Shown here piece by piece: positions 1 through 64,000 of a stretch of DNA of 64,000 nucleotides. The stretch comes from Planctomycetota bacterium. GTDB taxonomy: Bacteria; Planctomycetota; Phycisphaerae; Sedimentisphaerales; Anaerohalosphaeraceae. The notes under the pieces are model-generated. The model saw only the letters and a program-made list of their open reading frames with translations, did no database searches and was not told the DNA's origin. Each line of letters begins with the position of its first letter. Positions within the stretch are counted from its first letter, which is position 1. A program made the position numbers and the translations under genes. The DNA lies in assembly GCA_013349435.1 (NCBI GenBank), contig DUZQ01000003.1:1-64000 (forward strand). The letters are read 5' to 3'.

Positions 1-316
1 GAACGTCTTTTCCGGCCGCATTTTTCGCAATTTCGACAGCTTTTTCGTTTATCAGTTCTGTTTTTTCAGCAAGTCCGAATTGAGCTAATTTGATGGGATT
101 GGCGCCAAATGTGTTAGTTTCGATGAAATCTGCGCCTGCTTGTACATATTCAGTGTGTATTTTGCCGATCAGATCAGGTTTGGTCAAATTCAATTCATCA
201 TAACAGGTATTTATGAATACGCCGTGCTGATATAACATCGTCCCCATTGCACCATCAGCAATGACAACTTTTTTATCAAGCAAATCAGAAAGCGTAAATC
301 GACCAGTAAATTCCAT
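1..316 (-). CDS. homocysteine S-methyltransferase domain protein, 5' part only
   Basis: Reading the minus strand from the ATG at 316, 105 codons run off the window edge. The N-terminal sequence (DGAMGTMLYQHG, then ADFIETNTFGAN) matches the homocysteine S-methyltransferase domain of MetH and of the bifunctional homocysteine methyltransferase/methylenetetrahydrofolate reductases. Such enzymes transfer a methyl group to homocysteine to give methionine, using zinc-bound thiolate chemistry; the zinc cysteines would lie beyond the window. The 3' end is missing, so MetH cannot be told from the bifunctional type. The gene starts 3 nt after the stop of the upstream membrane-protein gene, so the two are probably co-transcribed. 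Confidence 0.85.
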   Translation of the reverse strand, partial: MEFTGRFTLSDLLDKKVVIADGAMGTMLYQHGVFINTCYDELNLTKPDLIGKIHTEYVQAGADFIETNTFGANPIKLAQFGLAEKTELINEKAVEIAKNAAGKDV

Positions 317-319
317 TTG

Positions 320-685
320 TCAAACCTTTATTCCTTGTTCACGTAACCGCTGTGTCTTTGTCTGGGAACACGATTCACATCTGAATTTAGGGGTTACTTT
401 GCTTTTGTCATAGTTGGCTGTTTTAACGAGGCGATAGCCCCTTGCTATTTTGCCACAGTCGCAACATTCTATGTTATCCTGGATTTCCCATTGGGCCTTG
501 AGCCTGGGCGAGGTAAAAATAAACTTGTCCACCCAAAAAAATATCAATCCTCCTACCAAATTGGCTGCGATTGTTGCAACCAGTTTGTTTGTAGTCGCCA
601 ATACCATCAGCGCAACGGCTAATATGGGTGTGCTCAACTGCCATCTGACCAGATATAAACCATATTGTTTGTAGTTTGTTTTCAT
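320..685 (-). CDS. small membrane protein with C-terminal zinc-ribbon-like cysteines
   Basis: A 121-residue protein starting at the ATG at 685; a TTG two codons upstream is an alternative. It has two hydrophobic segments (about residues 18-33 and 37-58), the second ending in a FFWVDKFIF stretch reminiscent of GtrA-type membrane proteins. Four cysteines follow in two pairs (CCDCG, about residue 75, and CESC, about residue 103), consistent with a metal-binding ribbon. It lies directly upstream of the homocysteine methyltransferase gene. I do not recognise the family with confidence and infer no function. Confidence 0.6.
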   Translation of the reverse strand: MKTNYKQYGLYLVRWQLSTPILAVALMVLATTNKLVATIAANLVGGLIFFWVDKFIFTSPRLKAQWEIQDNIECCDCGKIARGYRLVKTANYDKSKVTPKFRCESCSQTKTQRLREQGIKV

Positions 686-1157
686 GTCCAATCCAAAGAG
701 TTTTCGAAACTTGTCATCAATTAACAGCTAACAATACGAGCAAACACAATACCACATTTTATATTTACTCACAAAAACAAATTCAATTGACTGAAATAAT
801 ATCTATGCTGCAGCAATTATTGTCTTTTCCTGAGCAGGGACGGTTCTATCTGTTTCCTGGCACCTGTAGTGCTGTATCATGACTAACATTGTGAGAATAC
901 GAACGAGCTTTATTTGCTTTGGCTTTCTTAACCAAACTTAATTCCGGCACGGTTACGGCTATACGGATGGTGGCATTTTGCACCGGTAGTTTGTTGGTTG
1001 AATTGCATATTGCAGCCATCCTAAGTCGCCGTTGCTTTAAGTATAAGGCGATTCACTTTTTATAAGTGCTTGTACAGTCAAAAGATACATTTCTATTCTG
1101 CATTGTTCCCGGTTCCTGGCACGTTGTTTGCTAATAGTTTAGTTGATGCATGATGGA
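686..1157. other. intergenic region between divergent genes
   Basis: About 470 bases lie between the divergently read membrane-protein gene and the first NifX-like gene, with no convincing reading frame. The stretch should contain the promoters for both directions, but no strong -35/-10 pair stands out. Two short pieces resemble REP sequences associated with RAYT transposases (833-869 and 1104-1124). Confidence 0.5.
833..869. repeat. REP-like fragment (GGACGG ... CCTGGCACC)
   Basis: The stretch contains GAGCAGGGACGG followed by TTTCCTGGCACC. Related pieces occur at 1104-1124 (CGGTTCCTGGCACG) and 3262-3284 (AGCACCGTCCCTGGG). This word pattern is common in repeats mobilised by REP-associated tyrosine transposases (family knowledge from memory). 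No transposase gene is present in the window, so these would be relics. Confidence 0.3.
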
Positions 1158-1571
1158 ATGAAGATAGCGATACCAGTATGGAAGGGGTATGTCTCAAACG
1201 TTTTTGATTTTGCCGGCAAACTTTTGCTGGTGGAAATCGATAACGGTGAAGTGACAAACCGGTCTGAAATTCCGTTGGGTAGCTGTTCTTTGCTGCAGCG
1301 CGCAGAAAAGTTGAAGAGTCTTGAGGTGAATGTGGTTGTTTGCGGAGCGATTTCGCATGCACTTGCAAATATGATTGCGGCATCGGGGATTCAGCTTCTG
1401 CCATACGTAACGGGCGGTGTTGATGAAATATTGCAGGCGTATTTGAAGGGCCAACTGGTACAGCCGCGATTTGCCATGCCCGGTTGTTGGCCTGGTGCAC
1501 GCAAAGGCTTTGGGCGTCGCAGAGGAGGCGGGCGCAGACGACTTCGGCAAGGCGGCAGGCGGCGGTTTTAA
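1158..1571 (+). CDS. NifX/orange-protein-like protein with Arg/Gly-rich tail
   Basis: A 137-residue protein of the dinitrogenase iron-molybdenum cofactor biosynthesis fold (NifX/NifB C-terminal/ORP family). Its N-terminus MKIAIPVW decides the start at 1158 over a TTG and an ATG slightly upstream. The domain covers about residues 1-105. It ends in a tail from about residue 115 that is almost entirely Arg and Gly (RRRGGG, RRRRF). Family members bind metal-sulfur clusters; no nitrogenase gene is nearby, so a role in the orange-protein type of Mo/Cu or Fe cluster handling is more likely than nitrogen fixation. The basic tail could bind nucleic acid or acidic partners. Confidence 0.8.
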   Translation: MKIAIPVWKGYVSNVFDFAGKLLLVEIDNGEVTNRSEIPLGSCSLLQRAEKLKSLEVNVVVCGAISHALANMIAASGIQLLPYVTGGVDEILQAYLKGQLVQPRFAMPGCWPGARKGFGRRRGGGRRRLRQGGRRRF

Positions 1572-1597
1572 GTCAAAAAAAGTCGAAGGGAACCGAA

Positions 1598-1960
1598 ATG
1601 AAAGTTGCTGTAACGGCACAGGGAAAAGAGATGTCAAGCGAAATTGATACCAGGTTCGGGCGGGCACAATGGCTCGTTGTGGTTGATACCGAAACGGGCG
1701 ATTTTCAGGCTCACGATAACGTAGTGAATCTCAATGCCGTCCAGGGAGCAGGCATTCAAACCGGGCAGAACATTGCCAATCTCGGTGTCGAGGCGGTGAT
1801 AACCGGCAACGTAGGCCCGAATGCTTTCAAGACGCTCAATGCAGCCGATGTAAAAATATTTCTCGCAGAGAAGCAGACGGTTGTTGATGCAATAGAAGCA
1901 TTTAAGGCGGGCACACTAAAAGAGGTAAACCAGGCGAATGTTGAGGGACATTGGATTTAG
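1598..1960 (+). CDS. NifX/orange-protein-like protein
   Basis: A compact 120-residue single-domain member of the same family (MKVAVTAQG, RFGRAQW, VITGNVGPNAF). The ATG at 1598 follows a GAAGGGAACC ribosome-binding region 26 nt after the previous stop. There is no cysteine, as is usual for ORP-type proteins that hold a cluster non-covalently. The GNVGPNAF loop is shared with the ferredoxin fusion encoded at 3616. Its place in a run of NifX, DUF5320 and MinD-like ATPase genes supports a role as a metal-cluster carrier, though the metal is unknown. Confidence 0.85.
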   Translation: MKVAVTAQGKEMSSEIDTRFGRAQWLVVVDTETGDFQAHDNVVNLNAVQGAGIQTGQNIANLGVEAVITGNVGPNAFKTLNAADVKIFLAEKQTVVDAIEAFKAGTLKEVNQANVEGHWI

Positions 1961-1977
1961 TTAAGGAGAAAGAATAA

Positions 1978-2460
1978 ATGCCGGGATTTGATGGTACAGG
2001 TCCGTTGGGTCAAGGACCGATGACGGGACGTGGTCTGGGGTTTTGTGTTTTGACGAGTTCCGAAGCAAATCCGAACGAGACACAAGGTGTTGCGGGATTA
2101 CAGGCTGTCCCCATTAGTCAAAAAATCACAAATTTTGAAAATACCCTAAAGGAGGTGATTAATATGCCTCGTGGAGATGGAACAGGTCCTGCCGGAATGG
2201 GACCGATGACAGGTAGAGCCGCGGGTTTTTGTGCCGGCTATCCCGTGCCGGGCTATATGAATCCTGTTGTCGGAAGGGCAGGTTTTTATGGTGCCGCCGT
2301 ACCAGGGCCTTACAGTGCCGGCGCCTACGGCTATGGCGTACCTTATGCGGGCAGGATGAATCCGTGGCTGGGCGGGGGTTTCGGCATCGGCCGCGGTTTC
2401 GGACGAGCAAGAGGCTGGGGCAGAGGTCGCAGGGTCGGCAGATTAGGTTATTGGTATTAG
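1978..2460 (+). CDS. DUF5320-type protein, long frame with two N-terminal motifs
   Basis: The frame from the ATG at 1978 (ribosome-binding AAGGAG just upstream) gives 160 residues. It has the DUF5320-type opening MPGFDGTGPLGQGPMTGRG, about 40 residues of different composition, and then a second complete opening (MPRGDGTGPAGMGPMTGR) with its Gly/Arg/Tyr-rich body. The linker DNA contains a near-perfect Shine-Dalgarno for the second ATG. It is best read as two neighbouring genes that lost the intervening stop, or as one gene with two starts. DUF5320 proteins are small and of unknown function, often beside NifX/ORP genes in anaerobes. Confidence 0.55.
   Translation: MPGFDGTGPLGQGPMTGRGLGFCVLTSSEANPNETQGVAGLQAVPISQKITNFENTLKEVINMPRGDGTGPAGMGPMTGRAAGFCAGYPVPGYMNPVVGRAGFYGAAVPGPYSAGAYGYGVPYAGRMNPWLGGGFGIGRGFGRARGWGRGRRVGRLGYWY
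2148..2160 (+). promoter_or_regulatory. near-consensus ribosome-binding site inside an open frame
   Basis: AAAGGAGGTGATT is almost the full complement of the 16S rRNA 3' end and sits 3 nt before the ATG at 2164. It lies within the coding frame that began at 1978, which is why I favour an independent start at 2164. Confidence 0.7.
2164..2460 (+). CDS. DUF5320-type Gly/Arg/Tyr-rich protein
   Basis: A 98-residue product from the internal ATG behind the very strong ribosome-binding site. It begins with the motif (MPRGDGTGP, GPMTGRAAGFCAGYPVPGY) shared almost word for word with the protein starting at 2766. The body is rich in Gly, Tyr and Pro and ends RGWGRGRRVGRLGYWY. One cysteine is present in GFCAGY. 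No catalytic motif is visible and the function is unknown. The neighbours suggest a small accessory or scaffold protein for the NifX-like cluster proteins. Confidence 0.7.
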   Translation: MPRGDGTGPAGMGPMTGRAAGFCAGYPVPGYMNPVVGRAGFYGAAVPGPYSAGAYGYGVPYAGRMNPWLGGGFGIGRGFGRARGWGRGRRVGRLGYWY

Positions 2461-2467
2461 TTTAAGA

Positions 2468-2485
2468 TTAGCGGTTAACCGCTAA
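2468..2485. promoter_or_regulatory. perfect 18-bp palindrome, possible operator
   Basis: TTAGCGGTTAACCGCTAA is its own reverse complement. It sits 8 nt after the stop of one DUF5320-type gene and 28 nt before the next start, with no T-run behind it, so a dimeric-protein operator or RNA processing site fits better than a terminator. Confidence 0.4.
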
Positions 2486-2512
2486 GAAGTTATTCCAGAA
2501 AGGATGTATATT

Positions 2513-2740
2513 ATGCCAAGAGGCGATGGTACAGGGCCTACTGGCCAAGGGCCCGGTACGGGACGTGGTATGGGTCGAGGCCAGGGCCAGGGAAGAGGCA
2601 GAATGGGCGGTCCGTTTGCAGCAGGGCCGGGCGGTAATTGCGTCTGTCCGAAATGCGGAGCAACAGCTGCTCATACCGCAGGACAGCCTTGTAATGCAAA
2701 AAGTTGTCCAAAGTGTGGAACGAAAATGACAAGAAGTTAA
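2513..2740 (+). CDS. DUF5320-like small protein with paired CPKCG motifs
   Basis: A 75-residue protein from the ATG at 2513; AGAAAGGA upstream fits this start better than the ATG at 2504. It opens with the DUF5320-type MPRGDGTGPTGQGPGTGRG and continues through a Gly/Arg/Gln repeat. It ends with CVCPKCGATAAHTAG and SCPKCGTKMTRS, two CxxC pairs plus a His that could bind zinc or a small Fe-S centre. It looks like a DUF5320 head joined to a zinc ribbon. Function is unknown; it is part of the run of similar genes. Confidence 0.75.
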   Translation: MPRGDGTGPTGQGPGTGRGMGRGQGQGRGRMGGPFAAGPGGNCVCPKCGATAAHTAGQPCNAKSCPKCGTKMTRS

Positions 2741-2765
2741 CATTTTTTTCGAAAGGAGAATTATT

Positions 2766-3194
2766 ATGCCAGGTGGCGATGGAACAGGTCCTGGAGGTTT
2801 AGGACCAATGACAGGTAGGGCTGCGGGTTTTTGTGCCGGCTATCCGGTGCCGGGTTATGCAAATCCTGTTGGCGGACGTGGTATGGGTATGGGCTGGGGC
2901 CGTGGCGGTGGCTGGGGTCGAGGTCGAGGTTTTGGTTGGGGCAGAGTTGGATATGGCTTTCCTGCTTATGGTAGTGCTGTGAATCCATACGCTTATGGTG
3001 GTGCTGTGAATCCATACGCTTATGGTGGTGCTGTAAACCCATATGCATATGGTGGTGTGCCGTTTGCGCCAACAGTTGCACCTCAGCAAGAACTGGATGG
3101 TCTCAAAGGCCAGGCCGAATATCTTGAAGATACCCTTGACGGAATCAAAAAACGCATAGAACAGCTCGAAAGCCAGGAAAGCGGTAAGGACTAA
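2766..3194 (+). CDS. DUF5320 protein with YAYGGAVNP repeats and coiled-coil tail
   Basis: A 142-residue protein with a GAAAGGAG ribosome-binding site before the ATG at 2766. Order: DUF5320 opening (residues 1-31), Gly/Trp/Arg-rich stretch (about 36-65), three nine-residue repeats ending YAYGG (about 71-97), and a C-terminal heptad-like segment (LDGLKGQAEYLEDTLDG, about 110-135) typical of the short coiled coil that closes DUF5320 proteins. It probably oligomerises through the tail. No enzyme motif is present. The same head-and-tail pattern recurs in the fusion gene at 3616. Confidence 0.8.
   Translation: MPGGDGTGPGGLGPMTGRAAGFCAGYPVPGYANPVGGRGMGMGWGRGGGWGRGRGFGWGRVGYGFPAYGSAVNPYAYGGAVNPYAYGGAVNPYAYGGVPFAPTVAPQQELDGLKGQAEYLEDTLDGIKKRIEQLESQESGKD
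2976..3056 (+). repeat. three tandem 27-bp coding repeats
   Basis: Units 2976-3002 and 3003-3029 are identical; 3030-3056 differs at a few silent positions. Each encodes AVNPYAYGG, so the array can change in length without breaking the frame. Confidence 0.9.
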
Positions 3195-3408
3195 GAGACA
3201 GCCAGCTAAGGATTCACCTCTTAGATGCTACTGGACTCCTGAAAGGCGTGGTGTATCTGTATAGCACTTAGCACCGTCCCTGGGTTTTTTTAGATGTAGT
3301 TTTTCTGCGTTCGGTTGTATATGGCAATTGCGATTTGGATTTCATATAGTGTTTAGGATCGCTGTTTTTTGATGTTAAGCTTTAACGAGTTTACAAGGAG
3401 TTAAGACG
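3195..3408. other. intergenic gap before the FmdB gene
   Basis: The gap holds a REP-like fragment (AGCACCGTCCCTGGG, 3262-3284) followed by a T-run (GGGTTTTTTT), which might act as a weak terminator for the DUF5320 run. I see no reading frame in it. Confidence 0.3.
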
Positions 3409-3603
3409 ATGCCGATATTTGAGTACAGATGTAATAAATGCGGACATAAGACGGAATTTCTGGAAAAAAGCGGCGGCAGAAGCAAGCACGTTTGCGAAAA
3501 GTGTGGAAGCTCGGATATGCAGAAATTATTTTCGGGCTTTTCCGTTGGTCAGAGCAGTCAGTCCGGCGGTTCCTGCCCAACCGGTACGTGTCCCCTTGGT
3601 TAG
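3409..3603 (+). CDS. FmdB-family zinc ribbon protein
   Basis: A 64-residue protein opening MPIFEYRCNKCGHKTE with a second pair CEKCGSS, the FmdB regulatory zinc-ribbon pattern, and ending in a Ser/Gly tail with two further cysteines (GGSCPTGTCPLG). The ribosome-binding site AAGGAG precedes the ATG at 3409. FmdB-type proteins are common small metal-binding proteins and the name comes from a formamidase gene region; no regulatory role has been established generally. Only 12 nt separate it from the NifX-ferredoxin fusion, so the two are likely translated from one mRNA. Confidence 0.85.
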   Translation: MPIFEYRCNKCGHKTEFLEKSGGRSKHVCEKCGSSDMQKLFSGFSVGQSSQSGGSCPTGTCPLG

Positions 3604-3615
3604 AAAGGATATTTT

Positions 3616-4509
3616 ATGAAAATCGCAGTAACATCGACAGGGCCCGGTCTGGATGACAATGTGGAGGCCCGATTCGGCCGATGTCCTTATTTTTTGATTA
3701 TTGATAGTGATACGATGCAGTTCGAGGCGATTGAAAATCCCAACCTTGCCCTCGGCGGTGGTGCGGGGATACAGTCCGCGCAGTTGATGTCTGAAAAAGG
3801 AGTAACAGCGGTACTCACCGGCAACTGCGGCCCCAATGCGTTTAACGTATTCGGCCAGGCGGGCATACAGGTTGTCGTTGGTGTCAGTGGGCGGGTCCGC
3901 GACGCCGTTGAGCAATTCAAAACAGGGGACTTTTCTTCTGCTTCGGGACCTAATGTAGCCAGCCATTTTGGTGTAAATACTGCTCCTCAGGATGCAAATC
4001 CGGCGCAAATAAATCCAGGCCCTTCGGTCGGTGGTATGGGAGGCGGCATGGGCCGGGGTATGGGCCGAGGCGGCGGTATGGGACGCGGTATGGGTAGAGG
4101 CATGGGTCGAGGCGGCGGTATGGGTCGTGGTATGGGTATGACGGCAGCGATGGGCATGCCTCCAGCTGGCGGGGCAGCAGGTTTTGGGACCGATGCCGGT
4201 GGACAGAATCCTGAGCAGGAATTGGCTGCCCTAAAGCAGCAGGCCCAAATGCTTGAGCAGCAGAAACAAGAACTCAATCAAAGAATAACTCAATTTCAAA
4301 CCGGCCGCAGGGCAGTTGCAATTGTTGACCCTGAAAAATGTGCCGGTTGCGGAATATGCCAGGATGTGTGTCCGACAGGCGCAATCTCAGTCAACGGCCA
4401 GGCACATATTAATGATGAAATCTGTACAGCCTGTGCCGCCTGCGTTTCGGAATGTCCCAATCAGGCAATCGTAATCGCCCAGAAAAACTTGAAAAACCCC
4501 GGTAGATAG
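3616..4509 (+). CDS. NifX/ORP domain - MGRG repeat - coiled coil - 2[4Fe-4S] ferredoxin fusion
   Basis: A 297-residue protein with four parts: a NifX/ORP domain (residues 1-115; RFGRCPYFL, LTGNCGPNAF), a linker built from repeated GMGRG words (about 136-180), a short coiled coil (AALKQQAQMLEQQKQELNQR, about 205-225), and a bacterial-type ferredoxin with two CxxCxxCxxxCP clusters (about 242-285). The linker and coil resemble a DUF5320 protein, so the gene looks like a NifX, DUF5320 and ferredoxin joined in one chain. It could pass electrons to a cluster held by the NifX domain. It follows fmdB by 12 nt. Confidence 0.85.
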   Translation: MKIAVTSTGPGLDDNVEARFGRCPYFLIIDSDTMQFEAIENPNLALGGGAGIQSAQLMSEKGVTAVLTGNCGPNAFNVFGQAGIQVVVGVSGRVRDAVEQFKTGDFSSASGPNVASHFGVNTAPQDANPAQINPGPSVGGMGGGMGRGMGRGGGMGRGMGRGMGRGGGMGRGMGMTAAMGMPPAGGAAGFGTDAGGQNPEQELAALKQQAQMLEQQKQELNQRITQFQTGRRAVAIVDPEKCAGCGICQDVCPTGAISVNGQAHINDEICTACAACVSECPNQAIVIAQKNLKNPGR

Positions 4510-4546
4510 AGGGATAGGCAAGTGTTAAAGGGAATGAACCCGCGAG

Positions 4547-4846
4547 GTGGTATCTGTATGCTGCAAGGTTTGTGGAATCGAAAAGAAGGATTTCAAATTG
4601 CAGCAAATTTCGTCGGAGCGTCAGGAGGTTATGTGTAACCCGGCCGGTCAGGCCCGGTTGCTGAATGATGCAAAAACGCAGCTTAATGTTCTGTGCGGGC
4701 TTTGTGTCGGCCATGATGCAATTTTCTCGAAGGTCTCAGAAGCCCCCGTAACAACGCTTATCGCCAAGGACAGAGTCCTTGCCTACAATCCCGCAGGGGC
4801 TATTTACAGCCGCTATATTAGAGAACGCTTTCAAGAAACTGCATAG
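4547..4846 (+). pseudogene. 5'-truncated DUF1847 gene
   Basis: The 99-codon frame aligns only with the C-terminal half of DUF1847 metal-binding proteins: [13 protein letters not shown], then [12 protein letters not shown], then [14 protein letters not shown]. Family members are about 200 residues and begin with a cysteine-rich region; here the frame is closed by a TGA at 4535 and there is no ribosome-binding site before the first possible start (GTG at 4547). The likely cause is a deletion that brought the fragment next to the ferredoxin fusion gene. A functional half-length product cannot be excluded. Confidence 0.65.
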
Positions 4847-4901
4847 CACAGATAAACGCAGGAATTTGATTGGAATCAGGAAGTTCAAGAAAGGAGTGAT
4901 A

Positions 4902-6497
4902 GTGGTTTTGTTTAAGAAAATAGTAAAAGATATTGGTCAGAAATGGCAAGCCATGGTTATGGGCACGAAGGCTGTATGTATCACTTTATCTATAGCAATG
5001 GGGATGCTTTTTGTTACTAATGCTAAAGCCGAAACTGTTAAAGAAAGAGATTGGCCCTATTCATTCTCTAAAGGAGGCTTTCAGATATACCAGTCTGAAG
5101 ACGAAAGCCAAAGGCTGACCTTGGGAGGTAGTATTCTTTACAGATATGCCTACTGGAACTGGTTTGAAACAAATGGAGGTACTAATAGGAAAAACAACGA
5201 TTATGACTTTAGTTTTCAAAGGACCCGCTTGAATTTGAAATATACTTCAGAAGGTATTGAGATTTTCTTTCAGCCTCAATATGTTCATATGTTTGATCTG
5301 CCTGATGATGCAGTTTCAGATGCATCCGGCAAAGGACCTTTTGGGATGGGCGGTTTGTATTATCTTCATAATCCGGAAGAGAACCCGTATGATTTTGGTG
5401 TTCATCAGGCTTATCTTCGTCTGAATAACCTTTTTGACACAAACCTGTTTTTTAAGGGTGGTAGATTTGAATATAGTGATGGCCTTGAAGTGCAGGATAA
5501 GAAAGACGGGAAAAAATTCAATATTCTAAAAAATATGCGTCTTGCAGATAGAATGATTAGCCCCTTCGGTTGGTCGGCTTTTGGCAGAAGTTTTGATGGG
5601 GTCATGGCTGGATGGGATGATGAAGAATTCAATTTGACCACTTCATTTTTCTATCCTAACCAGGGAGGTTGGGAAAAAGATATTGATGAAACCATCAACG
5701 ACATTGACATTTTTACTACAACATTAACCGCTAAAAAGGGTACGCTACTTCCCGATACTGAATTCGCTGCATTTTTTTACAACTATGAAGACAAAAGAGA
5801 TTGTACTCAAAGGCCGGATAATGAAAGCCGCCCTTCTTCTCATGCTGATATAGAAATACAAATGTATGGAGGACATGTTTTAGGCATATATGATTGGGGT
5901 CCGGGCCAGTTGGATACTTTGCTATGGGGGGGTGTACAAACCGGCGACTGGTATGATAGAGACCATAACGCGTATGGAATTGCCGGCGAAATCGGCTACC
6001 AATTTACAAAGATGGCCTGGAAACCGTGGTTTAGAACGGGGTATTTTATAGGTTCAGGTGACAGCGACCCCTCTGACGGAGACCATGAAACCTTTTTCCA
6101 GATGGCTCCCGGAACGAGAAAGTACCAGTTGTATCCATATTACGACCTTCAAAACAACAGAGATTTTTTTGTGCAGTTGATCACCAAGCCCACTAAAAAG
6201 CTTACTGCAAGGATGGATTACCATATAGTTCAGTTGGATGAAAGTTCGGATAGATGGTATATGGGCACCGGTCCAACCCAGAAAAGTGGCTGTATTTCCG
6301 GATATATTCCCCGATCTTCCGGAGGGCATGATGCGTTGTCACAGGAGTTTAGTATTATGCTGAGTTACGCACTGAATCCACAATTAAATCTTGTAGCATT
6401 TTATAGCCATGTATGGGGTGAAGGTGTGGTAAAGAATGTATATGAAAAAGATAATGAAGCTGACTATTTTTCTTTGCAGATACAGTACAAATTTTAA
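4902..6497 (+). CDS. outer-membrane porin, alginate-export-like beta-barrel
   Basis: The GTG at 4902 follows AAAGGAGTGATA and gives 531 residues; the frame is open further upstream without a better start. A signal peptide (hydrophobic core CITLSIAMGMLFV, cleavage after NAKA near residue 45) precedes a long region of alternating polar/aromatic strands and a C-terminal phenylalanine (QIQYKF), typical of an outer-membrane barrel. Family resemblance is to the alginate-export/DUF1302-like porins. The next gene, 18 nt on, is an inner-membrane TehA-like channel, so the pair may move a small anion across both membranes. Confidence 0.75.
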   Translation: MVLFKKIVKDIGQKWQAMVMGTKAVCITLSIAMGMLFVTNAKAETVKERDWPYSFSKGGFQIYQSEDESQRLTLGGSILYRYAYWNWFETNGGTNRKNNDYDFSFQRTRLNLKYTSEGIEIFFQPQYVHMFDLPDDAVSDASGKGPFGMGGLYYLHNPEENPYDFGVHQAYLRLNNLFDTNLFFKGGRFEYSDGLEVQDKKDGKKFNILKNMRLADRMISPFGWSAFGRSFDGVMAGWDDEEFNLTTSFFYPNQGGWEKDIDETINDIDIFTTTLTAKKGTLLPDTEFAAFFYNYEDKRDCTQRPDNESRPSSHADIEIQMYGGHVLGIYDWGPGQLDTLLWGGVQTGDWYDRDHNAYGIAGEIGYQFTKMAWKPWFRTGYFIGSGDSDPSDGDHETFFQMAPGTRKYQLYPYYDLQNNRDFFVQLITKPTKKLTARMDYHIVQLDESSDRWYMGTGPTQKSGCISGYIPRSSGGHDALSQEFSIMLSYALNPQLNLVAFYSHVWGEGVVKNVYEKDNEADYFSLQIQYKF

Positions 6498-6515
6498 TTT
6501 GAAAAGGAGATTCAG

Positions 6516-7661
6516 ATGTCGGATAAAGCCAAAAGCAGTTCCCCAAATGAGCTTACTGCACACTATATTCTGCGTTGGTTCTCTCCCCGGTGGTTTATAT
6601 TTGTGATGGGTACTGGAGCATTAGCCAATATATATCAACTTATCGCGGGTAAGCCGGATGGTTTGCTTCATAATCTGGCTGTCTTATTCCTGACACTTGC
6701 AATCGCTGTTTTCTTCACAGCTTTAGTCTTTCTTATCGTCCGTTTTGTAGTAGGCATGGATTGTATTTTGAAGGAATGGAGGCATGCAAGCCTTATCCAG
6801 TTTTACTCAACCATTTCCATTGCGGCGGCCGTATGCGCTACGGGTTTGTTCAATGTTCCCCTTTCGTTTATTTCAAAAGCCCTGGCACATAATTTAGCTG
6901 TTATATTCTGGTGGATATCTCTTGTGGTAGGGCTGTTTTTTATTTTCTTTACACCCTTTAAGGTAACCAGCGGCAATCACGCACAGCCGAGAAGAGCTTT
7001 AGGTTTCTGGTTTTTAGCTCCGGTTGGTCTTTTTGTTTTGGTTTTTGCAGGTAATTTCTGGGCCTTGCAAATGCCGGACCAGGCTCATGTAAAAAATATC
7101 TTGTTTCTTAATACCCTCATATTAGGAGTTGCTATTCCTCTTACTACAATAATTTACACGATTGTTTTATTCAGGGCTCTGTTCTACAACTTTCCCCGCA
7201 GAGATGTTGCTCCGAGTTTTATGATAGGTGTTGCCCCGGTGGGAGTCTCAGTTATTGCGATAAATACAATAATACCGGTACTCGGAAAAAGCGGTATCGC
7301 GATTATTACCCCCGAAGCCCTTGCCCCTTTTATTAAAGTTATATCCTTATTGCTCTGGAGTTTTGGTTTATGGTGGCTCATTTATGCGATCCTTACGATA
7401 GTGCTTTATATGGTGAAACACAGGGTTCCTGTAACTTTAGGGTACTGGGCTTTTATATTTCCGCCGGCGGCATATACTATCGCTACTTTAATCCTCGCAA
7501 AGTCACTAAGTCTGCCTTTACTAAAGAATTTTGCAGTGGTTTTGACGATAGTATTTACTCTGTGGTGGGCCGTGAATTTCGTTCTTACTATCAGAGGAAT
7601 GGTCAATAAAACTATTTTTGATGTCTCTCCAACGTTTAAGGGCGACATCCCATATCTATAA
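6516..7661 (+). CDS. TehA/SLAC1-family anion channel or C4-dicarboxylate transporter
   Basis: A 381-residue inner-membrane protein with about ten hydrophobic segments and the family opening RWFSPRWFIFVMGTGAL. The SLAC1/TehA/Mae1 family moves anions such as malate, sulfite or nitrate. Substrate cannot be read from the sequence. It starts 18 nt after the porin gene behind GAAAAGGAG and is followed 20 nt later by a pentapeptide-repeat gene, so an operon is likely. Confidence 0.85.
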   Translation: MSDKAKSSSPNELTAHYILRWFSPRWFIFVMGTGALANIYQLIAGKPDGLLHNLAVLFLTLAIAVFFTALVFLIVRFVVGMDCILKEWRHASLIQFYSTISIAAAVCATGLFNVPLSFISKALAHNLAVIFWWISLVVGLFFIFFTPFKVTSGNHAQPRRALGFWFLAPVGLFVLVFAGNFWALQMPDQAHVKNILFLNTLILGVAIPLTTIIYTIVLFRALFYNFPRRDVAPSFMIGVAPVGVSVIAINTIIPVLGKSGIAIITPEALAPFIKVISLLLWSFGLWWLIYAILTIVLYMVKHRVPVTLGYWAFIFPPAAYTIATLILAKSLSLPLLKNFAVVLTIVFTLWWAVNFVLTIRGMVNKTIFDVSPTFKGDIPYL

Positions 7662-7681
7662 TTGTAAAGGAAGGTAAAATT

Positions 7682-8311
7682 ATGACGAAGAAACTGATTT
7701 TCATGAAGGGCCAGGAGTTTATACAAAAGATTTTGTCGGGAGAAAGAGATTTTGCAAACATAGAATTAGAGCAGGATTTCGATTTGTCCGGCTATGAAGG
7801 ATTTGATGAACTGCAAACCTATCTTAAGAATGCCGACCTCGAAGAAAAACCACTGATTGTGGAAAATTCTAAATTCAGGCAATTAGATGCCGACGGTCTA
7901 TATTTGCCCTTCTTGAAAGCCAATAATGCGAATTTTAAGCACGGCACTTTTATGTCAGCAAACTTTGAGAGTGCTCAATTCAAAAATGCTGATTTTCGGT
8001 ATGCCAGATTAGCCCAGGTAAATATGAAAAATTCAAATTTAGAAAACTCGGATTTAAGACAAGCAGATTTGTATTTATCATCTTTAATTGGAACAATATT
8101 GACAGGGGCCGATTTTTCCGGAGCAAGTTTGCAGTTCACAAATATGCAGGCCGCGGATGTAAAAGGCATTAAGAATTTAGGGCTGGCACGTTTTGTCGAG
8201 ACAACAAATTTTCAGTTTGCCGATTTAACTGAAAAAGAAAAAAGTGTTATTAGAAGAGAATTGTGGGCCCAACAGGGCAAAAAAAGAAGATTATTCGGAG
8301 GTAGCGGATAA
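7682..8311 (+). CDS. pentapeptide-repeat protein
   Basis: A 209-residue protein whose middle (about residues 55-160) follows the A(D/N)LXX pattern (ANFESAQFKNADFRYARL, NSNLENSDLRQADL), which folds into a right-handed quadrilateral beta-helix. The N-terminal 50 residues are acidic. Some such proteins mimic DNA and protect gyrase; most have unknown roles. The ribosome-binding site AAAGGAAGG precedes the ATG at 7682, and its position behind porin and channel genes suggests co-expression. Confidence 0.85.
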   Translation: MTKKLIFMKGQEFIQKILSGERDFANIELEQDFDLSGYEGFDELQTYLKNADLEEKPLIVENSKFRQLDADGLYLPFLKANNANFKHGTFMSANFESAQFKNADFRYARLAQVNMKNSNLENSDLRQADLYLSSLIGTILTGADFSGASLQFTNMQAADVKGIKNLGLARFVETTNFQFADLTEKEKSVIRRELWAQQGKKRRLFGGSG

Positions 8312-8374
8312 ATACAAAAGTGGTTGTTAAGAATACATTATCAAGAAGGAAATTGAAAGAAAGGTATTTGTGTT

Positions 8375-8782
8375 ATGGAAAATACATACTTGTTTAGGGC
8401 AAAGAGTTCAAAATCTGTTCAGGATTTTATCGAAAGCTTAAAGGAAAATGCGTCGAAGTTTGATTATTATGTGCGATATGTTTTTAATAAAAGACAAGAG
8501 TACGAGCAACGCGGTATTAGTGTTGAAGACCATTTTAATGCCTATCAGGTTATGTTGTGCAGTTTCAATTATAAGGGTTTGCAGAAGAATATTGAGCGGC
8601 TTGCGGTTTTGCTGCTGCCGAAACAGGTTGTAGTATATGAAAGAGATGGAGTTACAAATATACTTTATTTACCATTTAGCGAAGAATTTATCAGGGAAGT
8701 ATTACCTGAGGATGAACAGTTTGCGGTTAATCAAAGCAAGGCTTGTCGAAGAATAATAAAATTGATTGAAGCGTCCAAATAA
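8375..8782 (+). CDS. small protein with weak DUF302-like similarity
   Basis: A 135-residue soluble protein. The segment YQVMLCSFNYKGLQKNIERL followed by LLPKQVVVYERDG is similar in order to the cysteine-plus-LPC/vvYE pattern of DUF302 proteins, which often lie beside sulfur and thiol redox genes. I base this on recall, so the match is weak. It follows the pentapeptide gene by 63 nt with AGAAAGG upstream. No catalytic residues can be named. Confidence 0.5.
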   Translation: MENTYLFRAKSSKSVQDFIESLKENASKFDYYVRYVFNKRQEYEQRGISVEDHFNAYQVMLCSFNYKGLQKNIERLAVLLLPKQVVVYERDGVTNILYLPFSEEFIREVLPEDEQFAVNQSKACRRIIKLIEASK

Positions 8783-8822
8783 ATTGGAACAGGCCGGTAT
8801 AAATTTCTCACAGAGATAACAA

Positions 8823-9044
8823 ATGGAACAGACATTTAGCGCAACGGAAATAAAGGTTGGTTTTCATCCGGCCGGTTACAGGATAGATAAAACGGCATCG
8901 CCGATGAACAGATATACGAAATGGGACATTTTAGAGGGTGATAAATGGTGTAATCCGAAGCCGGTTTGTTTCGACTCTTTGCCGCAGCAAGGCTGGATTG
9001 CAGTGGATAAATTTGATTGGAACGAAGTTAATACGACAGGATAA
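8823..9044 (+). CDS. hypothetical 73-residue protein
   Basis: The frame (MEQTFSATEIKVGFHPAGYR to NEVNTTG) ends 14 nt before the transporter gene and follows the previous one by 40 nt. It contains two cysteines and several Trp and Lys residues but no motif that I recognise. The ribosome-binding site is weak. Its tight place in the gene run is the main reason for accepting it. Confidence 0.5.
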   Translation: MEQTFSATEIKVGFHPAGYRIDKTASPMNRYTKWDILEGDKWCNPKPVCFDSLPQQGWIAVDKFDWNEVNTTG

Positions 9045-9058
9045 CGGAACGAAAGATT

Positions 9059-9862
9059 ATGTTAGCCCTTGGTATAGCCATCCTATCCATTCTGGTCATT
9101 TCGGTGCTGATGAGCATGACCGGTCGTGGTGGAGGCAACTTTTATGTTCCTGTGTTAGTGGCTTGCGGATTGCCTATGCTTCGAGCGGCTACATCTGCAC
9201 AATGTATCCTGCTGTGCACGGCTATGTCGGCTGCGCTGGTCTTTCAGAAGGGCCGTTCAATTGACTGGAAGCTTGCGATGGTGATCGATCCACCAACAGA
9301 TGTGATGGCTTTAGTGGGTGGATACTATGCACATCTTTTGCCGGGCGGGGTTTTGAAGTTTGTTTTTGCCGGTTTACTTCTATTGTCGGGCTTGTTCATG
9401 TTGCGACCTGTGAAAAACAGACCGCTTCTCAAAAAGAAAAAATTTGGCTTCTGGCATTGCAAGTTCGGTGAGTATGAATATGATGTGAATTTGTGGTTGG
9501 CCCTGCCGATCACCGCGGTGACCGGCTTGATTGCGGGAATGGTCGGGATATCCGGAGGGTCTTTCAAGGTCCCATTGATGGTTATTGGCTGTGGTGTACC
9601 CATGCGCGTGGCGGTAGGCACATCTTCTGCCATGGTCGCAGCCACGGCTTTTATGGGAATGGTGGGGCACTGGGCAGCCGGTGATTTCAACACGTTGTGG
9701 ACTGTTCCCATGAGCGCCGCGGCGATAACAGGAGGACTTGTTGGCGGTGTATTTTCTCTTAAAACAAAGCCGAAAAACCTTAAAAAAATATTCGCTTTTA
9801 CAACTTTTGGAGCGGCTTTATTTATGGTAATAAACTCATGGCTATTACTTCGAAATGGATAG
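9059..9862 (+). CDS. TauE/SafE-family permease
   Basis: A 267-residue membrane protein with two sets of hydrophobic segments carrying the family repeats: GGGNFYVPVLVACGLPMLRAATSA in the first half and GMVGISGGSFKVPLM with a following GVPMRVAVGTSSA in the second. TauE/SafE proteins are proposed exporters of sulfite, sulfoacetate or related organosulfur anions. The gene lies 8 nt before an Fe-S ATPase gene and near DsrE and OsmC genes, which fits a sulfur theme. Confidence 0.85.
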   Translation: MLALGIAILSILVISVLMSMTGRGGGNFYVPVLVACGLPMLRAATSAQCILLCTAMSAALVFQKGRSIDWKLAMVIDPPTDVMALVGGYYAHLLPGGVLKFVFAGLLLLSGLFMLRPVKNRPLLKKKKFGFWHCKFGEYEYDVNLWLALPITAVTGLIAGMVGISGGSFKVPLMVIGCGVPMRVAVGTSSAMVAATAFMGMVGHWAAGDFNTLWTVPMSAAAITGGLVGGVFSLKTKPKNLKKIFAFTTFGAALFMVINSWLLLRNG

Positions 9863-9870
9863 GTGGCAAT

Positions 9871-10728
9871 ATGCAAATAGCGGTCGCAAGCGGTAAAGGT
9901 GGTACGGGCAAAACAACAATAGCAACGAATCTGGCATGCTCAATTGCTCAGACGGGCGAAGTTGTTCAGTATCTTGATTGTGATGTTGAGGAGCCGAACG
10001 GCCATATATTTTTGAAGCCGGATATAGCGGAAACGCAAAGTGTTACTATCGGCGTGCCCCAGGTTGATACCGAATTGTGTAACGGCTGTGGGGAATGCGG
10101 CAGGCTTTGTCAGTACAGCGCTATCATTTGCCTTAAGGACAAAGCGATGACTTTCGAGCAGTTGTGTCATTCATGCGGCGGCTGTATGCTGGTTTGCCCG
10201 ACCGGGGCCATCAAGGAGAAAGCCAAGGAAATCGGCTTTGCCGACTTTGGTTCGGCAAACGGCGTGAAGTTCGGGCAGGGTCGACTGAAAATCGGTGATA
10301 TTCATACACCGTCATTGATAAAACGAGTTAAAACCAATTCACTCGATGAAGGCGTGGTCATTATCGACGTTCCTCCCGGGACCTCCTGCCCTGTGATTGA
10401 GGCGGTCAAAGGTGCCGATTTTGTCTTGCTGGTAACCGAGCCGACACCGTTCGGATTGAATGATTTGAAGTTGGCGGTATCGATGGTAAGAGAACTGAAG
10501 CTGCCTTTTGCTGTGGTGGTAAATCAGAGCGATATAGGCGACGCGAAGGTGCACCAGTATTGTGCCGGGGAAGATATAGAAATAATTCTTGAGATACCGA
10601 ACGACCGCAGAATCGCAGAGGCTTATTCGGTCGGCAGGATGATTGTTGACGTTTTGCCCGAATACAGGAAAGATTTTGCAGGTTTATACAAAAGTGTCAC
10701 CGGAAAGCTTAAAGGCTCAAACAAATGA
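9871..10728 (+). CDS. MinD-like ATPase with 2[4Fe-4S] ferredoxin insert
   Basis: A 285-residue protein from the ATG at 9871 (GGTGG upstream). The deviant Walker A ASGKGGTGKTT (residues 6-16) and DCDVEEP mark the MinD/CobQ fold. A ferredoxin insert (about residues 70-115) carries CNGCGECGRLC and CHSCGGCMLVCP; DVPPGTSCP is the switch region. Proteins of this type occur in pairs beside orange-protein genes in Desulfovibrio and other anaerobes (the ORP complex). A second copy is at 13120. The next gene overlaps its stop by 4 nt. Confidence 0.9.
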   Translation: MQIAVASGKGGTGKTTIATNLACSIAQTGEVVQYLDCDVEEPNGHIFLKPDIAETQSVTIGVPQVDTELCNGCGECGRLCQYSAIICLKDKAMTFEQLCHSCGGCMLVCPTGAIKEKAKEIGFADFGSANGVKFGQGRLKIGDIHTPSLIKRVKTNSLDEGVVIIDVPPGTSCPVIEAVKGADFVLLVTEPTPFGLNDLKLAVSMVRELKLPFAVVVNQSDIGDAKVHQYCAGEDIEIILEIPNDRRIAEAYSVGRMIVDVLPEYRKDFAGLYKSVTGKLKGSNK

Positions 10729-11120
10729 AAAGAGATGACCCCGATTTTATGGAAAGGATAAGCCTCGACCTGGAGACTCGGCGGGTGGCGTGTAAAATTC
10801 TTGACGTAAAAGATATGACGGGCAAAGAAGATTTGAAAAAAGCTTACCGGCGAGTCGCAATGAGGTTTCACCCTGATAAAAATCCGAACGACCCTGATGC
10901 GAAAAAGAAATTTACACTTGCCAAATGTGCGTATGAGCTTCTGGCGGAGGATAAACCGTGCGCCGAGTTGCTGAATGAAATTAATTCCTGGCCGGGTGTT
11001 CCCGATGACAGCAAATACAGGCTTGATAATCCTTGGGGGCATTTTTTGTGGTGGCGTGAAAAGTTTTTCGATTCCGAAAAAAGCCAAGGCGCAAAGGGCA
11101 AACGTTCTTCCTGCATTTAA
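10725..11120 (+). CDS. J-domain protein
   Basis: A 131-residue protein overlapping the preceding ATPase gene by ATGA. A J-domain (about residues 25-75) is visible: LKKAYRRVAMRFHPDKN with the HPD tripeptide that stimulates DnaK ATPase. No Gly/Phe or zinc-finger region of DnaJ follows; instead there is a Trp-rich tail (NPWGHFLWWREKFF). It may recruit Hsp70 for assembly of the neighbouring Fe-S proteins, much as HscB does for IscU; that is inference from the overlap. Confidence 0.85.
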   Translation: MKRDDPDFMERISLDLETRRVACKILDVKDMTGKEDLKKAYRRVAMRFHPDKNPNDPDAKKKFTLAKCAYELLAEDKPCAELLNEINSWPGVPDDSKYRLDNPWGHFLWWREKFFDSEKSQGAKGKRSSCI

Positions 11121-11146
11121 CAAAGCTTTCTTAGCCGGGTTTTGTT

Positions 11147-11740
11147 ATGGAAAAATACCTCAAAGCATGCAAAACGGATTTTTGGAAGGAGATTTTCAAG
11201 GCTGAGTTAGGCTATATTTTGCAAGAGCTGGAAGGTGCCAAGGATATTTTGAGTGTCGGTTGTGGACCGGCGATTATAGAAGCCGGCTTGAGCGGACACG
11301 GTTTTAAGGTTACAGGTTTGGATGTCTCTAAAGAGGCTTTGGAGCAAGTGCCGAACGGTATCAGAACGGTGGCAGGCTCGGCGGAAAACATGGATTTTGC
11401 AGATTCTTGTTTTGATGCGGCTATTTATGTTGTTTCTCTTCAGTTTATCGAAAAATATAAGGAGGCTATTAAAGAAACCGCTCGAGTTCTGAGGCCGAAT
11501 GGCGGGATTTTGGTTATGCTGCTCAATCCGGTGTCTGAGTTTTTTAAGAAAAAGGCCGGCGACCCAGCCTCTTATTTAAGCAGGATTAGGCATACGGACC
11601 TAAAAGCGATTGAGAAAACGATGGCAGAACATTTTTCCATACAAACGGAGTACTTTTTAGGAATCAATGGAACGGAAATATTCCAAAGCCGGAATCCGAA
11701 ATTGGCTGCTTTGTATATTGTAAAAGGAACAATAGAATAA
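11147..11740 (+). CDS. class I SAM-dependent methyltransferase
   Basis: A 197-residue protein with a Rossmann-type motif I (ILSVGCGPAIIEAGLS, residues 38-53), motif II (VTGLDVSKEAL) and the motif IV region (FDAAIYVVSLQFIEKYKEAI) of the Methyltransf_11 type. The substrate is unknown. It stands 27 nt after the J-domain gene and 1 nt before the DsrE gene, so it belongs to the same operon. Confidence 0.85.
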   Translation: MEKYLKACKTDFWKEIFKAELGYILQELEGAKDILSVGCGPAIIEAGLSGHGFKVTGLDVSKEALEQVPNGIRTVAGSAENMDFADSCFDAAIYVVSLQFIEKYKEAIKETARVLRPNGGILVMLLNPVSEFFKKKAGDPASYLSRIRHTDLKAIEKTMAEHFSIQTEYFLGINGTEIFQSRNPKLAALYIVKGTIE

Positions 11741-11741
11741 C

Positions 11742-12095
11742 ATGAAAACGCTTTTTATATTTAACAGAAATCCTTACGACGGAACCGATGTAACCTGGAA
11801 CGGCCTTCGATTGGCTGAGCACCTGCTCAACATTGGTTTGGAGGTGAACATATTTTTGATGAACGATTCGGTCGATTTGGCTCGTGATGTAACCAAACCG
11901 ACTGAAGGTTACTTTGATTTGGGGAAAATGCTGAAGGATTTAATTGCTAAAGGCGTTCCAGTTAAAGTATGTGGTACCTGCAAGGTACGATGCGGTATCC
12001 ACAAGGGAGAGCCTTACTTTAAAGGAGCCCAGGAGGCAAAGATGACTGAACTGGCACAGTGGGTTGCGGATGCGGATAAGGTTATTTCGCTTTAG
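11742..12095 (+). CDS. DsrE/DsrF-like protein
   Basis: A 117-residue protein of the DsrE fold: MKTLFIFNRNPYDGTDVTWNGLRLA, a middle VNIFLMNDSV and a cysteine loop VCGTCKVRCGIHKGE. Family members carry persulfide sulfur (TusD, DsrE) or act in small-molecule binding. The two closely spaced cysteines of CGTC and the third in RCG could hold persulfide or metal. One base separates it from the methyltransferase gene. Confidence 0.85.
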   Translation: MKTLFIFNRNPYDGTDVTWNGLRLAEHLLNIGLEVNIFLMNDSVDLARDVTKPTEGYFDLGKMLKDLIAKGVPVKVCGTCKVRCGIHKGEPYFKGAQEAKMTELAQWVADADKVISL

Positions 12096-12104
12096 GCGTT
12101 ATTG

Positions 12105-12224
12105 ATGGGTCCTGTAAAACTATCTGATAACTTTTACGACAACATTAAGCCGCGTTTGTATCAACGTGTGGGCAGGGAACTGCGTTCGGCCAATCATGTG
12201 TTAGATAAAGGCCAAAGTTTATGA
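12105..12224 (+). pseudogene. methyltransferase N-terminal stub
   Basis: The 39-codon frame MGPVKLSDNFYDNIKPRLYQRVG... leads to [11 protein letters not shown], where intact class I methyltransferases of this kind continue with VLDLGCG. The frame ends in a TGA overlapping the ATG of the OsmC gene (TTATGA), so a deletion seems to have removed everything from motif I onward. It could still be translated as a leader coupled to osmC. Confidence 0.5.
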
Positions 12225-12664
12225 AACATGAAAGAACGTACATATTTAAGAATGCCGTATCTCGAAACCAGGATGAACCGGCAAAAGTGATATTTAGTGG
12301 TCATGGCCAGATGGAAATAGGAGCCGCTGCCGAATTTGGCGGCAGCGGACAAGGGCTGAATCCGGAGGAGATGTTTGTCGCTGCGATTAACAGTTGTTTG
12401 ATGAATACGTTTTTTTATTTTACGCAGAAGTTTAAAATCGAGATTTTGTCATATAGTTCGCAGGCTTCAGGCCAGCTTGAAAAACAGTCTGATGGTTTTC
12501 GGTTCACCAATGTCGAAGTTAGAGCAAAGGTTCAATTGCCTGAAGAAAAGTCTGCTGAAAAAATTCAGGAAGCGGGCCATTTAGCTGAGAAATATTGTCT
12601 TGTCTCTAAATCTGTCGCCTGCCCTGTAAATTATCAGTTGGAAATTGAGATTAAAGGAAAATAA
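12221..12664 (+). CDS. OsmC-family protein
   Basis: A 147-residue OsmC/Ohr-fold protein. The pattern [22 protein letters not shown] (about residues 46-67) contains the first cysteine, and [15 protein letters not shown] the second. These are the two positions used by OsmC and Ohr for peroxide reduction, so peroxidase or persulfide-related activity is plausible. Its start is fused to the stop of the methyltransferase stub. It lies between DsrE and ferredoxin genes. Confidence 0.85.
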
Positions 12665-12684
12665 ATAATCAGGAGATTAAAAAC

Positions 12685-13050
12685 ATGCCATGGGTAAATG
12701 AGGATATGTGTGTGGGTTGTGGCGTATGTGTTGATGATTGCCCGGTAGGGGCGATTACACTGAAACAGGACCAGAAAGCGATTATCAACGAAGACGAATG
12801 TATTCGATGCGGTCGCTGTCACGAAGTATGTCCCGAGGAAGCTGTCCGGCACGATAGTGAAAGGATTCCGCAGGAAGTTGAAGCAAATGTAACAAAGACG
12901 ATAGAACTTTTAAAGCATTTTAAGACACCACAGGAACAGGGCCAATTTTACGAACGGATGATTCGCTACTTTAACAAAGAAAAAAAGGTTGCCGACCAGA
13001 CCATAGCCAAAATAACCGATATGAAAAATGCCATAAGCAAGGAAAGATAA
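12685..13050 (+). CDS. 2[4Fe-4S] ferredoxin with helical C-terminal extension
   Basis: A 121-residue protein: [16 protein letters not shown] (residues 9-24) and [16 protein letters not shown] (about 39-54) bind two [4Fe-4S] clusters. Beyond residue 60 a charged, probably helical tail of about 60 residues ([15 protein letters not shown]...) is unusual for simple ferredoxins and could dock to a partner such as the MinD-like ATPase encoded next. AGGAG precedes the ATG. Confidence 0.9.
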
Positions 13051-13119
13051 TCCGGATATCAGCGGCAGTTTATTAACAAGCTTGTAATTGTGTGAATATA
13101 AACCAAGAAGGAAAGTTTT

Positions 13120-14007
13120 ATGAAGGAATTAGTAGTAATAAGCGGCAAAGGCGGGACGGGCAAGACAAGTATTGTGGCGGCATTTGCGAACCTTGCACAA
13201 AATGCCGTATTTGCCGACTGCGATGTTGATGCAGCCGACCTGCATTTGGTATTGGAGCCGAGAGTAAAACAGACTTTTGATTTTTCCGGCGGCAAGCAGG
13301 CGTCGATTATTGCTGAAAAATGTATCGGCTGCGGCAAATGCCGACAACTGTGCAGATTTGACGCGATAAACTTCAATGGTCCGGCAAACGACGTGGTAGC
13401 CGGGACCTTCACTGTTGACCCGATTTCCTGTGAAGGTTGTAAGGTATGCGTCCAGTTCTGCCCTGCAGATGCAATTGAGTTTAACGATAGTATAAACGGT
13501 CAATGGTTTATATCCGATACACGTTTCGGAACAATGGTTCATGCCAGGCTCGGCATTGCCGAGGAAAACAGCGGAAAACTCGTAACTCTTATTCGCAAGG
13601 AGGCCAAAAGAATAGCCGGCGAGGAAAAAAAGGATTTGCTTATTGTTGACGGTTCACCGGGAATCGGCTGTCCGGTTATTGCGTCGATAGCGGGGGCTGA
13701 TTTGGTTTTGGTGGTTACAGAGCCGACACTTTCCGGAAAACACGACTTAGGCAGGGTCGCGGAGTTGGCTGCCGGCTTCAATATCCCGACTCTGATTGCG
13801 ATAAATAAATTCGACCTGAATCCTGAAATGTCGGAGCAAATTGAAGAAGATGCCCGAAAGCACAATATAAAAGTTGTTGGAAAGATACGTTATGACAAGG
13901 CCTTTACCAAAGCGCAGATTCTCAAATGCTCGGTAACCGAATATACCGGCGGTGCGGTGGCAGAGGATATAAAAGCTTTATGGAGGAATGTTACCTATGC
14001 CTTTTAA
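13120..14007 (+). CDS. MinD-like ATPase with 2[4Fe-4S] ferredoxin insert, second copy
   Basis: A 295-residue homologue of the protein at 9871. Walker A is SGKGGTGKTS (residues 8-17), followed by ADCDVDAADLHL; the insert has CIGCGKCRQLC and CEGCKVCVQFCP; DGSPGIGCP is the switch region. The last codons overlap the Mrp gene. Two such ATPases plus Mrp and NifX-like proteins make up the ORP-type gene set, which in Desulfovibrio forms a complex (family knowledge). Confidence 0.9.
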   Translation: MKELVVISGKGGTGKTSIVAAFANLAQNAVFADCDVDAADLHLVLEPRVKQTFDFSGGKQASIIAEKCIGCGKCRQLCRFDAINFNGPANDVVAGTFTVDPISCEGCKVCVQFCPADAIEFNDSINGQWFISDTRFGTMVHARLGIAEENSGKLVTLIRKEAKRIAGEEKKDLLIVDGSPGIGCPVIASIAGADLVLVVTEPTLSGKHDLGRVAELAAGFNIPTLIAINKFDLNPEMSEQIEEDARKHNIKVVGKIRYDKAFTKAQILKCSVTEYTGGAVAEDIKALWRNVTYAF

Positions 14008-14815
14008 CGAAGAACAGCGAAAAAGGATGCAGCTTGAGCAGGAACAGATTAAAAAAAACATAAAACGTATCAAACACCAGATACTTGTCCTCAGCGGAAA
14101 AGGGGGTGTGGGCAAGAGCAGCATAGCGGTCAACTTAGCCGTCTGGCTTTCGATGAAGGGCAGGAAGGTCGGTCTGCTTGATATTGATATTCACGGGCCG
14201 AGTGTTCCGAAATTACTGAATCTTGAGCAGAGCGAACTGCGGGGTATAGGAGATAAAATCGAGCCGATTTCGTATAGCGACAAATTAAAAGTGATAAGTA
14301 TAGGTTTTTTAATACAGGATGAAAATGCCGCTTTGATATGGCGCGGCCCTATGAAGCATAACGTCATCAAACAATTTGTTTCCGATGTTTCCTGGGGCAG
14401 TCTGGATTACCTGATAGTCGATTGCCCGCCGGGAACCGGAGATGAGCCTTTGACGGTGGTACAGCTTTTAGGCAAGGCCGACGGCGCCGTTGTTGTTACC
14501 ACGCCTCAGCAGCTTGCCGTTACCGATGTCAGAAAGTGCATAACATTTTGCAGGCAACTGAATCTGCCCGTCCTGGGGGTAGTTGAAAATATGAGCGGCT
14601 TTGTGTGCCCGCACTGCAATAAGAGAACCGACATTTTCGGCGGCGACGGCGGCAGGCAAATGGCAACAGACCTTGACATACCGTTTTTGGGGGGCATCCC
14701 GATGGACCCCAATATGGTTTGGGCCGCTGATATGGGCAGGCCGTTTATCAGTTACAGTAATAACAGTCCTGCAGCCAAGGCCCTCAACGATGCATTCGAG
14801 CCGTTGCTCAGATAA
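13997..14815 (+). CDS. mrp: Mrp/NBP35-type Fe-S carrier ATPase
   Basis: The ATG at 13997 has GGAGG at the right distance and gives 272 residues; an ATG three codons upstream is too close to it. Motifs: VLSGKGGVGKSS (deviant Walker A), DIDIHGPSVPKLL, DCPPGTGDEPL, and the C-terminal FVCPHCNK whose CxxC bridges a shared [4Fe-4S] cluster in Mrp/ApbC dimers. It probably delivers clusters to apoproteins. It overlaps the preceding MinD-like gene by 11 nt, so the two are coupled. Confidence 0.9.
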   Translation: MPFNEEQRKRMQLEQEQIKKNIKRIKHQILVLSGKGGVGKSSIAVNLAVWLSMKGRKVGLLDIDIHGPSVPKLLNLEQSELRGIGDKIEPISYSDKLKVISIGFLIQDENAALIWRGPMKHNVIKQFVSDVSWGSLDYLIVDCPPGTGDEPLTVVQLLGKADGAVVVTTPQQLAVTDVRKCITFCRQLNLPVLGVVENMSGFVCPHCNKRTDIFGGDGGRQMATDLDIPFLGGIPMDPNMVWAADMGRPFISYSNNSPAAKALNDAFEPLLR

Positions 14816-14929
14816 AGCGGTCGGAAAATTCAAAATGCTTTTTGCGATAAATGTTTTGTGTTTTTGATAAAAATAAATAGAATCTGAAAATTGACACAAC
14901 ATTAAATATTTTTGAAGGTGAGTCGGATT

Positions 14930-15979
14930 GTGGAACTGACGGACAATCTGAATATAAAAGAATTTAAGCCTCTGATTACGCCGAAGAAGCTTAAAGATGA
15001 GTTTCCTGTAAACGAGCAGGCTGCCCGGCTTGTAGCCCGGTCTCGTAATATCATCCAGGATATTCTTTTGAATCGGGACAGACGCCGTATGGTTATTGTC
15101 GGGCCTTGTTCAATACACGATTGTAAAGCGACGGGTGAATATGCCGGGAGGCTGAGAAGATTACAGGATGAGGTTGAAAATAATATTTTGATAATCATGC
15201 GGGCTTATTTTGAAAAACCACGCTCTACGCTCGGCTGGAAGGGTATGATTTACGACCCTCACCTGGATAACTCTTATGATATACAAGAGGGTTTGCGGCA
15301 GGCCCGGGGGTTGCTTTTTGAGATAGCGAAGATTGGATTACCGATAGCAACCGAATTTCTCGACCCTATTGTCCCGCAATACCTGGCGGACCTGGTGTCT
15401 TGGGCGGCGATAGGTGCCAGGACAACGGAATCCCAGATACACCGTCAAATGGCGAGCGGATTATCGATGCCGGTTGGATTCAAGAATTCCACCGACGGCA
15501 ACTTAACCACGGCGATAGATGCCGTAAAAGCGGCCTCAAGTGCACATTCATTCATGGGTGTTGACAGAAACGGTAAAGTTATAATCGCAGAGACGAGCGG
15601 AAATGAATACTGTCATCTCGTGATGCGGGGAGGGACAGTTGGTCCCAACTACGGCTCCGAATATGTTGCTTTTGCCAATGTGTTGCTGCGTAAAGCCGGT
15701 ATTGCAACCGGGCTTGTGATTGATTGCAGCCATGCCAACTCTCAGAAAGACTACAAACAACAACGTCTGGCCTTTTTGGATGTTGCCGGGCAGATAAAGC
15801 AGGGCAATCGACTGATTACCGGTCTTATGCTGGAAAGCTTTCTTAGGCAAGGCAGTCAGCCGCTTGATAAAGTTCGGAATCTGAAATACGGCGTTTCATT
15901 AACCGACAGTTGTATCGGCTGGGAAGAAACCGAAGAGCTTATTCGTCGTTTATCCGAAATGTACAGTGCGCGCATTTGA
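14930..15979 (+). CDS. aroF: 3-deoxy-7-phosphoheptulonate (DAHP) synthase, AroFGH class
   Basis: A 349-residue enzyme joining phosphoenolpyruvate and erythrose 4-phosphate, the first step of aromatic amino acid synthesis. The GTG at 14930 with AAGGTGAG upstream gives the usual family length. Signatures: VGPCSIHD, AYFEKPRSTLGWKG, ARTTESQIHRQMASG, VIDCSHANSQKDYKQQ (metal and substrate residues). It is separated from Mrp by 114 nt and probably has its own promoter. No regulatory (ACT) domain is attached. Confidence 0.95.
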   Translation: MELTDNLNIKEFKPLITPKKLKDEFPVNEQAARLVARSRNIIQDILLNRDRRRMVIVGPCSIHDCKATGEYAGRLRRLQDEVENNILIIMRAYFEKPRSTLGWKGMIYDPHLDNSYDIQEGLRQARGLLFEIAKIGLPIATEFLDPIVPQYLADLVSWAAIGARTTESQIHRQMASGLSMPVGFKNSTDGNLTTAIDAVKAASSAHSFMGVDRNGKVIIAETSGNEYCHLVMRGGTVGPNYGSEYVAFANVLLRKAGIATGLVIDCSHANSQKDYKQQRLAFLDVAGQIKQGNRLITGLMLESFLRQGSQPLDKVRNLKYGVSLTDSCIGWEETEELIRRLSEMYSARI

Positions 15980-15981
15980 AT

Positions 15982-16079
15982 TTCCCGCCCGCCGTGCCGA
16001 AACACTGTCGCGGCAGATTTGGTCGCGGGCAAGAAGCTTTATCCGGGCACGCCGGTAATCTTACTGGCGGGAATTTTTT
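15982..16079 (+). promoter_or_regulatory. terminator with competing upstream pairing, attenuator-like leader
   Basis: A 7-bp stem (16050-16056 with 16063-16069, one G-T pair) is followed by GGAA and six T residues at 16074-16079, an intrinsic-terminator pattern. The 8-base TTCCCGCC at 15982-15989 can pair perfectly with GGCGGGAA at 16066-16073, which would disrupt the stem. The element ends 18 nt before the yggS-like ATG, so it can end aroF transcripts or control the next operon. Confidence 0.45.
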
Positions 16080-16097
16080 ACACTTAAGAATATAACA

Positions 16098-16823
16098 ATG
16101 AGCATTTCAACAAATTATATAAAAATCAGAGAGCAAATCCCGTCGGATGTAACTATAGTTCTTTCCGTCAAGACAAGAACGGTTGAGCAGATAGAAGAAG
16201 CCATAGGCGCAGGTGCTACGGATATAGGGCATAATTATGTTCAGGAAGCCGGGCGAATGTATAACGCCTTGAATAACAAAGCCGCTAAAGTCAAATGGCA
16301 CATGATAGGCCATCTGCAAACGAATAAGATAAACAAGGCGTTAAGAATCTTTGACGTTGTTCAAACTGTCGACTCCTTGGAAAAAGCGGCAGCTATTGAT
16401 AAAAGGGCGGAAAGAGCGGGAAAGGAAATCATTCCCGTTTATATAGAGATAAACATAGGCAGCGAATTTTCCAAGGCCGGCATAAAGCCGGACGAACACG
16501 AACCCTTTGACGAATATATGGAAAAACTTGCTAAAGATATATCGGCCCTTAGTCATTTAAGGCTGGCCGGTTTGATGACTATGGGGCCTCGTTTTGGAAA
16601 TCCTGAAGATGTCAGGTCGTATTTTAGAAGGACAAGAAGGATATTTGAAAGAATCAAAGGTCTTGATTTACCCAATGTGAATATGAAGTATCTTTCCATG
16701 GGTATGACAAATTCATACAGGATTGCCATAGAAGAAGGTTCCAATATGATTAGGATAGGGTCAGCGATATTTGGAAAAAGAGAGTGCGACGTTGAGGAAA
16801 ATGGCGGAACAGCTATCTTTTAA
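16098..16823 (+). CDS. YggS/PLPBP-family pyridoxal-phosphate protein
   Basis: A 241-residue PLP-binding TIM-barrel protein related to alanine racemase N-domains. The PLP lysine is expected at K25 (IVLSVKTRT); WHMIGHLQTNK, RLAGLMTMGP and YLSMGMTNSY followed by RIGSAIFGKR match the family. The GENYVQE motif of typical YggS appears as GHNYVQE. Housekeeping YggS balances PLP and amino acid pools, but first position in a tight operon with DUF1638, methyltransferase and Thi4-like genes suggests a dedicated role. Confidence 0.85.
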   Translation: MSISTNYIKIREQIPSDVTIVLSVKTRTVEQIEEAIGAGATDIGHNYVQEAGRMYNALNNKAAKVKWHMIGHLQTNKINKALRIFDVVQTVDSLEKAAAIDKRAERAGKEIIPVYIEINIGSEFSKAGIKPDEHEPFDEYMEKLAKDISALSHLRLAGLMTMGPRFGNPEDVRSYFRRTRRIFERIKGLDLPNVNMKYLSMGMTNSYRIAIEEGSNMIRIGSAIFGKRECDVEENGGTAIF

Positions 16824-17571
16824 AGATTATGCTATAGTCTCTTGCGGCACGCTTGGGCCGGAGTTAGATTTCCTGAAAAAGGAAGGTTTCCTGGATGCCC
16901 GGAGAATTGTTTATACAACACCCGGGCGCCATGAGGTTCTTAAAGAACTTGAGAGCCAGTTGATAGAAAAAATAAACACCGCTAAGCAGCACTGTCAAAA
17001 AATCATAATAGTTTATGGCGGCAAATTTTGCTATGTCAACATTGATGATTCATACAGGACAATAGATACGATAATTGCCGAGCAGGCAGTCGGAATTTCA
17101 ATTTCCAGGATAAATGCAACTCATTGCATGGATATGTTAGCTGGCGAAAGCCAAAGGGAAGAAATAAGCGGTGGACAGAAAATCTGGTGGCTTACGCCGG
17201 GGTGGATAATCTATCGAAACTTAGTATTTCAGGACTGGGATAAAGGCAAAGCCAATGAGAATTTCCCTCAGCATACAGGTGGAGCTGTTTTATTAGACGG
17301 CATAGGCTTTTGGGAAAAATATTGCCGGGTGTATCCTGAGAAGGTCCTGGAATTCTCTGACTGGATGGGAATAGGGATTCGAGCTCATAAGATTACATTG
17401 GATAGATTAAAAAACCTGCTTGCCGGTTGTGTTGTTTCAGATCTGCAAAAAGAAATAGATGAACTGAAAAGCAGCTTTCCCGCCCATTCGCTGAAACCGG
17501 CGATGATGCAGAAATTAGAGGATCTCGAGGAAAAACTGGAAAATGCGAAGAAGGCAAGGTGGTCTGCCTGA
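16801..17571 (+). CDS. DUF1638 protein
   Basis: The ATG at 16801 (GAGGAA upstream, 23-nt overlap with the yggS-like gene) gives 256 residues. The pattern VSCGTLGPELDFL, IIVYGGKFC, RINATHCMDML and WWLTPGWI is that of DUF1638, a family often found next to corrinoid-dependent methylamine methyltransferase genes in methanogens and anaerobic bacteria (from memory). The Cys and His of ATHCMDML are candidate metal ligands. A coiled-coil-like C-terminus follows (about residues 220-250). Function unknown. Confidence 0.8.
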   Translation: MAEQLSFKDYAIVSCGTLGPELDFLKKEGFLDARRIVYTTPGRHEVLKELESQLIEKINTAKQHCQKIIIVYGGKFCYVNIDDSYRTIDTIIAEQAVGISISRINATHCMDMLAGESQREEISGGQKIWWLTPGWIIYRNLVFQDWDKGKANENFPQHTGGAVLLDGIGFWEKYCRVYPEKVLEFSDWMGIGIRAHKITLDRLKNLLAGCVVSDLQKEIDELKSSFPAHSLKPAMMQKLEDLEEKLENAKKARWSA

Positions 17572-17600
17572 TAATCGACACGATTTTCAAAAAGTGAAAA

Positions 17601-18197
17601 ATGATTGAAGACATGGAAACATGGGAAAGGGAGGACGGGATTAAATTTTTAAAAAAAGTTGGACTCCGGTCCGGACAAATAGTCCTTGATTTCGGCTGCA
17701 GAGTGGGGCATTATACTGTTCCGGCGGCATTTGTCGTGGGAAGCACAGGAGTTGTTTACGCTGTAGATAAAGAGAAAGAAGCTATAAATGAACTGAGCCA
17801 GAAAGTCAAGGATAATAACTTAAAAAATGTAAAGGCAATGGAGGTTCCGGGCCGGATGAATTTGCCGCTGGAAAGCGGTACTGTTGATGTAGTTTTATTC
17901 TATGATGTTCTGCACTATCTTGGCAAATACAACAGGGCAAGGCTCTATCAAGAAGCTTTCCGTGTTCTAAAACAGTATGGTTTACTTTCTGTTTATCCCA
18001 AGCATACTCTGGAAGATGCCCCCGCGCAGGAATTCAGATGGTTAAGTTTAAGTGATGTTAAACGGGAAATTGAACGTTCAAATTTTGTCTTTGAACAAAA
18101 GCATTGCGGCCTTATAAGCCATGATGATGGTTTTAACCAGGGCTGTGTTCTAAATTTTATCAAAAGTGAACAGGTGGAAAAATATGAAAGAAATTGA
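17601..18197 (+). CDS. class I SAM-dependent methyltransferase
   Basis: A 198-residue protein with motif I VLDFGCRVGHYTVPAA (residues 28-43), motif II VYAVDKEKEAI and the motif IV region VDVVLFYDVLHYLGK, closest to the ubiE/arsM-like group. Arg replaces Gly in the usual GCGxG loop (GCRVG). It overlaps the Thi4-like gene by 14 nt. Substrate unknown; context suggests methylation linked to the operon's product. Confidence 0.8.
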   Translation: MIEDMETWEREDGIKFLKKVGLRSGQIVLDFGCRVGHYTVPAAFVVGSTGVVYAVDKEKEAINELSQKVKDNNLKNVKAMEVPGRMNLPLESGTVDVVLFYDVLHYLGKYNRARLYQEAFRVLKQYGLLSVYPKHTLEDAPAQEFRWLSLSDVKREIERSNFVFEQKHCGLISHDDGFNQGCVLNFIKSEQVEKYERN

Positions 18198-18930
18198 AAT
18201 TTCAAGAATAATTATTGAGCAATATTACAACAAACTGCTGGATTGCCTTGATAGCGATGTTGTCATAGTGGGAGCGGGGCCGGCCGGCCTGACCGCCGGA
18301 TGTTATCTTGCTGAAAACGGTGTCAAAACAACCATTCTGGAAAAAAGACTTTCCATCGGCGGAGGAATATGGGCGGGGGCCGCAGGGTATAATGTCATTA
18401 CAGTCGAAGATAAAAGCATTTTAGACCAAATGGGGGTGTCAGCGCAGCAAACACAGGATTTGTACACGGTAGATGCGATAGAGTTCGCCACGGCTCTGGC
18501 CTACAAAGCCAAAAAGGCCGGCGTGGCAATTTTTAATTTGATGGAAGCTGAGGACCTTATAATAAAAGACGGTTCTGTTAAGGGGGTAGTCGTTAACAAT
18601 ACAACCCTAAGGTCGTCGGGCTTATTGGCGGACCCCTTTTGCATCGCCGGAAAATATGTGATAGATACCACAGGCCATCCGGCTGAGCTGGTTAATATGA
18701 TAAAAGCGAAACAGGCCGATTTTCACCCGGCCCGGCTCAAAGAAGGCTTTATGGACGTGGATAAGGCGGAAACGGGTGTTGTGGAAAAAACCGGTGAGGT
18801 TTACCCGGGACTGTATGTTGCGGGTATGTCTGTGTGTGCCGTCTTCGGTCTGCCGAGAATGGGACCTATATTCGGTGGAATGTTAGAGTCCGGCAAGAAG
18901 GTCGCAGAGCTGATAATTCAGAAAATTTGA
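18184..18930 (+). CDS. Thi4-like FAD/NAD-dependent protein, divergent
   Basis: A 248-residue homologue of the thiazole synthase Thi4 family from the ATG at 18184 (AGGTGG upstream). The dinucleotide-binding VVIVGAGPAGLTAGCYLA (residues 26-43), GGGIWAG, DTTGHPAEL and the C-terminal GMSVCAVFGLPRMGPIFGGM all match. At the sulfur-donor position (Cys in yeast, His in archaeal enzymes, two residues before the DP of this segment) it has Leu148, and the usual GGxxWxGG(M/Q)LF loop is changed. It may not be a thiazole synthase. No TPP riboswitch precedes the operon. Confidence 0.8.
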   Translation: MKEIEISRIIIEQYYNKLLDCLDSDVVIVGAGPAGLTAGCYLAENGVKTTILEKRLSIGGGIWAGAAGYNVITVEDKSILDQMGVSAQQTQDLYTVDAIEFATALAYKAKKAGVAIFNLMEAEDLIIKDGSVKGVVVNNTTLRSSGLLADPFCIAGKYVIDTTGHPAELVNMIKAKQADFHPARLKEGFMDVDKAETGVVEKTGEVYPGLYVAGMSVCAVFGLPRMGPIFGGMLESGKKVAELIIQKI

Positions 18931-18959
18931 CCTGCAAACAGGCACCGAAAGTTCGAGAT

Positions 18960-18987
18960 AAAAAGACGATGTATCTTCGTATATCGT
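18960..18987 (-). terminator. intrinsic terminator for the minus-strand glycan locus
   Basis: Stem 18966-18973 with 18980-18987 (8 bp, one G-T pair), loop TCTTCG. On the minus strand the stem is followed directly by CTTTTT. It lies about 100 nt beyond the stop of the last minus-strand GH32 gene. Confidence 0.45.
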
Positions 18988-19087
18988 AAAACGCTGCCCG
19001 GCTGTATCAAAGCCTCAGCTTCGACATTACCGTTCCGTTCTGAATGACTGTTTTCAAGAAGTTTCCAACGGAGCCAAGGTTCTCGTT

Positions 19088-20800
19088 TTACCGCCAGATC
19101 GACTCGAGTTCATAAACTTCGAGACCATTAATTTTGATTACACCGTCTTCACCAACCATGAATTGTACAGCTTTGTTTACGGGGTTCAGTGTTCGAGGCA
19201 GTACAATTGTATATCGTCCCTTGTCGATGAAGACCTCTAAACTGGTTCGGTCCAGAATAATTTCATACGAGATGATATTGGAGGCCAAGTCGGGGAGGTA
19301 TTTGGATTTAAAAGGCTCAAGCTCGAATTCGGCGCCCTGATGTTCATGGTCTCTTCTACCGCGCAACTTAGTGTAAGTGAAGTTGTTATCTTTTAAATCA
19401 TATTTAATTACAGCATCGTCAATTTGTATGCCGTAATTAATTGCGGAGAGATTTTCGAGTTCAAACTTGATATGTAAAAGTTCCGTGTCGATTTTTCTAA
19501 GCAGCCTGTTGGCCTCTCTGACGGTTACATTACCCGGACGATAAGTTTTTTTATGAAGTTTTTTGATTTCCTCGACCGGCTCATTAAACATTCGGATACC
19601 GTTCGGCGTGGTCCTCAGCGTTAATTCGGTTGGAAAAGTCATCACACAATTAAAGGGCATGTCATCGGTTTGAATGTAGCCCCAGCCAATCTGGATTCGG
19701 CGGCCGTCTTTTTCCGGGATATTTTCAAAGGTTTGAGCAGCCAGGAAAGGCCCGTTTATATAGTTAAAAAGACCCGCCTGCTTGGTGTACTTTCTGCCGT
19801 CAAAATCTCCGATAAGGTAATCACCGTTAACTCCGTAAACGACCCATTTGGTGTTGTTTGGATTGCCGTCCACCGGCAGCTCAAACAGCTCCGGGCACTC
19901 CCAGAAGGTTTCAAAATGGCTCTCCTCCTTCCAGGTCTTCAAGTCATCAGATGTAAATATGGTATTGCCGATTCGCTCGAAAAGTATCATGACCCATTTT
20001 TTGATACCTTTGTGCCAGAACACATTGGGGTCGCGGGTATTACCGGATTTCAGCTTCTTTTCCCGGTCACTGATGACGGGATTGTTTTCGTACTTTGTCC
20101 ACGTTCGGCCTTTATCGTTTGAATATGCGATATTCTGACGCTCCCCGATCTGTCTGTGCCAGGTCGTGTATATAGCCACCATCACATCATTTTCGCCCGT
20201 TTTGAAGCCGGAGGTATTTTTATAATCAATTACGCAACTGCCTGAAAATGCAGTGCCGGTATGATCCGGGTACAGTGCTTCGGGTAACTGCTTCCAATGC
20301 ACAAGGTCCGTGCTGACCGCGTGTCCCCAGTGCATATTGCCCCAACCCCAGCCGTAGGGATTGTGCTGATGGAACATGTGATACTCGCCGTCATAATAAA
20401 CAAGACCGTTTACATCATTCATCCAGCCCCGCATAGTTGAAAAATGAACCTGGGGGCGATATTTTTCCTTATAAACATTTTTCAGGTATTTGCGCTCGTC
20501 GGATTGATATATCTTTTTTAAGACGTCGGTATTCTCAATATTCGACTTGAGAATTGCGGTTTTACCCTTGAATTTAGAAACATCCAGAAACACCCAGAAA
20601 TCCGTTTCATCCTCATCAAGAATAATGTCGAAGTAAAACTCTTTCTTGCCGTCGATAAAAATTTCGACAAGGCTTTCATCACCATCACTTGTGGCCGGAA
20701 AATTGATGAACTTTTTGTCGATTTTGATTTTTAAATCTTCGGCCCACACAAGATTGGCTAAACAACAAAAAAGTAACGTACTGATAATTGTCTTTCTCAT
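19088..20800 (-). CDS. GH32 fructan hydrolase, secreted
   Basis: A 570-residue protein with a signal peptide cleaved near VWA-ED (residue 20). It has an N-terminal beta-sandwich of about 90 residues, the five-bladed GH32 propeller (about 113-430) and a C-terminal beta-sandwich. Catalytic motifs: nucleophile D129 in WMNDVNG, RDP at 256-258, and acid/base E301 in WECP. Valine at 130 replaces the Pro of the normal NDPNG. Levanase- or inulinase-type exo-activity is the default expectation. It is closely related to the protein at 43781, so the two are paralogues within one locus. Confidence 0.9.
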   Translation of the reverse strand: MRKTIISTLLFCCLANLVWAEDLKIKIDKKFINFPATSDGDESLVEIFIDGKKEFYFDIILDEDETDFWVFLDVSKFKGKTAILKSNIENTDVLKKIYQSDERKYLKNVYKEKYRPQVHFSTMRGWMNDVNGLVYYDGEYHMFHQHNPYGWGWGNMHWGHAVSTDLVHWKQLPEALYPDHTGTAFSGSCVIDYKNTSGFKTGENDVMVAIYTTWHRQIGERQNIAYSNDKGRTWTKYENNPVISDREKKLKSGNTRDPNVFWHKGIKKWVMILFERIGNTIFTSDDLKTWKEESHFETFWECPELFELPVDGNPNNTKWVVYGVNGDYLIGDFDGRKYTKQAGLFNYINGPFLAAQTFENIPEKDGRRIQIGWGYIQTDDMPFNCVMTFPTELTLRTTPNGIRMFNEPVEEIKKLHKKTYRPGNVTVREANRLLRKIDTELLHIKFELENLSAINYGIQIDDAVIKYDLKDNNFTYTKLRGRRDHEHQGAEFELEPFKSKYLPDLASNIISYEIILDRTSLEVFIDKGRYTIVLPRTLNPVNKAVQFMVGEDGVIKINGLEVYELESIWR

Positions 20801-20827
20801 AAAACATTCCTTCCTTATTCATTCGGA

Positions 20828-22969
20828 TTAAAAGGGATTCGCCGCCGCCATATCCCAGGCCTGCAGCTTCTGTACGGTTGCGGGAGCGCCTTTGCTGAAA
20901 AGCTTCACGCCCACGCTGTCGGCGAGGGAAGGATATATGCGGCGCATTACCGCCTGCCTGTCATTGGCAAAGACCTCAACCACAGACTTATCAACGAAGA
21001 TCTGCAGCTTCAGATGTTCATCGGCGCCTAATTCGAAGGGTCCGGCTTCGGTCTTTTTTGAGCCTTCCTCAGTGAGACTCGATTTATGCGTATCAATTTT
21101 AAGCTTTTTATCCGCAGCATCATAATAAACCAAGGTTTCCTCTTTACCATCAGGCGAGCAGCAGACCTTAACACCGACCTGCCCGGCCTTGTTTGGAGCT
21201 ATTTCGAGATTCAGCTCAATACAGTTGCCGCTGATTCCTTCAAGCAGCAAATCGGCATCCGCTTTGACCGTAAGGCCGTTCTGCTCCTTACCATTGTATC
21301 GCAGCATCTGGAGCTCTTCGGGCACCTTCATCCGCAACTTGTCGTCTTTACCCAGCGACAAAACCCGAGGCAGGCTCATCGTCCCCGACCAACCGCTTGC
21401 TTCAATTGTTTCCTCTTTGCGCTTATCAAATATCCAGGCCCACATAATCCGTCTGCCTTTATCGTCTAACAGACTCTCAGGAGCAAAAAAGTCATTGTCC
21501 ACCCAACTCATCTGCTCGTGAAACTCCGGATAAAACTGCTCGTCCTTCCACTGGCCCAGATAGTATCGACAGCCTAACTCATGGCTGATGCACAAAAGCA
21601 TATATTTGTCACCGATTTTGAACATATCCGCACAGGATACATCTTCGGTAAGCGAAACACCCTTAATGGCGTGAGCGAAAAGGTCGCCTACATATTTCCA
21701 GTCGCCTTCTAAGTCCCTGCACTTGGCAATGCCGGGCTTTTCGCCGCCAAAGATGGCATAGTAAGTGTCGCCCTGAAGCCAGCCATACGGATCCCATGAT
21801 CTGTACTTGTCATGATATTTATCACCTTCTTTTGTCTTCGGCGTGATTATATCGAGCTTCTTCCATTCATTAAGTTCATCGTCCAGTGCGACGGCCATAG
21901 TATTGTTTTCCCGCAGTTCGTCGTGGTAGCACATAGTCGGCACGCCGTCTTTATTGATAAAGCAGTTTCCGCTGAACATTCCCCCGACGAGTCCGGTAGG
22001 ATGGTGCCGCCAGTGCACAAGGTCCGTGCTCGAAATGTGCCCCCAGTTGTGCCCCCGCTCGTCCTGAAAAATATAGAAAAGATGATACCTGCCCTTCCAG
22101 AAAATCGCTCCATTCGGGTCAAATGGCATACCAAATCCTTCCGGGATGACGAAATGATACGCCGGTCGATATAAATCACGCAGCAGCATTTCACGAAACC
22201 TTTTATGCGCGTCAATCAGCGTACCATGTTCCGTCGAGCGTCCCATACCCGAAAGCATTTTTGCTAAAAAGCCACCCGGTGCGGCGACCATTACAGGCCG
22301 GGCCCCTTCAAGTATCAGCTCACCGTTTTCTACCTTTGCCCCGCCGGCCAGATATGTCTCGGCGAAGTTACCCGTCTGGTCGGCGAACGAGTCCTGCTCG
22401 AAAGGCCACCACCCCACAGGTTTAATATCGCCGGCCTTGTTGGGCCGAAGTTTTGCAATCTGCTTTACCGTCAGTGCTGAATCGTAAATCCTTGCATCAT
22501 CAATCCTGCCGTAATAAAACCCGGGGTTAGGGTCATCGGCATGCCGCTGTCCGAGCATTACGATACTTTCAGGCCCGAACTGTTGCGGCTCCTCGATTTC
22601 AAACGATGCATAAACCTTGCCGTTACGGTAAATCGTTACATCGGTTCCTTTATAGACCATGGCAATCTGAACAAAAGTGTTTTTGTCCGATGTTTCTTTT
22701 TCGTACCCATCCTGCTCAGCTTCGGTCCTTCGAAAGTAGTCGCTGCCGGCCATCCATTTGGCCTTGGCAACTTCTCCAAACACAATCCCATCGAAGTGCC
22801 CCTTCATATCGTCGATAGTCAGAGCACTGCCTCCCTGCTGCGATAAATTCGCAGGCGCAGTCCATACCACTAATGTCTTGTCTTTTATCCAGCCGTCGTC
22901 CGTTCCTTCTGATACCTGGCTGCAAAAAGCAGACAAAACAACAATTAAGATTGACTTGATAACTCTCAT
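20828..22969 (-). CDS. LamG-GH32-like protein with non-canonical catalytic motifs
   Basis: A 713-residue secreted protein: signal peptide (1-22), a concanavalin-like LamG domain (about 30-175), a linker, then a GH32-type propeller (about 268-540) and a C-terminal sandwich. The nucleophile motif is PFDPNG with D284; RDP is WDP (392-394); where GH32 enzymes have ECP with the acid/base Glu this protein has SCADMF, placing Ser445 at the Glu position. Similar sequences occur in other planctomycetes (from memory), so this is a subfamily trait rather than decay. It faces the divergent sugar-porter gene. Confidence 0.8.
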   Translation of the reverse strand: MRVIKSILIVVLSAFCSQVSEGTDDGWIKDKTLVVWTAPANLSQQGGSALTIDDMKGHFDGIVFGEVAKAKWMAGSDYFRRTEAEQDGYEKETSDKNTFVQIAMVYKGTDVTIYRNGKVYASFEIEEPQQFGPESIVMLGQRHADDPNPGFYYGRIDDARIYDSALTVKQIAKLRPNKAGDIKPVGWWPFEQDSFADQTGNFAETYLAGGAKVENGELILEGARPVMVAAPGGFLAKMLSGMGRSTEHGTLIDAHKRFREMLLRDLYRPAYHFVIPEGFGMPFDPNGAIFWKGRYHLFYIFQDERGHNWGHISSTDLVHWRHHPTGLVGGMFSGNCFINKDGVPTMCYHDELRENNTMAVALDDELNEWKKLDIITPKTKEGDKYHDKYRSWDPYGWLQGDTYYAIFGGEKPGIAKCRDLEGDWKYVGDLFAHAIKGVSLTEDVSCADMFKIGDKYMLLCISHELGCRYYLGQWKDEQFYPEFHEQMSWVDNDFFAPESLLDDKGRRIMWAWIFDKRKEETIEASGWSGTMSLPRVLSLGKDDKLRMKVPEELQMLRYNGKEQNGLTVKADADLLLEGISGNCIELNLEIAPNKAGQVGVKVCCSPDGKEETLVYYDAADKKLKIDTHKSSLTEEGSKKTEAGPFELGADEHLKLQIFVDKSVVEVFANDRQAVMRRIYPSLADSVGVKLFSKGAPATVQKLQAWDMAAANPF

Positions 22970-23016
22970 AATATTTCTCCTGTGATTATCCTTGTGGATG
23001 CCTTTAATTTATCCTG

Positions 23017-23044
23017 TTTACATACACACGATTTTCCATATAAT
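23017..23044 (+). promoter_or_regulatory. sigma70-type promoter for the sugar porter
   Basis: TTTACA (23017-23022), a 16-nt spacer and TATAAT (23039-23044) lie in the divergent gap, giving a 5' leader of about 160 nt before the porter ATG. Confidence 0.5.
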
Positions 23045-23213
23045 ATCCGGATTATATCAGAAATTCAAGTTTTGTGGATATGTAAAAAAAGTAATCCGCA
23101 GGTCTGCATTAACAGGGCGGATATATTTGCTGTGGAGTTCTCGAAGTATTTCAAAGTGGGTTTACTCGATGTTTAATTAACTTTTTTGACTGTTTTTTGT
23201 CGGGAGCAATGAT

Positions 23214-24545
23214 ATGAAATTGAGCGGCTTTCTTATGAGAAGTACAATTGTTGCTGCACTGGGCGGCTTTCTTTTTGGCTTCGATACGGCCGTGATATCC
23301 GGAACCACCGGCTGGCTCAGGCAAATCTTCGGGCTAAGCGACGTAAGCCTCGGTTTCACCGTGGCGACTGCATTGATTGGCACCATTGTTGGCTCGATAG
23401 CCATCGGCCGGCCCAGCGATATTTTAGGCCGAAGGAGGGCGCTTTATATTTTGGCGGCCCTTTATTTCGTTTCTGCCATCGGCTGTGCATTTTCATGGAA
23501 CTGGGTTTCACTTCTGATATTTCGTTTCATCGGCGGACTCGGTGTCGGGGGCGCATCGGTGGTCTCTCCTATGTACACCGCTGAGATTTCACCTGCTCGT
23601 TTCCGGGGACGGCTGGTCGCTTTTGTGCAGTTCAATGTCATTTTCGGAATATTGATGGCTTACGTCTCAAACTATATCGTCTCTCTGTTCGACCTTGGGG
23701 TGGTCGAATGGCGCTGGATGTTCGGAATCGAGGCATTTCCCGCGGCTGCGTTTTTTGCTTTGCTCTGCATCAATCCCGAAAGCCCCAGATGGCTGGTCGC
23801 CAGAGGCAGGATAGATGAAGCCTCGGAAATTTTGGACAAAGTCGGGACCGATACTGGTAGCGTTGAAGAAGAAATCAAAGAAATTCAAACTTCTCTGGAC
23901 CTCGAACATCACAGCCTCAAGGAGCCTTTCTTTTGCAAAATGTATCTTAAACCCATTATGCTGGCGGTTATGATGGCGGCGTATAATCAACTGTCAGGGA
24001 TTAACGCCTTGCTATATTATGCCAAAGATATTTTTCTGATGGCCGGCTACGGTTCCAAATCGGCTTTATTCCAGTCGGCGGTGGTCGGATTCGTTATGCT
24101 TATCTTTACCATTCTTGCAATGGTGATTATCGACCATGTGGGCAGAAAAAAACTGATGTATATCGGTTCGGTCGGCTATATCCTCTCTCTTTTGGGTGTT
24201 ACTTATGCCTTTGTTACCGGCGGCGGCGTCCTGGTCCTTATCAGCCTGATGGTGTACCTTGCTGCGCATGGATTCGGGCAGGGGGCCGTGATATGGGTTT
24301 TTATCAGTGAGGTTTTTCCGAACCGTGTTCGTGCCCGCGGGCAGGCACTGGGCAGTTTCACGCACTGGTTTATGGCGGCGGTTATCTCGCAGACATTCCC
24401 ACCGTTGGTATCATGGCTGGGCGGATATGTTTTTCTCATCTACGCCGCCTTTATGGTTACCCAGTTGCTGTGGGCGATTTTTATTATGCCGGAAACAAAA
24501 AGAATCTCTCTGGAAAAAATACAAAAGGAACTCGGCATCGAGTAA
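23214..24545 (+). CDS. MFS sugar porter
   Basis: A 443-residue major facilitator protein with 12 predicted membrane segments and sugar-porter signatures: GGFLFGFDTAVISG at the N-terminus, a GRRRAL loop between segments 2 and 3, PESPRWL before the central loop, NQLSGINALLYY in segment 7 and PETK near the end. Sugar porters move hexoses or pentoses with protons or by facilitation. It is the only + strand gene inside the glycan locus and the only obvious importer, so fructose or fucose released outside is a likely cargo. Confidence 0.9.
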   Translation: MKLSGFLMRSTIVAALGGFLFGFDTAVISGTTGWLRQIFGLSDVSLGFTVATALIGTIVGSIAIGRPSDILGRRRALYILAALYFVSAIGCAFSWNWVSLLIFRFIGGLGVGGASVVSPMYTAEISPARFRGRLVAFVQFNVIFGILMAYVSNYIVSLFDLGVVEWRWMFGIEAFPAAAFFALLCINPESPRWLVARGRIDEASEILDKVGTDTGSVEEEIKEIQTSLDLEHHSLKEPFFCKMYLKPIMLAVMMAAYNQLSGINALLYYAKDIFLMAGYGSKSALFQSAVVGFVMLIFTILAMVIIDHVGRKKLMYIGSVGYILSLLGVTYAFVTGGGVLVLISLMVYLAAHGFGQGAVIWVFISEVFPNRVRARGQALGSFTHWFMAAVISQTFPPLVSWLGGYVFLIYAAFMVTQLLWAIFIMPETKRISLEKIQKELGIE

Positions 24546-24607
24546 AATCTTTGAATCGCCGCCCTGTATATAATACATAATTGTCGTTCTAAACGTAAAT
24601 GAACAAA

Positions 24608-27208
24608 TTACCTTTGCCCGCGAGCAGCTTCTTTTCGGATAGCCTTGCGGGAGTTCGCCTCGACCCGGCGGTATTTTTCCACATGGGCCAGTCGCTGCCG
24701 GTCTTTTTCCCACGGGACAAAACCCGGCATGTCCGCCCGTGGGCGTTCCTTCATCCGCTCCTGTCCTTTGCGAATAATTGCCAGTGCCTCGCGGTATTCG
24801 TTTGAATCCTTTGAGAGAGGCACAAGACATGGGCTAAGTTCGGGCCGGTCGAAACTAATGACGGGACCCTTGTAAAAAACGGCCTGGACCACTTCTTGGG
24901 GATAAAAACCTGTAAGCCGGGCAAGATGTTGCATCTCCTGTTCATTCAGGGGACATCGCCCGGGCGTATTGTACGGATAAGCACAGCAGGCTGTCGGGTA
25001 GTAAGGCCCGTTAATGTCGGCCCAGGTAATCATACGATTCATACTCTCGGCATTGAGCCTGACGTTCTTGTGTCTTGCACGGAGGATTTTGATTAAATGA
25101 CTGGCGCTTGAGCCCCAGCTTCTGGGCGGAAGGTGAGCGGCGGGACCTGCGCCTATGCCACCCACCAGTTTTCGGCTCCACAATTCCATGTAGGAAACAC
25201 AGAAGGAAGCATTTCTGTCACCCGCCAGTACGATTCTTTTAGCTCCTTTTTTGCCGAAGTCGTGACATCGAATACAGTATTTGTCGAGCACAGGTTGAAC
25301 TTCGTTCTGATAACTGAACGGTCGCGGCGGACCATACCACCGGCTCAGCCTGCTTGGCTCCCGCTTCAGGGCCAAAGTTGCATTTTGACCGGCTGAGTAA
25401 GGGCTTGCTATCAGGCGCGACTCATGGCACCCGATGCATGACAGTTTTTCTCCCGAATGGATCGAAGTACCGCTGCGCATGCTTTGAATCATCATATCGT
25501 TTTTATCCAGCAGTTGAAAATAGATGAATCTGTCGCAGGGTACGGCGAAGTATGCACTGCCATCGGCCTCAACGGGTACGGTTCCGAGGACCTGTTTGGG
25601 ATTGAAGTCCGTCCAGTTCACACCAGGGTCCTGACCACCCATACCCTCCCAACTGCCCGCATCTGAGAGACCACGCTTGCTCAGCACTTCGACAACACGA
25701 ATCTTCTTAACAAGGCCCGGTTTGACACCTTTCATATGAGTACCAATATAAACATTCTGGATATAGAAGATGCCCTCTCCATTGCCGTAGTCCCTCCGCG
25801 GCTGGATAACGGCCGGTCTGGGACTCGGAGCAAGAGGCATAGGGCAGTAGCAGCCTGACTCGTCGGCGTGCAGCTTTATCTCGTTGCCGAAAACATCCAC
25901 CAGGTAAATTGCGGTCTTGCCCATTCTCTCCGGTGCCCGAACACAAAGGAAATACTTTTCACTGAGGGGCCAGGGTGTGTTGTACCAGGGTTTAACGTTT
26001 CGGAGACTGTCATCATGTCTGTGCATCCGCATATTTGCATCGTCTTCCCAGAGCTGGCGCACCTGGGGCGACCACGAGCGCACACACATTCGAACCGTCC
26101 TACTCCTCTCGTTTTCCAGTGAATCTTTTTGTGGTTGTATAAAACGGTCTTTTACCTCGGCAGGCCATGTCCTTATAATAGACTCCGGCCCGTCAATCGC
26201 TATCCGTGGAGCAATTATGGCAAGCGCTCCGCCAAGCCTGCTATGGTGAGTACCGAGTATGCAAAGAAGGCGTCCGGTGGCTGGTATGGTTCGTGCATTC
26301 CAGGCTGCGGATGGATTGGTTGTATTATTGCCCCATATCAGGGCCGGGTTTGTTCCATCAGGATTGGTAACCCAGAAACAATGGCCGTCACTGAAATTCC
26401 GGTCAACATAGTCCCAGCGGCTGTAAAGAATCCGCCCGTCCGGCATCAATGATATTTGATTCTCGTGGGCCGTGCTTCGGGTGATTTGATGGATGTTGGC
26501 ACCATCCAAATCCATACGAAACAGATGCGGCACCATTTGTGTATCACAGGGCACGTACTTCAGGTCGCGGCAAGAAGTGAAAAGGATGCTGTCATCAGGA
26601 AGATAAACAGGGTCAACATCGCTGACATCCGAAGCATTTGTAATTTGCCTGACCTTCTTTTTTGGCGAGGCTGAATCGATTTCATATATGTTAAAATACT
26701 CGTTTTGATTGCGACTCATCGAAAAGAGAATCCGGTTTCCATCGAAATGGACACAGGGATTTCGAATGATTCCCTCGGCGGTTTCTACGATTGTTTCAGT
26801 GGTTCCTGTGGCCGGGTCGAGGACTTTCAAAGCCGCTCCTGGTTTTTCGAAGGCATCTTGTTGCTCCAGCGGCATCCAGCGCTCAAGGTAATGATGGGTT
26901 CCGTCTCTGTCGGCGGCGCGGGCAACATAGAGCAGCGGTTGTCCGCTGACCAAAGGATTGGCCACCAGGGCCTGGCGTTGCAGGCCGGCAAATCCTTCTT
27001 CATCTACCGATTCAAGTTTTTCCAGATATACCCGGCCGTTGGGATACTGCTGGCCGAAGGTCTGAATCAAGTCTTCAACGGCAAGCCGCAACGATTCGAC
27101 CTTGCTGCTGAATTCTTCGCCGGACGAATATCGCCTGCCGTCATCCGCTGCCGCCGTCAGCGTGCCTGCGGAATACGCAATCATTATCAAAATGGTTGTT
27201 ATTCGCAC
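24608..27208 (-). CDS. secreted beta-propeller/di-heme protein, hydrazine synthase alpha-like
   Basis: An 866-residue protein with a signal peptide (1-20), a PD40/TolB-like propeller (SPK repeats such as VHFDGNRILFS and SLMPDGRILYSRWD, about 150-480) and a C-terminal part with two c-type heme sites, CIGCH (591-595) and CIRCH (645-649). This arrangement is that of the hydrazine synthase alpha-subunit-like proteins, which are widespread in planctomycetes outside anammox bacteria. No HzsB/C genes are nearby, so hydrazine formation is not implied. It may transfer electrons in periplasmic sugar oxidation. Confidence 0.75.
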   Translation of the reverse strand: MRITTILIMIAYSAGTLTAAADDGRRYSSGEEFSSKVESLRLAVEDLIQTFGQQYPNGRVYLEKLESVDEEGFAGLQRQALVANPLVSGQPLLYVARAADRDGTHHYLERWMPLEQQDAFEKPGAALKVLDPATGTTETIVETAEGIIRNPCVHFDGNRILFSMSRNQNEYFNIYEIDSASPKKKVRQITNASDVSDVDPVYLPDDSILFTSCRDLKYVPCDTQMVPHLFRMDLDGANIHQITRSTAHENQISLMPDGRILYSRWDYVDRNFSDGHCFWVTNPDGTNPALIWGNNTTNPSAAWNARTIPATGRLLCILGTHHSRLGGALAIIAPRIAIDGPESIIRTWPAEVKDRFIQPQKDSLENERSRTVRMCVRSWSPQVRQLWEDDANMRMHRHDDSLRNVKPWYNTPWPLSEKYFLCVRAPERMGKTAIYLVDVFGNEIKLHADESGCYCPMPLAPSPRPAVIQPRRDYGNGEGIFYIQNVYIGTHMKGVKPGLVKKIRVVEVLSKRGLSDAGSWEGMGGQDPGVNWTDFNPKQVLGTVPVEADGSAYFAVPCDRFIYFQLLDKNDMMIQSMRSGTSIHSGEKLSCIGCHESRLIASPYSAGQNATLALKREPSRLSRWYGPPRPFSYQNEVQPVLDKYCIRCHDFGKKGAKRIVLAGDRNASFCVSYMELWSRKLVGGIGAGPAAHLPPRSWGSSASHLIKILRARHKNVRLNAESMNRMITWADINGPYYPTACCAYPYNTPGRCPLNEQEMQHLARLTGFYPQEVVQAVFYKGPVISFDRPELSPCLVPLSKDSNEYREALAIIRKGQERMKERPRADMPGFVPWEKDRQRLAHVEKYRRVEANSRKAIRKEAARGQR

Positions 27209-27282
27209 GATTTGCTAATTCCTTTCTCCAGTGTTTCGGTGGAACTTATTTGTTATTTAACGAGAGATTCTTCATCCGTCGT

Positions 27283-27312
27283 ATATCCCGATGCATAATA
27301 GCATCGGGATAT
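27283..27312. other. perfect hairpin, 12-bp arms
   Basis: ATATCCCGATGC and GCATCGGGATAT flank a 6-nt loop (ATAATA), between the GH29 stop and the di-heme protein start, with TCATTCTGAATCCGG-type intergenic sequence beside it. No T-run follows immediately; a processing or mRNA-stability hairpin, or a dispersed repeat, is as likely as a terminator. Confidence 0.45.
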
Positions 27313-27346
27313 GCCGGATTCAGAATGACAATTTTTAAGTTTTTTT

Positions 27347-28867
27347 CTACAGAGAGTATTGAATTTTGAATGTCCAGGCGTAATCGCACGGGAGCGGCTC
27401 AGGAATCTTTTCGATTACCACATCCTCACCTTCCTGGTGCCAGGGAAGGCTCTCGATACTTCCGAGCATTATGATTTCAGAATCCTTTACAGGCTTTACA
27501 CCGGGGATCACGTATGGAGCGTTTGGCTCGGCCAGCTCAATCGCATAAACAAAATTACCTTTCATAGTGAACCTTATTGACCCTGCTTCGGCAACGTCAA
27601 CCCCGCCGGCAACGAACGGGGCGGGTTTTGAGGCGTACAGGGCCTCTTTGTTGACAGCCATCCACTGGCCCATCTTTTTCAAGGTCTCGACCTGGGACGG
27701 GGGCAGGGTGCCGTCAGCCAATGGCGCCAGACTCAGCAAGGTGATACCGTTCATGCTCTTGCGGTCCACTATTTCGTCAATTATTTCATTGACGGGTCTG
27801 CTGACTGCATCTATTGAGTAAGCCCAGGAATGATTGGTCCCGAGAGATATATCTGTCTGCCATACATCCGGCTGGGCCTCGTCTAACTGGTCGGCCTCAA
27901 TATCCAGTACCGAGCAGGATAGGGGAAGGTCATCCGATTTACGGGTAACCACAACCTCCTTGCCCAGCTTTTCGGCCGTGTTGAAGTAATGCGCAAGGAC
28001 AGACTTGACATATTTTTCACCGATATTACCTTTGTCACTAAAACCGTGTTCAAACCATATTTGTTCCGGAAGGTACTTGTCAATCACCTCAATACATTTG
28101 TCGTGCCATTCCTTCTGGAAACTCTCAGAGAATGGCTCCTGCTGCCACATGCCGCCCTTAAAATCACGTTCCGGTCCGTAAAGACCCGCGTACTTCGGAT
28201 TGTTGACATCTACACCATCTGGGCATATTATCCTTCCCGGATTAAAAAAGTCCCATTGAGCAAATCCATGAAATGATGCGAATGTTTTCATATCATATTT
28301 TCTGACCGCCTCGAGCATCTCTCCAACGACGTCGCGATGCGGTCCCATGTCCATTGAATTGTACTCGGCAATCCCGCTGTCCCACATTGCAAAGCCGTCG
28401 TGGTGGATCGCTACAGGACCTGCGAAATCGGCACCCGATTGTTTGAACAGTGCAGCCCATTCATCCGGATTCCATTTTTCAGCCTTAAACATCGGAATAA
28501 ATTCCCTGTATCCGAATTCAGTACCCGGCTGGCCATATACCTGCTTGACGTAATCATACGTGTTCTTATATTTAGTCTTGTCAACGTGAGCCCACGCTTC
28601 CGATTTACCACCATCCGGCTGGTACATATTACGGCCGCCCCAGCATCCGAAAGCAGGCACTGAATAGACTCCCCAGTGGAAATATATTCCCAAGACAGCA
28701 TCAGAGTACCACTTGGGGGTCTGGTGCCGACCTAAAGATTCCCATGTGGGTTCGTAAGAAACATTTCCATCGTCAGCATCATTTTGAATTTTACTATTAC
28801 AACAGCCAATTAATGCTACGATAAGCAAAACACCGATTAAATAAGAAAATACGCTTGTTGTTTTCAT
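27347..28867 (-). CDS. GH29 alpha-L-fucosidase-like lipoprotein, Glu at nucleophile position
   Basis: A 506-residue protein with a lipobox (ALIGC, Cys22), so probably membrane-anchored. The GH29 barrel is clear: LGIYFHWGVYSVP, AGPVAIHHDGFAMWDS, GPHRDVVGEM. The nucleophile motif, normally WFD, is WFE here (Glu273 in EQIWFEHGF). A C-terminal beta domain follows (about 395-506). GGGGG upstream of the ATG at 28867 supports the start. Closest relative in the window is the GH29 half of the fusion at 32143, which keeps WFD. Confidence 0.85.
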   Translation of the reverse strand: MKTTSVFSYLIGVLLIVALIGCCNSKIQNDADDGNVSYEPTWESLGRHQTPKWYSDAVLGIYFHWGVYSVPAFGCWGGRNMYQPDGGKSEAWAHVDKTKYKNTYDYVKQVYGQPGTEFGYREFIPMFKAEKWNPDEWAALFKQSGADFAGPVAIHHDGFAMWDSGIAEYNSMDMGPHRDVVGEMLEAVRKYDMKTFASFHGFAQWDFFNPGRIICPDGVDVNNPKYAGLYGPERDFKGGMWQQEPFSESFQKEWHDKCIEVIDKYLPEQIWFEHGFSDKGNIGEKYVKSVLAHYFNTAEKLGKEVVVTRKSDDLPLSCSVLDIEADQLDEAQPDVWQTDISLGTNHSWAYSIDAVSRPVNEIIDEIVDRKSMNGITLLSLAPLADGTLPPSQVETLKKMGQWMAVNKEALYASKPAPFVAGGVDVAEAGSIRFTMKGNFVYAIELAEPNAPYVIPGVKPVKDSEIIMLGSIESLPWHQEGEDVVIEKIPEPLPCDYAWTFKIQYSL

Positions 28868-28917
28868 AGTTTATACCCCCTTTATGGACAGTTTAAGAGT
28901 TACCCTTTAATCTGCAC

Positions 28918-28934
28918 CACGGCGATACGCCGTG
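28918..28934. other. intercistronic hairpin
   Basis: CACGGCG-ATA-CGCCGTG forms a perfect 7-bp stem between the aldo/keto reductase stop and the GH29 start. It has no T-run and may serve mRNA processing. Confidence 0.35.
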
Positions 28935-28996
28935 CGCCTGCAAAAAACTATGTATCCCCCAACTAAGACCTGAGGGAAGTTCCCTTTTACAAAAGC

Positions 28997-29986
28997 TTAC
29001 ATCGGGAAAAGCGGTTCCAATCTGGCTGCGAGGTGTTTTAGTTTCTTAGTCCCTTCATCTGTAATCGGTTGTAAATCAGGCCCTAACTTCAAGGCCATCT
29101 TATACAGATTCTCGTCGCCCGGCGGTATTGCCGCCGTCACACCCTTCTGCGACAACGTCCAACTCAACGCATCCTTCGCTAAGGGCAGGTCCACAATTGG
29201 TTCATACTCGCACTTTGGATAATACTCATGAGTTGATTCCAGAACCGGCAGGCGTTCTCTGATCATGGACTTTATTGCAAGAATTCCCATTCCGCGCCTG
29301 TTAGCTTCCGCCAGGACTCTCTCTGAAAGCTTACCGGTATAGTGGCAACAGAAATTTATTGGAAACATAATTGTGTCAAAATCGAACTGCTTCATTACTC
29401 CAAGTGCCACCTCGGTCGAATGCGCCGAGAACCCGATATGCTTTATCAGGCCCTGCTCTTTGGCCTTTACGAAAGCGTGCACGGCACCTTTCTTGGAAAA
29501 AGCCACTTCGACATCGTCGATAGGGTCATCAAGATTATGAAACTGATACAAGTCCAGATAGTCGGTTTTGAGATGCTTTAGAGACTGATGCAGCTCTTTC
29601 TCGGCTCCTTCACTGTAACGCCTGGCGGTCTTGCAAGCCAGAAATACATCCTTACGAAACGGCTCAAGTGCCGGGCCAAGCTTTATCTCGGAATCACCGT
29701 ATTCCGGCGAAACATCGACATAATTGACTCCTTTTTCGATACTCATTGCAACAATCTTATTCGCATCAGACTGCTTCTGGCCTGCCAGGACCATGCCGCC
29801 CAGACCCAGAATCGAAAGCTTCTGACCCGTTTTACCCAAAACGCGACGGGGCAAGAGTGCAGCTTTGGCATCTGAATCTGAACCGGGTTTCGCCGAAGAT
29901 TCTTCGGATAAATACAAGGCCCCGGCCCCGGCTGCTGATGCCCACAAAAAATCTCTTCTGTTAATGTTGTTTCTTTTCTTTCCCAT
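28997..29986 (-). CDS. Tat-exported aldo/keto reductase
   Basis: A 329-residue protein opening with a Tat signal (NRRDFLWASAAGAGALYL). The AKR barrel keeps the catalytic tetrad: Asp and Tyr in VDVSPEYGDSE, Lys in FLACKTARR, and His in YQFHNL. AKRs use NADPH, and Tat export would allow cofactor loading before secretion. Its place between fucosidase and LamG-family genes suggests a role in reducing or oxidising a sugar or uronate outside the cytoplasm. Substrate not predictable. Confidence 0.85.
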   Translation of the reverse strand: MGKKRNNINRRDFLWASAAGAGALYLSEESSAKPGSDSDAKAALLPRRVLGKTGQKLSILGLGGMVLAGQKQSDANKIVAMSIEKGVNYVDVSPEYGDSEIKLGPALEPFRKDVFLACKTARRYSEGAEKELHQSLKHLKTDYLDLYQFHNLDDPIDDVEVAFSKKGAVHAFVKAKEQGLIKHIGFSAHSTEVALGVMKQFDFDTIMFPINFCCHYTGKLSERVLAEANRRGMGILAIKSMIRERLPVLESTHEYYPKCEYEPIVDLPLAKDALSWTLSQKGVTAAIPPGDENLYKMALKLGPDLQPITDEGTKKLKHLAARLEPLFPM

Positions 29987-30050
29987 AATTCACGCTCCCA
30001 AGAAACCTGTCAAATAACATTTTCCGTTCAAACGACAAAAAAACATTATA

Positions 30051-32111
30051 CTAATCTGTTTTCGATATTTCAACCCCCACTGTTTCATCAGACTCGGCCT
30101 GAATCCAGATAATAAGGTCCGTTCCTTCAAGACTGTCGCGGTATCCGGCCCTGTAGCCGTCGGCCTTTTCGAGTTTCCTGCCGTTCATTTTCACCCCGAC
30201 CCGGCCCTGGCCCCAGCTTTTCACCACAAAGCAGGGGTTAATAACCGGCGACGCCTTGCTTGCTTTGAGCTTGAAGCCCAGCTTCGACACACCGCCGGGC
30301 CTCTTACAGACAAGCTGATATGCACGCTCTGTCGGGTCATAACCCTCATTTACAAAGTCCCCTTTGTTTTCACTAAGCTCCAGACCGGCAGGATACGACC
30401 AGGACCCGGCAAGCGGCACAAGCTCGCCTGCTGTCTTTTTCGTCAGGCCGTTGAGCAATATCTTTGTCATTGAGTTGTTTGTGACAGAATATGCATCCCA
30501 GTTGCCGTGCGATAAAGAGCAGTGAGAAGCCATGTCCGAATCCTGCGCATACCGTCCGTCACTCGGCTTCTGCGCTGTCGGCCAGTGGTTCCACCACGGG
30601 AATATACTCACGTCGCGCCGATGTTCATGTGAATAAATATCTATCACCGGATTGGACTGCGGCCTCATGATTGCAAAAGGTTTATACTCGGACCTGGTAT
30701 TAACCAGATGTATGTTCGCTCCTTTTGGCTCGGTAGCATACCCATCCTTTCCGGGGGCACCCTCGGCCCATGAGTACGTGTGTGTCTGACCGGTCATATT
30801 CGCCAGCTCAAGCGCTTCGGTGTGCAGCACCTGCTCGGGCCGCTGGCCCGGACTCATAACGATTATCGCCTCGTGCCACTGGTGAGGCTCCTTGAGACGT
30901 GAGCTGTGCAGTGTTATCTTCCGTACAGCGACCTGGTCGGGATAAATTGTATATACCTCGTCCGTCCAGTCGCCCCAGCCGGTAATATCATCAACGTATA
31001 TCATATTGTACCAGTTATCAACCAGGGCATAACGCCAGTGGACCACCACCCGAGCCGGATTGCTCTCGATTATCCTTGCGTGCGAATGTTCGCACCTTTT
31101 GTCACTCATCGGCTCATGGCATCCCTTGCCACTCCATGCCTCGTTAAATTCGTTGTCATACCATATCTCGTTCTCCGTCACCCAGTGGGGTATATAGCTC
31201 GTTCCGCGCCAGAAGACAAACTTACACGGCGACTTATCGAACCGCACCACGACATCCGCATGCTCACCGACCCGCCATATAGCGTCCCAGGCGTCATAAT
31301 ATTTCAGCGTTGTATATATAGCTCCGAACTTACCCGCCTTCATCGGCCCGGCAGGAAGCTTCCTTTGCGCGAGCGGGGGGCCGGCCGAAGGTTTATGATT
31401 TTCATAATATTTTCCCAGTTCTTCAGCCGATACAGCCCCGTCATAAATCCTCAAATCATCTATTATCCCGTCGAAAAAAGTATAAACATCGGCTGTACCG
31501 AACGGCCTTATCGCTCCATAGGGTTTTCTCTTCACGCTGGGCCGGCCGATAAGCATCTGGGTTCCCGAAGCCGGCTCGAACTTACCCTCGCACTTCTTCG
31601 CCGCTACCTCTTTACCGTTCAGGTAAAGCTTCAAACCCTCCCGGCTACTGTAAACCCCCGCAACATGAACCCATTTGCGCAGCGGTATCTTGGTTTCATC
31701 GACAGCCTCGCACCATTTTTCCCCTGTCTTGACCTTAAAACCGGCTCGGCCAAGCGCATCAATCCCCAGAAAATATCCCTTATCCGCAGCCTCGCTTTGG
31801 TCGGCTATCGGGCACCAGTTTGTAGGATACGCCCCCAGCGCTATCCATCCTGCGACACTAAAATCACCCGTTATCTTCGGCGCATCACCAGCCGTTCGCT
31901 CAACGTAGCTCGAATTTCCGTCAAGCTCAAGCCCCTTACCAACGGCTCCGTCAACGAGCCTGTAAAAAGAGCCGTGCACCTGGTCGGTTCCCCCGGCAAG
32001 TTCATCCAGAGAATCGAACGTCCAGCATTCAACCGCAAAGCTGACGGCTGAGATTAACAGAACTATGAGAACACTTACTAAAACAAAATTCTTCTTTTCC
32101 ATTTCAGTCAT
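30051..32111 (-). CDS. LamG domain fused to unrecognised secreted family, member 1
   Basis: A 686-residue protein with a signal peptide (hydrophobic VLVSVLIVLLISAVSFA), a LamG carbohydrate-binding-like domain (about 27-235: WVHVAGVYSSREGLKLYLNG, IDDLRIYDGAVSAEEL) and a 440-residue region of unknown family. That region shares an ordered set of motifs with the proteins at 38963 and 50038: GDWTDEVYTIYPD, HTEALELANMTG, NIHLVNTRSEYKPFAI, LAGSWSYPAGL, YDPTERAYQL, NPCFVVKSWGQG and YRAGYRDSLEGTDLIIWIQ. Conserved aromatic and acidic residues suggest a glycan-active enzyme or binding protein. An ATG three codons inside is an alternative start. Confidence 0.75.
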   Translation of the reverse strand: MTEMEKKNFVLVSVLIVLLISAVSFAVECWTFDSLDELAGGTDQVHGSFYRLVDGAVGKGLELDGNSSYVERTAGDAPKITGDFSVAGWIALGAYPTNWCPIADQSEAADKGYFLGIDALGRAGFKVKTGEKWCEAVDETKIPLRKWVHVAGVYSSREGLKLYLNGKEVAAKKCEGKFEPASGTQMLIGRPSVKRKPYGAIRPFGTADVYTFFDGIIDDLRIYDGAVSAEELGKYYENHKPSAGPPLAQRKLPAGPMKAGKFGAIYTTLKYYDAWDAIWRVGEHADVVVRFDKSPCKFVFWRGTSYIPHWVTENEIWYDNEFNEAWSGKGCHEPMSDKRCEHSHARIIESNPARVVVHWRYALVDNWYNMIYVDDITGWGDWTDEVYTIYPDQVAVRKITLHSSRLKEPHQWHEAIIVMSPGQRPEQVLHTEALELANMTGQTHTYSWAEGAPGKDGYATEPKGANIHLVNTRSEYKPFAIMRPQSNPVIDIYSHEHRRDVSIFPWWNHWPTAQKPSDGRYAQDSDMASHCSLSHGNWDAYSVTNNSMTKILLNGLTKKTAGELVPLAGSWSYPAGLELSENKGDFVNEGYDPTERAYQLVCKRPGGVSKLGFKLKASKASPVINPCFVVKSWGQGRVGVKMNGRKLEKADGYRAGYRDSLEGTDLIIWIQAESDETVGVEISKTD

Positions 32112-32142
32112 CCGTTATTCATTACAATTCTATTTAATTTTA

Positions 32143-35100
32143 CTACCTGTGTTTTCTTACAATTTTGAACACAAAGGCATGCTCGCACGGTCTTTCGTCC
32201 GGGGTTTTAATAGTAAGACCTTTTCCTTTCTCAAGCTTCCAGTCCAGTTCTTTGCCGTCGCCTAACATCGTGATTGACTGAATCTCACCGGGATATAAAT
32301 TATATCCTTCAACATCCCAGACGGATTTAGCTGTAATACTTTTGATTAATACTTCTTCGCCGGGCCAATCAAGAACAACGGCATAAAGATTGTCCCCTTT
32401 TACCGTAAAACGAATATCTTCGCCGGTGTAATTCAAGTCAGCTTCATTAAATGAACTGTCACCCCGGCCTTTCCTTCCAACATTTGTCGGCCCTTCACCG
32501 TATTTGGTCCACGCACGCGTACCATAAATGGCCTCACCGTTTATAGCTAACCATTCGCCCATTCCCAACAGTCCTTTTTTGGCGCCATCGGGAATAGTTC
32601 CATCGTGTTTAGGCCCGACATTCATTAACAAATATCCGTTCTTGCTCACCCTGTCAACAAGGTTATCCACTAACCTGTTAACCGATTTATAGTTTAAATT
32701 CGGGATATAACCCCAGGCCCCCTGGTCATCGATGGAACTGTCCGTAATCCATTCATAATGAGTTAAATATGCTTCCTGGCCCAGTTCATAATCCAACAAA
32801 CCAACCCCCAAAGGCAGGTCATGACCTTTATAGGAAATAATAACCTCCTTATCCAGAGCCGAAGCTTTATTGTAATAGTAAGCTACAAAGTCTTTTACAT
32901 AATCTTCACGGATTCTGTCGAGGCCGTAATCAAACCACACAAAATCCGGCCCATATTTGTCCACAACTTCGATGAGTTTTCCGTACCATTCCTGATGAAA
33001 ATCTTCATCGATATAGGGTTCGCCCCTTTCGTGAGGTTGTCCATAGAGGTCCGCATATTCGGGATTGCCGGCATCGGTTGATTTGTCCCATACAGTAAAA
33101 AAGTCCCAGTTGGCGGCATGGTGAAAGGCGGTTACGAATTTCATTCCTTCGGCTTTGATTGCCTTTTCCAGTTCACCGACGACGTCTCTTTTGGGTCCCA
33201 TATTGGCAGCATTCCATTTTGACCATTTTGTGTCCCACATCGCAAATCCGTCATGATGTTCGGCTACGGGGCCGGCAAACTTTGCCCCGGCTTTTTTAAA
33301 CAGTTGGGCCCATTCTTTAGCATCGAATTTTTCGGCCTTGAAGTAGGGAATCAAATCCTTATATCCGAATTCAGGAGTTATTTTCCCGAATCTTTCATAA
33401 AACTCTTTGGCTTCCTTGTGATTCGGTCTGAGATACGCTATATGGCTGTTCCAGGTTGCATTGCTGCTGGTCGCCGTATAGCAGTAAATGCCGAAATGGG
33501 TATATATTCCAAATTTACCGTCTTTGAGCCACCGGGGCGTCTGATGCATACTGAGCGATTCCCACCCCGGTTCGTAAGGACCGTTTCCAATCGGTGTTTG
33601 TGCTGATATTTGTGTCAGCATTATTTTTTCTTTTAATTTTATATCAGCCGATGAAGCACCGATTTGAATTTCAAATTCACCGGGCTCGACCTTCCAGGAT
33701 GAAGTATCTTCGTCCCAGAAAGCAAAGTCCCGTTTCTCAAGTGTGAAATATACCGTTTTCTTCTCGCCTGCTTTCAAATGAACTTTTTCAAAATCCTTAA
33801 GTTCTTTGGCGGGGCGCTCTACTGTAGCTTCCAAATCTCTTACATAAAGCTGCACTATCTCTTTGCCGGCTGCTTTGCCTGTATTTGTTACGTCAACTTT
33901 CACTAAAACATCGTCGCCGATTGTATATTTTTGGGCGTCGGTCTTTAAGTTGGAATATTCGAATGTAGTGTATGACAGGCCGTGCCCGAAGGCATAAAGC
34001 GGCTGGATGTTTTTATGTTCGTACCAGCGGTAGCCCGCGAAAATCCCTTCTTTATAGTTTATGTCATAGACAGGCTTTCCCATAGCCATATCGAACTCGA
34101 AGTCGGAATATAATTCCTCGCCTTCGGGCAGATACGGATAACCGGGCGAATCTTCAAATCTGCGTTCGATTGTAATCGGCAGTTTCCCCGAAGGATTTGT
34201 TGTACCGGCGATAATTTCTGCTAAAGCCTTATTGCCAACCTGGCCGGGATACCAGCAGTATAAAATCGCCGGCACCTCGTTGTTCCATCTGCTCATGTTT
34301 TTGCCGCCGCCTGTATATATAATAACCACTGTTTTATCATTCAAGGTTGCAATCCTGCCGATGTCGGTGTTAATATATTCAGGCAAATCGAAGGGGACAT
34401 CAGAACCTTCGCTGTCGTATGTTGCTGCACTATAGATTACAACTGAAGCTTCGGTTATTTCTTCATCCGTCGGTTCTTCAATGTGTTTCACATTTTCACC
34501 GAATTGTTCTTTTAAGGCATCAAGCAGAGTAACCTGGTCAAAGCCGATTACATAGGCCGCTCCGCCTCCAACAGCCAACTTGTCAACGTATCGGCCGGTT
34601 ACCAAAATGACGTCATCTTGTTTTGCGTGGAAGGGCAGGGTTTGGTTGTCGTTTTTAAGCAGTACAATGCCCTGGCGCGCCGTATCAAGTGCCACCTCAA
34701 CGTGCTTGTCATAATTATTTAAATAAGAAGTATCCTTAACGGTTATTTCATCAAATCTCATAGCAAACGCTGTGGCCATGATGTTTTTGACCATCCGGTC
34801 TATGTCCTGTTCTTTCACTTTACCTTCTTCAATCAGTCCTGGAGCTTCCCGCCGAAGGTATTCTGCAGGGTCATTCTCACTGTAAATACCGTCTTCGGTT
34901 TCGCCCGGCATATCGAGGTCCAGGCCCGACTTTATTGCTTTTTCAGCATCCCAGATTGACAGCCAGTCACTCATAACAAGCCACTTAAAGCCTAAATCTT
35001 TACGCAGCAGTTTGCTAATCACATATTTGCTGTGCGGGCAATATTCGCAGTTAACCTGGTTATATGCCGTCATCACGGCCATCGCACCTGCATTTATTCC

Positions 35101-35763
35101 CGCCTCAAAAGCCGGCGCGTATATCTCGCGTAACGCCCTTTCGCTTACCACTGAGTTTGATGTGCGACGCCTGTGATCGGTATTGTTGGCAATGAAATGC
35201 TTGAGCGTGGCGACAACGCCCGTATTCTGCAGGCCGACGACGTAGTTTTCAATCATCCTTGCCGCCAGAAAAGGGTCCTCTCCGAAATACTCGAAATTCC
35301 GGCCGCACTGTGAAATACGGTACATATTCATACCCGGCCCTAACAGAACGCCGATGCCGCCGGCCCTGCATTCTTCGCCTACACTTTTGGCATAAGCCCG
35401 GGCCAAATCGACATTCCATGTACTGGTCAAAGCAAGAGGGGCCGGAAAGGCTACGGATTTTTCCAAGTGGTCCTTATAATCTATAAGACTCACACCCTGG
35501 GTGGCGTCCGAAAAACGCATTGAAGGAATGCCGTATTTCTCGTAGCCTTTTGTGAAAAATATGCTGTGCCCTCCAATCATTTCAATTTTTTCCTCAAGCG
35601 ACATTTTGCCGATAATGCGTTCAGCTCTTGCCGTCGCCGCTTCGTATGAAACGGGAGGCTCGAAAGGCTCAAACGGGACCTCTTTTTTGAAATCCTGGCC
35701 GCACGTATGTCGGCCTGCGCCAAATGATAAAATTATGAAACACAGTGCAAATAACTTCTTCAT
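32143..35763 (-). CDS. GH3-GH29 fusion, beta-glycosidase plus alpha-L-fucosidase
   Basis: A 1206-residue protein from the ATG at 35763 (AAAGGAG upstream). It contains a signal peptide (1-21), GH3 N- and C-terminal domains with nucleophile D266 in MSDW, and a fibronectin-III-like domain ending near residue 712 (ASSADIKLKEK). GH29 follows from about 730 (PYEPGWESLSMHQTPRW) with nucleophile D945 in VWFDYG, then a C-terminal beta domain. The junction MLTQISAQ looks like the relic of a signal peptide from a formerly separate fucosidase. The GH3 half is a near duplicate of the next gene upstream. One chain could remove fucose and a neighbouring beta-linked sugar. Confidence 0.9.
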   Translation of the reverse strand: MKKLFALCFIILSFGAGRHTCGQDFKKEVPFEPFEPPVSYEAATARAERIIGKMSLEEKIEMIGGHSIFFTKGYEKYGIPSMRFSDATQGVSLIDYKDHLEKSVAFPAPLALTSTWNVDLARAYAKSVGEECRAGGIGVLLGPGMNMYRISQCGRNFEYFGEDPFLAARMIENYVVGLQNTGVVATLKHFIANNTDHRRRTSNSVVSERALREIYAPAFEAGINAGAMAVMTAYNQVNCEYCPHSKYVISKLLRKDLGFKWLVMSDWLSIWDAEKAIKSGLDLDMPGETEDGIYSENDPAEYLRREAPGLIEEGKVKEQDIDRMVKNIMATAFAMRFDEITVKDTSYLNNYDKHVEVALDTARQGIVLLKNDNQTLPFHAKQDDVILVTGRYVDKLAVGGGAAYVIGFDQVTLLDALKEQFGENVKHIEEPTDEEITEASVVIYSAATYDSEGSDVPFDLPEYINTDIGRIATLNDKTVVIIYTGGGKNMSRWNNEVPAILYCWYPGQVGNKALAEIIAGTTNPSGKLPITIERRFEDSPGYPYLPEGEELYSDFEFDMAMGKPVYDINYKEGIFAGYRWYEHKNIQPLYAFGHGLSYTTFEYSNLKTDAQKYTIGDDVLVKVDVTNTGKAAGKEIVQLYVRDLEATVERPAKELKDFEKVHLKAGEKKTVYFTLEKRDFAFWDEDTSSWKVEPGEFEIQIGASSADIKLKEKIMLTQISAQTPIGNGPYEPGWESLSMHQTPRWLKDGKFGIYTHFGIYCYTATSSNATWNSHIAYLRPNHKEAKEFYERFGKITPEFGYKDLIPYFKAEKFDAKEWAQLFKKAGAKFAGPVAEHHDGFAMWDTKWSKWNAANMGPKRDVVGELEKAIKAEGMKFVTAFHHAANWDFFTVWDKSTDAGNPEYADLYGQPHERGEPYIDEDFHQEWYGKLIEVVDKYGPDFVWFDYGLDRIREDYVKDFVAYYYNKASALDKEVIISYKGHDLPLGVGLLDYELGQEAYLTHYEWITDSSIDDQGAWGYIPNLNYKSVNRLVDNLVDRVSKNGYLLMNVGPKHDGTIPDGAKKGLLGMGEWLAINGEAIYGTRAWTKYGEGPTNVGRKGRGDSSFNEADLNYTGEDIRFTVKGDNLYAVVLDWPGEEVLIKSITAKSVWDVEGYNLYPGEIQSITMLGDGKELDWKLEKGKGLTIKTPDERPCEHAFVFKIVRKHR

Positions 35764-35798
35764 AATGCGTCTCCTTTCAGGTAATGTTACGTTCAATC

Positions 35799-37955
35799 TT
35801 AATTCACATAAATTCTTTCTTTTAATCTTATATCAGCCGATGAAGCACCGATTTGAATTTCAAATTCACCGGCCTCGACCTTCCAGGATGAAGTATCTTC
35901 GTCCCAGAAAGCAAAGTCCCGTTTCTTAAGTGTGAAATATACAGTTTTCTTCTCGCCTGCTTTCAAATGAACTTTTTCAAAATCCTTAAGTTCTTTGGCG
36001 GGACGCTCGACCGCAGCTTCCAAATCTCTTACATAAAGCTGCACTATCTCTTTGCCGGCCACTTGACCTGTATTTGTTACGTCAACTTTCACCAGCACGT
36101 CATCACCTGTATTATAATTTCGGGAGTCGGTCTTTAAGTCGGAATATTCGAACGTAGTGTATGACAGGCCGTGCCCGAAGGCATAAAGCGGCTGGATGTT
36201 TTTATGTTCGTACCAGCGGTAGCCCGCGAAAACCCCTTCGTGGTAGTTTACGTCAAAGACAGGATGGTCCATGCCGAAATCATACTCAAGAGCGGCAGGA
36301 TGTAATTCTTCGCCGGCGGGCAGGTACGGATAGCCGGGTGAATCTTCGAACCTGCGCTCGATTGTAATCGGCAGCTTTCCCGACGGATTCGTAACACCAG
36401 CGATAATTTCTGCTAAAGCCTTGTTTCCAACCTGGCCCGGATACCAGCAGTATAAAACGGCCGCTGCATCGTTGTTCCAGCTACTCATATTTCTGCCGCC
36501 GCCGGCATTCATAACAACGACTGTTTTGTCATTCAATTTTGCTATCCTGCTGATTGTTTTGTTCATATCTTCGGGCAGGTCAAAAGAGATGTCCCGACCT
36601 TCAGTATCATTTGTTCCTGCGCTATAGATTACTATCGAGGCATCGGCAATTTCCTCGTCCGTCGGAGACTCTGTGTGTTTTACATTTTCGCCGAATTGCG
36701 CCCTTAAAGCATCAAGTATTGTTATGACATCAAAACCTTCAACATAGGCGGAACCGCCACCGCGTGCTAATTTGGTTGCATATTTGCCGGTCAACAGGAT
36801 TACATCACCTTCTTTCGCGCGGAAAGGCAAGGTTTCGTTTTCGTTTTTAAGCAGTACAATGCCCTGGCGTGCCGTTTCAAGTGCGACTTCAACATGCTTA
36901 TCATAATTATTTAAATAAGAAGTATCCTTCACTTGCCGCCCGGTCAAACCCATAGCAATTATAGTCGTCAGGATATGTTTAACCATAGGGTCTATATCTG
37001 CTTCCTGTACTTTTCCTTCTTTAACCAGGGACGGAGCTTGTCCGCGAAGGAATTTATCATGACCTTCGGGACAGAAAGAACAGTTGACATCTTCGCCCGG
37101 CATATCGAGGTCCAGGCCCGACTTAAGTGCCTTTTCGGCATCCCATATCGACACCCAGTCACTCATTACAAGCCACTGAAAACCCAAATCCCGCCGCAAT
37201 AGTTTGCCGACCACATATTTACTTTGCGGCGAGTATTCGCCGTTAACCAGATTAAAGGAAGTCATCACGGCCATCGCACCTGCATCTACACCCGCTTCGA
37301 ATGCCGGCATATAAATCTCGTGCAGTGCCCTTTCGCTTACCACCGAGTTGGACCTTCGACGCCTGAAATCGCTGTTGTTGGCGATAAAATGCTTGAGCGT
37401 GGCGATTGTTTGCGTGTTTTGCAACCCGACTACATAATTTTCAATCATTCTTGCAGCCAGATAAGGGTCTTCGCCGAAATACTCAAAATTACGCCCGTTC
37501 TGAGAAATACGGTACATATTCATACCCGGCCCTAAAAGAACAGCGATGCCGCCGGCCCTGCATTCTTCGCCGATGCTCTCGGCATAAGCCCGGGCCAAAT
37601 CGGTATTCCACGTACTGGTTAAGGCAATAGGAGCGGGAAAAGCTACGGATTTGTCCAATTCAATAATTCCATCTGTAAGACGGACACCTTGTGTGGCATC
37701 TGCAAATTGTATAGAAGCAATGCCGTATTTATCATAGCCCTTCGTGAAAAACATATTGTATCCTCCAATCATGGCGATTTTTTCCTCAAGTGACATTTGC
37801 CCGAGGATACTTTCGGCTTTTGCCAGGGCGGTTTCGTAAGGAACAGGAGGTTCGAAAGGCTTGAACGGGGCTTCTTTTTGAAATTCCTGCTCAATCGTAT
37901 TTTGGCATGCGCCAAACAACAAAACCGTCAAACACAGTGCAAATAATTTTTTCAT
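35799..37955 (-). CDS. GH3 beta-glycosidase with FnIII-like domain
   Basis: A 718-residue secreted enzyme (signal MKKLFALCLTVLLFGAC) with the GH3 domains and nucleophile D266 in LVMSDWVSIWD, at the same residue number as in the neighbouring fusion. KHFIANNSD and GRNFEYFGEDPYLAARM are GH3 signatures. The protein stops right after the FnIII-like domain (SSADIRLKERIYVN). DNA identity with the GH3 half of the fusion is very high along the 3' part (35817-36240 against 33627-34050), showing a recent tandem duplication. Substrate: a beta-linked glucose, xylose or similar unit. Confidence 0.9.
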   Translation of the reverse strand: MKKLFALCLTVLLFGACQNTIEQEFQKEAPFKPFEPPVPYETALAKAESILGQMSLEEKIAMIGGYNMFFTKGYDKYGIASIQFADATQGVRLTDGIIELDKSVAFPAPIALTSTWNTDLARAYAESIGEECRAGGIAVLLGPGMNMYRISQNGRNFEYFGEDPYLAARMIENYVVGLQNTQTIATLKHFIANNSDFRRRRSNSVVSERALHEIYMPAFEAGVDAGAMAVMTSFNLVNGEYSPQSKYVVGKLLRRDLGFQWLVMSDWVSIWDAEKALKSGLDLDMPGEDVNCSFCPEGHDKFLRGQAPSLVKEGKVQEADIDPMVKHILTTIIAMGLTGRQVKDTSYLNNYDKHVEVALETARQGIVLLKNENETLPFRAKEGDVILLTGKYATKLARGGGSAYVEGFDVITILDALRAQFGENVKHTESPTDEEIADASIVIYSAGTNDTEGRDISFDLPEDMNKTISRIAKLNDKTVVVMNAGGGRNMSSWNNDAAAVLYCWYPGQVGNKALAEIIAGVTNPSGKLPITIERRFEDSPGYPYLPAGEELHPAALEYDFGMDHPVFDVNYHEGVFAGYRWYEHKNIQPLYAFGHGLSYTTFEYSDLKTDSRNYNTGDDVLVKVDVTNTGQVAGKEIVQLYVRDLEAAVERPAKELKDFEKVHLKAGEKKTVYFTLKKRDFAFWDEDTSSWKVEAGEFEIQIGASSADIRLKERIYVN

Positions 37956-38005
37956 AATCTGCCTCTTTTTATTTTTTTAACATCCGTTTGTCGGCGGTTT
38001 GGAAT

Positions 38006-38902
38006 TTATTTTACGGAGTCATCGGGTGCCATATCCAGTTCTTTGTAAAGCTCGCGTCGGCCTGCTTTATCCCCTTTAATAGTTTCGAGGGCATATTCGG
38101 CGACTTCCTTTGCCTTCTCACGAGGCACAACGATGACGCCGTCACCATCGGCAACGATTACATCGCCGGGGCAAACGAGAACGCCGCCGCAGGAAACAGG
38201 GCGATTGACGCTCTCGATAATGTTTCGCCCGGGCCGGATGCCCCGGGTGACCTTTTTAATGTAGAGGGGAATCTTTTGGGCGGCCACTTCGTCTGTGTCG
38301 CGGGCGCCGCCGCTGGTAACAACGCCGACACAGCCCTTGCTTTTCCACTCCATTATGTTATGTGAACCGATATTACCTGCATCAGTGGAAGGGTCATCGT
38401 CGATAACCAGAGCGGCGCCCGCACGCAGGATTTCGACAAATGGTTCACCGGTAACATTAGCATACATATAGTCAATCCAGTCGTCGAATTCTTTGATGCT
38501 CATATTGCCTCTTGCCGCCGGCTGGTTGGTGGGAACGTAACGGACGGTAACGGCTATACCGACAAAGCGGTGGGTAAAGTGGGTGGTGTCTTTCCAGGAG
38601 GCGTGTATCTCGGCAGACATAAGACCGACATCGGCAAGACCCGCTTTGTCCATCCCGTCGGAAACATCGCTGACACGAAGGCCCCTGAAAAGCTCCAGGA
38701 TTTGCCGGTCCTGCTGTTTTGTATAGACTTTGGTTTGCATAAAGTTATACCCGGCCCGCAACTGCTGCTCGGTCGGTTTTTCAGGAGCGGGATTGTTCTT
38801 GTCTTCCTGCTTGCTTATAGTGGAAAAAGCGCTGGCGGCAAATATTGAAAAAGTGATAACGGCAAGAGCAGTCAGTTTTAATTTGCTGTTTGTAATTCTC
38901 AT
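38006..38902 (-). CDS. exported RraA-like protein (aldolase/demethylmenaquinone methyltransferase fold)
   Basis: The ATG at 38902 (GGAGATGG upstream) gives 298 residues with an N-terminal signal peptide (LTALAVITFSIFAASAFS). The RraA/HMG-aldolase core follows: LRVSDVSDGMDKAGL, DDDPSTDAGNIGSHN, GCVGVVTSGGARDTDE and GDVIVADGDGVIVVP. The GGxRD motif holds the Arg and Asp of the pyruvate-aldolase site. RraA proteins are normally cytoplasmic, so the signal peptide is odd; an extracytoplasmic aldolase or a sugar-acid epimerase-like function is possible. It lies directly after GH3 and before the unknown family member 2. Confidence 0.8.
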   Translation of the reverse strand: MRITNSKLKLTALAVITFSIFAASAFSTISKQEDKNNPAPEKPTEQQLRAGYNFMQTKVYTKQQDRQILELFRGLRVSDVSDGMDKAGLADVGLMSAEIHASWKDTTHFTHRFVGIAVTVRYVPTNQPAARGNMSIKEFDDWIDYMYANVTGEPFVEILRAGAALVIDDDPSTDAGNIGSHNIMEWKSKGCVGVVTSGGARDTDEVAAQKIPLYIKKVTRGIRPGRNIIESVNRPVSCGGVLVCPGDVIVADGDGVIVVPREKAKEVAEYALETIKGDKAGRRELYKELDMAPDDSVK

Positions 38903-38962
38903 TATCCATCTCCTTGTGAGCGGTAGTATTTCAACCAAGGATTATATATTTTTCAGAATAAG

Positions 38963-40324
38963 TCAGAAAACCAGCTTGATGGATGTATCCTTCATCGCCG
39001 TTAACGGAATCCAGATAACAAGATTGTCATCCTCAAATCCTGAGCGATAATTGTTGAATTTCGTGTCGTTTATCATAAGTTCGAAAGGCCTGTCTTTATC
39101 CAGCCCACTGATTACGAATACCGGATTAATCAGCGGTCTTTCAAGGCCGGCCTTAAATAATAATTGCAAATCACCCTTGCCGGATGTTCTGGTTAATTTA
39201 TAAGCCTTCTCTTTTATTTCATAACCGTCATAGCTGTACCCGTCGCATTGCATTATCAGTTGAGGCGCCGCCTCCCAGCTCCCGGCCAGATTTACGAGCT
39301 TATCGACACGCTGCTGCTCGGTGGGTTCGTCGGTCATTCCCACCAGATAAACTTGAGTTAAGGTCTTTTCGGTTTTCTCATGCCAGCGCCATTTTATCAC
39401 ATGCGACAGTGCGGATGACCATTGCTCATCGGGTCCAAAAATCGTCTTGCGGGGCCAGGTGATAAAAACGGTCTTATCGATATTTCGATGGTCGTCCATC
39501 GGCATATAATAAGGTTTGACCTCCACATTGCCCGAAGTAACAATGGTGAAGGGATGGTATTTGCTTTTGAGGTTCACCATCTGGATATTGGCCGGTTCAA
39601 ACAGGCTGCAGTCCGGCGGATAAGGCTTGTAATTAATGCGTTTATATTCGCCGTCCATCGTGATAAGAGTCAGTGCCTCGGTTTCAATAATTTCCGGCGG
39701 CTGCTTGCCGGAATATGAAATGAAAGTTTCCTGTGTTTCGAAAACGGTTCCCCGAATTCCCCAGAAAGCGCAGTGTCCGGGCAGTCCCCAGAAAGCGACC
39801 GCATCTTCTGTTTTTCCCGTATAGATTTTGATTACACGAACCGAGACACCGTCCGGATAGATATAGTACCATTCATCCGACCAGTCCCCCTGGCCGTACG
39901 GCGAGCCGCTGTCAACGTATGTGTGCAGGATTTCACCCTCAGGCGTCTTTAAAACCCCCCGAAAACGTACCACCTTACGAGCCGGACTTTGCCTTTCAAT
40001 CCACATAACCGCATCCCGGTCGAACAAGACCTCTCCCCAGCCGGGGTGTTCCGTCTCAATCGAAGCGGTCTCTCCCCATTCATTGGAAAAGCCTATTCCT
40101 TCAGGGGTATAATAGGCTGCCTTTGGTGGACTGAAAACCATATAAAAGTCCTCGTCAGGGAAGGTTACCTTCACCGAATATTCCCTGTTACCCTTTTTAA
40201 CGGGTTCGGTTAAACCTTCCGCCAGAAACTTATCGACCGGTTCCGGACTCCGGGAGAAAGAGGACAAACAAAAAAACAATACCGGTAAGCAAGTTACTAT
40301 AGTTAATTTGTTTCTGAATTTCAT
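38963..40324 (-). CDS. unrecognised secreted family, member 2
   Basis: A 453-residue protein with a signal peptide (LTIVTCLPVLFFCLSSFS) and no LamG domain. It shares with the proteins at 30051 and 50038 the order: GIGFSNEWGE, SPARKVVRFRG, GSPYGQGDWSDEWYYIYPDG, TEALTLITMDGEYKRINYKPYP, ANIQMVNLKSKYHPFTI, LAGSWEAAPQL, KAYKLTRTSG, INPVFVISGLDKD and NYRSGFEDDNLVIWIPL. The shared PYGxGDWxDEWYYIYPDG block, rich in Trp, Tyr and Asp, is the best active-site candidate. No known glycosidase or lyase family is recognised. Confidence 0.75.
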   Translation of the reverse strand: MKFRNKLTIVTCLPVLFFCLSSFSRSPEPVDKFLAEGLTEPVKKGNREYSVKVTFPDEDFYMVFSPPKAAYYTPEGIGFSNEWGETASIETEHPGWGEVLFDRDAVMWIERQSPARKVVRFRGVLKTPEGEILHTYVDSGSPYGQGDWSDEWYYIYPDGVSVRVIKIYTGKTEDAVAFWGLPGHCAFWGIRGTVFETQETFISYSGKQPPEIIETEALTLITMDGEYKRINYKPYPPDCSLFEPANIQMVNLKSKYHPFTIVTSGNVEVKPYYMPMDDHRNIDKTVFITWPRKTIFGPDEQWSSALSHVIKWRWHEKTEKTLTQVYLVGMTDEPTEQQRVDKLVNLAGSWEAAPQLIMQCDGYSYDGYEIKEKAYKLTRTSGKGDLQLLFKAGLERPLINPVFVISGLDKDRPFELMINDTKFNNYRSGFEDDNLVIWIPLTAMKDTSIKLVF

Positions 40325-40392
40325 TTTGCAGCCCTTTGTCTTTTACCATTTTTTTATAACATTATTCAGATTGGTTTAATGTCTATCCTGGT

Positions 40393-42162
40393 TTATTTGC
40401 GGCCGACATTATCAATCGGGCCTTCAAATCCCGGCCCACCAGCCGCCACGTACCCATAACTGGCGCCGGATTCGGACGGGCTTATCCAGAATGAATACAA
40501 TTGACCGTGTTCTAATTCGAAGCGTAGCCGAACTTTTTTGCCCGAAAGCGACGACAAATCCCGGCCACCGTTCCAGGTTATTCGATGAACCGTTCTGTCC
40601 AGAGAAACCGGGCGGCAATTCTCAATGGTGAATGGCAATATCGCATTACCTTGAGCGTCCTGAATTTCTGCCCTTAACTGTCCATCCGGACAATCGACAT
40701 TTACGAACAGGTATTTTCCGCAGAACGTGATTAGCCGGGTTGTCAAAAATCCGGGTTCATCGTCCGCGTTCATTGAGGCAAAACCATCGCGCCGCAATAT
40801 CGCCAGTCCGGTACTTCCGCCCGCATAAATATGACCCCCCAATTTGGGAGATTTTCCAGACCATCCCCCATAATAAAAATACAGGGAATCGCCAACCACC
40901 AGGCAACATCCCCCGGCGGAATGAATATAGGCGCGATCCCAATCACCTTTTCGTTTCGTTGCCCCAATGAAGGGTGTGCGTTCCGGTCGGTGCCAGTGAA
41001 AACCGTCGCGGCTGTATCCGAGCATTAGCTGGGTTATTTTCGGAAATCCGCCTTCCATGCACACAGGATTGGGGGGTCCCTGGTGCATTGTAAAAAGTCC
41101 CAGCATAATGCTCTCATAGGCAACAGCGTCGAGTTTATAAAGCTGAGCGGGGCGCATCACATCGGCGTCGGGCAAATCCAGAATATCGGAGCCCACCCAG
41201 AATACCCGACCTTTATTTTTAGCTTTGAAACCCTCGTAAAGTGTTCGTCTCGAAAGATATTCGGCGCCCTCAACAAAATCAGAGAATTCATAGTAATCTC
41301 GTGTTCTCGGCCCAATTTCATAAGGTCGGTATTCATCCGAACGAATACTTAAGACCCATTTTTTCCGAAATGGATTGTAAAAGATGGTCGTGTTGTCCCC
41401 ACTGAGCCCGATTCTTGAAAGTTGCCGCCAGTGAATCCCGTCCGCCGAGGTGAATAATCGCCCGCCCTGTTCGTCGTCCGGCGGCCTGCGAGACGTGTCC
41501 ATCTGCTTTGCATAAAATAAAGCTTCATCACCTGCAAACATCTCTTCATGGGTGATGGGATACGAGTACAGGAGCATTTTGAATCGTTCTTCGGGGCGAT
41601 CCGCTTCATGATCCAGCCAGACAGAAACGCCGTCCCGGCGAGAAGTCCCCACGTCAATGACCTGGTTGGTGCCCGGTACTATATCAAGTTCCGGGCGCTC
41701 CCAATAAATGCCGTCTTTGCTTGTGGCGTACGCCGTTTCGTTAAAGAATCCGGCAAGATACCATATCTTGAACAAACCATCCCTGAAATCATAAAAAACG
41801 CCGTCACTGAAAGGAGCCGCGACCGGCATCATTCCGCCGTTCATTTCGAGAGCGGTTTGGGGTTTGAGAACGGGATTGCCTTGAAACTTTTTCGCTTTGT
41901 GAAAGACGCGCCGCAGAGTCGTTTCCCGAATCAAAAAATCATCTACAAACAACTGGCGTCCCACATCAACCGGAATAACAGCAGGCACATTCTCCAGATA
42001 CGGCACGGGCATGGGGGCGTAGCAATTCGGATTCAGGTCATCCGGGGGCCATTCATCCGGCAGGACAATTCCGTTGTAAAGCCGTTCGCCGGCACCGCAC
42101 GGCGACGCGAACCTTAAAGTGAGCATTGTAATTATGATTAATTTTACATATAATTGTTTCAT
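40393..42162 (-). CDS. secreted five-bladed propeller, GH32/GH43-like
   Basis: The ATG at 42162 (GGGGG upstream) gives 589 residues with a signal peptide (MKQLYVKLIIITMLTLRFASPCGAG is too long to be fully hydrophobic; the core is IIITMLTL). The sequence VGRQLFVDDFLIRET, then NPVLKP, DGIYWERP, FTSADGIHWRQL and YSRDGFHWHRPERTPFIG is the bladed pattern of proteins in the GH32/GH43/GH68 superfamily that are common in planctomycetes. Standard WMNDPNG, RDP and ECP motifs are not evident. Activity on fructose- or arabinose-type sugars is a guess. Confidence 0.65.
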   Translation of the reverse strand: MKQLYVKLIIITMLTLRFASPCGAGERLYNGIVLPDEWPPDDLNPNCYAPMPVPYLENVPAVIPVDVGRQLFVDDFLIRETTLRRVFHKAKKFQGNPVLKPQTALEMNGGMMPVAAPFSDGVFYDFRDGLFKIWYLAGFFNETAYATSKDGIYWERPELDIVPGTNQVIDVGTSRRDGVSVWLDHEADRPEERFKMLLYSYPITHEEMFAGDEALFYAKQMDTSRRPPDDEQGGRLFTSADGIHWRQLSRIGLSGDNTTIFYNPFRKKWVLSIRSDEYRPYEIGPRTRDYYEFSDFVEGAEYLSRRTLYEGFKAKNKGRVFWVGSDILDLPDADVMRPAQLYKLDAVAYESIMLGLFTMHQGPPNPVCMEGGFPKITQLMLGYSRDGFHWHRPERTPFIGATKRKGDWDRAYIHSAGGCCLVVGDSLYFYYGGWSGKSPKLGGHIYAGGSTGLAILRRDGFASMNADDEPGFLTTRLITFCGKYLFVNVDCPDGQLRAEIQDAQGNAILPFTIENCRPVSLDRTVHRITWNGGRDLSSLSGKKVRLRFELEHGQLYSFWISPSESGASYGYVAAGGPGFEGPIDNVGRK

Positions 42163-42202
42163 ACGTCCCCCTTGAACGTTCGCCAAACCGAAAAATATTA
42201 CC

Positions 42203-42300
42203 CTTTCATTTCCATATCGATTGCAGTTCATATACTTCGAGATTATTGATTTTCAGGTCGTTAATCCTTTGCCCGCCGTCGCCGGCTCCGAACCTCATGC
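42203..42300. repeat. 98-bp direct repeat, copy 1
   Basis: It matches 43778-43875 at 97 of 98 positions (an A for G in the GAGATT-TTGATT segment is the only difference). Copy 2 is the 3' end of the GH32 gene at 43781. Confidence 0.95.
42206..42300 (-). pseudogene. GH32 3'-end fragment
   Basis: On the minus strand the repeat encodes the last 30 or so residues of the GH32 protein at 43781 (MRFGAGDGGQRINDL to ELQSIWK) and its stop. It is the leftover of a duplicated or deleted GH32 gene and lies in the gap between two intact genes. Confidence 0.85.
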
Positions 42301-42327
42301 TTTTTGTTTTGGTCTGTCATCCTATGC

Positions 42328-43746
42328 CTACTCGTGAACTCGTAACAGGCACTTATGAACATCTACTTTGCCTCCTTCCACACTGAACATCAGAGTAGAT
42401 TCCATGGGCCACCACTTATCAACGATACAGGTCTGCGCAAACTGGTCATTGATAAAGCATTCAATCAACGTATCATCAACGAACACCTGGATTTTGACCG
42501 ATTCCGAAGTGTCCACCGGGCAGGGACGACCATAGGGACGCCCAAGGTCAATGCCGGGGCCGTTAACTGAAAGTGTTGCCTGGCTGGGAATAAGACCCAG
42601 GTGATACTTACCACCAAAAGAAATCGTAATCCGGCTTTGAGGGTCCATCTTGATACGGTAGTCCAACATATAGGCGGGCGGCACAGCGAGTGAAGTTCGC
42701 GATGGTTGTTCTGTCAGATCTATGGCTGTCTTGTTGAAAAAAGCGACAATCTCTTCAGCCGGTTTCATGTAAAGCAGACCTTCAGGTCCTTCATAAACCT
42801 CGCGCGGTATGGGCATTGAGCGTCCGCTCCACCCTCCGAACCACAAGTAGCGTTTCCCGTCCCAGGTCGTCTTTGCCGCCTGGCCGGCCGTGTCTAATTC
42901 ACGCACTAAAATAGAATTCCAGAATTTCGGGCGAATGTATGGGCCCCGGGCACTTTTTGCATAACTATACCCGAAATCATTTCCGATTATATAATGAGTA
43001 TTCCCAAACCTCAGATAGCTTGGTGTTTCATCACCAGGAACTCCCTCGATTGGCATTTCCTGTTTCCAATTGATCAGATCATCAGATGTCAGCAGGGCAA
43101 AACGCCCCCACCATTGATTGGGAACGTTTGCAAATAAAATCATCCAGTATTCCCTGCTTTCCGGATTCCAGAATATTTCAGGATCGCGGAAATCACGGGT
43201 GGGATGATTGGCATAATGAATACCATCCGGTGCTATCATGTGCTCCGGATGTTTTGTCCAATTGATAAGGTCTCGGCTTGTTGCGTGGGATATAAATTCC
43301 CTACCCTTGGGATTTAAAGGATTCCAATTCGTGTACCAGGCATGAAAAACCCCGTCTTTCTCTATGACGTCACCGGTGAAAATACAGCCCCCATCCGGTC
43401 CTGTTGGATCGTTCTTATCAACACTTAATGCCGCAGGCAGTTCTTTCCAGTTCACTAAATCCGTCGATACAATATGTTCCCAATTTACATCATAGTTGCC
43501 TGCGGGATTGGTTAAATAAAAAACGTGGTACTCACCGTTCCAATAGAAAGGCATCGGGTCACCAAATCCACGACGACCAGGTACGAATCGGAATCGTGAA
43601 CGCTGGGGCTTTTTATTAGCCGACTCTTCCTTGGCTGCGTGGGCACTATTTTCAACCGCCGTTGCAGCGCCGGCGTGTGCGACACACGATATGGTGAGAC
43701 TAATTACAGTAAGAACGTATTTACTTATAATAATATTCTTTCCCAT
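42328..43746 (-). CDS. GH32 fructosidase, secreted
   Basis: The ATG at 43746 gives 472 residues (an upstream extension into the repeat-derived sequence is not credible). A signal peptide (VLTVISLTISCVAHAGA) is followed by a GH32 propeller: GFGDPMPFYWNG with nucleophile D63, RDP at 187-189, and GDETPSYL where E240 stands at the ECP acid/base position (ETP). A short C-terminal sandwich with VQVFVDDTLIECFIND-like sequence completes it. It is not closely similar to the other GH32 proteins here, so it is a separate lineage with perhaps a different linkage preference. Confidence 0.85.
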   Translation of the reverse strand: MGKNIIISKYVLTVISLTISCVAHAGAATAVENSAHAAKEESANKKPQRSRFRFVPGRRGFGDPMPFYWNGEYHVFYLTNPAGNYDVNWEHIVSTDLVNWKELPAALSVDKNDPTGPDGGCIFTGDVIEKDGVFHAWYTNWNPLNPKGREFISHATSRDLINWTKHPEHMIAPDGIHYANHPTRDFRDPEIFWNPESREYWMILFANVPNQWWGRFALLTSDDLINWKQEMPIEGVPGDETPSYLRFGNTHYIIGNDFGYSYAKSARGPYIRPKFWNSILVRELDTAGQAAKTTWDGKRYLWFGGWSGRSMPIPREVYEGPEGLLYMKPAEEIVAFFNKTAIDLTEQPSRTSLAVPPAYMLDYRIKMDPQSRITISFGGKYHLGLIPSQATLSVNGPGIDLGRPYGRPCPVDTSESVKIQVFVDDTLIECFINDQFAQTCIVDKWWPMESTLMFSVEGGKVDVHKCLLRVHE

Positions 43747-43777
43747 GTAGTATATGCTTCCTGGTTTTTCTAAATGG

Positions 43778-43875
43778 CTTTCATTTCCATATCGATTGCA
43801 GTTCATATACTTCGAGATTGTTGATTTTCAGGTCGTTAATCCTTTGCCCGCCGTCGCCGGCTCCGAACCTCATGC
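43778..43875. repeat. 98-bp direct repeat, copy 2
   Basis: This is the native copy, within the 3' end of the GH32 gene at 43781. With copy 1 at 42203 it flanks a unit of 1,575 bp that contains the 42328 GH32 gene and could be lost or amplified by recombination. Confidence 0.95.
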
Positions 43876-45565
43876 CCCTTTTTTCGGGATTGAGTTTTCT
43901 GGGCAAAATCATAGTAAATCTTCCATGGTCAACGAACACTTCCAGGCTGGTGCGGTCCACAATGAACTCATAGAACATCCTGTTGCTGCCTAAATCGGGC
44001 AGATATTTTATCTTAAATGACTCGGCCTGGCCGACCTCTGTGTTGAAGTAAAATATATTCGGCTTTAGTGTGTAGTACAGGACATCTTCGTCAAAGATGA
44101 TACTGTATGCAATAGCGTTTATGTTTTCGATTTCACATTTGACATGCAGCAAACCGGAATCAATGTCCCTGAGCTTTCTGTTGGCCTGCTCCACCGTAAG
44201 GCTGTCCCATTTGTGGGCTTTTTTATGGAGTTTTTCTATTTCCTTCACCGGCTCATTAAACATCCTTATTCCGTTTGCGGTTTTTCTCAGAGTAAGCTCG
44301 GTGGGAAAGCTCATCAACCCGTTAAAGGCAGGCGCCGGCTCTGGAATCTCGACCCAGCCGGGGATCTCTATATAGCCGACCTGAATCCGGCGTCCGTCAC
44401 TTTTTGGAACATTTGTAAATGTCTGCGCCGCAAAGAACTTTCCCTGAAGATAATTGAACATTCCCAGTTGGGGGGTAAATTTCTTCCCGTCGAAATCACC
44501 GACCAGATAGTCCCCGGAAACGCCGTACATAACCCATTTGGTGTTTTTGGGATTGCCGTCCACCGGAAGCTCAAACAGTTCCGGACACTCCCAGAAAGTC
44601 TGGGTATGGCTCTGGTATTCCCATTTTTTCAGGTCATCGGAAGTAAATATGGAGTGGCCGATACGCTCATAAACAACCATAACCCACTTGCCCGTTGGTT
44701 CATGCCAAAACACTTTCGGGTCGCGGGCGTTGTCTGTACCGAGTATATCGAAGCGGTCACCGATAACAGGGTTATTTTCATAATCCGTAAAGGTTCTGCC
44801 CTTATCATTCGAATAGGCAATATTCTGACAGGAAGCCTCCCGGCCGTTAAGTAACATTGTAGTCGCATAAATGGCAACCATAACATCATTTTTCCCGGTC
44901 TTAAAACCGGCTGTATTCTTATAATCGATTACGCTGCTGCCGGAGTAGATGCCGGCAAGTTCGTGTCTGTACAGGGCGTCCGGCAGTTGTTTCCAGTGCA
45001 CCAGGTCGGTGCTCACGGCGTGTCCCCAGTGCGGCTGTCCCCAGTAGTAGCCGTAGGGATAGTGCTGGAAGAAAAGATGATACTGTCCGTCGTAATAAAC
45101 CAGGCCGTTGGGGTCGTTAATCCAGCCCCGAATAGTGGAAAAATGAAGCTGTGGGCGATGCTTTTCCTTATATACATCTTTAAGATATTCTCTTTCGTCG
45201 GACTGGTAAACCAGACCAAGACCTTTTTTCTTTCTCCCGCGTCTGGTTCTAAGCACGGCCTTTTTGCCTTTGAATTCACTTATATCGGCGAATACCCAGA
45301 AATCAGGCTCGGAATCCGGAAGGAAAATATCAATGGTTCGTACAACTTTATCATCGATGACAAGTTCCAGCGTTACCCGGTCGTGCTCGTTGTATGACAC
45401 GGGCAAATTGAGGTATCGTTTGTCGATTAGGAATTCCCGCTTATTTGCGTTGTTGCTTTCCGATGTAGTCCCAATCTTTGCCAAAGCACCCCTGACCAGA
45501 AATGTTGAGCCGGAAACGGCTGCGGTTTTTGCCAGAAATGTCCTTCTGTCAAGTTTCTTTCTCAT
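43781..45565 (-). CDS. GH32 fructan hydrolase, Tat-exported
   Basis: A 594-residue protein with a Tat signal (DRRTFLAKTAAVSGSTFLV), an N-terminal beta-sandwich (about 45-110), the GH32 propeller and the C-terminal sandwich. Catalytic motifs are canonical: WINDPNG with D151, ARDP at 280-283, and WECP with E326. It shares long identical blocks with the protein at 19088 (HWGHAVSTDLVHWKQLP, WECPELFELPVDGNP), so the two are in-locus paralogues with different export routes. Exo-levanase or inulinase activity is expected. Confidence 0.92.
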   Translation of the reverse strand: MRKKLDRRTFLAKTAAVSGSTFLVRGALAKIGTTSESNNANKREFLIDKRYLNLPVSYNEHDRVTLELVIDDKVVRTIDIFLPDSEPDFWVFADISEFKGKKAVLRTRRGRKKKGLGLVYQSDEREYLKDVYKEKHRPQLHFSTIRGWINDPNGLVYYDGQYHLFFQHYPYGYYWGQPHWGHAVSTDLVHWKQLPDALYRHELAGIYSGSSVIDYKNTAGFKTGKNDVMVAIYATTMLLNGREASCQNIAYSNDKGRTFTDYENNPVIGDRFDILGTDNARDPKVFWHEPTGKWVMVVYERIGHSIFTSDDLKKWEYQSHTQTFWECPELFELPVDGNPKNTKWVMYGVSGDYLVGDFDGKKFTPQLGMFNYLQGKFFAAQTFTNVPKSDGRRIQVGYIEIPGWVEIPEPAPAFNGLMSFPTELTLRKTANGIRMFNEPVKEIEKLHKKAHKWDSLTVEQANRKLRDIDSGLLHVKCEIENINAIAYSIIFDEDVLYYTLKPNIFYFNTEVGQAESFKIKYLPDLGSNRMFYEFIVDRTSLEVFVDHGRFTMILPRKLNPEKRGMRFGAGDGGQRINDLKINNLEVYELQSIWK

Positions 45566-45674
45566 ATATACCTCCTGTCACAAAATGAACGGTTAATTAA
45601 TCTTTTTCCAATCGGTATCTGCGGATTTTAACCGAAAGATAAAGCCGATTCCATATAAACTTTTTGGACGACGG

Positions 45675-45878
45675 TCAACCGCCCAATATAGTGCGTTTAT
45701 ATTGCAGGACTGGCGAACCTTTCTGCACGATAACGAAGTTGTCACCCGTACTTGTATCAAAATCCATCATTGCTCCACCCATATCCCTGAACAGCATTCC
45801 GTTGCGATATACTGTTACACCTGTCTGTTCGCCCCGGGGATTGCGCAATTTGCATTTTTCCATCTCAATGAATTTTTC
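45675..45878 (-). pseudogene. GH95 C-terminal fragment
   Basis: The frame encodes KFIEMEKCKLRNPRG, then VTVYRNG, GDNFVIV and YKRTILGG, matching the last 60 or so residues of the esterase-GH95 protein at 51577 (KCRLRNPWG, VTIYRNG, GDNFVIV, YKRAILGD). Nothing of the catalytic barrel remains. It is joined directly to the sulfatase fragment upstream. Confidence 0.8.
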
Positions 45879-46288
45879 CTATAATGGCCGTCTGGTATCC
45901 CGACTTTTGCAGAATTTTCTGAAATTGCTGCTGATCATGGTTGAATCCGCCTCTATTATCATATTTTCCATGCAGGTGACTATGTTTACCGGTGAGCAGG
46001 GTTGAACGGCTTGGGGCGCAAATCGAATTGACAACATAAGCCCTATCAAAGACCATGCCTTCTGTTGCGATGCTGTCGATATTGCCGGTAAGGTTTTCAT
46101 TTCTAAATCGTCCGCCATAAGCACCGATAGGTTAGAAAGCGTGATCATCAGGGAAGAGCCAAATAATATTAAGGTCTGCTTTTGTTCGAAGCAAAGCCTG
46201 AACCCTTTTGAGAAGATACACTGCAACCGGATAAAGTTAATCCCGCTACACCCGCTCCAATAGTTTTTATAAACTGGCGTCTATCCAC
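45865..46288 (-). pseudogene. sulfatase N-terminal fragment with frameshift and stop
   Basis: From a GTG near 46288 the minus strand encodes a Tat/lipoprotein signal (DRRQFIKTIGAGVAGLTLSGC). One extra T then shifts the frame at the expected RPNIIW. It continues NIIWLFPDDHAF, an in-frame TAA, IGAYGGRFRN, and ICAPSRSTLLTG with the sulfatase C-x-P-S-R modification site. It stops after SGYQTAIIGKIH, where a live sulfatase would go on with GKWHL. At least three lesions: frameshift, nonsense codon, and loss of the C-terminal two thirds. Confidence 0.8.
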
Positions 46289-46319
46289 TTTAAATTTCTC
46301 TAATATGTTTGTAAATATA

Positions 46320-48092
46320 TCACAGTTTTGTTACATAGACGAAGTACGACCCGCCCAGGTCTTTACCGTTTTTATCATAGAGAAACGTCTGCAAGCGAGG
46401 TTTATCACCTTTTTTGAGATTAATTGTAAAGGTTGCATTAGTTTCTCTCGGTGAAGTCTTGGCTGTCATTTCCTTGGCGCCAACTATAAGCTTTACACTG
46501 GAGACCTTCCTGCCCCCAAGCTTTTCATCGAGGCTTTGCAGTCTATCACCAAACGCCGCCCCCGACTGCTTCGGCCAGCCGTAAGCCTCAACCTTATACC
46601 GACCGGTCTCTTCCACATGCAGCAGCCAGTAGCCGTTCTTCACTCCCGGCATCCCAACCTGCTCCCACTCATCCACACCCCACTGACCTCCATGTGTCAC
46701 AAACCAGTGGGCCGAGCACAAAAACGTTGTCGGCTCGGTATCAACGCCGATATTAATAACACTTTTGAGCCCCTCAAAAGAACTCATTCTTTCCGTCCAT
46801 CGGGCATGATACTCCCTCAACTCTTTGGCGATATCCGGATGCTTATCGATAATGTTTCTTCTCTGGCCGGCATCTTCCGTGATATTATACAACTCATCAC
46901 CATTCACCAGCCGCCATTTATTCCACATCACCGTACCAGGATCTTTGAAGTCGTAAATCTGAATCACTATCTTACGGTCAGCTAGCTTAGTTTCTTTCCC
47001 GCTTATAAGGCCAGCCAGGCTTATCCCGTCAAATTTAACACCCGCAGGCCTTTCAATGTTGCATAAATCAAGCAGCGTCGGCACCAAATCCATCCCCTGA
47101 GCGAGCTCATCTATATCGCGCGGCTTATTGATACCCGCCGCCGGCCATCTAAAGAAAAACGGCACCCTGTGTCCGCCATCATAGTAAGAATTCTTCCCGC
47201 CACGCATACCAGCGTTATAAACTTCAGTACCACAACAGCTTCCATTGTCGGTCATATAGATAAAAATCGTGTTTTCCTTCAGGCCGGTTTTATTCAGGAA
47301 CTGCTCCATGCGTCCCATGTTCTCATCGAACTGTGTGATCATCCCTAAAAAGGCTCCTTCCTCCTCGTACATCCTCTCATACTTCTCGGCCACCAGAAGT
47401 GGCCCATGCGGCACATTGACAGGTATATAGCAGAAAAAGGGCTTACCTTTTTCTTGCTGCTTGGTCATCCACTTCATTGCCTCATTGAAGAAAACATCCG
47501 TGCAGTACCCATTGTACTTTTCCAGTGTGCCGTTGTGCTCATATGTGTCGTCGAAGTAGTCGTTGTCCCAGTAATCCATCAAAGATGCAATTCCCCACGA
47601 CGCATGATGAACCGTCTCATCGAATCCACGGTCCTGAGGTCTGTAAGGATGGTTATCACCGAGATGCCACTTGCCGAATTGCCCGGTAGTATAACCGCCG
47701 GCCTTAAACATCTCACCTATAGTCGGTATCTGGGGCCGGATCTCCGATAGGCCCGGCAACAGATATCCCGTACCGTTACGGAGACAGTGCGTTCCGGTCA
47801 TAAGCTCGCCGCGCGTAGGAATACACTGCGGTGCAACATGAAAATCCGTAAACCTCGTACACTCTGCGTAAAGCTTATCAATGTTCGGCGTTTTCAACGT
47901 AGGATGGCCGTGACACGCAAGGTCACCATAACCTTGGTCATCGGTCAAAATAAAAATAACATTCGGTTTTGAGTCAATGGACTTATCAAATGAGTTTAAC
48001 ATCGATTGTGCACAACCGCCCACAGAAACCGACAATAATGAAACTGCGCCTGCCTTCTTCAGAAAATGCCTTCGGGAGATATTGTTAGGCAT
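46320..48092 (-). CDS. S1-family sulfatase, Tat lipoprotein
   Basis: The ATG at 48092 gives 590 residues with a Tat signal (SRRHFLKKAGAV) and a lipobox (VGGC). Metal site DDQGYGD (51-57), formylglycine site C90 in CIPTRGELMTG (C-x-P-x-R) and GKWHLGD are present, so the protein should be active after FGly maturation, which needs a maturase (FGE or anSME) encoded elsewhere. A beta-rich extension of about 130 residues at the C-terminus is shared with the next sulfatase (WxxxxxxSGxY-type and YYVYIKRI/YFVYVTKL ends). Likely target: a sulfated sugar of the glycan. Confidence 0.9.
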   Translation of the reverse strand: MPNNISRRHFLKKAGAVSLLSVSVGGCAQSMLNSFDKSIDSKPNVIFILTDDQGYGDLACHGHPTLKTPNIDKLYAECTRFTDFHVAPQCIPTRGELMTGTHCLRNGTGYLLPGLSEIRPQIPTIGEMFKAGGYTTGQFGKWHLGDNHPYRPQDRGFDETVHHASWGIASLMDYWDNDYFDDTYEHNGTLEKYNGYCTDVFFNEAMKWMTKQQEKGKPFFCYIPVNVPHGPLLVAEKYERMYEEEGAFLGMITQFDENMGRMEQFLNKTGLKENTIFIYMTDNGSCCGTEVYNAGMRGGKNSYYDGGHRVPFFFRWPAAGINKPRDIDELAQGMDLVPTLLDLCNIERPAGVKFDGISLAGLISGKETKLADRKIVIQIYDFKDPGTVMWNKWRLVNGDELYNITEDAGQRRNIIDKHPDIAKELREYHARWTERMSSFEGLKSVINIGVDTEPTTFLCSAHWFVTHGGQWGVDEWEQVGMPGVKNGYWLLHVEETGRYKVEAYGWPKQSGAAFGDRLQSLDEKLGGRKVSSVKLIVGAKEMTAKTSPRETNATFTINLKKGDKPRLQTFLYDKNGKDLGGSYFVYVTKL

Positions 48093-48113
48093 AGCCTGTC
48101 TCTTCAATTCATC

Positions 48114-49913
48114 TTATATTCGTTTTATATAGACATAATACGCACCATAGGTTCTACCGTTACCCACATGGTTTACGAACCATCCCTGAACGCGGGTTGA
48201 GCCGGCCTTTAGTCGCACTTTGAACGTAACCTCCCGTGCTCTCGGTTCTATGGGTTTCGTCTGGTCGATATCAGCAACCTTTAGCCTTGCATGGGTCACG
48301 GTAAAGCCCTCGTAGTCGGGTTCTAATTCATGTATGCCGACGGTCCCGCTGATGGGTCTGTCCAATTCCCGGGGCCATCGCCTGAGGGCAAATTCGTACA
48401 GCCCGGACCGGGCAACATCGACCGCCCAAAAGCCATCGGATGGTGCGCCCTCTTTAACCTGGTTTACATAAAAAACGACCTCACCGTGAAGGTCGTGACT
48501 GACCAGGCACGTCGGATTCTGCTTGTCGGAGCCAATAATAATCTCACTATACTCATCAAAACGTTCCGAGACATCATCCCACCATTTCTCATAGGCCGCG
48601 CGAAGTTCCTTGACAACCTCGGGATGTTGATTTGCAATATCTTTTTTCTGCTTCGGATCCGCCTTAATATCGTAAAGCTCGTGACCGTTAATTAGGCGCC
48701 ACCGGTCGGTCATCGTGGCACTGCGGCGCCACTTTATGGGATAATCAATACGTTGCGAATCGACCACCAGTGTCCGTTTGGGCCAGCTCGCACCTTCCCC
48801 GGCAATCAAAGGCACAAGACTCTTACCGTCAAATTTTACTTCCTGGGGCTTTTTTATACCGCACAGCTCTATCAACGTCGGCATCAAATCAATATGAGCC
48901 GTCAGCCGTTCGACATCGCGTCCACCAGCCAGCCCGCCTCGGGGCCAGTGGATAAAACACGGCACCCGATGACCCCCTTCGTATTGCGATCCTTTGGAAC
49001 CTCGCATGTGGCTGTTAAATTCATCCGGGCCACCCACAGGGTCGCCGCCGTTGTCCGTCATAAAAATTACAATTGTATTGTCAACCAGATTCATTTGAGA
49101 TAATCGCTTCATTAAGCGCCCGACATTTTCGTCGATATTTGCAAGCATGCCGTAAAAAAGGTGTGCATCTTCATACTCCAATCCTTTATCTTTGTACGGC
49201 CTGCTGTACTTCCCGGCAATGTGAAAAGGTGCATGCGCTGTGTTCGTCGGCAAGTAGCAAAAGAAAGGCTTCTCTCTATCTGCCGTGATGAAGTTCATCG
49301 CCTCATCAAACCACACATCCGCACAATAACCTTCGAATTTCTCTGGTTTTCCGTTGCGATAATACGTATCATCAAAGTAATCGTTCCCCCAATAATCGTT
49401 TCCGTGACCGATGCCGCCTCCCAGATGTATCACCGACTCGTCGAATCCCCTGTCCTGCGGCCTGAACGGATAGTTATCACCCAGGTGCCACTTACCGAAT
49501 ATACCGGTACGGTATCCGCCGGCCCGGAACACATCAGCGATTGTTACCTCATCTGCGCGCAGAAAATGTCTGCCCATAATCGTATGCCACACACCCGTCC
49601 GGACGTTGTACCTTCCCGTCAACAAGGCAGCACGTGTCGGTGAACATGTAGGGCTTACGTGGAAGTCGGTAAGGCGTACACTTTGTGCGTGCAAATTGTC
49701 AATGTTCGGCGTCTTCAAAACGGGGTTACCGTGACAACTCAAATGCCCATAACCCTGGTCGTCTGTCATAATCAAAACAACGTTCGGCCTGGAAACGACC
49801 GATTTAGAACAAGCTTCTGCCCCCCATCTGGCACATCCGCCTATACCTGCTGCCATTAATGAACTGGCCCCGGCCAGCTTAAGAAATTCTCTACGGCAAA
49901 TATTTTTATCCAT
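48114..49913 (-). CDS. S1-family sulfatase, Tat lipoprotein
   Basis: A 599-residue paralogue of the preceding sulfatase with a Tat signal (CRREFLKLAGA), lipobox (IGGC), DDQGYGH, formylglycine site C90 in CSPTRAALLTG and GKWHLGDNYPFRPQDRGFDE. The two genes are 21 nt apart and keep the same residue numbering up to the active site, so they are an old tandem duplication with divergent specificity. The C-terminal extension ends YGAYYVYIKRI. Confidence 0.92.
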   Translation of the reverse strand: MDKNICRREFLKLAGASSLMAAGIGGCARWGAEACSKSVVSRPNVVLIMTDDQGYGHLSCHGNPVLKTPNIDNLHAQSVRLTDFHVSPTCSPTRAALLTGRYNVRTGVWHTIMGRHFLRADEVTIADVFRAGGYRTGIFGKWHLGDNYPFRPQDRGFDESVIHLGGGIGHGNDYWGNDYFDDTYYRNGKPEKFEGYCADVWFDEAMNFITADREKPFFCYLPTNTAHAPFHIAGKYSRPYKDKGLEYEDAHLFYGMLANIDENVGRLMKRLSQMNLVDNTIVIFMTDNGGDPVGGPDEFNSHMRGSKGSQYEGGHRVPCFIHWPRGGLAGGRDVERLTAHIDLMPTLIELCGIKKPQEVKFDGKSLVPLIAGEGASWPKRTLVVDSQRIDYPIKWRRSATMTDRWRLINGHELYDIKADPKQKKDIANQHPEVVKELRAAYEKWWDDVSERFDEYSEIIIGSDKQNPTCLVSHDLHGEVVFYVNQVKEGAPSDGFWAVDVARSGLYEFALRRWPRELDRPISGTVGIHELEPDYEGFTVTHARLKVADIDQTKPIEPRAREVTFKVRLKAGSTRVQGWFVNHVGNGRTYGAYYVYIKRI

Positions 49914-50037
49914 AGCCTATCCCCTCATCAGTTTTATAGTGTTTTTTGTTTTCATTTTTTCTTGTCCTGTCGAATTTTTAACCGAGCATTTTGAACTTAA
50001 TTCGGGTTTTTGCGTACCCATCCGGACCTGAAACAAT

Positions 50038-51456
50038 TCACTCAGAGACGGGCGTAATGGTAATTTTTGCTGATTTCCTCGAGCGCAGGTTGAGCCAGAT
50101 AACGAGGTTGGATTTTCCACTGACCTTTTCATAACCTGTTCGATAGTCTTTCCCCACCGCAAGTTTATTACCATCCAATGTGATTTCGGCACGACTATTT
50201 CCCCATCCCTGAATAACAAATGTCGGATTTTCGATGAATACCTGTTTATCACCCCGGGCCGCCTCGGCGAGTGTTAGCTCAAGCTTCCTGGGACCATCCT
50301 GGCAGGGCAGAATATACGCTCGTTGCGTGGGGTCATATATCTGAACCTTGTATTTCGGCTCAAGCCCGCTCATCTTCACCTGCGGCGGCCGAATCCACGA
50401 CTGAGCCAACCCCAAAAGTTCCTCCCTGGGATCCTTTGCCCGGGTCATGCCGGACAGGTACACCTGTTCGAGAATGTTGTCGGTACGCCGCCAGTGCCAC
50501 CAATTGAGGACATGACCCAATGAAGTTGCATAGCCGCCGTTTGTCCCTTTGAGCCATGTCTGAAAGACGTGGGGCAGTTCACCTTCGGGCCTATACGGCT
50601 CGTTTTCCGTACCCTGAGGAATACAAATGGTAAATGGCCGGTATTCAGACTTCAGATTGATTAATTTGATATTGGCACGATCGAATATTCCAAAACTGTC
50701 CGGATAGGGTTTATAACAGATCGTCTTGCTGCGCCCATCCATCATGATCAGGGTGATTGGTGACACTTCAATATCATCCTGCGGCAGATGCCCCTTCTGG
50801 CCGAAAATAAAATCCTCCTGAAACTCATGAACAACATTCGGCGGAATCTCGCGAATGGGCTCAACGTCTCCGAATGTCTCGTCCGTTACCGTAAGACTCT
50901 GACCGGCTACCCCGCTGTAAATCCGAACATGACGAGTATGCGTACCGTCCGGATAAATATAATACCACTCATCCGTCCAGTCGCCCTTGCCGTATGGCGA
51001 GCCGCTCGGAATATCATTATGCGCGATGCGGCCGTCAGGATCCGCAATAGCTGCTCGACAGCGTACAATTATCCGAGCTGAATTCTGACTTTCAATCCAC
51101 ATCCGCGCAGAACGTGCTTTTTTATCCCACAATATCTCACAAGAACTCGACGCCTTGGGATCGTACGTCTCCGTCCATCCGTTAGAAAAATGGATCCCGT
51201 TCTCCGTGACCATACAGGGATAGCACGGCATACTAAAACGCATAATCGTTGGCACCAGATCGAAAAACACTTCCACCGCCACACGACGAAGCTCACGAGG
51301 AACCTGCGAACTCGGCTCCTCCAGATACTTCACCTCCGGCTTAGTTGTCCCGACGGCATAAAACTTCTCTGAAGCGGCACCAAGTTGTGGGCATGTACAA
51401 ACACAGATTAATGTAAGCGAACAAAACACTATTGCACAACGGATTTTGTATTGCAT
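50038..51456 (-). CDS. unrecognised secreted family, member 3
   Basis: A 472-residue protein with a signal peptide (IVFCSLTLICVCTC). It shares the ordered motifs of members 1 and 2: GIHFSNGWTE, NSARIIVRCRA, GSPYGKGDWTDEWYYIYPDG, SPITLIMMDGRSKTICYKPYP, ANIKLINLKSEYRPFTI, LAQSWIRPPQV, YDPTQRAYIL, NPTFVIQGWGNS and YRTGYEKVSGKSNLVIWL. Members 2 and 3 are the closest pair. It stands between the sulfatases and the esterase-GH95 gene. Confidence 0.75.
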   Translation of the reverse strand: MQYKIRCAIVFCSLTLICVCTCPQLGAASEKFYAVGTTKPEVKYLEEPSSQVPRELRRVAVEVFFDLVPTIMRFSMPCYPCMVTENGIHFSNGWTETYDPKASSSCEILWDKKARSARMWIESQNSARIIVRCRAAIADPDGRIAHNDIPSGSPYGKGDWTDEWYYIYPDGTHTRHVRIYSGVAGQSLTVTDETFGDVEPIREIPPNVVHEFQEDFIFGQKGHLPQDDIEVSPITLIMMDGRSKTICYKPYPDSFGIFDRANIKLINLKSEYRPFTICIPQGTENEPYRPEGELPHVFQTWLKGTNGGYATSLGHVLNWWHWRRTDNILEQVYLSGMTRAKDPREELLGLAQSWIRPPQVKMSGLEPKYKVQIYDPTQRAYILPCQDGPRKLELTLAEAARGDKQVFIENPTFVIQGWGNSRAEITLDGNKLAVGKDYRTGYEKVSGKSNLVIWLNLRSRKSAKITITPVSE

Positions 51457-51576
51457 GATAACACCTTTGTCCTTTATAAAAGAAACTCACAGATATTTTT
51501 TACTCAAACCGGTCGCTTTTACCCGAAGCCGCCCGTTCAAGTAAACCAGTTTACATCTCAGATTCTTCGATGACGG

Positions 51577-54500
51577 TCAATCTCCCAATATGGCTCGCTT
51601 ATACCGCCGGGGTGAGCAGTCTTCGGGCACGATAACGAAGTTGTCGCCTCTTATTGTCTCGAAACTCAGCGGCGACCCGCTCATATCCTCGAACTTGCTG
51701 CCGTTGCGATATATTGTTACATCTGCCTGTACACCCCAGGGATTGCGCAACCGGCATTTTCCGCCGGACTGCGACCGAATCTCGACAAACTCCACCTCAC
51801 CTTTGCGCATCGATGATGTTACCAGAAAATTGCCCCTGGCCAACAGCGAGAATTGAGCATCCCACTGTCTGGGCCAGGCGCCGAAAACATGGATAACCGT
51901 TTCACCTGCAGGTCCGGGCGGTGTTGCTCTGCAAAGTGCAAGTACAAGTCCTTCCATGGCATTACCAAGTCGTTGACCACCCATTCCCTGATAGCCTTCC
52001 ATCAGGCTGAGCCGATTTCTCAGCGGGCCTCGCCACCGTGCCCACGCTGAGTCCATATCAGGATGGCCTTCTTCAAGACCTTCATAGCGAATCTGTTCGG
52101 GAACCAGGGTCTTTATAGCTTCGGCATCGGCCATGGTCGCAGCCGTGATGGTCTCTTTGGAAAGCTCGCTTACCCTCGGTCTGCCGGGTTGACGATTTGA
52201 TAAAGGTATGTAGGAATTGTTCGCAAGCTCAATCATTTCGGCATCTGTCGTCTCCAACGTAAACAAATCATAGTAGGTGCAGGGGGTCGTGGCTCTGCGA
52301 TTCGTGCTCCGCCTTCCAACCGAGGCATGCTTCGTATTGACCCAGTAGCGTACTTCGCCGTCGTCCGATGTTTCAGTAAATGTCGGCAGGGGTGCAATGT
52401 TGTCTAAGAATTCTTGCCATACGCCGCGCATATCCTCATCCACGCCCAGAACCTGCGATGCCCTTATCGCCGTTGCCGTTACCGCCCGCATCGCAGCCAG
52501 TTCCTCGATTGTATCTGAAGCGCCCCACGTTGACTCCCAGTTATTGACACCGTGAATGTGATACCTGCCGTCCGCTTCTTTTTTGACGTTCGGATAATTG
52601 CGATAAAACTCGGCCACCCCCTTGATAATCGGATAACCGTATTGGCGCAGCCATTGTTTGTCCCGGGTATAATCGTATCGCAGCCAGTGAAAGTAAGCAA
52701 TCCTCGCACCCGAAGCAAACAAATGCAGCACATAGCTGTAAGGCGCCGAGTCTCTGGCTTCCCAGAAATAGTGGCCGTCTATCCACCGTTCGTCATCGAA
52801 GTTTTTCCAGCACCATCGACTGTCAAACGCATTTTTGGGCGCAGCGTACTTCAGAAATTTTTCCGACGCCTCGGACCACCTCTTGCGCACCAGGTACAGG
52901 TCCCGCATTTCCGCGGCAATATCTTCAGGCAAACGAGGCGGACCATTGAACCATGTTGTCTCCTGGAGATAAATGCCTTTGCTGCCCCACTGCTGCTTAG
53001 CCGCCAGCGCCGTCGCATCATAATTTCTATGAAACATTCTGACCGGCGGTTCCGTCAGATTGATTTTGTTCGCCGCTAAAAGAACATTATTATAATAGCA
53101 GAACAGATTGTACATCCACTTCATCGACCCCCATCGGCGTACGTCTCCTTCAGTGTTCCATATCATCCCGCTGTATCGCGGCGGATAATCGCCGCGGGAA
53201 CAGGACGCCATCACATAGAGGAAATAAGTGTAATGCTTCTCGACATATTCAGCCTGGCCGTCGTCGCTTTGTAGATAAACAAAAGAGTTGGACCAGAAAT
53301 CATGCCACCAGTTTTTGGTTGATTGCAGAAGTTCCGTGTATCCTGAACCGGCGGCTTTATTCAGTTGGGCAAGTGCAAGTGAGTTTATATCCTGCTCAAT
53401 ATCAAAGGTCGCTGCGCTGGAAATCAGTATGGTAAATGTTCCTTTGCCCGGCTTTGCAGCAAGCTGAATAGCGCCGTCGTTGAGCTGTTTCACCTGTGCG
53501 TCGCGATCCTGTACACTTACTGCTACACAGGAGCCGCAGTAATACGTCCGATTCTCTATCGCCGAGGCTTCGGGCTGGGGAAACATCGCCGTCCTGTCGG
53601 CAGAATCATCGCCTTCTACGAATTGCTGACGTAGTGTTATATTATTTTCATAAGAGCTAACCCGGCTGAAAGCATAATGATTTCGCAATCGGTAAGTAAC
53701 AGGCCTCAGCGCTCTCAATGTTACCTTTATGCTGTCGGGCGTTTCGCGGTTATCTGTTATCCGCACCGCCATCGCATCCGGCTCCTGGCAGGCAAATACC
53801 TCGGCGCTTACATCATCGCCCTTCACTGTAACTGTCCCATCGTAAACCGACAGATGCTGTTGTGTGTTGTCGGGTGGAAATGCATCGGGGCCGTAATCGG
53901 CGAACTCGATGTCAATAAATCCGCAGCCGTGGGAGTAATCCGAATCAACACGCGCAAAGCTGTTGGTCGAACTGTTTGCGCAGTAAACATCAACGCGGTT
54001 AATCTGAAGCTTAAGCTGCTTGGGGGTTGTCCAGACAAGACTGCCCATAACACCGTTGCCTATCGGAATGCCCTCCATGCTTGTCCTGACCTGTTTGTCA
54101 TAATGAAGGTCCGCTCGGGAAATAAGCTTTTTGAAATTTACTTCCAGTATGGTTGAAACTTTTTCACCCTCTGTCGTACACTCCGTGTTATGATACCCCT
54201 TCTTTTGCCCGGACTCGAACTGCTTTGTAAAAAAATCCGCCGCAAGTGCAATACCCAAATCAGTACCCTCGTAGAAATCATGCCCTTTATCCGGAACCCA
54301 TTTCATCTCCGCATGAGCACCGGCTTGTTTGTATCTGTCATACAAATCCTGCGAATCCTGCGGATCGACCGTTCCGTCCTGGGTGCCGTGGACCAGATAA
54401 AGGGGCGCGGAATTTGAAGATATATTTTCATAAGGCGAAATTAATTTCAAATCGTCTGCATTGATACCGAATCTTTTTGCAAACCTGGCGGAGTCCTCTT

Positions 54501-55386
54501 CAATCTTAAACGCCGGAGTCGCAAAACCAGCCACAGCCTGTACCGCACTCGATACACCCGCATTTCCTCCGGTACCCTCCAACGCCGGCACATCGGCTGT
54601 TGTCCCGAGCAGTGCGACTATATGAGCGCCGGCCGAAGCGCCCAAGGCGCCTATCCTGTCCGCATCAATGCCGTATTTACCCGCGTTGGCTCGTACCCAC
54701 CGCACCGCCGCCTTGCTGTCGTAAACACAGTCAATAATCTCAACGGCAGGGAGCATACGGTAATCTATCGTTACCGCTGCCATTCCCCTGGACGCAAGAT
54801 ATTTTGCAAAAGGCTCGAACCATACCCTCCTGTTGACCCTCCAGCCACCACCGTGAATACACACCACGCACGGCACAGGCTCAGACATCGGCTCAGCCGG
54901 TAAAAATAAATCCAGTTCGAGTTTCTTATTCGGATACTCTGCAAAGACAAGATTGCGGTGTTCGATGATATTATCCGCGGCAAACTCGAAGATGGGCTTG
55001 TTGGCATAAAGAACATACGACAGTATCGTCAGTGTTTTTCCCCACTCCTCTTGACAGCCCTCTTTAAGATACCCCTCATTCTTGCAGAATTTAATGAATT
55101 CCTCGATGTAATCGGCTACTTCTTCGTCGCTAACACGAACACCCAGAAAGAATTTCCGTCTCGCCCCTTCATACGCTTCATCGATTCTGCTGATACATTT
55201 GCTCTCGGCCGCAAAAAAACCGATATAAGGCTCTTCCGCCTCGACCTTACTGTAAAATTCATTATAAGCCTCATTCTGCTGAGCCGAAATCCGCTCATTC
55301 ATGCCGAAACCGTCCCGTCCCTCTTCGGCACACTGCGCCAAAACCGACAATGAAATCACCGTAATAATTAAATATCGAACTTTCAT
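51577..55386 (-). CDS. esterase-GH95 fusion
   Basis: A 1269-residue secreted protein. After a signal peptide (1-20) and a helical stretch come an alpha/beta-hydrolase of the BD-FAE/carboxylesterase type (about 140-390). It shows HGGGW (178-182), nucleophile S251 in GASAG, His369 in DKGHDF and an Asp in TQDGTVD. A GH95-like region follows (about 425-1269) with MEGIPIGNGVMGSLVW, an all-alpha barrel core, and NNWESTWGASDTIEE. GH95 enzymes are alpha-L-fucosidases or alpha-L-galactosidases. One polypeptide could remove an acyl group and then a fucose or galactose residue. Confidence 0.85.
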   Translation of the reverse strand: MKVRYLIITVISLSVLAQCAEEGRDGFGMNERISAQQNEAYNEFYSKVEAEEPYIGFFAAESKCISRIDEAYEGARRKFFLGVRVSDEEVADYIEEFIKFCKNEGYLKEGCQEEWGKTLTILSYVLYANKPIFEFAADNIIEHRNLVFAEYPNKKLELDLFLPAEPMSEPVPCVVCIHGGGWRVNRRVWFEPFAKYLASRGMAAVTIDYRMLPAVEIIDCVYDSKAAVRWVRANAGKYGIDADRIGALGASAGAHIVALLGTTADVPALEGTGGNAGVSSAVQAVAGFATPAFKIEEDSARFAKRFGINADDLKLISPYENISSNSAPLYLVHGTQDGTVDPQDSQDLYDRYKQAGAHAEMKWVPDKGHDFYEGTDLGIALAADFFTKQFESGQKKGYHNTECTTEGEKVSTILEVNFKKLISRADLHYDKQVRTSMEGIPIGNGVMGSLVWTTPKQLKLQINRVDVYCANSSTNSFARVDSDYSHGCGFIDIEFADYGPDAFPPDNTQQHLSVYDGTVTVKGDDVSAEVFACQEPDAMAVRITDNRETPDSIKVTLRALRPVTYRLRNHYAFSRVSSYENNITLRQQFVEGDDSADRTAMFPQPEASAIENRTYYCGSCVAVSVQDRDAQVKQLNDGAIQLAAKPGKGTFTILISSAATFDIEQDINSLALAQLNKAAGSGYTELLQSTKNWWHDFWSNSFVYLQSDDGQAEYVEKHYTYFLYVMASCSRGDYPPRYSGMIWNTEGDVRRWGSMKWMYNLFCYYNNVLLAANKINLTEPPVRMFHRNYDATALAAKQQWGSKGIYLQETTWFNGPPRLPEDIAAEMRDLYLVRKRWSEASEKFLKYAAPKNAFDSRWCWKNFDDERWIDGHYFWEARDSAPYSYVLHLFASGARIAYFHWLRYDYTRDKQWLRQYGYPIIKGVAEFYRNYPNVKKEADGRYHIHGVNNWESTWGASDTIEELAAMRAVTATAIRASQVLGVDEDMRGVWQEFLDNIAPLPTFTETSDDGEVRYWVNTKHASVGRRSTNRRATTPCTYYDLFTLETTDAEMIELANNSYIPLSNRQPGRPRVSELSKETITAATMADAEAIKTLVPEQIRYEGLEEGHPDMDSAWARWRGPLRNRLSLMEGYQGMGGQRLGNAMEGLVLALCRATPPGPAGETVIHVFGAWPRQWDAQFSLLARGNFLVTSSMRKGEVEFVEIRSQSGGKCRLRNPWGVQADVTIYRNGSKFEDMSGSPLSFETIRGDNFVIVPEDCSPRRYKRAILGD

Positions 55387-55436
55387 CTTTATGCTCCTGT
55401 GTTAAAAGACCACCCCGATTTTCACTGTTTTTTGTT

Positions 55437-55465
55437 ATAATACCCGACTTGTATTACAAATGCAA
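55437..55465 (-). promoter_or_regulatory. promoter of the glycan locus with embedded inverted repeat
   Basis: On the minus strand TTGCAT (55465-55460), a 17-nt spacer and TATTAT (55442-55437) precede the esterase-GH95 gene. The spacer holds the inverted repeat TTGTA-T-TACAA (55449-55459), a possible repressor site between -35 and -10. Confidence 0.5.
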
Positions 55466-55675
55466 GCTTTATGGTCTATATTGGCCGCATACCCGTAATT
55501 ATAATCCTTATTGACCATCAGGGTTTTTGTTTTTATTGGAATTGATTCGAGTGCTGATTTAGACTACGCAACAAAACATTTTTGGGAATCCTTACTTTGA
55601 TGCCCACACTCCCGACCGCAAGCGCATTTTTCTACGCATCTCAGATTTATTTGTTACGCGAACGAAGATGATTTA

Positions 55676-56200
55676 CTATCTTTGAATGTAATCTATTTGG
55701 CCAAGGTTGGTATATTTTTCACGAAACCTCTTGCTGAATTGCCAGCCCAACGCTCGTCCTAAGCCTGCCTCGCTTAAAACCTCCTCAAGAGAAATGCCTT
55801 GCTCAGCTTTTCCGAGAAAACCGAGAACTCTGAACACCGCCCCATCTGCTGCACATACTTTCCAATCCTCTGATGAACCGACTAAAATAGCTAATGTCTG
55901 TTTTTCTCCATCGTGTACGATATCTGCATACGACTCGGGAAGCTTGTTCAGTAAAGACTTAGCTAACGAAGAATCTGTGTCTAAAATTTGAATTAACCCT
56001 TTGTCTTGGTAGGGTTCCAAATCTATACGGATGTCTTGTAATTCTTGGCTTGCGTACTTTGCTTCGTTTGCGACGATTTTTGATACCGTAACATCGCACC
56101 GATCGATAAATTCATCCCATATATTTAGCTTAAAGAGCTCGATTATCGGTCCGGCATCAAGTAACAGAAATTGATATTTCTTCTTTCCCGAATTCTTCAT
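55676..56200 (-). CDS. PIN-like nuclease, probable toxin
   Basis: A 174-residue protein with PIN-domain features: LLLDAGPIIELFKLN at the N-terminus (first acidic residue), ANEAKYAS in the middle, and VHDGEKQTLAIL with CAADGAVFRVLGFL toward the end (further acids). Its first 44 nt overlap the XRE-ImmA/IrrE gene, and GGAAG precedes the ATG. PIN proteins next to XRE-COG2856 genes have been predicted as toxin-antitoxin pairs, with the PIN part cleaving RNA. Confidence 0.75.
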   Translation of the reverse strand: MKNSGKKKYQFLLLDAGPIIELFKLNIWDEFIDRCDVTVSKIVANEAKYASQELQDIRIDLEPYQDKGLIQILDTDSSLAKSLLNKLPESYADIVHDGEKQTLAILVGSSEDWKVCAADGAVFRVLGFLGKAEQGISLEEVLSEAGLGRALGWQFSKRFREKYTNLGQIDYIQR

Positions 56201-57263
56201 CTTCCGTGAGGTACCCCTCGGCTTCCTTATAGCTGATGTTCATGTATTTTTTAAACTGCATTAGTGACAGTTTGCCCTGCCTGAGTGCTCTTATCGCCAA
56301 ACTACAGTAACGTTCAGGTAATTCATCCGGCTCATCAGACTTTCTTGGTGGCCGTATCGACCTCATTTTTTGAGCCATTTTAATATACTCAGCAACCTTC
56401 TGTCTCGGTGTGTTATAAAGGCAAAGCATTCGCCACAGCAGCGCTTCCAGAGAAACACCGAATTCTCTCGCTATTTCATCCAACGCTTCAAGGGGAATAT
56501 TGCCTTTACTGTCGGCCGCAGACTCGATTTTATCCTTGACAGAGTCCGTAGGTAGCAATAGCCGACTGGCAAACGCATTAGCCAGTTTTTCCTCTTGCGC
56601 TCCTGGTTTTCCTTCCCCTCCATTAACTCTGAAAATATCCCATGTCAAAAGGTGAAATAGTTCATGAGCAATATCAAAGTTACGCCGCCACAATTTACTT
56701 TCCTTATTCAACAGAATAGCGGGCCCAAAGCTGCCATCAAATATAGAGATGGCGCTGCCAGGAAAATTGAGATGGAATATCTTAACGTAAAACTGTTCCT
56801 CGAGAATTTGTTTCAGTGAACAGCTCGGCACATCACCCGGCAGCAATTCCCTTTGCACTTTTTCAGCCAGTTTGCAGGCTTGAAGATAATCAAAACTTTC
56901 TCGCTCGATAGTATCCGCCTTTGGTAAGCTTGCTCTTCGGAGTTGTCCTGTGCACAACTCGAGGCGATGATACTGTTCGCAAAGCTGACGGAATTTGGCT
57001 TCTGTTTCTTTTCTTTCTTCATCAATTGCGGGAGGATCACGCCAAAGCGGCACTGCTTCGGCGGGGATATCGTCAGCGAGAAAAAACGTTATTCCCCTTT
57101 TGTAGATGTCGGCTAATTTACTTAGTTGTGAAAAGCTCGGCTCTCTGTTTCCATTTTCAAAATCACTGATCGAAGTATACCCGATTCCGCTTTCTTGTTC
57201 CGCTCTTTTGAGAGTATATCCAATTGTTTTTCTGGCAATTTTTAATCTCTTCCCAATTTCCAT
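56157..57263 (-). CDS. XRE HTH - ImmA/IrrE metallopeptidase, probable antitoxin/regulator
   Basis: The ATG at 57263 (GGAGG upstream at correct spacing) gives 368 residues. An XRE helix-turn-helix (about 3-57: RLKIARKTIGYTL, GYTSISDFENGNREPS) is joined to a COG2856 zinc peptidase with DIAHELFHLLTW (HExxH) near residue 185 and an EEKLANAFASRLLLP segment. It likely represses its own promoter and may be cleaved or cleave a partner under stress, as in ImmR/ImmA systems. It overlaps the PIN gene. Confidence 0.85.
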   Translation of the reverse strand: MEIGKRLKIARKTIGYTLKRAEQESGIGYTSISDFENGNREPSFSQLSKLADIYKRGITFFLADDIPAEAVPLWRDPPAIDEERKETEAKFRQLCEQYHRLELCTGQLRRASLPKADTIERESFDYLQACKLAEKVQRELLPGDVPSCSLKQILEEQFYVKIFHLNFPGSAISIFDGSFGPAILLNKESKLWRRNFDIAHELFHLLTWDIFRVNGGEGKPGAQEEKLANAFASRLLLPTDSVKDKIESAADSKGNIPLEALDEIAREFGVSLEALLWRMLCLYNTPRQKVAEYIKMAQKMRSIRPPRKSDEPDELPERYCSLAIRALRQGKLSLMQFKKYMNISYKEAEGYLTEDEEFGKEEISISVT

Positions 57264-57274
57264 TGTCATCCTCC

Positions 57275-57300
57275 AATATTCTGATTTTCCGAAATATTCT
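57275..57300. promoter_or_regulatory. two direct repeats AATATTCT, XRE operator candidate
   Basis: AATATTCT occurs at 57275-57282 and 57293-57300, 18 bp apart, the second overlapping the -10 box of the toxin-antitoxin promoter. Confidence 0.45.
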
Positions 57301-57324
57301 AACATATAAAAATTATTAACGCAA
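57296..57324 (-). promoter_or_regulatory. promoter of the PIN/XRE operon
   Basis: Minus strand: TTGCGT (57324-57319), 17-nt spacer, TAGAAT (57301-57296), about 33 nt before the ATG at 57263, in an AT-rich stretch. Confidence 0.5.
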
Positions 57325-57405
57325 TAATTTTTTCTGGAAAAAGCAAATTTGTATGTTTTTTCGGCAAAATGGTCTGAAATCGTTAATTTTTTACTTTTCG
57401 GGAGT

Positions 57406-58953
57406 TTAGTACCGTCTTGAGGTGGTTTTTGCGGTAGCAAGACCGCTGAAAAAGTAACGCAAAGCGTCAATCGGATGGTCATAGACGCCGTCCTTCAGCG
57501 GAAGCTCCGCATCGGGGCCGGAAGTTGCCGTATCGGGATAATGATAACACTGCAGCGCCTCAATCAATCGTACGCAGCGGGGGCTTATTACGAGCCTGCT
57601 GGCCCCGTCGCCCGCACGCAACGCCCGGCGGATAAGCTCTATCCCGGCCAAGATATTGCTCCTGCGATAACGTGTGCGTATGCCCATCGACCGCAATTCC
57701 TTCACACTACTGGTGCCGGTAACATCGTTTCTGCCGGCACCGGCGGGGTCGCAAAACGTCGCCGCCACTCGCTCCTCGCTGCAGGGTGTCCTGCGTTTAA
57801 TCTCGTCGGCATGCACATTAACCGCAGCCCGTGAACGGACGTATTCATCAATCACCCTCACACAGCCTGACGAATCGACCTGAAGCCACAGACAAACAAA
57901 CGGATTCACAAAGCCGAAGTCGAGCGCTCGATAAAGCGGCAGGTCCCGGTCATAATCCACCGGCTCAACGTGCAGGGCCGGGTCGAACTCGGCAAAGACG
58001 ACATTTTCGAGCAAGGGCCGGCGGCACAGCATCTCCGACTCAAAACCCGCCCTGCTCGCCCGGCGCATCTGCGTTATGCAGTCGTCTATCTTTAGATACC
58101 CGGCCGCCCGCTTCGCCCTGCCACCGCAATCGCCCCACAGCGGACACTGTGAGCAGGTTCTTTCGGTGCATTTCTCAATCACCTCCCACATGCACCATTT
58201 GAATACCGGCGTATTGTTTTTGTCGGCATCTGTAATCAGTCTTTGCATCAGACCGTAAGGCCGGTGCATCGTGCTTATCGTCTCCATCGATGCGATGATA
58301 CTGTCTTTGCTGTGTGTGACGAACTTGGCGGCGGAAAAGACCTGCTCGTCGAAAAGCTCCACCTCGTCGCAGCGAAGCTTCTGGACGTGTGTGCCGCGGA
58401 CGCTCGTCGCCGACTGCGTCAGCACCTCGACCGTTGAGCCGTTTAGAAAAGCGCACCTTTCCTTCCGCACAGGCCCTGCCAAAAATGCCTCAAAGCCCTT
58501 GGCCACGAAGCTTGTCAGGTATTCATACATCCTGCCCGACTGTTCACCCGAGCCGCCCAATATTCTTATCTGACAGCCGGGCTTAAAGATACAATCAAGC
58601 AGCGTAGCTATCGCGGCCAGCTCGGTCTTGCCCCCGCCCCGATTGGCCCAGACAATGCAGTCGCCGTTTAACCGATTTCTGTCCTCTGTCTTCTCTCCTC
58701 TGTCATCTGAACTGTAAGCATACCACAGATAATCCATCGGCGTTGCGTGCCCGTCGCACAGCTTTGTGTCCGGCACATCAATGCCTAAGAACACCTTGAT
58801 GTAATTGGCAAGGTCTCGCCTTGACCTCGGCCTGGTTCGCCGAAGTTTTTCATAGACGCCCGATACTCGATGCCCGATACCCGATCCTCGATATTGGATT
58901 GCCGCCCCTTGTTCCTGAACGCTGAACGCCGTACGTTGTTGTTTGTGCTCCAT
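57406..58953 (-). CDS. terminase-large-subunit-like ATPase/nuclease
   Basis: The ATG at 58953 (GAAAGGATAT upstream) gives 515 residues. The ATPase half has Walker A ANRGGGKTE and Walker B LRCDEVELFD with the following FVTHSKDSIIASMETIST. A cysteine cluster (CTERTCSQCPLWGDCGG) sits between the halves. The nuclease half shows RNase-H-like acids in DFGFVNPFVC, FCDPAGAGRNDVTG and HPIDALRYF. This is the TerL architecture, but no portal, capsid or small terminase gene is in view, so it is either a phage remnant or a domesticated enzyme. Confidence 0.8.
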   Translation of the reverse strand: MEHKQQRTAFSVQEQGAAIQYRGSGIGHRVSGVYEKLRRTRPRSRRDLANYIKVFLGIDVPDTKLCDGHATPMDYLWYAYSSDDRGEKTEDRNRLNGDCIVWANRGGGKTELAAIATLLDCIFKPGCQIRILGGSGEQSGRMYEYLTSFVAKGFEAFLAGPVRKERCAFLNGSTVEVLTQSATSVRGTHVQKLRCDEVELFDEQVFSAAKFVTHSKDSIIASMETISTMHRPYGLMQRLITDADKNNTPVFKWCMWEVIEKCTERTCSQCPLWGDCGGRAKRAAGYLKIDDCITQMRRASRAGFESEMLCRRPLLENVVFAEFDPALHVEPVDYDRDLPLYRALDFGFVNPFVCLWLQVDSSGCVRVIDEYVRSRAAVNVHADEIKRRTPCSEERVAATFCDPAGAGRNDVTGTSSVKELRSMGIRTRYRRSNILAGIELIRRALRAGDGASRLVISPRCVRLIEALQCYHYPDTATSGPDAELPLKDGVYDHPIDALRYFFSGLATAKTTSRRY

Positions 58954-59040
58954 ACCCGTATATCCTTTCGTTAATTGATTTATGTTGACTTGATAGTAAC
59001 GGAAAACTGTCATTCTGAGGCGCAGCCGAAATTACTGTCA

Positions 59041-59150
59041 TAACACAAGCCGTGCCGCGCGATAATACCAACACAAGCCGTGCCGCGCACCCGTCGAGAC
59101 GCGGTCTCGCCGCGGCTGAAGCGGCCGAATCAAGCGGCCGAATCAGGAGG
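59041..59150. repeat. palindromic GC-rich repeat, divergent copy
   Basis: It has two ACACAAGCCGTGCCGCGC units joined by GATAATACCA, then GAAGCGGCCGAATCA. The right arm differs from the other copies. Its end overlaps the last codons of the ParB-like gene. Confidence 0.6.
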
Positions 59151-59769
59151 CAAGATACCCCAAATATAATCTTGCGATTTCTGTAATTGCTCTTGCACGT
59201 CTCTGTGCCGGGGTTTCTTTTGGCTCGGCTCCTATAGTCGCTATCGCTTCATCGACTGTCCGCTTCTGGTCGTCGGTCAGGAAAAACACGACAGGATTCA
59301 AAAAGGCCTTATGACCAGCAGTCTTTGGCAGCATCGGCCTGTGCAGGTCCTTCAATCTTTCAAGCGCCCGTTTTGTATCGGGCAATTGTTTTGAAAGCTC
59401 CTTCACACTGAACCTGTCACTTAACGCCTTGATAAGCTGGGCCTTTTTGTCAAGCTCATCATGACCTGTGAGACGGTTGAGCGTTGCAAGCAAAATCATC
59501 GTCTCACTGTCATCCACCCGCCAGACGACACAATCGCACTTTGTGTGGCCGAGTTTCTTCAGCGCCTGCACACGGTGATGCCCGTTGATTATCTCCAAGA
59601 AGCCCGGCCTTTTGGGGTGTGGCCGAACTACCACAGGCTCATAATTACCCGTCCTTTCGATATGGGCTGTCAGCTTCCTGAACGTACCATCCTTCATCCT
59701 GTTCGGATTAGCCGGATGTGCAATAAGCTTACTGATGTCTATCGATTTGATTTGTTTTATGTGTACCAT
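59143..59769 (-). CDS. ParB/Srx-domain protein
   Basis: A 208-residue protein with an N-terminal ParB-like domain (about 8-100): LIAHPANPNRM, EPVVVRPHPKRPGF, and EIINGHHRVQALKKLGH, the GxxR-type nucleotide-binding motif. The rest is helical and basic (LPDTKRALERLKDLHRP, ETPAQRRARAI). It lacks the central HTH and dimer regions of chromosomal ParB. ParB-fold proteins near terminases can act as nucleases, CTP switches or DNA-binding adaptors. It reads toward the terminase gene on the same strand, 190 nt upstream. Confidence 0.8.
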   Translation of the reverse strand: MVHIKQIKSIDISKLIAHPANPNRMKDGTFRKLTAHIERTGNYEPVVVRPHPKRPGFLEIINGHHRVQALKKLGHTKCDCVVWRVDDSETMILLATLNRLTGHDELDKKAQLIKALSDRFSVKELSKQLPDTKRALERLKDLHRPMLPKTAGHKAFLNPVVFFLTDDQKRTVDEAIATIGAEPKETPAQRRARAITEIARLYLGYLAS

Positions 59770-59831
59770 ATTTCCCCTCGAATTTGGTAATTGGTTATTG
59801 GCAACTGGTTATTGGTTATCGTTGATTCGTT

Positions 59832-59959
59832 CACACAAGCCGAGCCGCGCGATAATATCAACAGAAGCCGTGCCGCGCAAGCGGCCGAACCAAATGGTGG
59901 AATAATAAAATTATCTTTCGAGCGGCTTGCGCCGCCGCGCTTCTGTTTTGGTAATTCAA
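59832..59959. repeat. palindromic GC-rich repeat, copy A
   Basis: Two AGCCGNGCCGCGC units separated by GATAATATCAACAGA are followed by AAGCGGCCGAA, an AT-rich loop, and CGAGCGGCTTGCGCCGCC with GCGCTTCTGTTTTGG. The two ends form an imperfect inverted repeat of about 30 bp. Confidence 0.75.
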
Positions 59960-59964
59960 TAACA

Positions 59965-60096
59965 TTTTACAGAAACCGAGCCGTGCGATAATATCAACAG
60001 AAGCCGTGCCGCGCAAGCGGCCGAATCAGAGGGTGGAATAGTAACATTATCCTTCGGGCGGCTTGCGCCGCCGCGCTTTTGCTTTGGTGATTCTAT
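59965..60096. repeat. palindromic GC-rich repeat, copy B
   Basis: Nearly the same sequence as copy A (AACAGAAGCCGTGCCGCGC, GCGGCCGAATCAGAGGG, TTCGGGCGGCTTGCGCCGCC) only 5 nt after it, in the same orientation. Confidence 0.8.
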
Positions 60097-60148
60097 TGTC
60101 ATGCCGGGCTTGCCTGCCCTCCGTAGCCTCGTGCGAAGGCCGGATCCG

Positions 60149-60291
60149 GCATCCAGTTCATTTAGCCCCGCGTTTGACACGCCGTCATTCTGAACGCCCA
60201 CATGTCATTCTGAGGCGCAGACTGTTGTCATACCGGACTTGATCCAGCATCCAGTTCATTCAGCCCCGCGTTTGACACGCCGTCATTCTGA
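60149..60291. repeat. 45-bp direct repeat pair
   Basis: 60149-60193 and 60247-60291 differ at one position (TTTAGCC against TTCAGCC). They begin GCATCCAGTTCATT and end GCCGTCATTCTGA. No function is evident. Confidence 0.8.
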
Positions 60292-60458
60292 GGCGAAGCC
60301 GAAGAATCTCAATCGTTCGTTTACTGTCATTCCAAACTTGATTTGGAATCCATTATCTCACCAAAGGTCGTGGATTCCAGCTCCCTGCCCCTGCCTCCGC
60401 AGGGGCAGCATTCCTTCGCAGGGACAAGCTTAGCTGGAATGACAATTATACGCACCAG

Positions 60459-60490
60459 ATTATTCACCCCGATAAATCGGGGTGAATAAT
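60459..60490. other. perfect hairpin, 15-bp arms
   Basis: ATTATTCACCCCGAT and ATCGGGGTGAATAAT flank AA. No T-run follows, and the sequence fits a dispersed palindromic repeat or a cruciform site better than a terminator. Confidence 0.55.
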
Positions 60491-60682
60491 AACGTGTGTT
60501 ATGTCTGACGCTCCGCTTGGAATGATAATGCCTTTCGATTATGGGACCTCGAAGGGTTTAAAAAGTGCCGAATGCCGGTATTTTCCTTATATATTGCGAT
60601 TTTTCTCTCCCAAAAGACCCGGCACCTAAGCACCAAGCCGCTTTTGCCGATAACAGGCAACATGATACGTACGAGATACTTA

Positions 60683-61129
60683 ATGGACACCGACGACACA
60701 AAACCGGCCCGGCGGGTCGAAAAAGATTACTTCACCTTCAACCTGCTGCCCTGCATATTCACCGCAAAATCCATAATGTTCCTTGCCCTGCTCTACTGGG
60801 TGATTTATCTGGTACCTGTTTACCTCGAATCACTTGAAATCAGTGTTACGATTGTATGGCTGGGGGCAACCCTATTACTTTTTATGAACAAAGATTACGC
60901 AGGCCTGTTGGTAGCGCCCCTGGCGGCTTATAACCTTGTCCATGACCTCATCGTTGAACTGCCCAAATTCGACTCGAAAGCCGTCCATATCGCCGCAACA
61001 CATAATATCTCAGAAGCGACCGCTTCGGTCTCACTCATCATCCTGCTGGCCCTCGAAGCCGTCTTTCTTGCCTGTTTCCTTTACTATGTCCTGTACATCA
61101 TCCAGCCGACCCGAAGGTATCCATTCTGA
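60683..61129 (+). CDS. hypothetical membrane protein
   Basis: The ATG at 60683 gives 148 residues with about four hydrophobic segments (SIMFLALLYWVIYLVPVYL, VTIVWLGATLLLFM, YAGLLVAPLAAYNLVHDLI and LIILLALEAVFLACFLYYVLYII). No family is recognised. It is one of two + strand genes that interrupt the ParB/GNAT/ABC set. An ATG seven codons upstream is an alternative start. Confidence 0.55.
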   Translation: MDTDDTKPARRVEKDYFTFNLLPCIFTAKSIMFLALLYWVIYLVPVYLESLEISVTIVWLGATLLLFMNKDYAGLLVAPLAAYNLVHDLIVELPKFDSKAVHIAATHNISEATASVSLIILLALEAVFLACFLYYVLYIIQPTRRYPF

Positions 61130-61236
61130 CTGTCTGCGAACTTAAAAAAGCCTTACATTTGTCTTACCGGATTAAATCCGGCATCCAGCACCATCCGACA
61201 TTAGCAACACACTTGACCATTCCACCGAACACAGAC

Positions 61237-61992
61237 TCAGCAGCCGGGGGGACAAAGCTCTAAATCGTTATTGAACCAGATGTAATATAACGGACGGGCC
61301 GTTAACTTGCTCAGGATATACCTGGTCCGTTCTATCCCCGGCGGCATCCGCCTGCGCTTACCGTAACCCTGTAAAAAGTCGTTCATTTGACGCTCTATAA
61401 AAGCCACCTCGCTTCCGCCCAGCCCCTCTAATTTATCCTGAATCGACTGCGGGTCGATAAACTCGGCCTCATCTATCCCCACCATTCCCAAAGCCTCGAT
61501 GAGCCGGATACTTCCAGCGGAAGGCTTCGCCTCGTAACGCTTCATCCCGGCCCTTTCAAAGAACGGATGCACCACACCCATCACGGACATCGCTTCGATA
61601 ATCGGCACACCGATTTGAGGCATCGTTTCCGCCACAAGACGCCCGGCAAGACCAAGTCCGCGATAACGGGGCTCGATAATTACCCTTGCTATCCGGCGGA
61701 TGTATTTATTGACCATCTGAAGTTGCAGACGCCTGTCTCCGAAACCGCAAAACATCCCCCCGGTCGCGATATTACGAAGCTCGACGTGTGCCGTCGGCAT
61801 CATATAAACAATCACCCCCACCACAGGGCAAAACCTCGACCGAACCGGGTGCGTATCGGTCATCGCGTAAATCGCAGTATGAGCACAGCCGGCACTTTGA
61901 CGATAATGAAAGCCGCCTAAGTAGTTGTATTCAGCAAGCCCCGCACGAACAATTTTAAGATACCTCGTAACCGTGCATTCGTTTCTGTTCAT
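61237..61992 (-). CDS. GNAT-fold acyltransferase, resembles C-terminal half of COG2401
   Basis: The ATG at 61992 gives 251 residues. The acetyl-CoA-binding motif A is IEPRYRGLGLAGRLV (about 113-127), followed by VPIIEAMSVMGVVHPFFERAGM. The N-terminal part has several Cys and His residues (FCPVVGVIVY, GMFCGFGDRR). In COG2401 an ABC ATPase is fused to such an acyltransferase; here the ATPase is the separate gene at 63032. The phage Mom protein, which modifies adenine in DNA, is also a distant GNAT, so a nucleic-acid substrate is possible but unproven. Confidence 0.7.
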   Translation of the reverse strand: MNRNECTVTRYLKIVRAGLAEYNYLGGFHYRQSAGCAHTAIYAMTDTHPVRSRFCPVVGVIVYMMPTAHVELRNIATGGMFCGFGDRRLQLQMVNKYIRRIARVIIEPRYRGLGLAGRLVAETMPQIGVPIIEAMSVMGVVHPFFERAGMKRYEAKPSAGSIRLIEALGMVGIDEAEFIDPQSIQDKLEGLGGSEVAFIERQMNDFLQGYGKRRRMPPGIERTRYILSKLTARPLYYIWFNNDLELCPPGC

Positions 61993-62101
61993 CTCGGCCT
62001 TTACTGTAAAAAACAAAAATTTTGATTTAACAAAGCCCTTTTTCGGGCCGATTAATTATGTGATACGCGAGTTTTTATTGCTGTTGGTGAAAAGGAAAAA
62101 A

Positions 62102-62521
62102 ATGATTGGGACAAAAGCCATGACACAGATAAGAGACGTTATGGAAAGCAATGTCGTTACCGTAAGACGGGGCACCCCCGTCCTCGATGCCGTAAGAACG
62201 CTTGTGCAGCACAACTTCACCGGCCTGCCCGTCGTCGACAGGAAAAATAATGTCATAGGTATCATCAGTGAAAAAGATGTGCTCGCTTTGTCTCTGAGCA
62301 TACACGACAAGACATACGACTCCAGCGCTTCTATCTCTAAGGTCGAGGATTTTATGACAACCGATGTTATTACCGTCGATGTGAACGAGCCTTTCAAGCA
62401 GCTCTGCACCTGTCTGATGAAACATCCTTTCAGAAGGATTCCTATAACGGATAAGGGAAAGATAGTCGGTATCGTCAGCAGAAAAGACATCATCGCCTAC
62501 ATCATGCACATAAAAGGCTGA
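62102..62521 (+). CDS. two-CBS-domain protein
   Basis: A 139-residue protein (ATG at 62102, AAAAGGAA upstream) made of two CBS domains: VMESNVVTVRRGTPVLDAVR to GIISEKDVLAL, and FMTTDVITVDVNEPF to GIVSRKDIIAY. CBS pairs bind AMP, ATP or SAM and usually sense energy state. As a stand-alone module its target is unknown. It is on the opposite strand between the GNAT and ABC genes. Confidence 0.9.
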   Translation: MIGTKAMTQIRDVMESNVVTVRRGTPVLDAVRTLVQHNFTGLPVVDRKNNVIGIISEKDVLALSLSIHDKTYDSSASISKVEDFMTTDVITVDVNEPFKQLCTCLMKHPFRRIPITDKGKIVGIVSRKDIIAYIMHIKG

Positions 62522-62700
62522 TTTCGCTCCTGTGTTGCACCGGTGCCGTTTAAGGTTGATACGACCGGGCGCTACCTGTCCCCGTCGGTTGCGCTTTTAC
62601 CGAAGTGCCGTTTATAATTATTATCACTTCCGCTTGATTGTCATCCCGACCGCTAACATTCACACAAGTCGAGTCCGGCAGTACTGATAGGCCGAATCAA

Positions 62701-62830
62701 AACAGAAGCCGAGCCGCGCGATAATACCAACAGAAGCCGAGCCGCGCAAGCGGCCGAATCAGAGGGTGGAATAACAGAATTATCCTTCGGGCGGCTTGCG
62801 CCGCCGCGCTTTTGTTTTGGTGATTCGATT
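62701..62830. repeat. palindromic GC-rich repeat, copy C
   Basis: It contains AACAGAAGCCGAGCCGCGC twice in part, then GCGGCCGAATCAGAGGG, and TTCGGGCGGCTTGCGCCGCC with GCGCTTTTGTTTTGGTGATTC. It is the best match to copy B, about 2.7 kb away. Confidence 0.8.
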
Positions 62831-62923
62831 GTCATGCCGGATTTAATCCGGCATCCAGTTCCCGCCAAGCGGCTCGACTAACGCAATACGCCTCACTCAA
62901 TACGAAAACCGTCGCGAAGCGAA

Positions 62924-62954
62924 GCAATCTCAATTGATCGAAACGAGAGATTGC
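62924..62954. repeat. inverted repeat GCAATCTC/GAGATTGC
   Basis: 8-bp arms at 62924-62931 and 62947-62954. This word pair is common in intergenic repeats of many bacteria; no specific role is seen. Confidence 0.4.
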
Positions 62955-63031
62955 CGCAGACGCTTTCGGCCCGGTCGCAATGACGATATCAAGTTTTCCA
63001 CAGAGCAAACTAAAAACTCAACACTCAAAAC

Positions 63032-63688
63032 TCACACCTGCCTTCGCAAGTCCCGATAGATAATTTCCGTCTTGCCCGTCAGATGTTTTATCACCACAAC
63101 GTCCGGCTGCAAATCGCACAAAAGGTCGTCATGGCTGCTTGCCAGAACAAACGTCCTGCCGCTCTTGCGTGCAACCTTGGCGATGTTATGCGAAATCACC
63201 GCCGCCGTTATCCGGTCCAGACCCGAACAAAACTCGTCCGCAAAAATCATCTCCTTGCCGCTTGAAAGTGCCTTCGCCAGGCGATAACGATACTTTTGGC
63301 CCTCACTCAGCTTCGCCGGCTCATTCAAGACCGAAAATACATCGCTCAGACCCGCCCTGCTCAATATCCGCAAAGCCTCAAAAAAACCGCCCTCGATACA
63401 ATCAATCAGAGACTTGCCCTGTTCAAGCTCGATGTCGCAAAGCCTTATCCTTTTGTCCGGCTCGGCCAGCTTGTAAAGTTCTGTCAAAAGCACACTCTTG
63501 CCCGAGCCCGATGCGCCGGTGATGTAACAAATGTCGCCCGCCTTAAGATTAATATTGCATCTGTGACAAACTACGTTTGAACGAAGCCTGTCGATGTCAA
63601 GACCGAACATCCGCATCACCGATACAACCTTATCGCTTAACGCACCGCACCAGCGGAATTCCTTTTCTACACTATAATTTCGCATCAT
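63032..63688 (-). CDS. ABC-type ATPase, resembles N-terminal half of COG2401
   Basis: A 218-residue ATPase from the ATG at 63688 (AGAAAGGACG upstream). Walker A is ITGASGSGKSVLL, the signature LSEGQKYRYRLAKAL, Walker B EMIFADEFCSGLD and the H-loop ASSHDD. CHRCNINLKAG before Walker A adds two cysteines. There is no membrane partner, so it is not a transporter. It overlaps the HTH gene by 17 nt. The matching acyltransferase is encoded 1 kb further on the same strand. Confidence 0.8.
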   Translation of the reverse strand: MMRNYSVEKEFRWCGALSDKVVSVMRMFGLDIDRLRSNVVCHRCNINLKAGDICYITGASGSGKSVLLTELYKLAEPDKRIRLCDIELEQGKSLIDCIEGGFFEALRILSRAGLSDVFSVLNEPAKLSEGQKYRYRLAKALSSGKEMIFADEFCSGLDRITAAVISHNIAKVARKSGRTFVLASSHDDLLCDLQPDVVVIKHLTGKTEIIYRDLRRQV

Positions 63689-64000
63689 CGTCCTTTCTTC
63701 CAACTTCACTATCTATCAACGACTGCAACCGCCTTACCGCCTTGCGAACCTGATAGACCGTAAATTCTCGTTTTCGGGCAATCTGTTTCTGTGAAAGTCC
63801 TTCTAAAAAATGGTCCCTCGCTACCGCCTCCTCGAGCCTGCTCAACCGCCCACGCCTGCGAAGACACTTCATATATTCCCCACCCAATAACCGATGTGTC
63901 AGCCTCCGAACCCTTCTGGCTATCGTTGATTCGCATACACCCGCAAAAAGCGCCATCTCACCAAAAGAGCTTGCGTTGGAAAGATACATCTGAATCAGCA
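63672..64000 (-). CDS. HTH protein, runs off the window
   Basis: The frame is open to the window end (upstream codons LIQ before MYLSN), so the N-terminus is missing. Two helix-turn-helix-like segments are visible: FGEMALFAGVCESTIARRVRRL and LSQKQIARKREFTVYQVRKAVRRL, each like a sigma-70 region 4 or Trp-repressor fold. It overlaps the ABC ATPase gene by 17 nt and is likely the regulator or DNA-recognition partner of that module. Confidence 0.6.
   Translation of the reverse strand, partial: LIQMYLSNASSFGEMALFAGVCESTIARRVRRLTHRLLGGEYMKCLRRRGRLSRLEEAVARDHFLEGLSQKQIARKREFTVYQVRKAVRRLQSLIDSEVGRKDDDAKL

Follow-up and report, generated by a model that had tools for sequence, protein, structure and literature searches.

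In D. vulgaris, the ORP complex is described as containing Orp3 and Orp4, which have ferredoxin motifs, Orp8 (ORP), which binds a small Mo-Cu sulfide cluster, and MrpORP (PMC6345978). According to the same description, a CXHFGHCE motif conserved in the NifX half of MrpORP is proposed as a cluster ligand, MrpORP-GFP is polar in the cell, and a role in cell division is supposed for the complex. The orp operons of D. vulgaris are reported to be sigma-54 dependent (PMC3897727). In Pyrococcus furiosus, IssA (PF2025) is composed of a NifX domain and a Gly-rich cationic tail with a pI of 10.7, and stores iron and sulfide as thioferrate (PMC5524996). As described there, the NifX domain binds Fe and S, and the tail is proposed to wrap the polymer. 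In vitro, IssA restores the [4Fe-4S] of ferredoxin when DTT is given, whereas neither the plain reductant dithionite nor TCEP has this effect; its authors therefore infer that a thiol of unknown identity serves in vivo. That account also names a non-thermophilic clade, 'IssX', with high pI and a Gly-rich tail, as uncharacterised in 2017. FmpB (DMR_41100) of Desulfovibrio magneticus RS-1 is an iron biomineralisation protein in which a NifX/NifB domain is fused to a redox domain (PMC4287615). FmpB is a precedent for the pairing of NifX with a redox domain in the making of iron minerals. Its redox part is a magnetochrome domain accompanied by a PDZ domain, and a ferredoxin does not figure in the description of the protein. 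The magnetochrome profile PF18509 has no match in the genome under study and none in any control genome either, so this search is no evidence of absence.

Here we describe a fusion protein that joins a NifX-type domain, a Gly-rich tail, a coil, and a ferredoxin. Searches of the open-licence literature listed no description of such a fusion or of the family to which it belongs, and DUF5320, a family related to its middle part, is mentioned in only two papers there and appears in no title or abstract. A paper on NifX of ANME-2a, as far as its account of NifX shuttles goes, contains nothing on this fusion (PMC12622379).

The window, which is the whole stretch of 64,000 nucleotides that was analysed, encodes the fusion and a run of genes around it (Table 1). 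The earlier note had read the protein as NifX, MGRG repeats, coil, and ferredoxin in one frame, and both Pfam and AlphaFold2 agree with it. Specifically, the Pfam family Nitro_FeMo-Co matches residues 13–102 far above its cut-off of 26.3 bits, DUF5320 matches residues 140–226 (29.8 bits against a cut-off of 27, profile positions 11–98 of 99) with a possible contribution from low-complexity sequence, and the Fer4 motifs lie within residues 236–285. The AlphaFold2 model, which is based on a 40-row alignment, has a mean pLDDT of 78.6. The NifX fold and the ferredoxin fold are confidently modelled, the pLDDT is under 50 across most of residues 121–196, and a single helix continues directly into the ferredoxin. 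At the DNA level, the MGRG stretch is a short imperfect tandem repeat with a period of 42 bases and 2.6 copies. The architecture of NifX domain, tail, coil, and ferredoxin in one chain is established; its chemistry is what we infer below.

Table 1. Coordinates of the fusion, its parts, and the neighbouring features in the window
Feature	Position	Strand	Remarks
Sigma-54 promoter-like site TGGCACG-N4-TTGCT	1117..1132	+	Perfect sequence match; 25 nt before likely start of first NifX gene
Free-standing NifX-type protein, first gene of run	1158..1571	+	PF02579 27.8 bits; alternative upstream start 1143
Free-standing NifX-type protein, no Cys at the two positions	1598..1960	+	PF02579 69.8 bits
DUF5320 protein, N-terminal signature in two copies	1978..2460	+	86 bits
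DUF5320-like N-terminus and zinc ribbon	2504..2740	+	24.5 bits, under cut-off of 27
DUF5320 protein with C-terminal coil	2766..3194	+	74.6 bits
FmdB-type zinc ribbon	3409..3603	+	Ends 12 nt before fusion
Three-part fusion protein, 297 aa	3616..4509	+	One uninterrupted frame
NifX-type domain (IPR003731/PF02579), residues 1–119	3616..3972	+	Pfam 87.7 bits; best PDB match 2wfb (ORP)
Disordered cationic tail, residues 120–197	3973..4206	+	pLDDT < 50; MGRG repeats at about 4030–4137
Helix/DUF5320-type C-terminal coil, residues 199–229	4210..4302	+	AlphaFold2 helix; coil HMM 21.7 bits
2[4Fe-4S] ferredoxin domain, residues 231–291	4306..4488	+	Fer4 52.2 bits; eight Cys
MinD/ParA-type ATPase, inserted 2[4Fe-4S] motifs, Orp3/Orp4-like	9868..10728	+	Profile matches
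Separate 2[4Fe-4S] ferredoxin	12685..13050	+	
Second MinD-type ATPase with 2[4Fe-4S] motifs	13120..14007	+	Profile matches
Mrp/NBP35-type Fe-S carrier ATPase without NifX domain	13988..14815	+	333 bits; 275 aa

The own genome (3.14 Mb in 139 contigs, 92% complete) has two further fusions, which lie on contigs C136 and C119 and are each 65% identical to that of the window in the alignment. Both are preceded by an FmdB-type gene, and downstream of each come genes for a small 'HPAGYRIDK' protein and for a MinD-ferredoxin ATPase. We collected relatives by scanning genome contigs with two patterns, one of which contains Cys23, and retained the best 80 of 537, so the proportions among the 80 are not population frequencies. 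Among these best 80, the ferredoxin is in frame in 22, absent from 54, and in 4 the gene runs off the contig. Going by record titles, the 22 fusions come from Planctomycetota (15), Krumholzibacteriota (2), and Zixibacteria, Fibrobacterota, Pseudomonadota, Myxococcota, and an unclassified genome (1 each); the Myxococcota member is a 'Deltaproteobacteria' MAG mapped to this phylum by lineage. The fusion is spread over Planctomycetota and about five other phyla. It occurs in 8 of 40 near genomes, the own genome included, some of which are probably the same as loci of the pattern scan. Of 199 genomes sampled evenly across the phylum, 7 have matches at E <= 1e-50, and in 3 of the 7 there are full-length matches. 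The fusion is thus patchy.

A single origin of the fusion was considered and not upheld on a poorly resolved tree of the NifX domain (120 columns), which needs six changes of the fusion label, at least two of them forced by its starred branches. L027 and L028, identical in domain lengths and scores, were counted once in this tree. An assembly or frameshift artefact would be a different explanation of the single frame, and the repeat region could in principle collapse, which is no positive point in its favour. The paralogues and the relatives stand on independent contigs, and dN is low against dS in the NifX, coil, and ferredoxin parts, although this supports a weak statement only because many dS values are saturated. 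We therefore regard the chance of an artefact as negligible, in agreement with the earlier note.

Among solved structures, the NifX domain matches ORP of D. gigas best by sequence (2wfb, 82.2 bits), followed by MTH1175 (1eo1, 76.5 bits). Foldseek gives 2wfb as the top fold match with a TM score of 0.88 by target length, and further matches to 1o13, 1rdu, NafY, and NifX. Hence, ORP is the nearest to this domain in both fold and sequence. The second free-standing NifX protein of the run scores 60.3 bits against ORP, below the fusion, and for the first no match to ORP appears at E values up to 1; the domain of the fusion is therefore the most ORP-like of the run. The name of the domain is the one point in favour of a function in nitrogenase cofactor assembly. 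We reject this role as extremely improbable, as the nitrogenase component PF00148 has no match in the 92%-complete own genome, while the same search matches in 4 of 14 control genomes.

The NifX domain of the fusion has two invariant cysteines, Cys23 in RFGRC and Cys71 in GNCGPNA. Cys71 is kept in all 83 main proteins, in the context GNCGP in 81 and G[AI]CGP in 2. Cys23 is kept in 83 of 83 as well, a count that carries a bias because this residue stood in one of the two patterns by which the set was fetched, whereas Cys71 stood in neither. These loci also contain 49 sister NifX genes, of which 46 lack both motifs and 3 have only the second. ORP and MTH1175 lack both cysteines; 2wfb has Ala and Val at the respective positions. 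Judged by its place in the domain, the CXHFGHCE motif of MrpORP may correspond to Cys23. ORP is a single domain of 120 residues and also lacks the tail, coil, and ferredoxin.

The first 55 residues of the tail contain 23 Gly, 8 Met, 6 Arg, one acidic residue, and no aromatic residue. Its computed pI is 12.0 in the window's fusion and in 20 of the 22 fusions overall, the exceptions being L021 (10.8) and L052 (4.9). In its NifX-type domain at the N terminus and the disordered tail behind it, which is cationic and rich in Gly, the fusion agrees with the published description of IssA and IssX. The described IssA tail differs in being rich in aromatic residues (14 of 70), as opposed to the aromatic-free, Met-rich beginning of the fusion's tail. 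IssA is described as having 179 residues, too few for an added ferredoxin, and a single Cys, located in the tail; it hands Fe and S over to ferredoxin in vitro, and the fusion has a ferredoxin attached.

The earlier note called the middle part a DUF5320-like linker. This description stands for the Gly-rich stretch and the C-terminal coil, to which the match with DUF5320 (PF17253) is confined; the N-terminal DUF5320 signature GTGPxGxG is present in none of 28 aligned fusions. We examined the coil with an HMM built from 19 free DUF5320 C-termini, one of which fits poorly, on 59 of the 83 proteins, the remainder being too short in the other 24. Of these 59 coils, 52 score higher than any of 2950 plain shuffles; for 2950 heptad-preserving shuffles, the same is true of 48. 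The score of the window's coil compares with 10.1 and 18.1 bits for the best plain and heptad-preserving shuffles, respectively. A coil common to the fusion and DUF5320 would suit a structural or localisation role, in which coil and tail assemble with DUF5320 proteins and MinD-type ATPases and position the complex in the cell, the Fe-S parts being sensors or stabilisers. The polar MrpORP-GFP and the supposed action of the ORP complex in cell division, as described for D. vulgaris (PMC6345978), point in the same direction. We consider this role improbable, as it leaves the conserved Cys71 and the eight conserved cysteines of the ferredoxin unexplained.

The ferredoxin part has two CX2CX2CX3C motifs in a ferredoxin fold, as expected of a 2[4Fe-4S] ferredoxin. 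All eight cysteines are kept in 27 of 28 aligned fusions; the fusion of L016 lacks one. In the fetched set, the ferredoxin-free form is the commoner one (54 of 80, compared with 22 of 80 fused); L067, from the cultivable Desulfatitalea alkaliphila, is an example. Split forms were found as well. In L061, from Phycisphaerae, the gene for NifX, tail, and coil ends with QQLEQEG and a stop codon, and a gene for a 2[4Fe-4S] protein of 58 residues begins 5 nt later; this break is the point where the fusion joins coil to ferredoxin. In L075 and L051, 2[4Fe-4S] genes for 57 and 83 residues lie 104 and 32 nt downstream of the NifX-tail gene, respectively. The split forms therefore lend natural support to the parts belonging together. 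A 2[4Fe-4S] gene, mostly for a MinD-type ATPase, lies within 1.5 kb downstream in at least 18 of the 54 ferredoxin-free forms, a lower bound since the nearest annotated neighbour or small ferredoxin was counted and some loci end early. With that count, the idea that a neighbour always provides the ferredoxin in these forms was not upheld.

The run contains free-standing NifX, DUF5320, and 2[4Fe-4S] genes, as the earlier note had stated of the three parts. Within the run, the FmdB gene follows its upstream neighbour at a distance of 214 nt, a gap that a common transcript reaching the fusion would have to cross; an FmdB gene is present in 13 of the 22 fusion loci. DUF5320 genes occur in 20 of 22 fusion loci and 39 of 58 other loci. 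DsrE, OsmC, TauE, and SLAC1-type genes also surround the fusion. Specifically, a SLAC1-type anion channel (6516–7661), a TauE/SafE-type exporter (9059–9862), and DsrE (11742–12095) lie inside the run, a set that hints at the handling of sulfur oxyanions. A small conserved protein without a Pfam match is encoded at 8823–9044 (GFHPAGYRIDKTASPMN); it occurs in 7 of the 22 loci with a fusion and in 1 of the other 58.

The sigma-54 promoter-like site ahead of the first NifX gene recurs across phyla, in 15 related loci. Among the 32 homologues of this gene with enough upstream sequence, 15 have such a site within 170 nt upstream of the start, where 0.1 would be expected from shuffles; 14 of the sites are located at 11–37 nt and one at 95 nt. 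In the same test, sites are present at 1 of 89 ORP-like NifX genes, 1 of 40 genes for DUF5320 with coil, and 2 of 14 second NifX genes, and at none of 49 and 45 of the two MinD-type genes, none of 32 Mrp genes, and no FmdB gene. Allowing up to one mismatch, the window contains six sites, fewer than the 9.2 expected. One site per window is unremarkable by itself, so the weight lies on the comparison of the 32 loci. The own genome has two rpoN genes.

The run thus resembles the orp operons and complex of D. vulgaris. Compared by domain content, the two MinD-type ATPases each have two [4Fe-4S] motifs, and they are accompanied by an ORP-type NifX domain, an Mrp, and a promoter-like site, the last being a sequence match. 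Two differences were found. The NifX half by which MrpORP is defined is missing from the window's Mrp, which reaches 388.3 bits against the cut-off of 450 of the MrpORP profile (positions 2–248 of 365). In addition, no GAFTGA-type motif of a cognate sigma-54 activator is present in any frame of the window; four such frames occur in the 80 loci. Judged by its predicted genes, the run is an ORP-like operon with these two departures. Together with the ORP-nearest NifX domain, the IssA-pattern tail, and the commoner ferredoxin-free form, this assignment, likewise predicted, extends the earlier note.

The note had also taken the fusion as direct evidence that the three families work together. Cooperation is favoured by the split in L061, by the sigma-54 site at the head of the run, and by the DUF5320 and MinD-ferredoxin genes of the fusion loci. 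MinD-ferredoxin genes are present in 18 of these 22 loci and in 38 of the remaining 58. The word 'direct' is too strong, since fusion and synteny show association, not binding. The frequency of MinD-ferredoxin genes, the sigma-54 control known from D. vulgaris, and ORP as the closest solved structure also accord with an ORP-type carrier, in which the NifX domain would hold one discrete Mo-, Cu-, or Fe-sulfide cluster, tail and coil would do no more than gather partners, and the ferredoxin would swap electrons with the ferredoxin-bearing MinD-type ATPases. We regard such a carrier as possible but rather unlikely, as the 120-residue chain of 2wfb leaves no room for such a tail and has neither cysteine, whereas the strongly basic tail is retained in most relatives.

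Several variants of these genes were observed in related loci. The two MinD-ferredoxin ATPases form one frame of about 600–650 residues with four ferredoxin motifs in 14 loci (L021, L028, L038, L040, L041, L044, L047, L052, L055, L056, L058, L069, L070, and L081). Tandem double-NifX genes lie downstream in L086 (8697–9410) and L089 (8602–9294). In L149 (152–5267), which is contig C17 of the own genome at about 7151–12266, a protein of 1099 residues has PDZ domains and two NifX domains. Between the latter are several CxCPxC...THPxGxPC zinc-ribbon-like repeats, resembling the ribbon of the window's protein at 2504–2740. A gene for cation efflux (CDF) lies on one side of this gene and one for a trypsin-like protease on the other. 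This set of CDF, PDZ, and protease recalls magnetosome genes, and FmpB has PDZ plus NifX.

We propose that the fusion is a metal-sulfide scaffold with a built-in ferredoxin that works in an ORP-like operon for Fe-S handling, a reading that we judge to have an even chance of being correct. The proposal is made because the fusion has the two parts of IssA and, in addition, brings along what was supplied externally as DTT and apo-ferredoxin in the work on IssA: its domain contains thiols, and a ferredoxin is attached to it. Each chemical step is one that we infer by analogy. The NifX domain would nucleate an anionic iron-sulfide species, which the cationic tail would retain electrostatically, in the manner proposed for IssA. 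The coil may oligomerise the fusion or dock it on DUF5320 partners. With their thiols, Cys23 and Cys71 would detach pieces fit for transfer, and the tethered ferredoxin could be the first acceptor of [4Fe-4S] units and/or an electron source. The MinD-type and Mrp ATPases would hand the clusters on. The failure of dithionite and TCEP with IssA, as described, speaks against the ferredoxin acting as a reductant alone. As ORP holds a small Mo-Cu sulfide cluster, the cargo need not be a polymer. The aromatic-free, Met-rich tail, the deviating tails of L021 and L052, and the Mrp without a NifX half count against the scaffold reading.

These results bear on how anaerobes store iron and sulfide and make clusters, a subject in which IssA is the characterised thioferrate protein and its release step, as described, needs a thiol (PMC5524996). 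The fusion is a natural union of scaffold and ferredoxin with two conserved cysteines, and has natural split and ferredoxin-free versions, so that the release step can be tested by domain removal. It also links DUF5320 with ORP-like operons. A broader and more doubtful idea is that sigma-54-controlled operons in several phyla serve mesophilic iron-sulfide storage. An IssA-like thioferrate scaffold with its own ferredoxin and thiols might then combine storage, release, and [4Fe-4S] assembly on one chain, and the MinD-type and Mrp ATPases might deliver the products. The recurrence of the fusion in several bacterial groups suggests a self-contained unit that holds and releases iron-sulfur material.

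Follow-up and report, generated by a model that had tools for sequence, protein, structure and literature searches.

The window analysed here, a stretch of 64,000 nucleotides, carries a minus-strand run of genes for glycan degradation. Within this run a gene coding for a GH3 glycosidase continues in frame into a GH29 glycosidase, next to a second, lone GH3 gene. The features on which the argument turns are the following.

28997..29986, minus strand: aldo/keto reductase gene, whose relative in CSMAG_1168 begins after a GH29 leftover (see below)
32143..35763, minus strand: GH3-GH29 fusion gene, 1206 aa, ATG start at 35763 (open reading frame, Pfam, AAAGGAG)
32146..33576, minus strand: GH29 half of the fusion, residues 730-1206, with nucleophile D945 and Fucosidase_C
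33577..33621, minus strand: linker of the fusion, MLTQISAQTPIGNGP, residues 715-729, which may be left over from a GH29 signal peptide
33622..35763, minus strand: GH3 half of the fusion, residues 1-714, with signal peptide, GH3 N, GH3 C and Fn3-like domains, D266 and E452
35799..37955, minus strand: lone GH3, the tandem copy upstream of the fusion, 718 aa, with D266 and Cys17 at a lipobox position (open reading frame, Pfam)
35811..36335, minus strand: part of the lone GH3 homogenised with the fusion, codons 541-715
33622..34143, minus strand: counterpart of this stretch in the fusion, codons 541-714, where likeness is highest in the last ~55 codons
43781..45565, minus strand: GH32 gene, of which an 86% identical relative lies directly upstream of a GH3 fusion in CSMAG_1168

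The best start of the fusion is the ATG at 35763, preceded by AAAGGAG, and it gives a product of 1206 residues; the version of 1217 residues listed by the ORF program begins at a TTG further upstream. A single frame holds the GH3 N, GH3 C, Fn3-like, GH29 and Fucosidase_C domains (Pfam). GH3 N and GH3 C score above the gathering score in both GH3 copies, and the Alpha_L_fucos domain reaches 306.6 bits for a cut-off of 25.2. A preliminary description of this DNA, made by a model from the letters and a list of open reading frames, had reported the 1206-residue fusion, the separate GH3 of 718 residues and a nucleophile at residue 266 in both copies; both reading frames and their domains are indeed there, and alignment places Asp266 as described. 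This Asp stands in an SDW motif. In the fusion it aligns, together with the acid/base E452, with the catalytic residues of solved GH3 exo-beta-glycosidases that have an Fn3-like domain (8va7, 7ms2, 8j9f and Thermotoga neapolitana Bgl3B, 2x40), and these enzymes agree with it in all three domains and in their order. The GH3 of the fusion is, however, only distantly like them, and its specificity cannot be assigned by NCBIfam models, none of which reaches its cut-off as a functional model for either the GH3 or the GH29. The GH29 half, with its nucleophile D945 in a WFD motif aligned with 7snk, is aligned over the whole domain with its best solved matches, the alpha-L-fucosidase 7snk and the exo-alpha-L-galactosidase 7ljj/7lnp (E ~1e-93). 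Unlike in those enzymes, the domain here forms the C-terminal part of a fusion, and fucosidase and L-galactosidase are indistinguishable by sequence. GH29-like proteins at 27347-28867 of the window, and in two further loci (L033 3726-5252 and L125), have Glu (WFE) in place of the expected catalytic Asp (WFD) and may be inactive or altered. On another contig of the source genome (C53; L034 2422-6816) a protein of 1464 residues has three consecutive GH29 domains, the middle one with WFQ at its nucleophile site.

One reading frame with two catalytic domains and intact catalytic residues has counterparts among the multicatalytic CAZymes of Bacteroidetes, such as CE15-GH8 (PMC8417218) and fused esterases (PMC7110780), which likewise are secreted chains with two catalytic domains encoded inside a glycan-degradation locus. 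By contrast, no GH3-GH29 fusion or combination was found in the literature searched. From its domains and its place, the fusion is most likely a secreted two-activity glycosidase of a sulfated-glycan locus, with a GH3 half predicted to be a beta-glycosidase and a GH29 half predicted to be an exo-alpha-L-fucosidase or alpha-L-galactosidase. Our best guess is that it would remove a beta-linked sugar and alpha-L-fucose or L-galactose from one sulfated glycan. The two activities would probably act in succession on one branched, fucose-containing substrate, for which the neighbours of the fusion (two sulfatases, GH32s, a second GH29 and an esterase-GH95-like fusion) may provide the other tools. Two catalytic domains in one chain are no proof of joint action, but the fusion offers a GH3-GH29 pair in which such action can be assayed.

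The lone GH3 (37955-35799) lies upstream of the fusion across a gap of 35 bp and has the same GH3 N, GH3 C and Fn3-like domains (Pfam). At residue 17, a lipoprotein-like spot, it has a Cys, as does the GH3 of CSMAG_1168, where the fusion has a Gly; this difference may mean that the lone enzyme is anchored and the fusion soluble. The two copies diverge directly after a common K-E-K/R-I. Past this point the lone copy adds a few residues and ends in Y-V-N, while in the fusion MLTQISAQTPIGNGP leads on into GH29, so that the lone GH3 does stop where the fusion continues, as had been described. The same description had seen a signal-peptide-like MLTQISAQ kept at the joint. This peptide is present, as residues 715-722 of the fusion, and by alignment its position matches the signal-peptide ends of lone GH29 relatives; it has, however, eight residues and no hydrophobic core. 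Because the signal peptide of the lone relatives ends just before the matching point, a GH29 signal peptide is a reasonable source for the linker, though eight residues cannot prove it. S-A-Q closes the linkers of both this fusion and that of CSMAG_1168, at an equal distance from the end of the GH3, which hints at a joint shared between the two loci, although signal peptides commonly end this way too.

The lone and fused GH3, found to be 76% identical in protein, had been called close duplicates, and this holds mostly for their last third. Over codons 1-540 they are far apart, with a dS of ~0.96 (NG86, a coarse estimate near 1) and a fourfold-site identity of 0.61. This is much the distance that separates the window copies from the GH3 of CSMAG_1168, in another family of the same order (dS 0.91 and 0.98). 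Over codons 541-714, dS drops to 0.25 (NG86) and fourfold-site identity rises to 0.87; in the last 56 codons dS is 0.06. The comparison of synonymous sites, proposed at first as a check on the youth of the pair, thus returns low values at the 3' end and not along the whole duplicate. Chance hardly explains the contrast between 0.61 and 0.87 (Fisher p = 2e-4). The longest identical run between the copies is 79 nt, whereas shuffling the mismatches gives an expected 28 nt and at most 59 nt in 2000 shuffles. Synonymous constraint was considered as a cause of the conserved 3' end and rejected, as each copy shows ordinary divergence from CSMAG_1168 in that stretch (dS 1.25-1.29). The sharp contrast in divergence, together with this normal 3' distance to the relative, marks the low 3' divergence as gene conversion within an old pair. 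Both copies are constrained, with a dN/dS of ~0.17 over codons 1-540. Gene conversion can make a duplicate look young locally, and the age of a fusion is not to be read from the sequence beside its joint.

The phylogeny of the GH3 domain changes along the gene in the same way. In a tree of codons 35-540 from 41 GH3s, the lone GH3 pairs with that of CSMAG_1168 (support 97/80, down to 83/72 in a smaller run of 20 rows), and the fused GH3 groups with two GH3s of Bacteroidota, from Marinoscillum and Flammeovirgaceae (99/92). Forcing the lone and fused copies together over these codons is rejected (p-AU 0.014), and so is grouping the fused copy with CSMAG_1168 (p-AU 0.017); uniting all three Planctomycetota copies in one clade gives a borderline result (p-AU 0.047). 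Over codons 541-714, by contrast, the lone and fused copies group as sisters (97), as gene conversion predicts. On this evidence the lone and fused GH3 copies are not sisters, nor each other's closest relatives, the exact deeper order being less sure. It had also been asked whether the lone GH3 might derive by truncation from an ancient, widespread fusion. The lone GH3 does stop at the joint and match the fusion at its 3' end, yet the tree separates the two copies, recent sharing is limited to the 3' third, and lone GH3s of ~700-740 residues are the general state among relatives, so that a truncated origin is most improbable.

The nearest relative is a Phycisphaerae MAG, CSMAG_1168 (locus L038; two entries, G405 and G432, with identical coordinates and scores were counted as one genome). 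There, a GH3 ~78% identical is fused after the same Fn3-like end, but in frame with a different large secreted protein (L038 7962-12042 with L130), which has a weak match to GH67N and NCBIfam scores far below cut-off; an AlphaFold2 model for a lone relative of this partner has a mean pLDDT of 51. The reading frame of this second fusion leaves one contig (C56), and another (C76) opens with an exact overlap of 79 nt and continues the frame to a stop. In lone relatives of the partner (family f1, L145-L151), which have signal-peptide-like N-termini of their own, one reading frame spans the joint, and this supports the joining of the two contigs. Directly after the stop come 109 residues of a GH29 C-terminus, followed by the start of an aldo/keto reductase like that at 28997-29986. 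This leftover shares 82% of its residues with the fused GH29 of the window and at most 64% with any other GH29 compared. We conclude from these comparisons, and from the GH32 upstream, that the two loci are related, and that the GH3 already stood next to a GH29 of the fused type, or was joined to it, when the loci diverged. The leftover behind the same GH3 makes their adjacency, at least, old. In CSMAG_1168 the GH29 partner appears to have been replaced by the other protein, and the two loci together trace the replacement of a partner in a multi-enzyme fusion with unusual directness.

The leftover bears on two further accounts of the fusion. The preliminary description had taken the pair for a recent tandem GH3 duplication in which one copy had just been joined to GH29, a fusion caught soon after its birth. 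Such an account would suit the tandem position, the near-identity of the last 56 codons and the occurrence of the fusion in no other genome searched. It conflicts, however, with the high dS across three quarters of the gene, with the rejection of sisterhood, and with the remains of this GH29 found next to the corresponding GH3 in a different family. It is improbable, having been based on a stretch made young-looking by gene conversion, although the fusion event itself could be younger than the GH3 duplication. The fusion might also be an error of assembly or frame, the genome being a draft of 139 contigs in which the GH3 copies share near-identical stretches. Yet no identical stretch exceeds 79 nt, differences between the copies continue right up to the joint, the GH29 half stays in frame with its catalytic residues intact, and CSMAG_1168, too, has this GH29 behind its GH3. 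There is scarcely any chance that an artefact of this kind produced it.

Other GH3-GH29 fusions were sought widely. None was found in 161 genomes of the order, among 392 genomes sampled from the phylum or in 395 genomes from the class of Mariniflexile (Bacteroidota), at an E-value limit of 1e-150 that would miss distant fusions, nor among the 80 nearest GH3 loci (GTDB r220). The one same-genus genome compared, 78% complete, had no match to the fusion at the 1e-150 cut-off. In a Flammeovirgaceae genome the GH3 and GH29 parts are separate genes on different contigs. Far from being widespread, the fusion was thus seen in its source genome only, and even its type of GH3 is rare in the class (3/397 genomes at 1e-120). 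The fusion is real and rare, and plausibly bifunctional.

The history of the locus may include movement between lineages. Third-position identity between the window genome and CSMAG_1168 is 0.59-0.62 for GH32 and GH3 and 0.37 for the core gene yebC. This higher identity fits, and suggests, a horizontal transfer of the locus between families, with yebC as the one yardstick gene; DAHP synthase, intended as a second, had no match in CSMAG_1168. It is conceivable, if on the unlikely side, that the two GH3 genes were acquired separately by horizontal transfer, joined in one locus and then homogenised at their 3' ends, in place of an in-place duplication. The affinity of the fused copy with Marinoscillum and Flammeovirgaceae and of the lone copy with CSMAG_1168, the rarity of this GH3 in the class and the third-position identities all speak for it. 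However, one old duplication followed by losses yields the same tree, and the argument from movement relies on a single core gene.

The best explanation overall, which we hold to be probable, is that of a secreted GH3 + GH29 enzyme formed by stop loss in an old GH3 pair and followed by gene conversion at the 3' end. The separation of the two copies would be ancient, roughly as deep as that between the two Phycisphaerae loci. The downstream GH3 would then have lost its stop and been read in frame into an adjoining GH29 gene, retaining a few residues of the GH29 signal peptide. Since then the 3' thirds of the copies would have been made alike by gene conversion, latest beside the joint. More tentatively, the GH3 C-terminus may serve as a fusion hub. 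It would have received GH29 in one lineage; in the relative, GH29 would have been excised in favour of a different large secreted protein attached at that same point, with the last 109 residues of GH29 remaining as a scar. Repeated gene conversion between tandem GH3s would make the joint available to either copy time and again.

Several other genes of the window deserve mention. The esterase-GH95-like neighbour (51577-55386) is a fusion of 1269 residues that joins an esterase-like domain (BD-FAE) to a GH95/DUF5703-like part, and is a second multi-domain enzyme of the locus. At 38006-38938 lies an RraA/aldolase-like protein with a signal-peptide-like N-terminus, unusual in that family. A protein with a hydrazine-synthase-alpha middle domain (24608-27208) adjoins the sugar locus. 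At 56157-59013, an HTH/IrrE-like protein and a weak terminase-like match are perhaps the remnant of a phage or mobile element at the edge of the locus.
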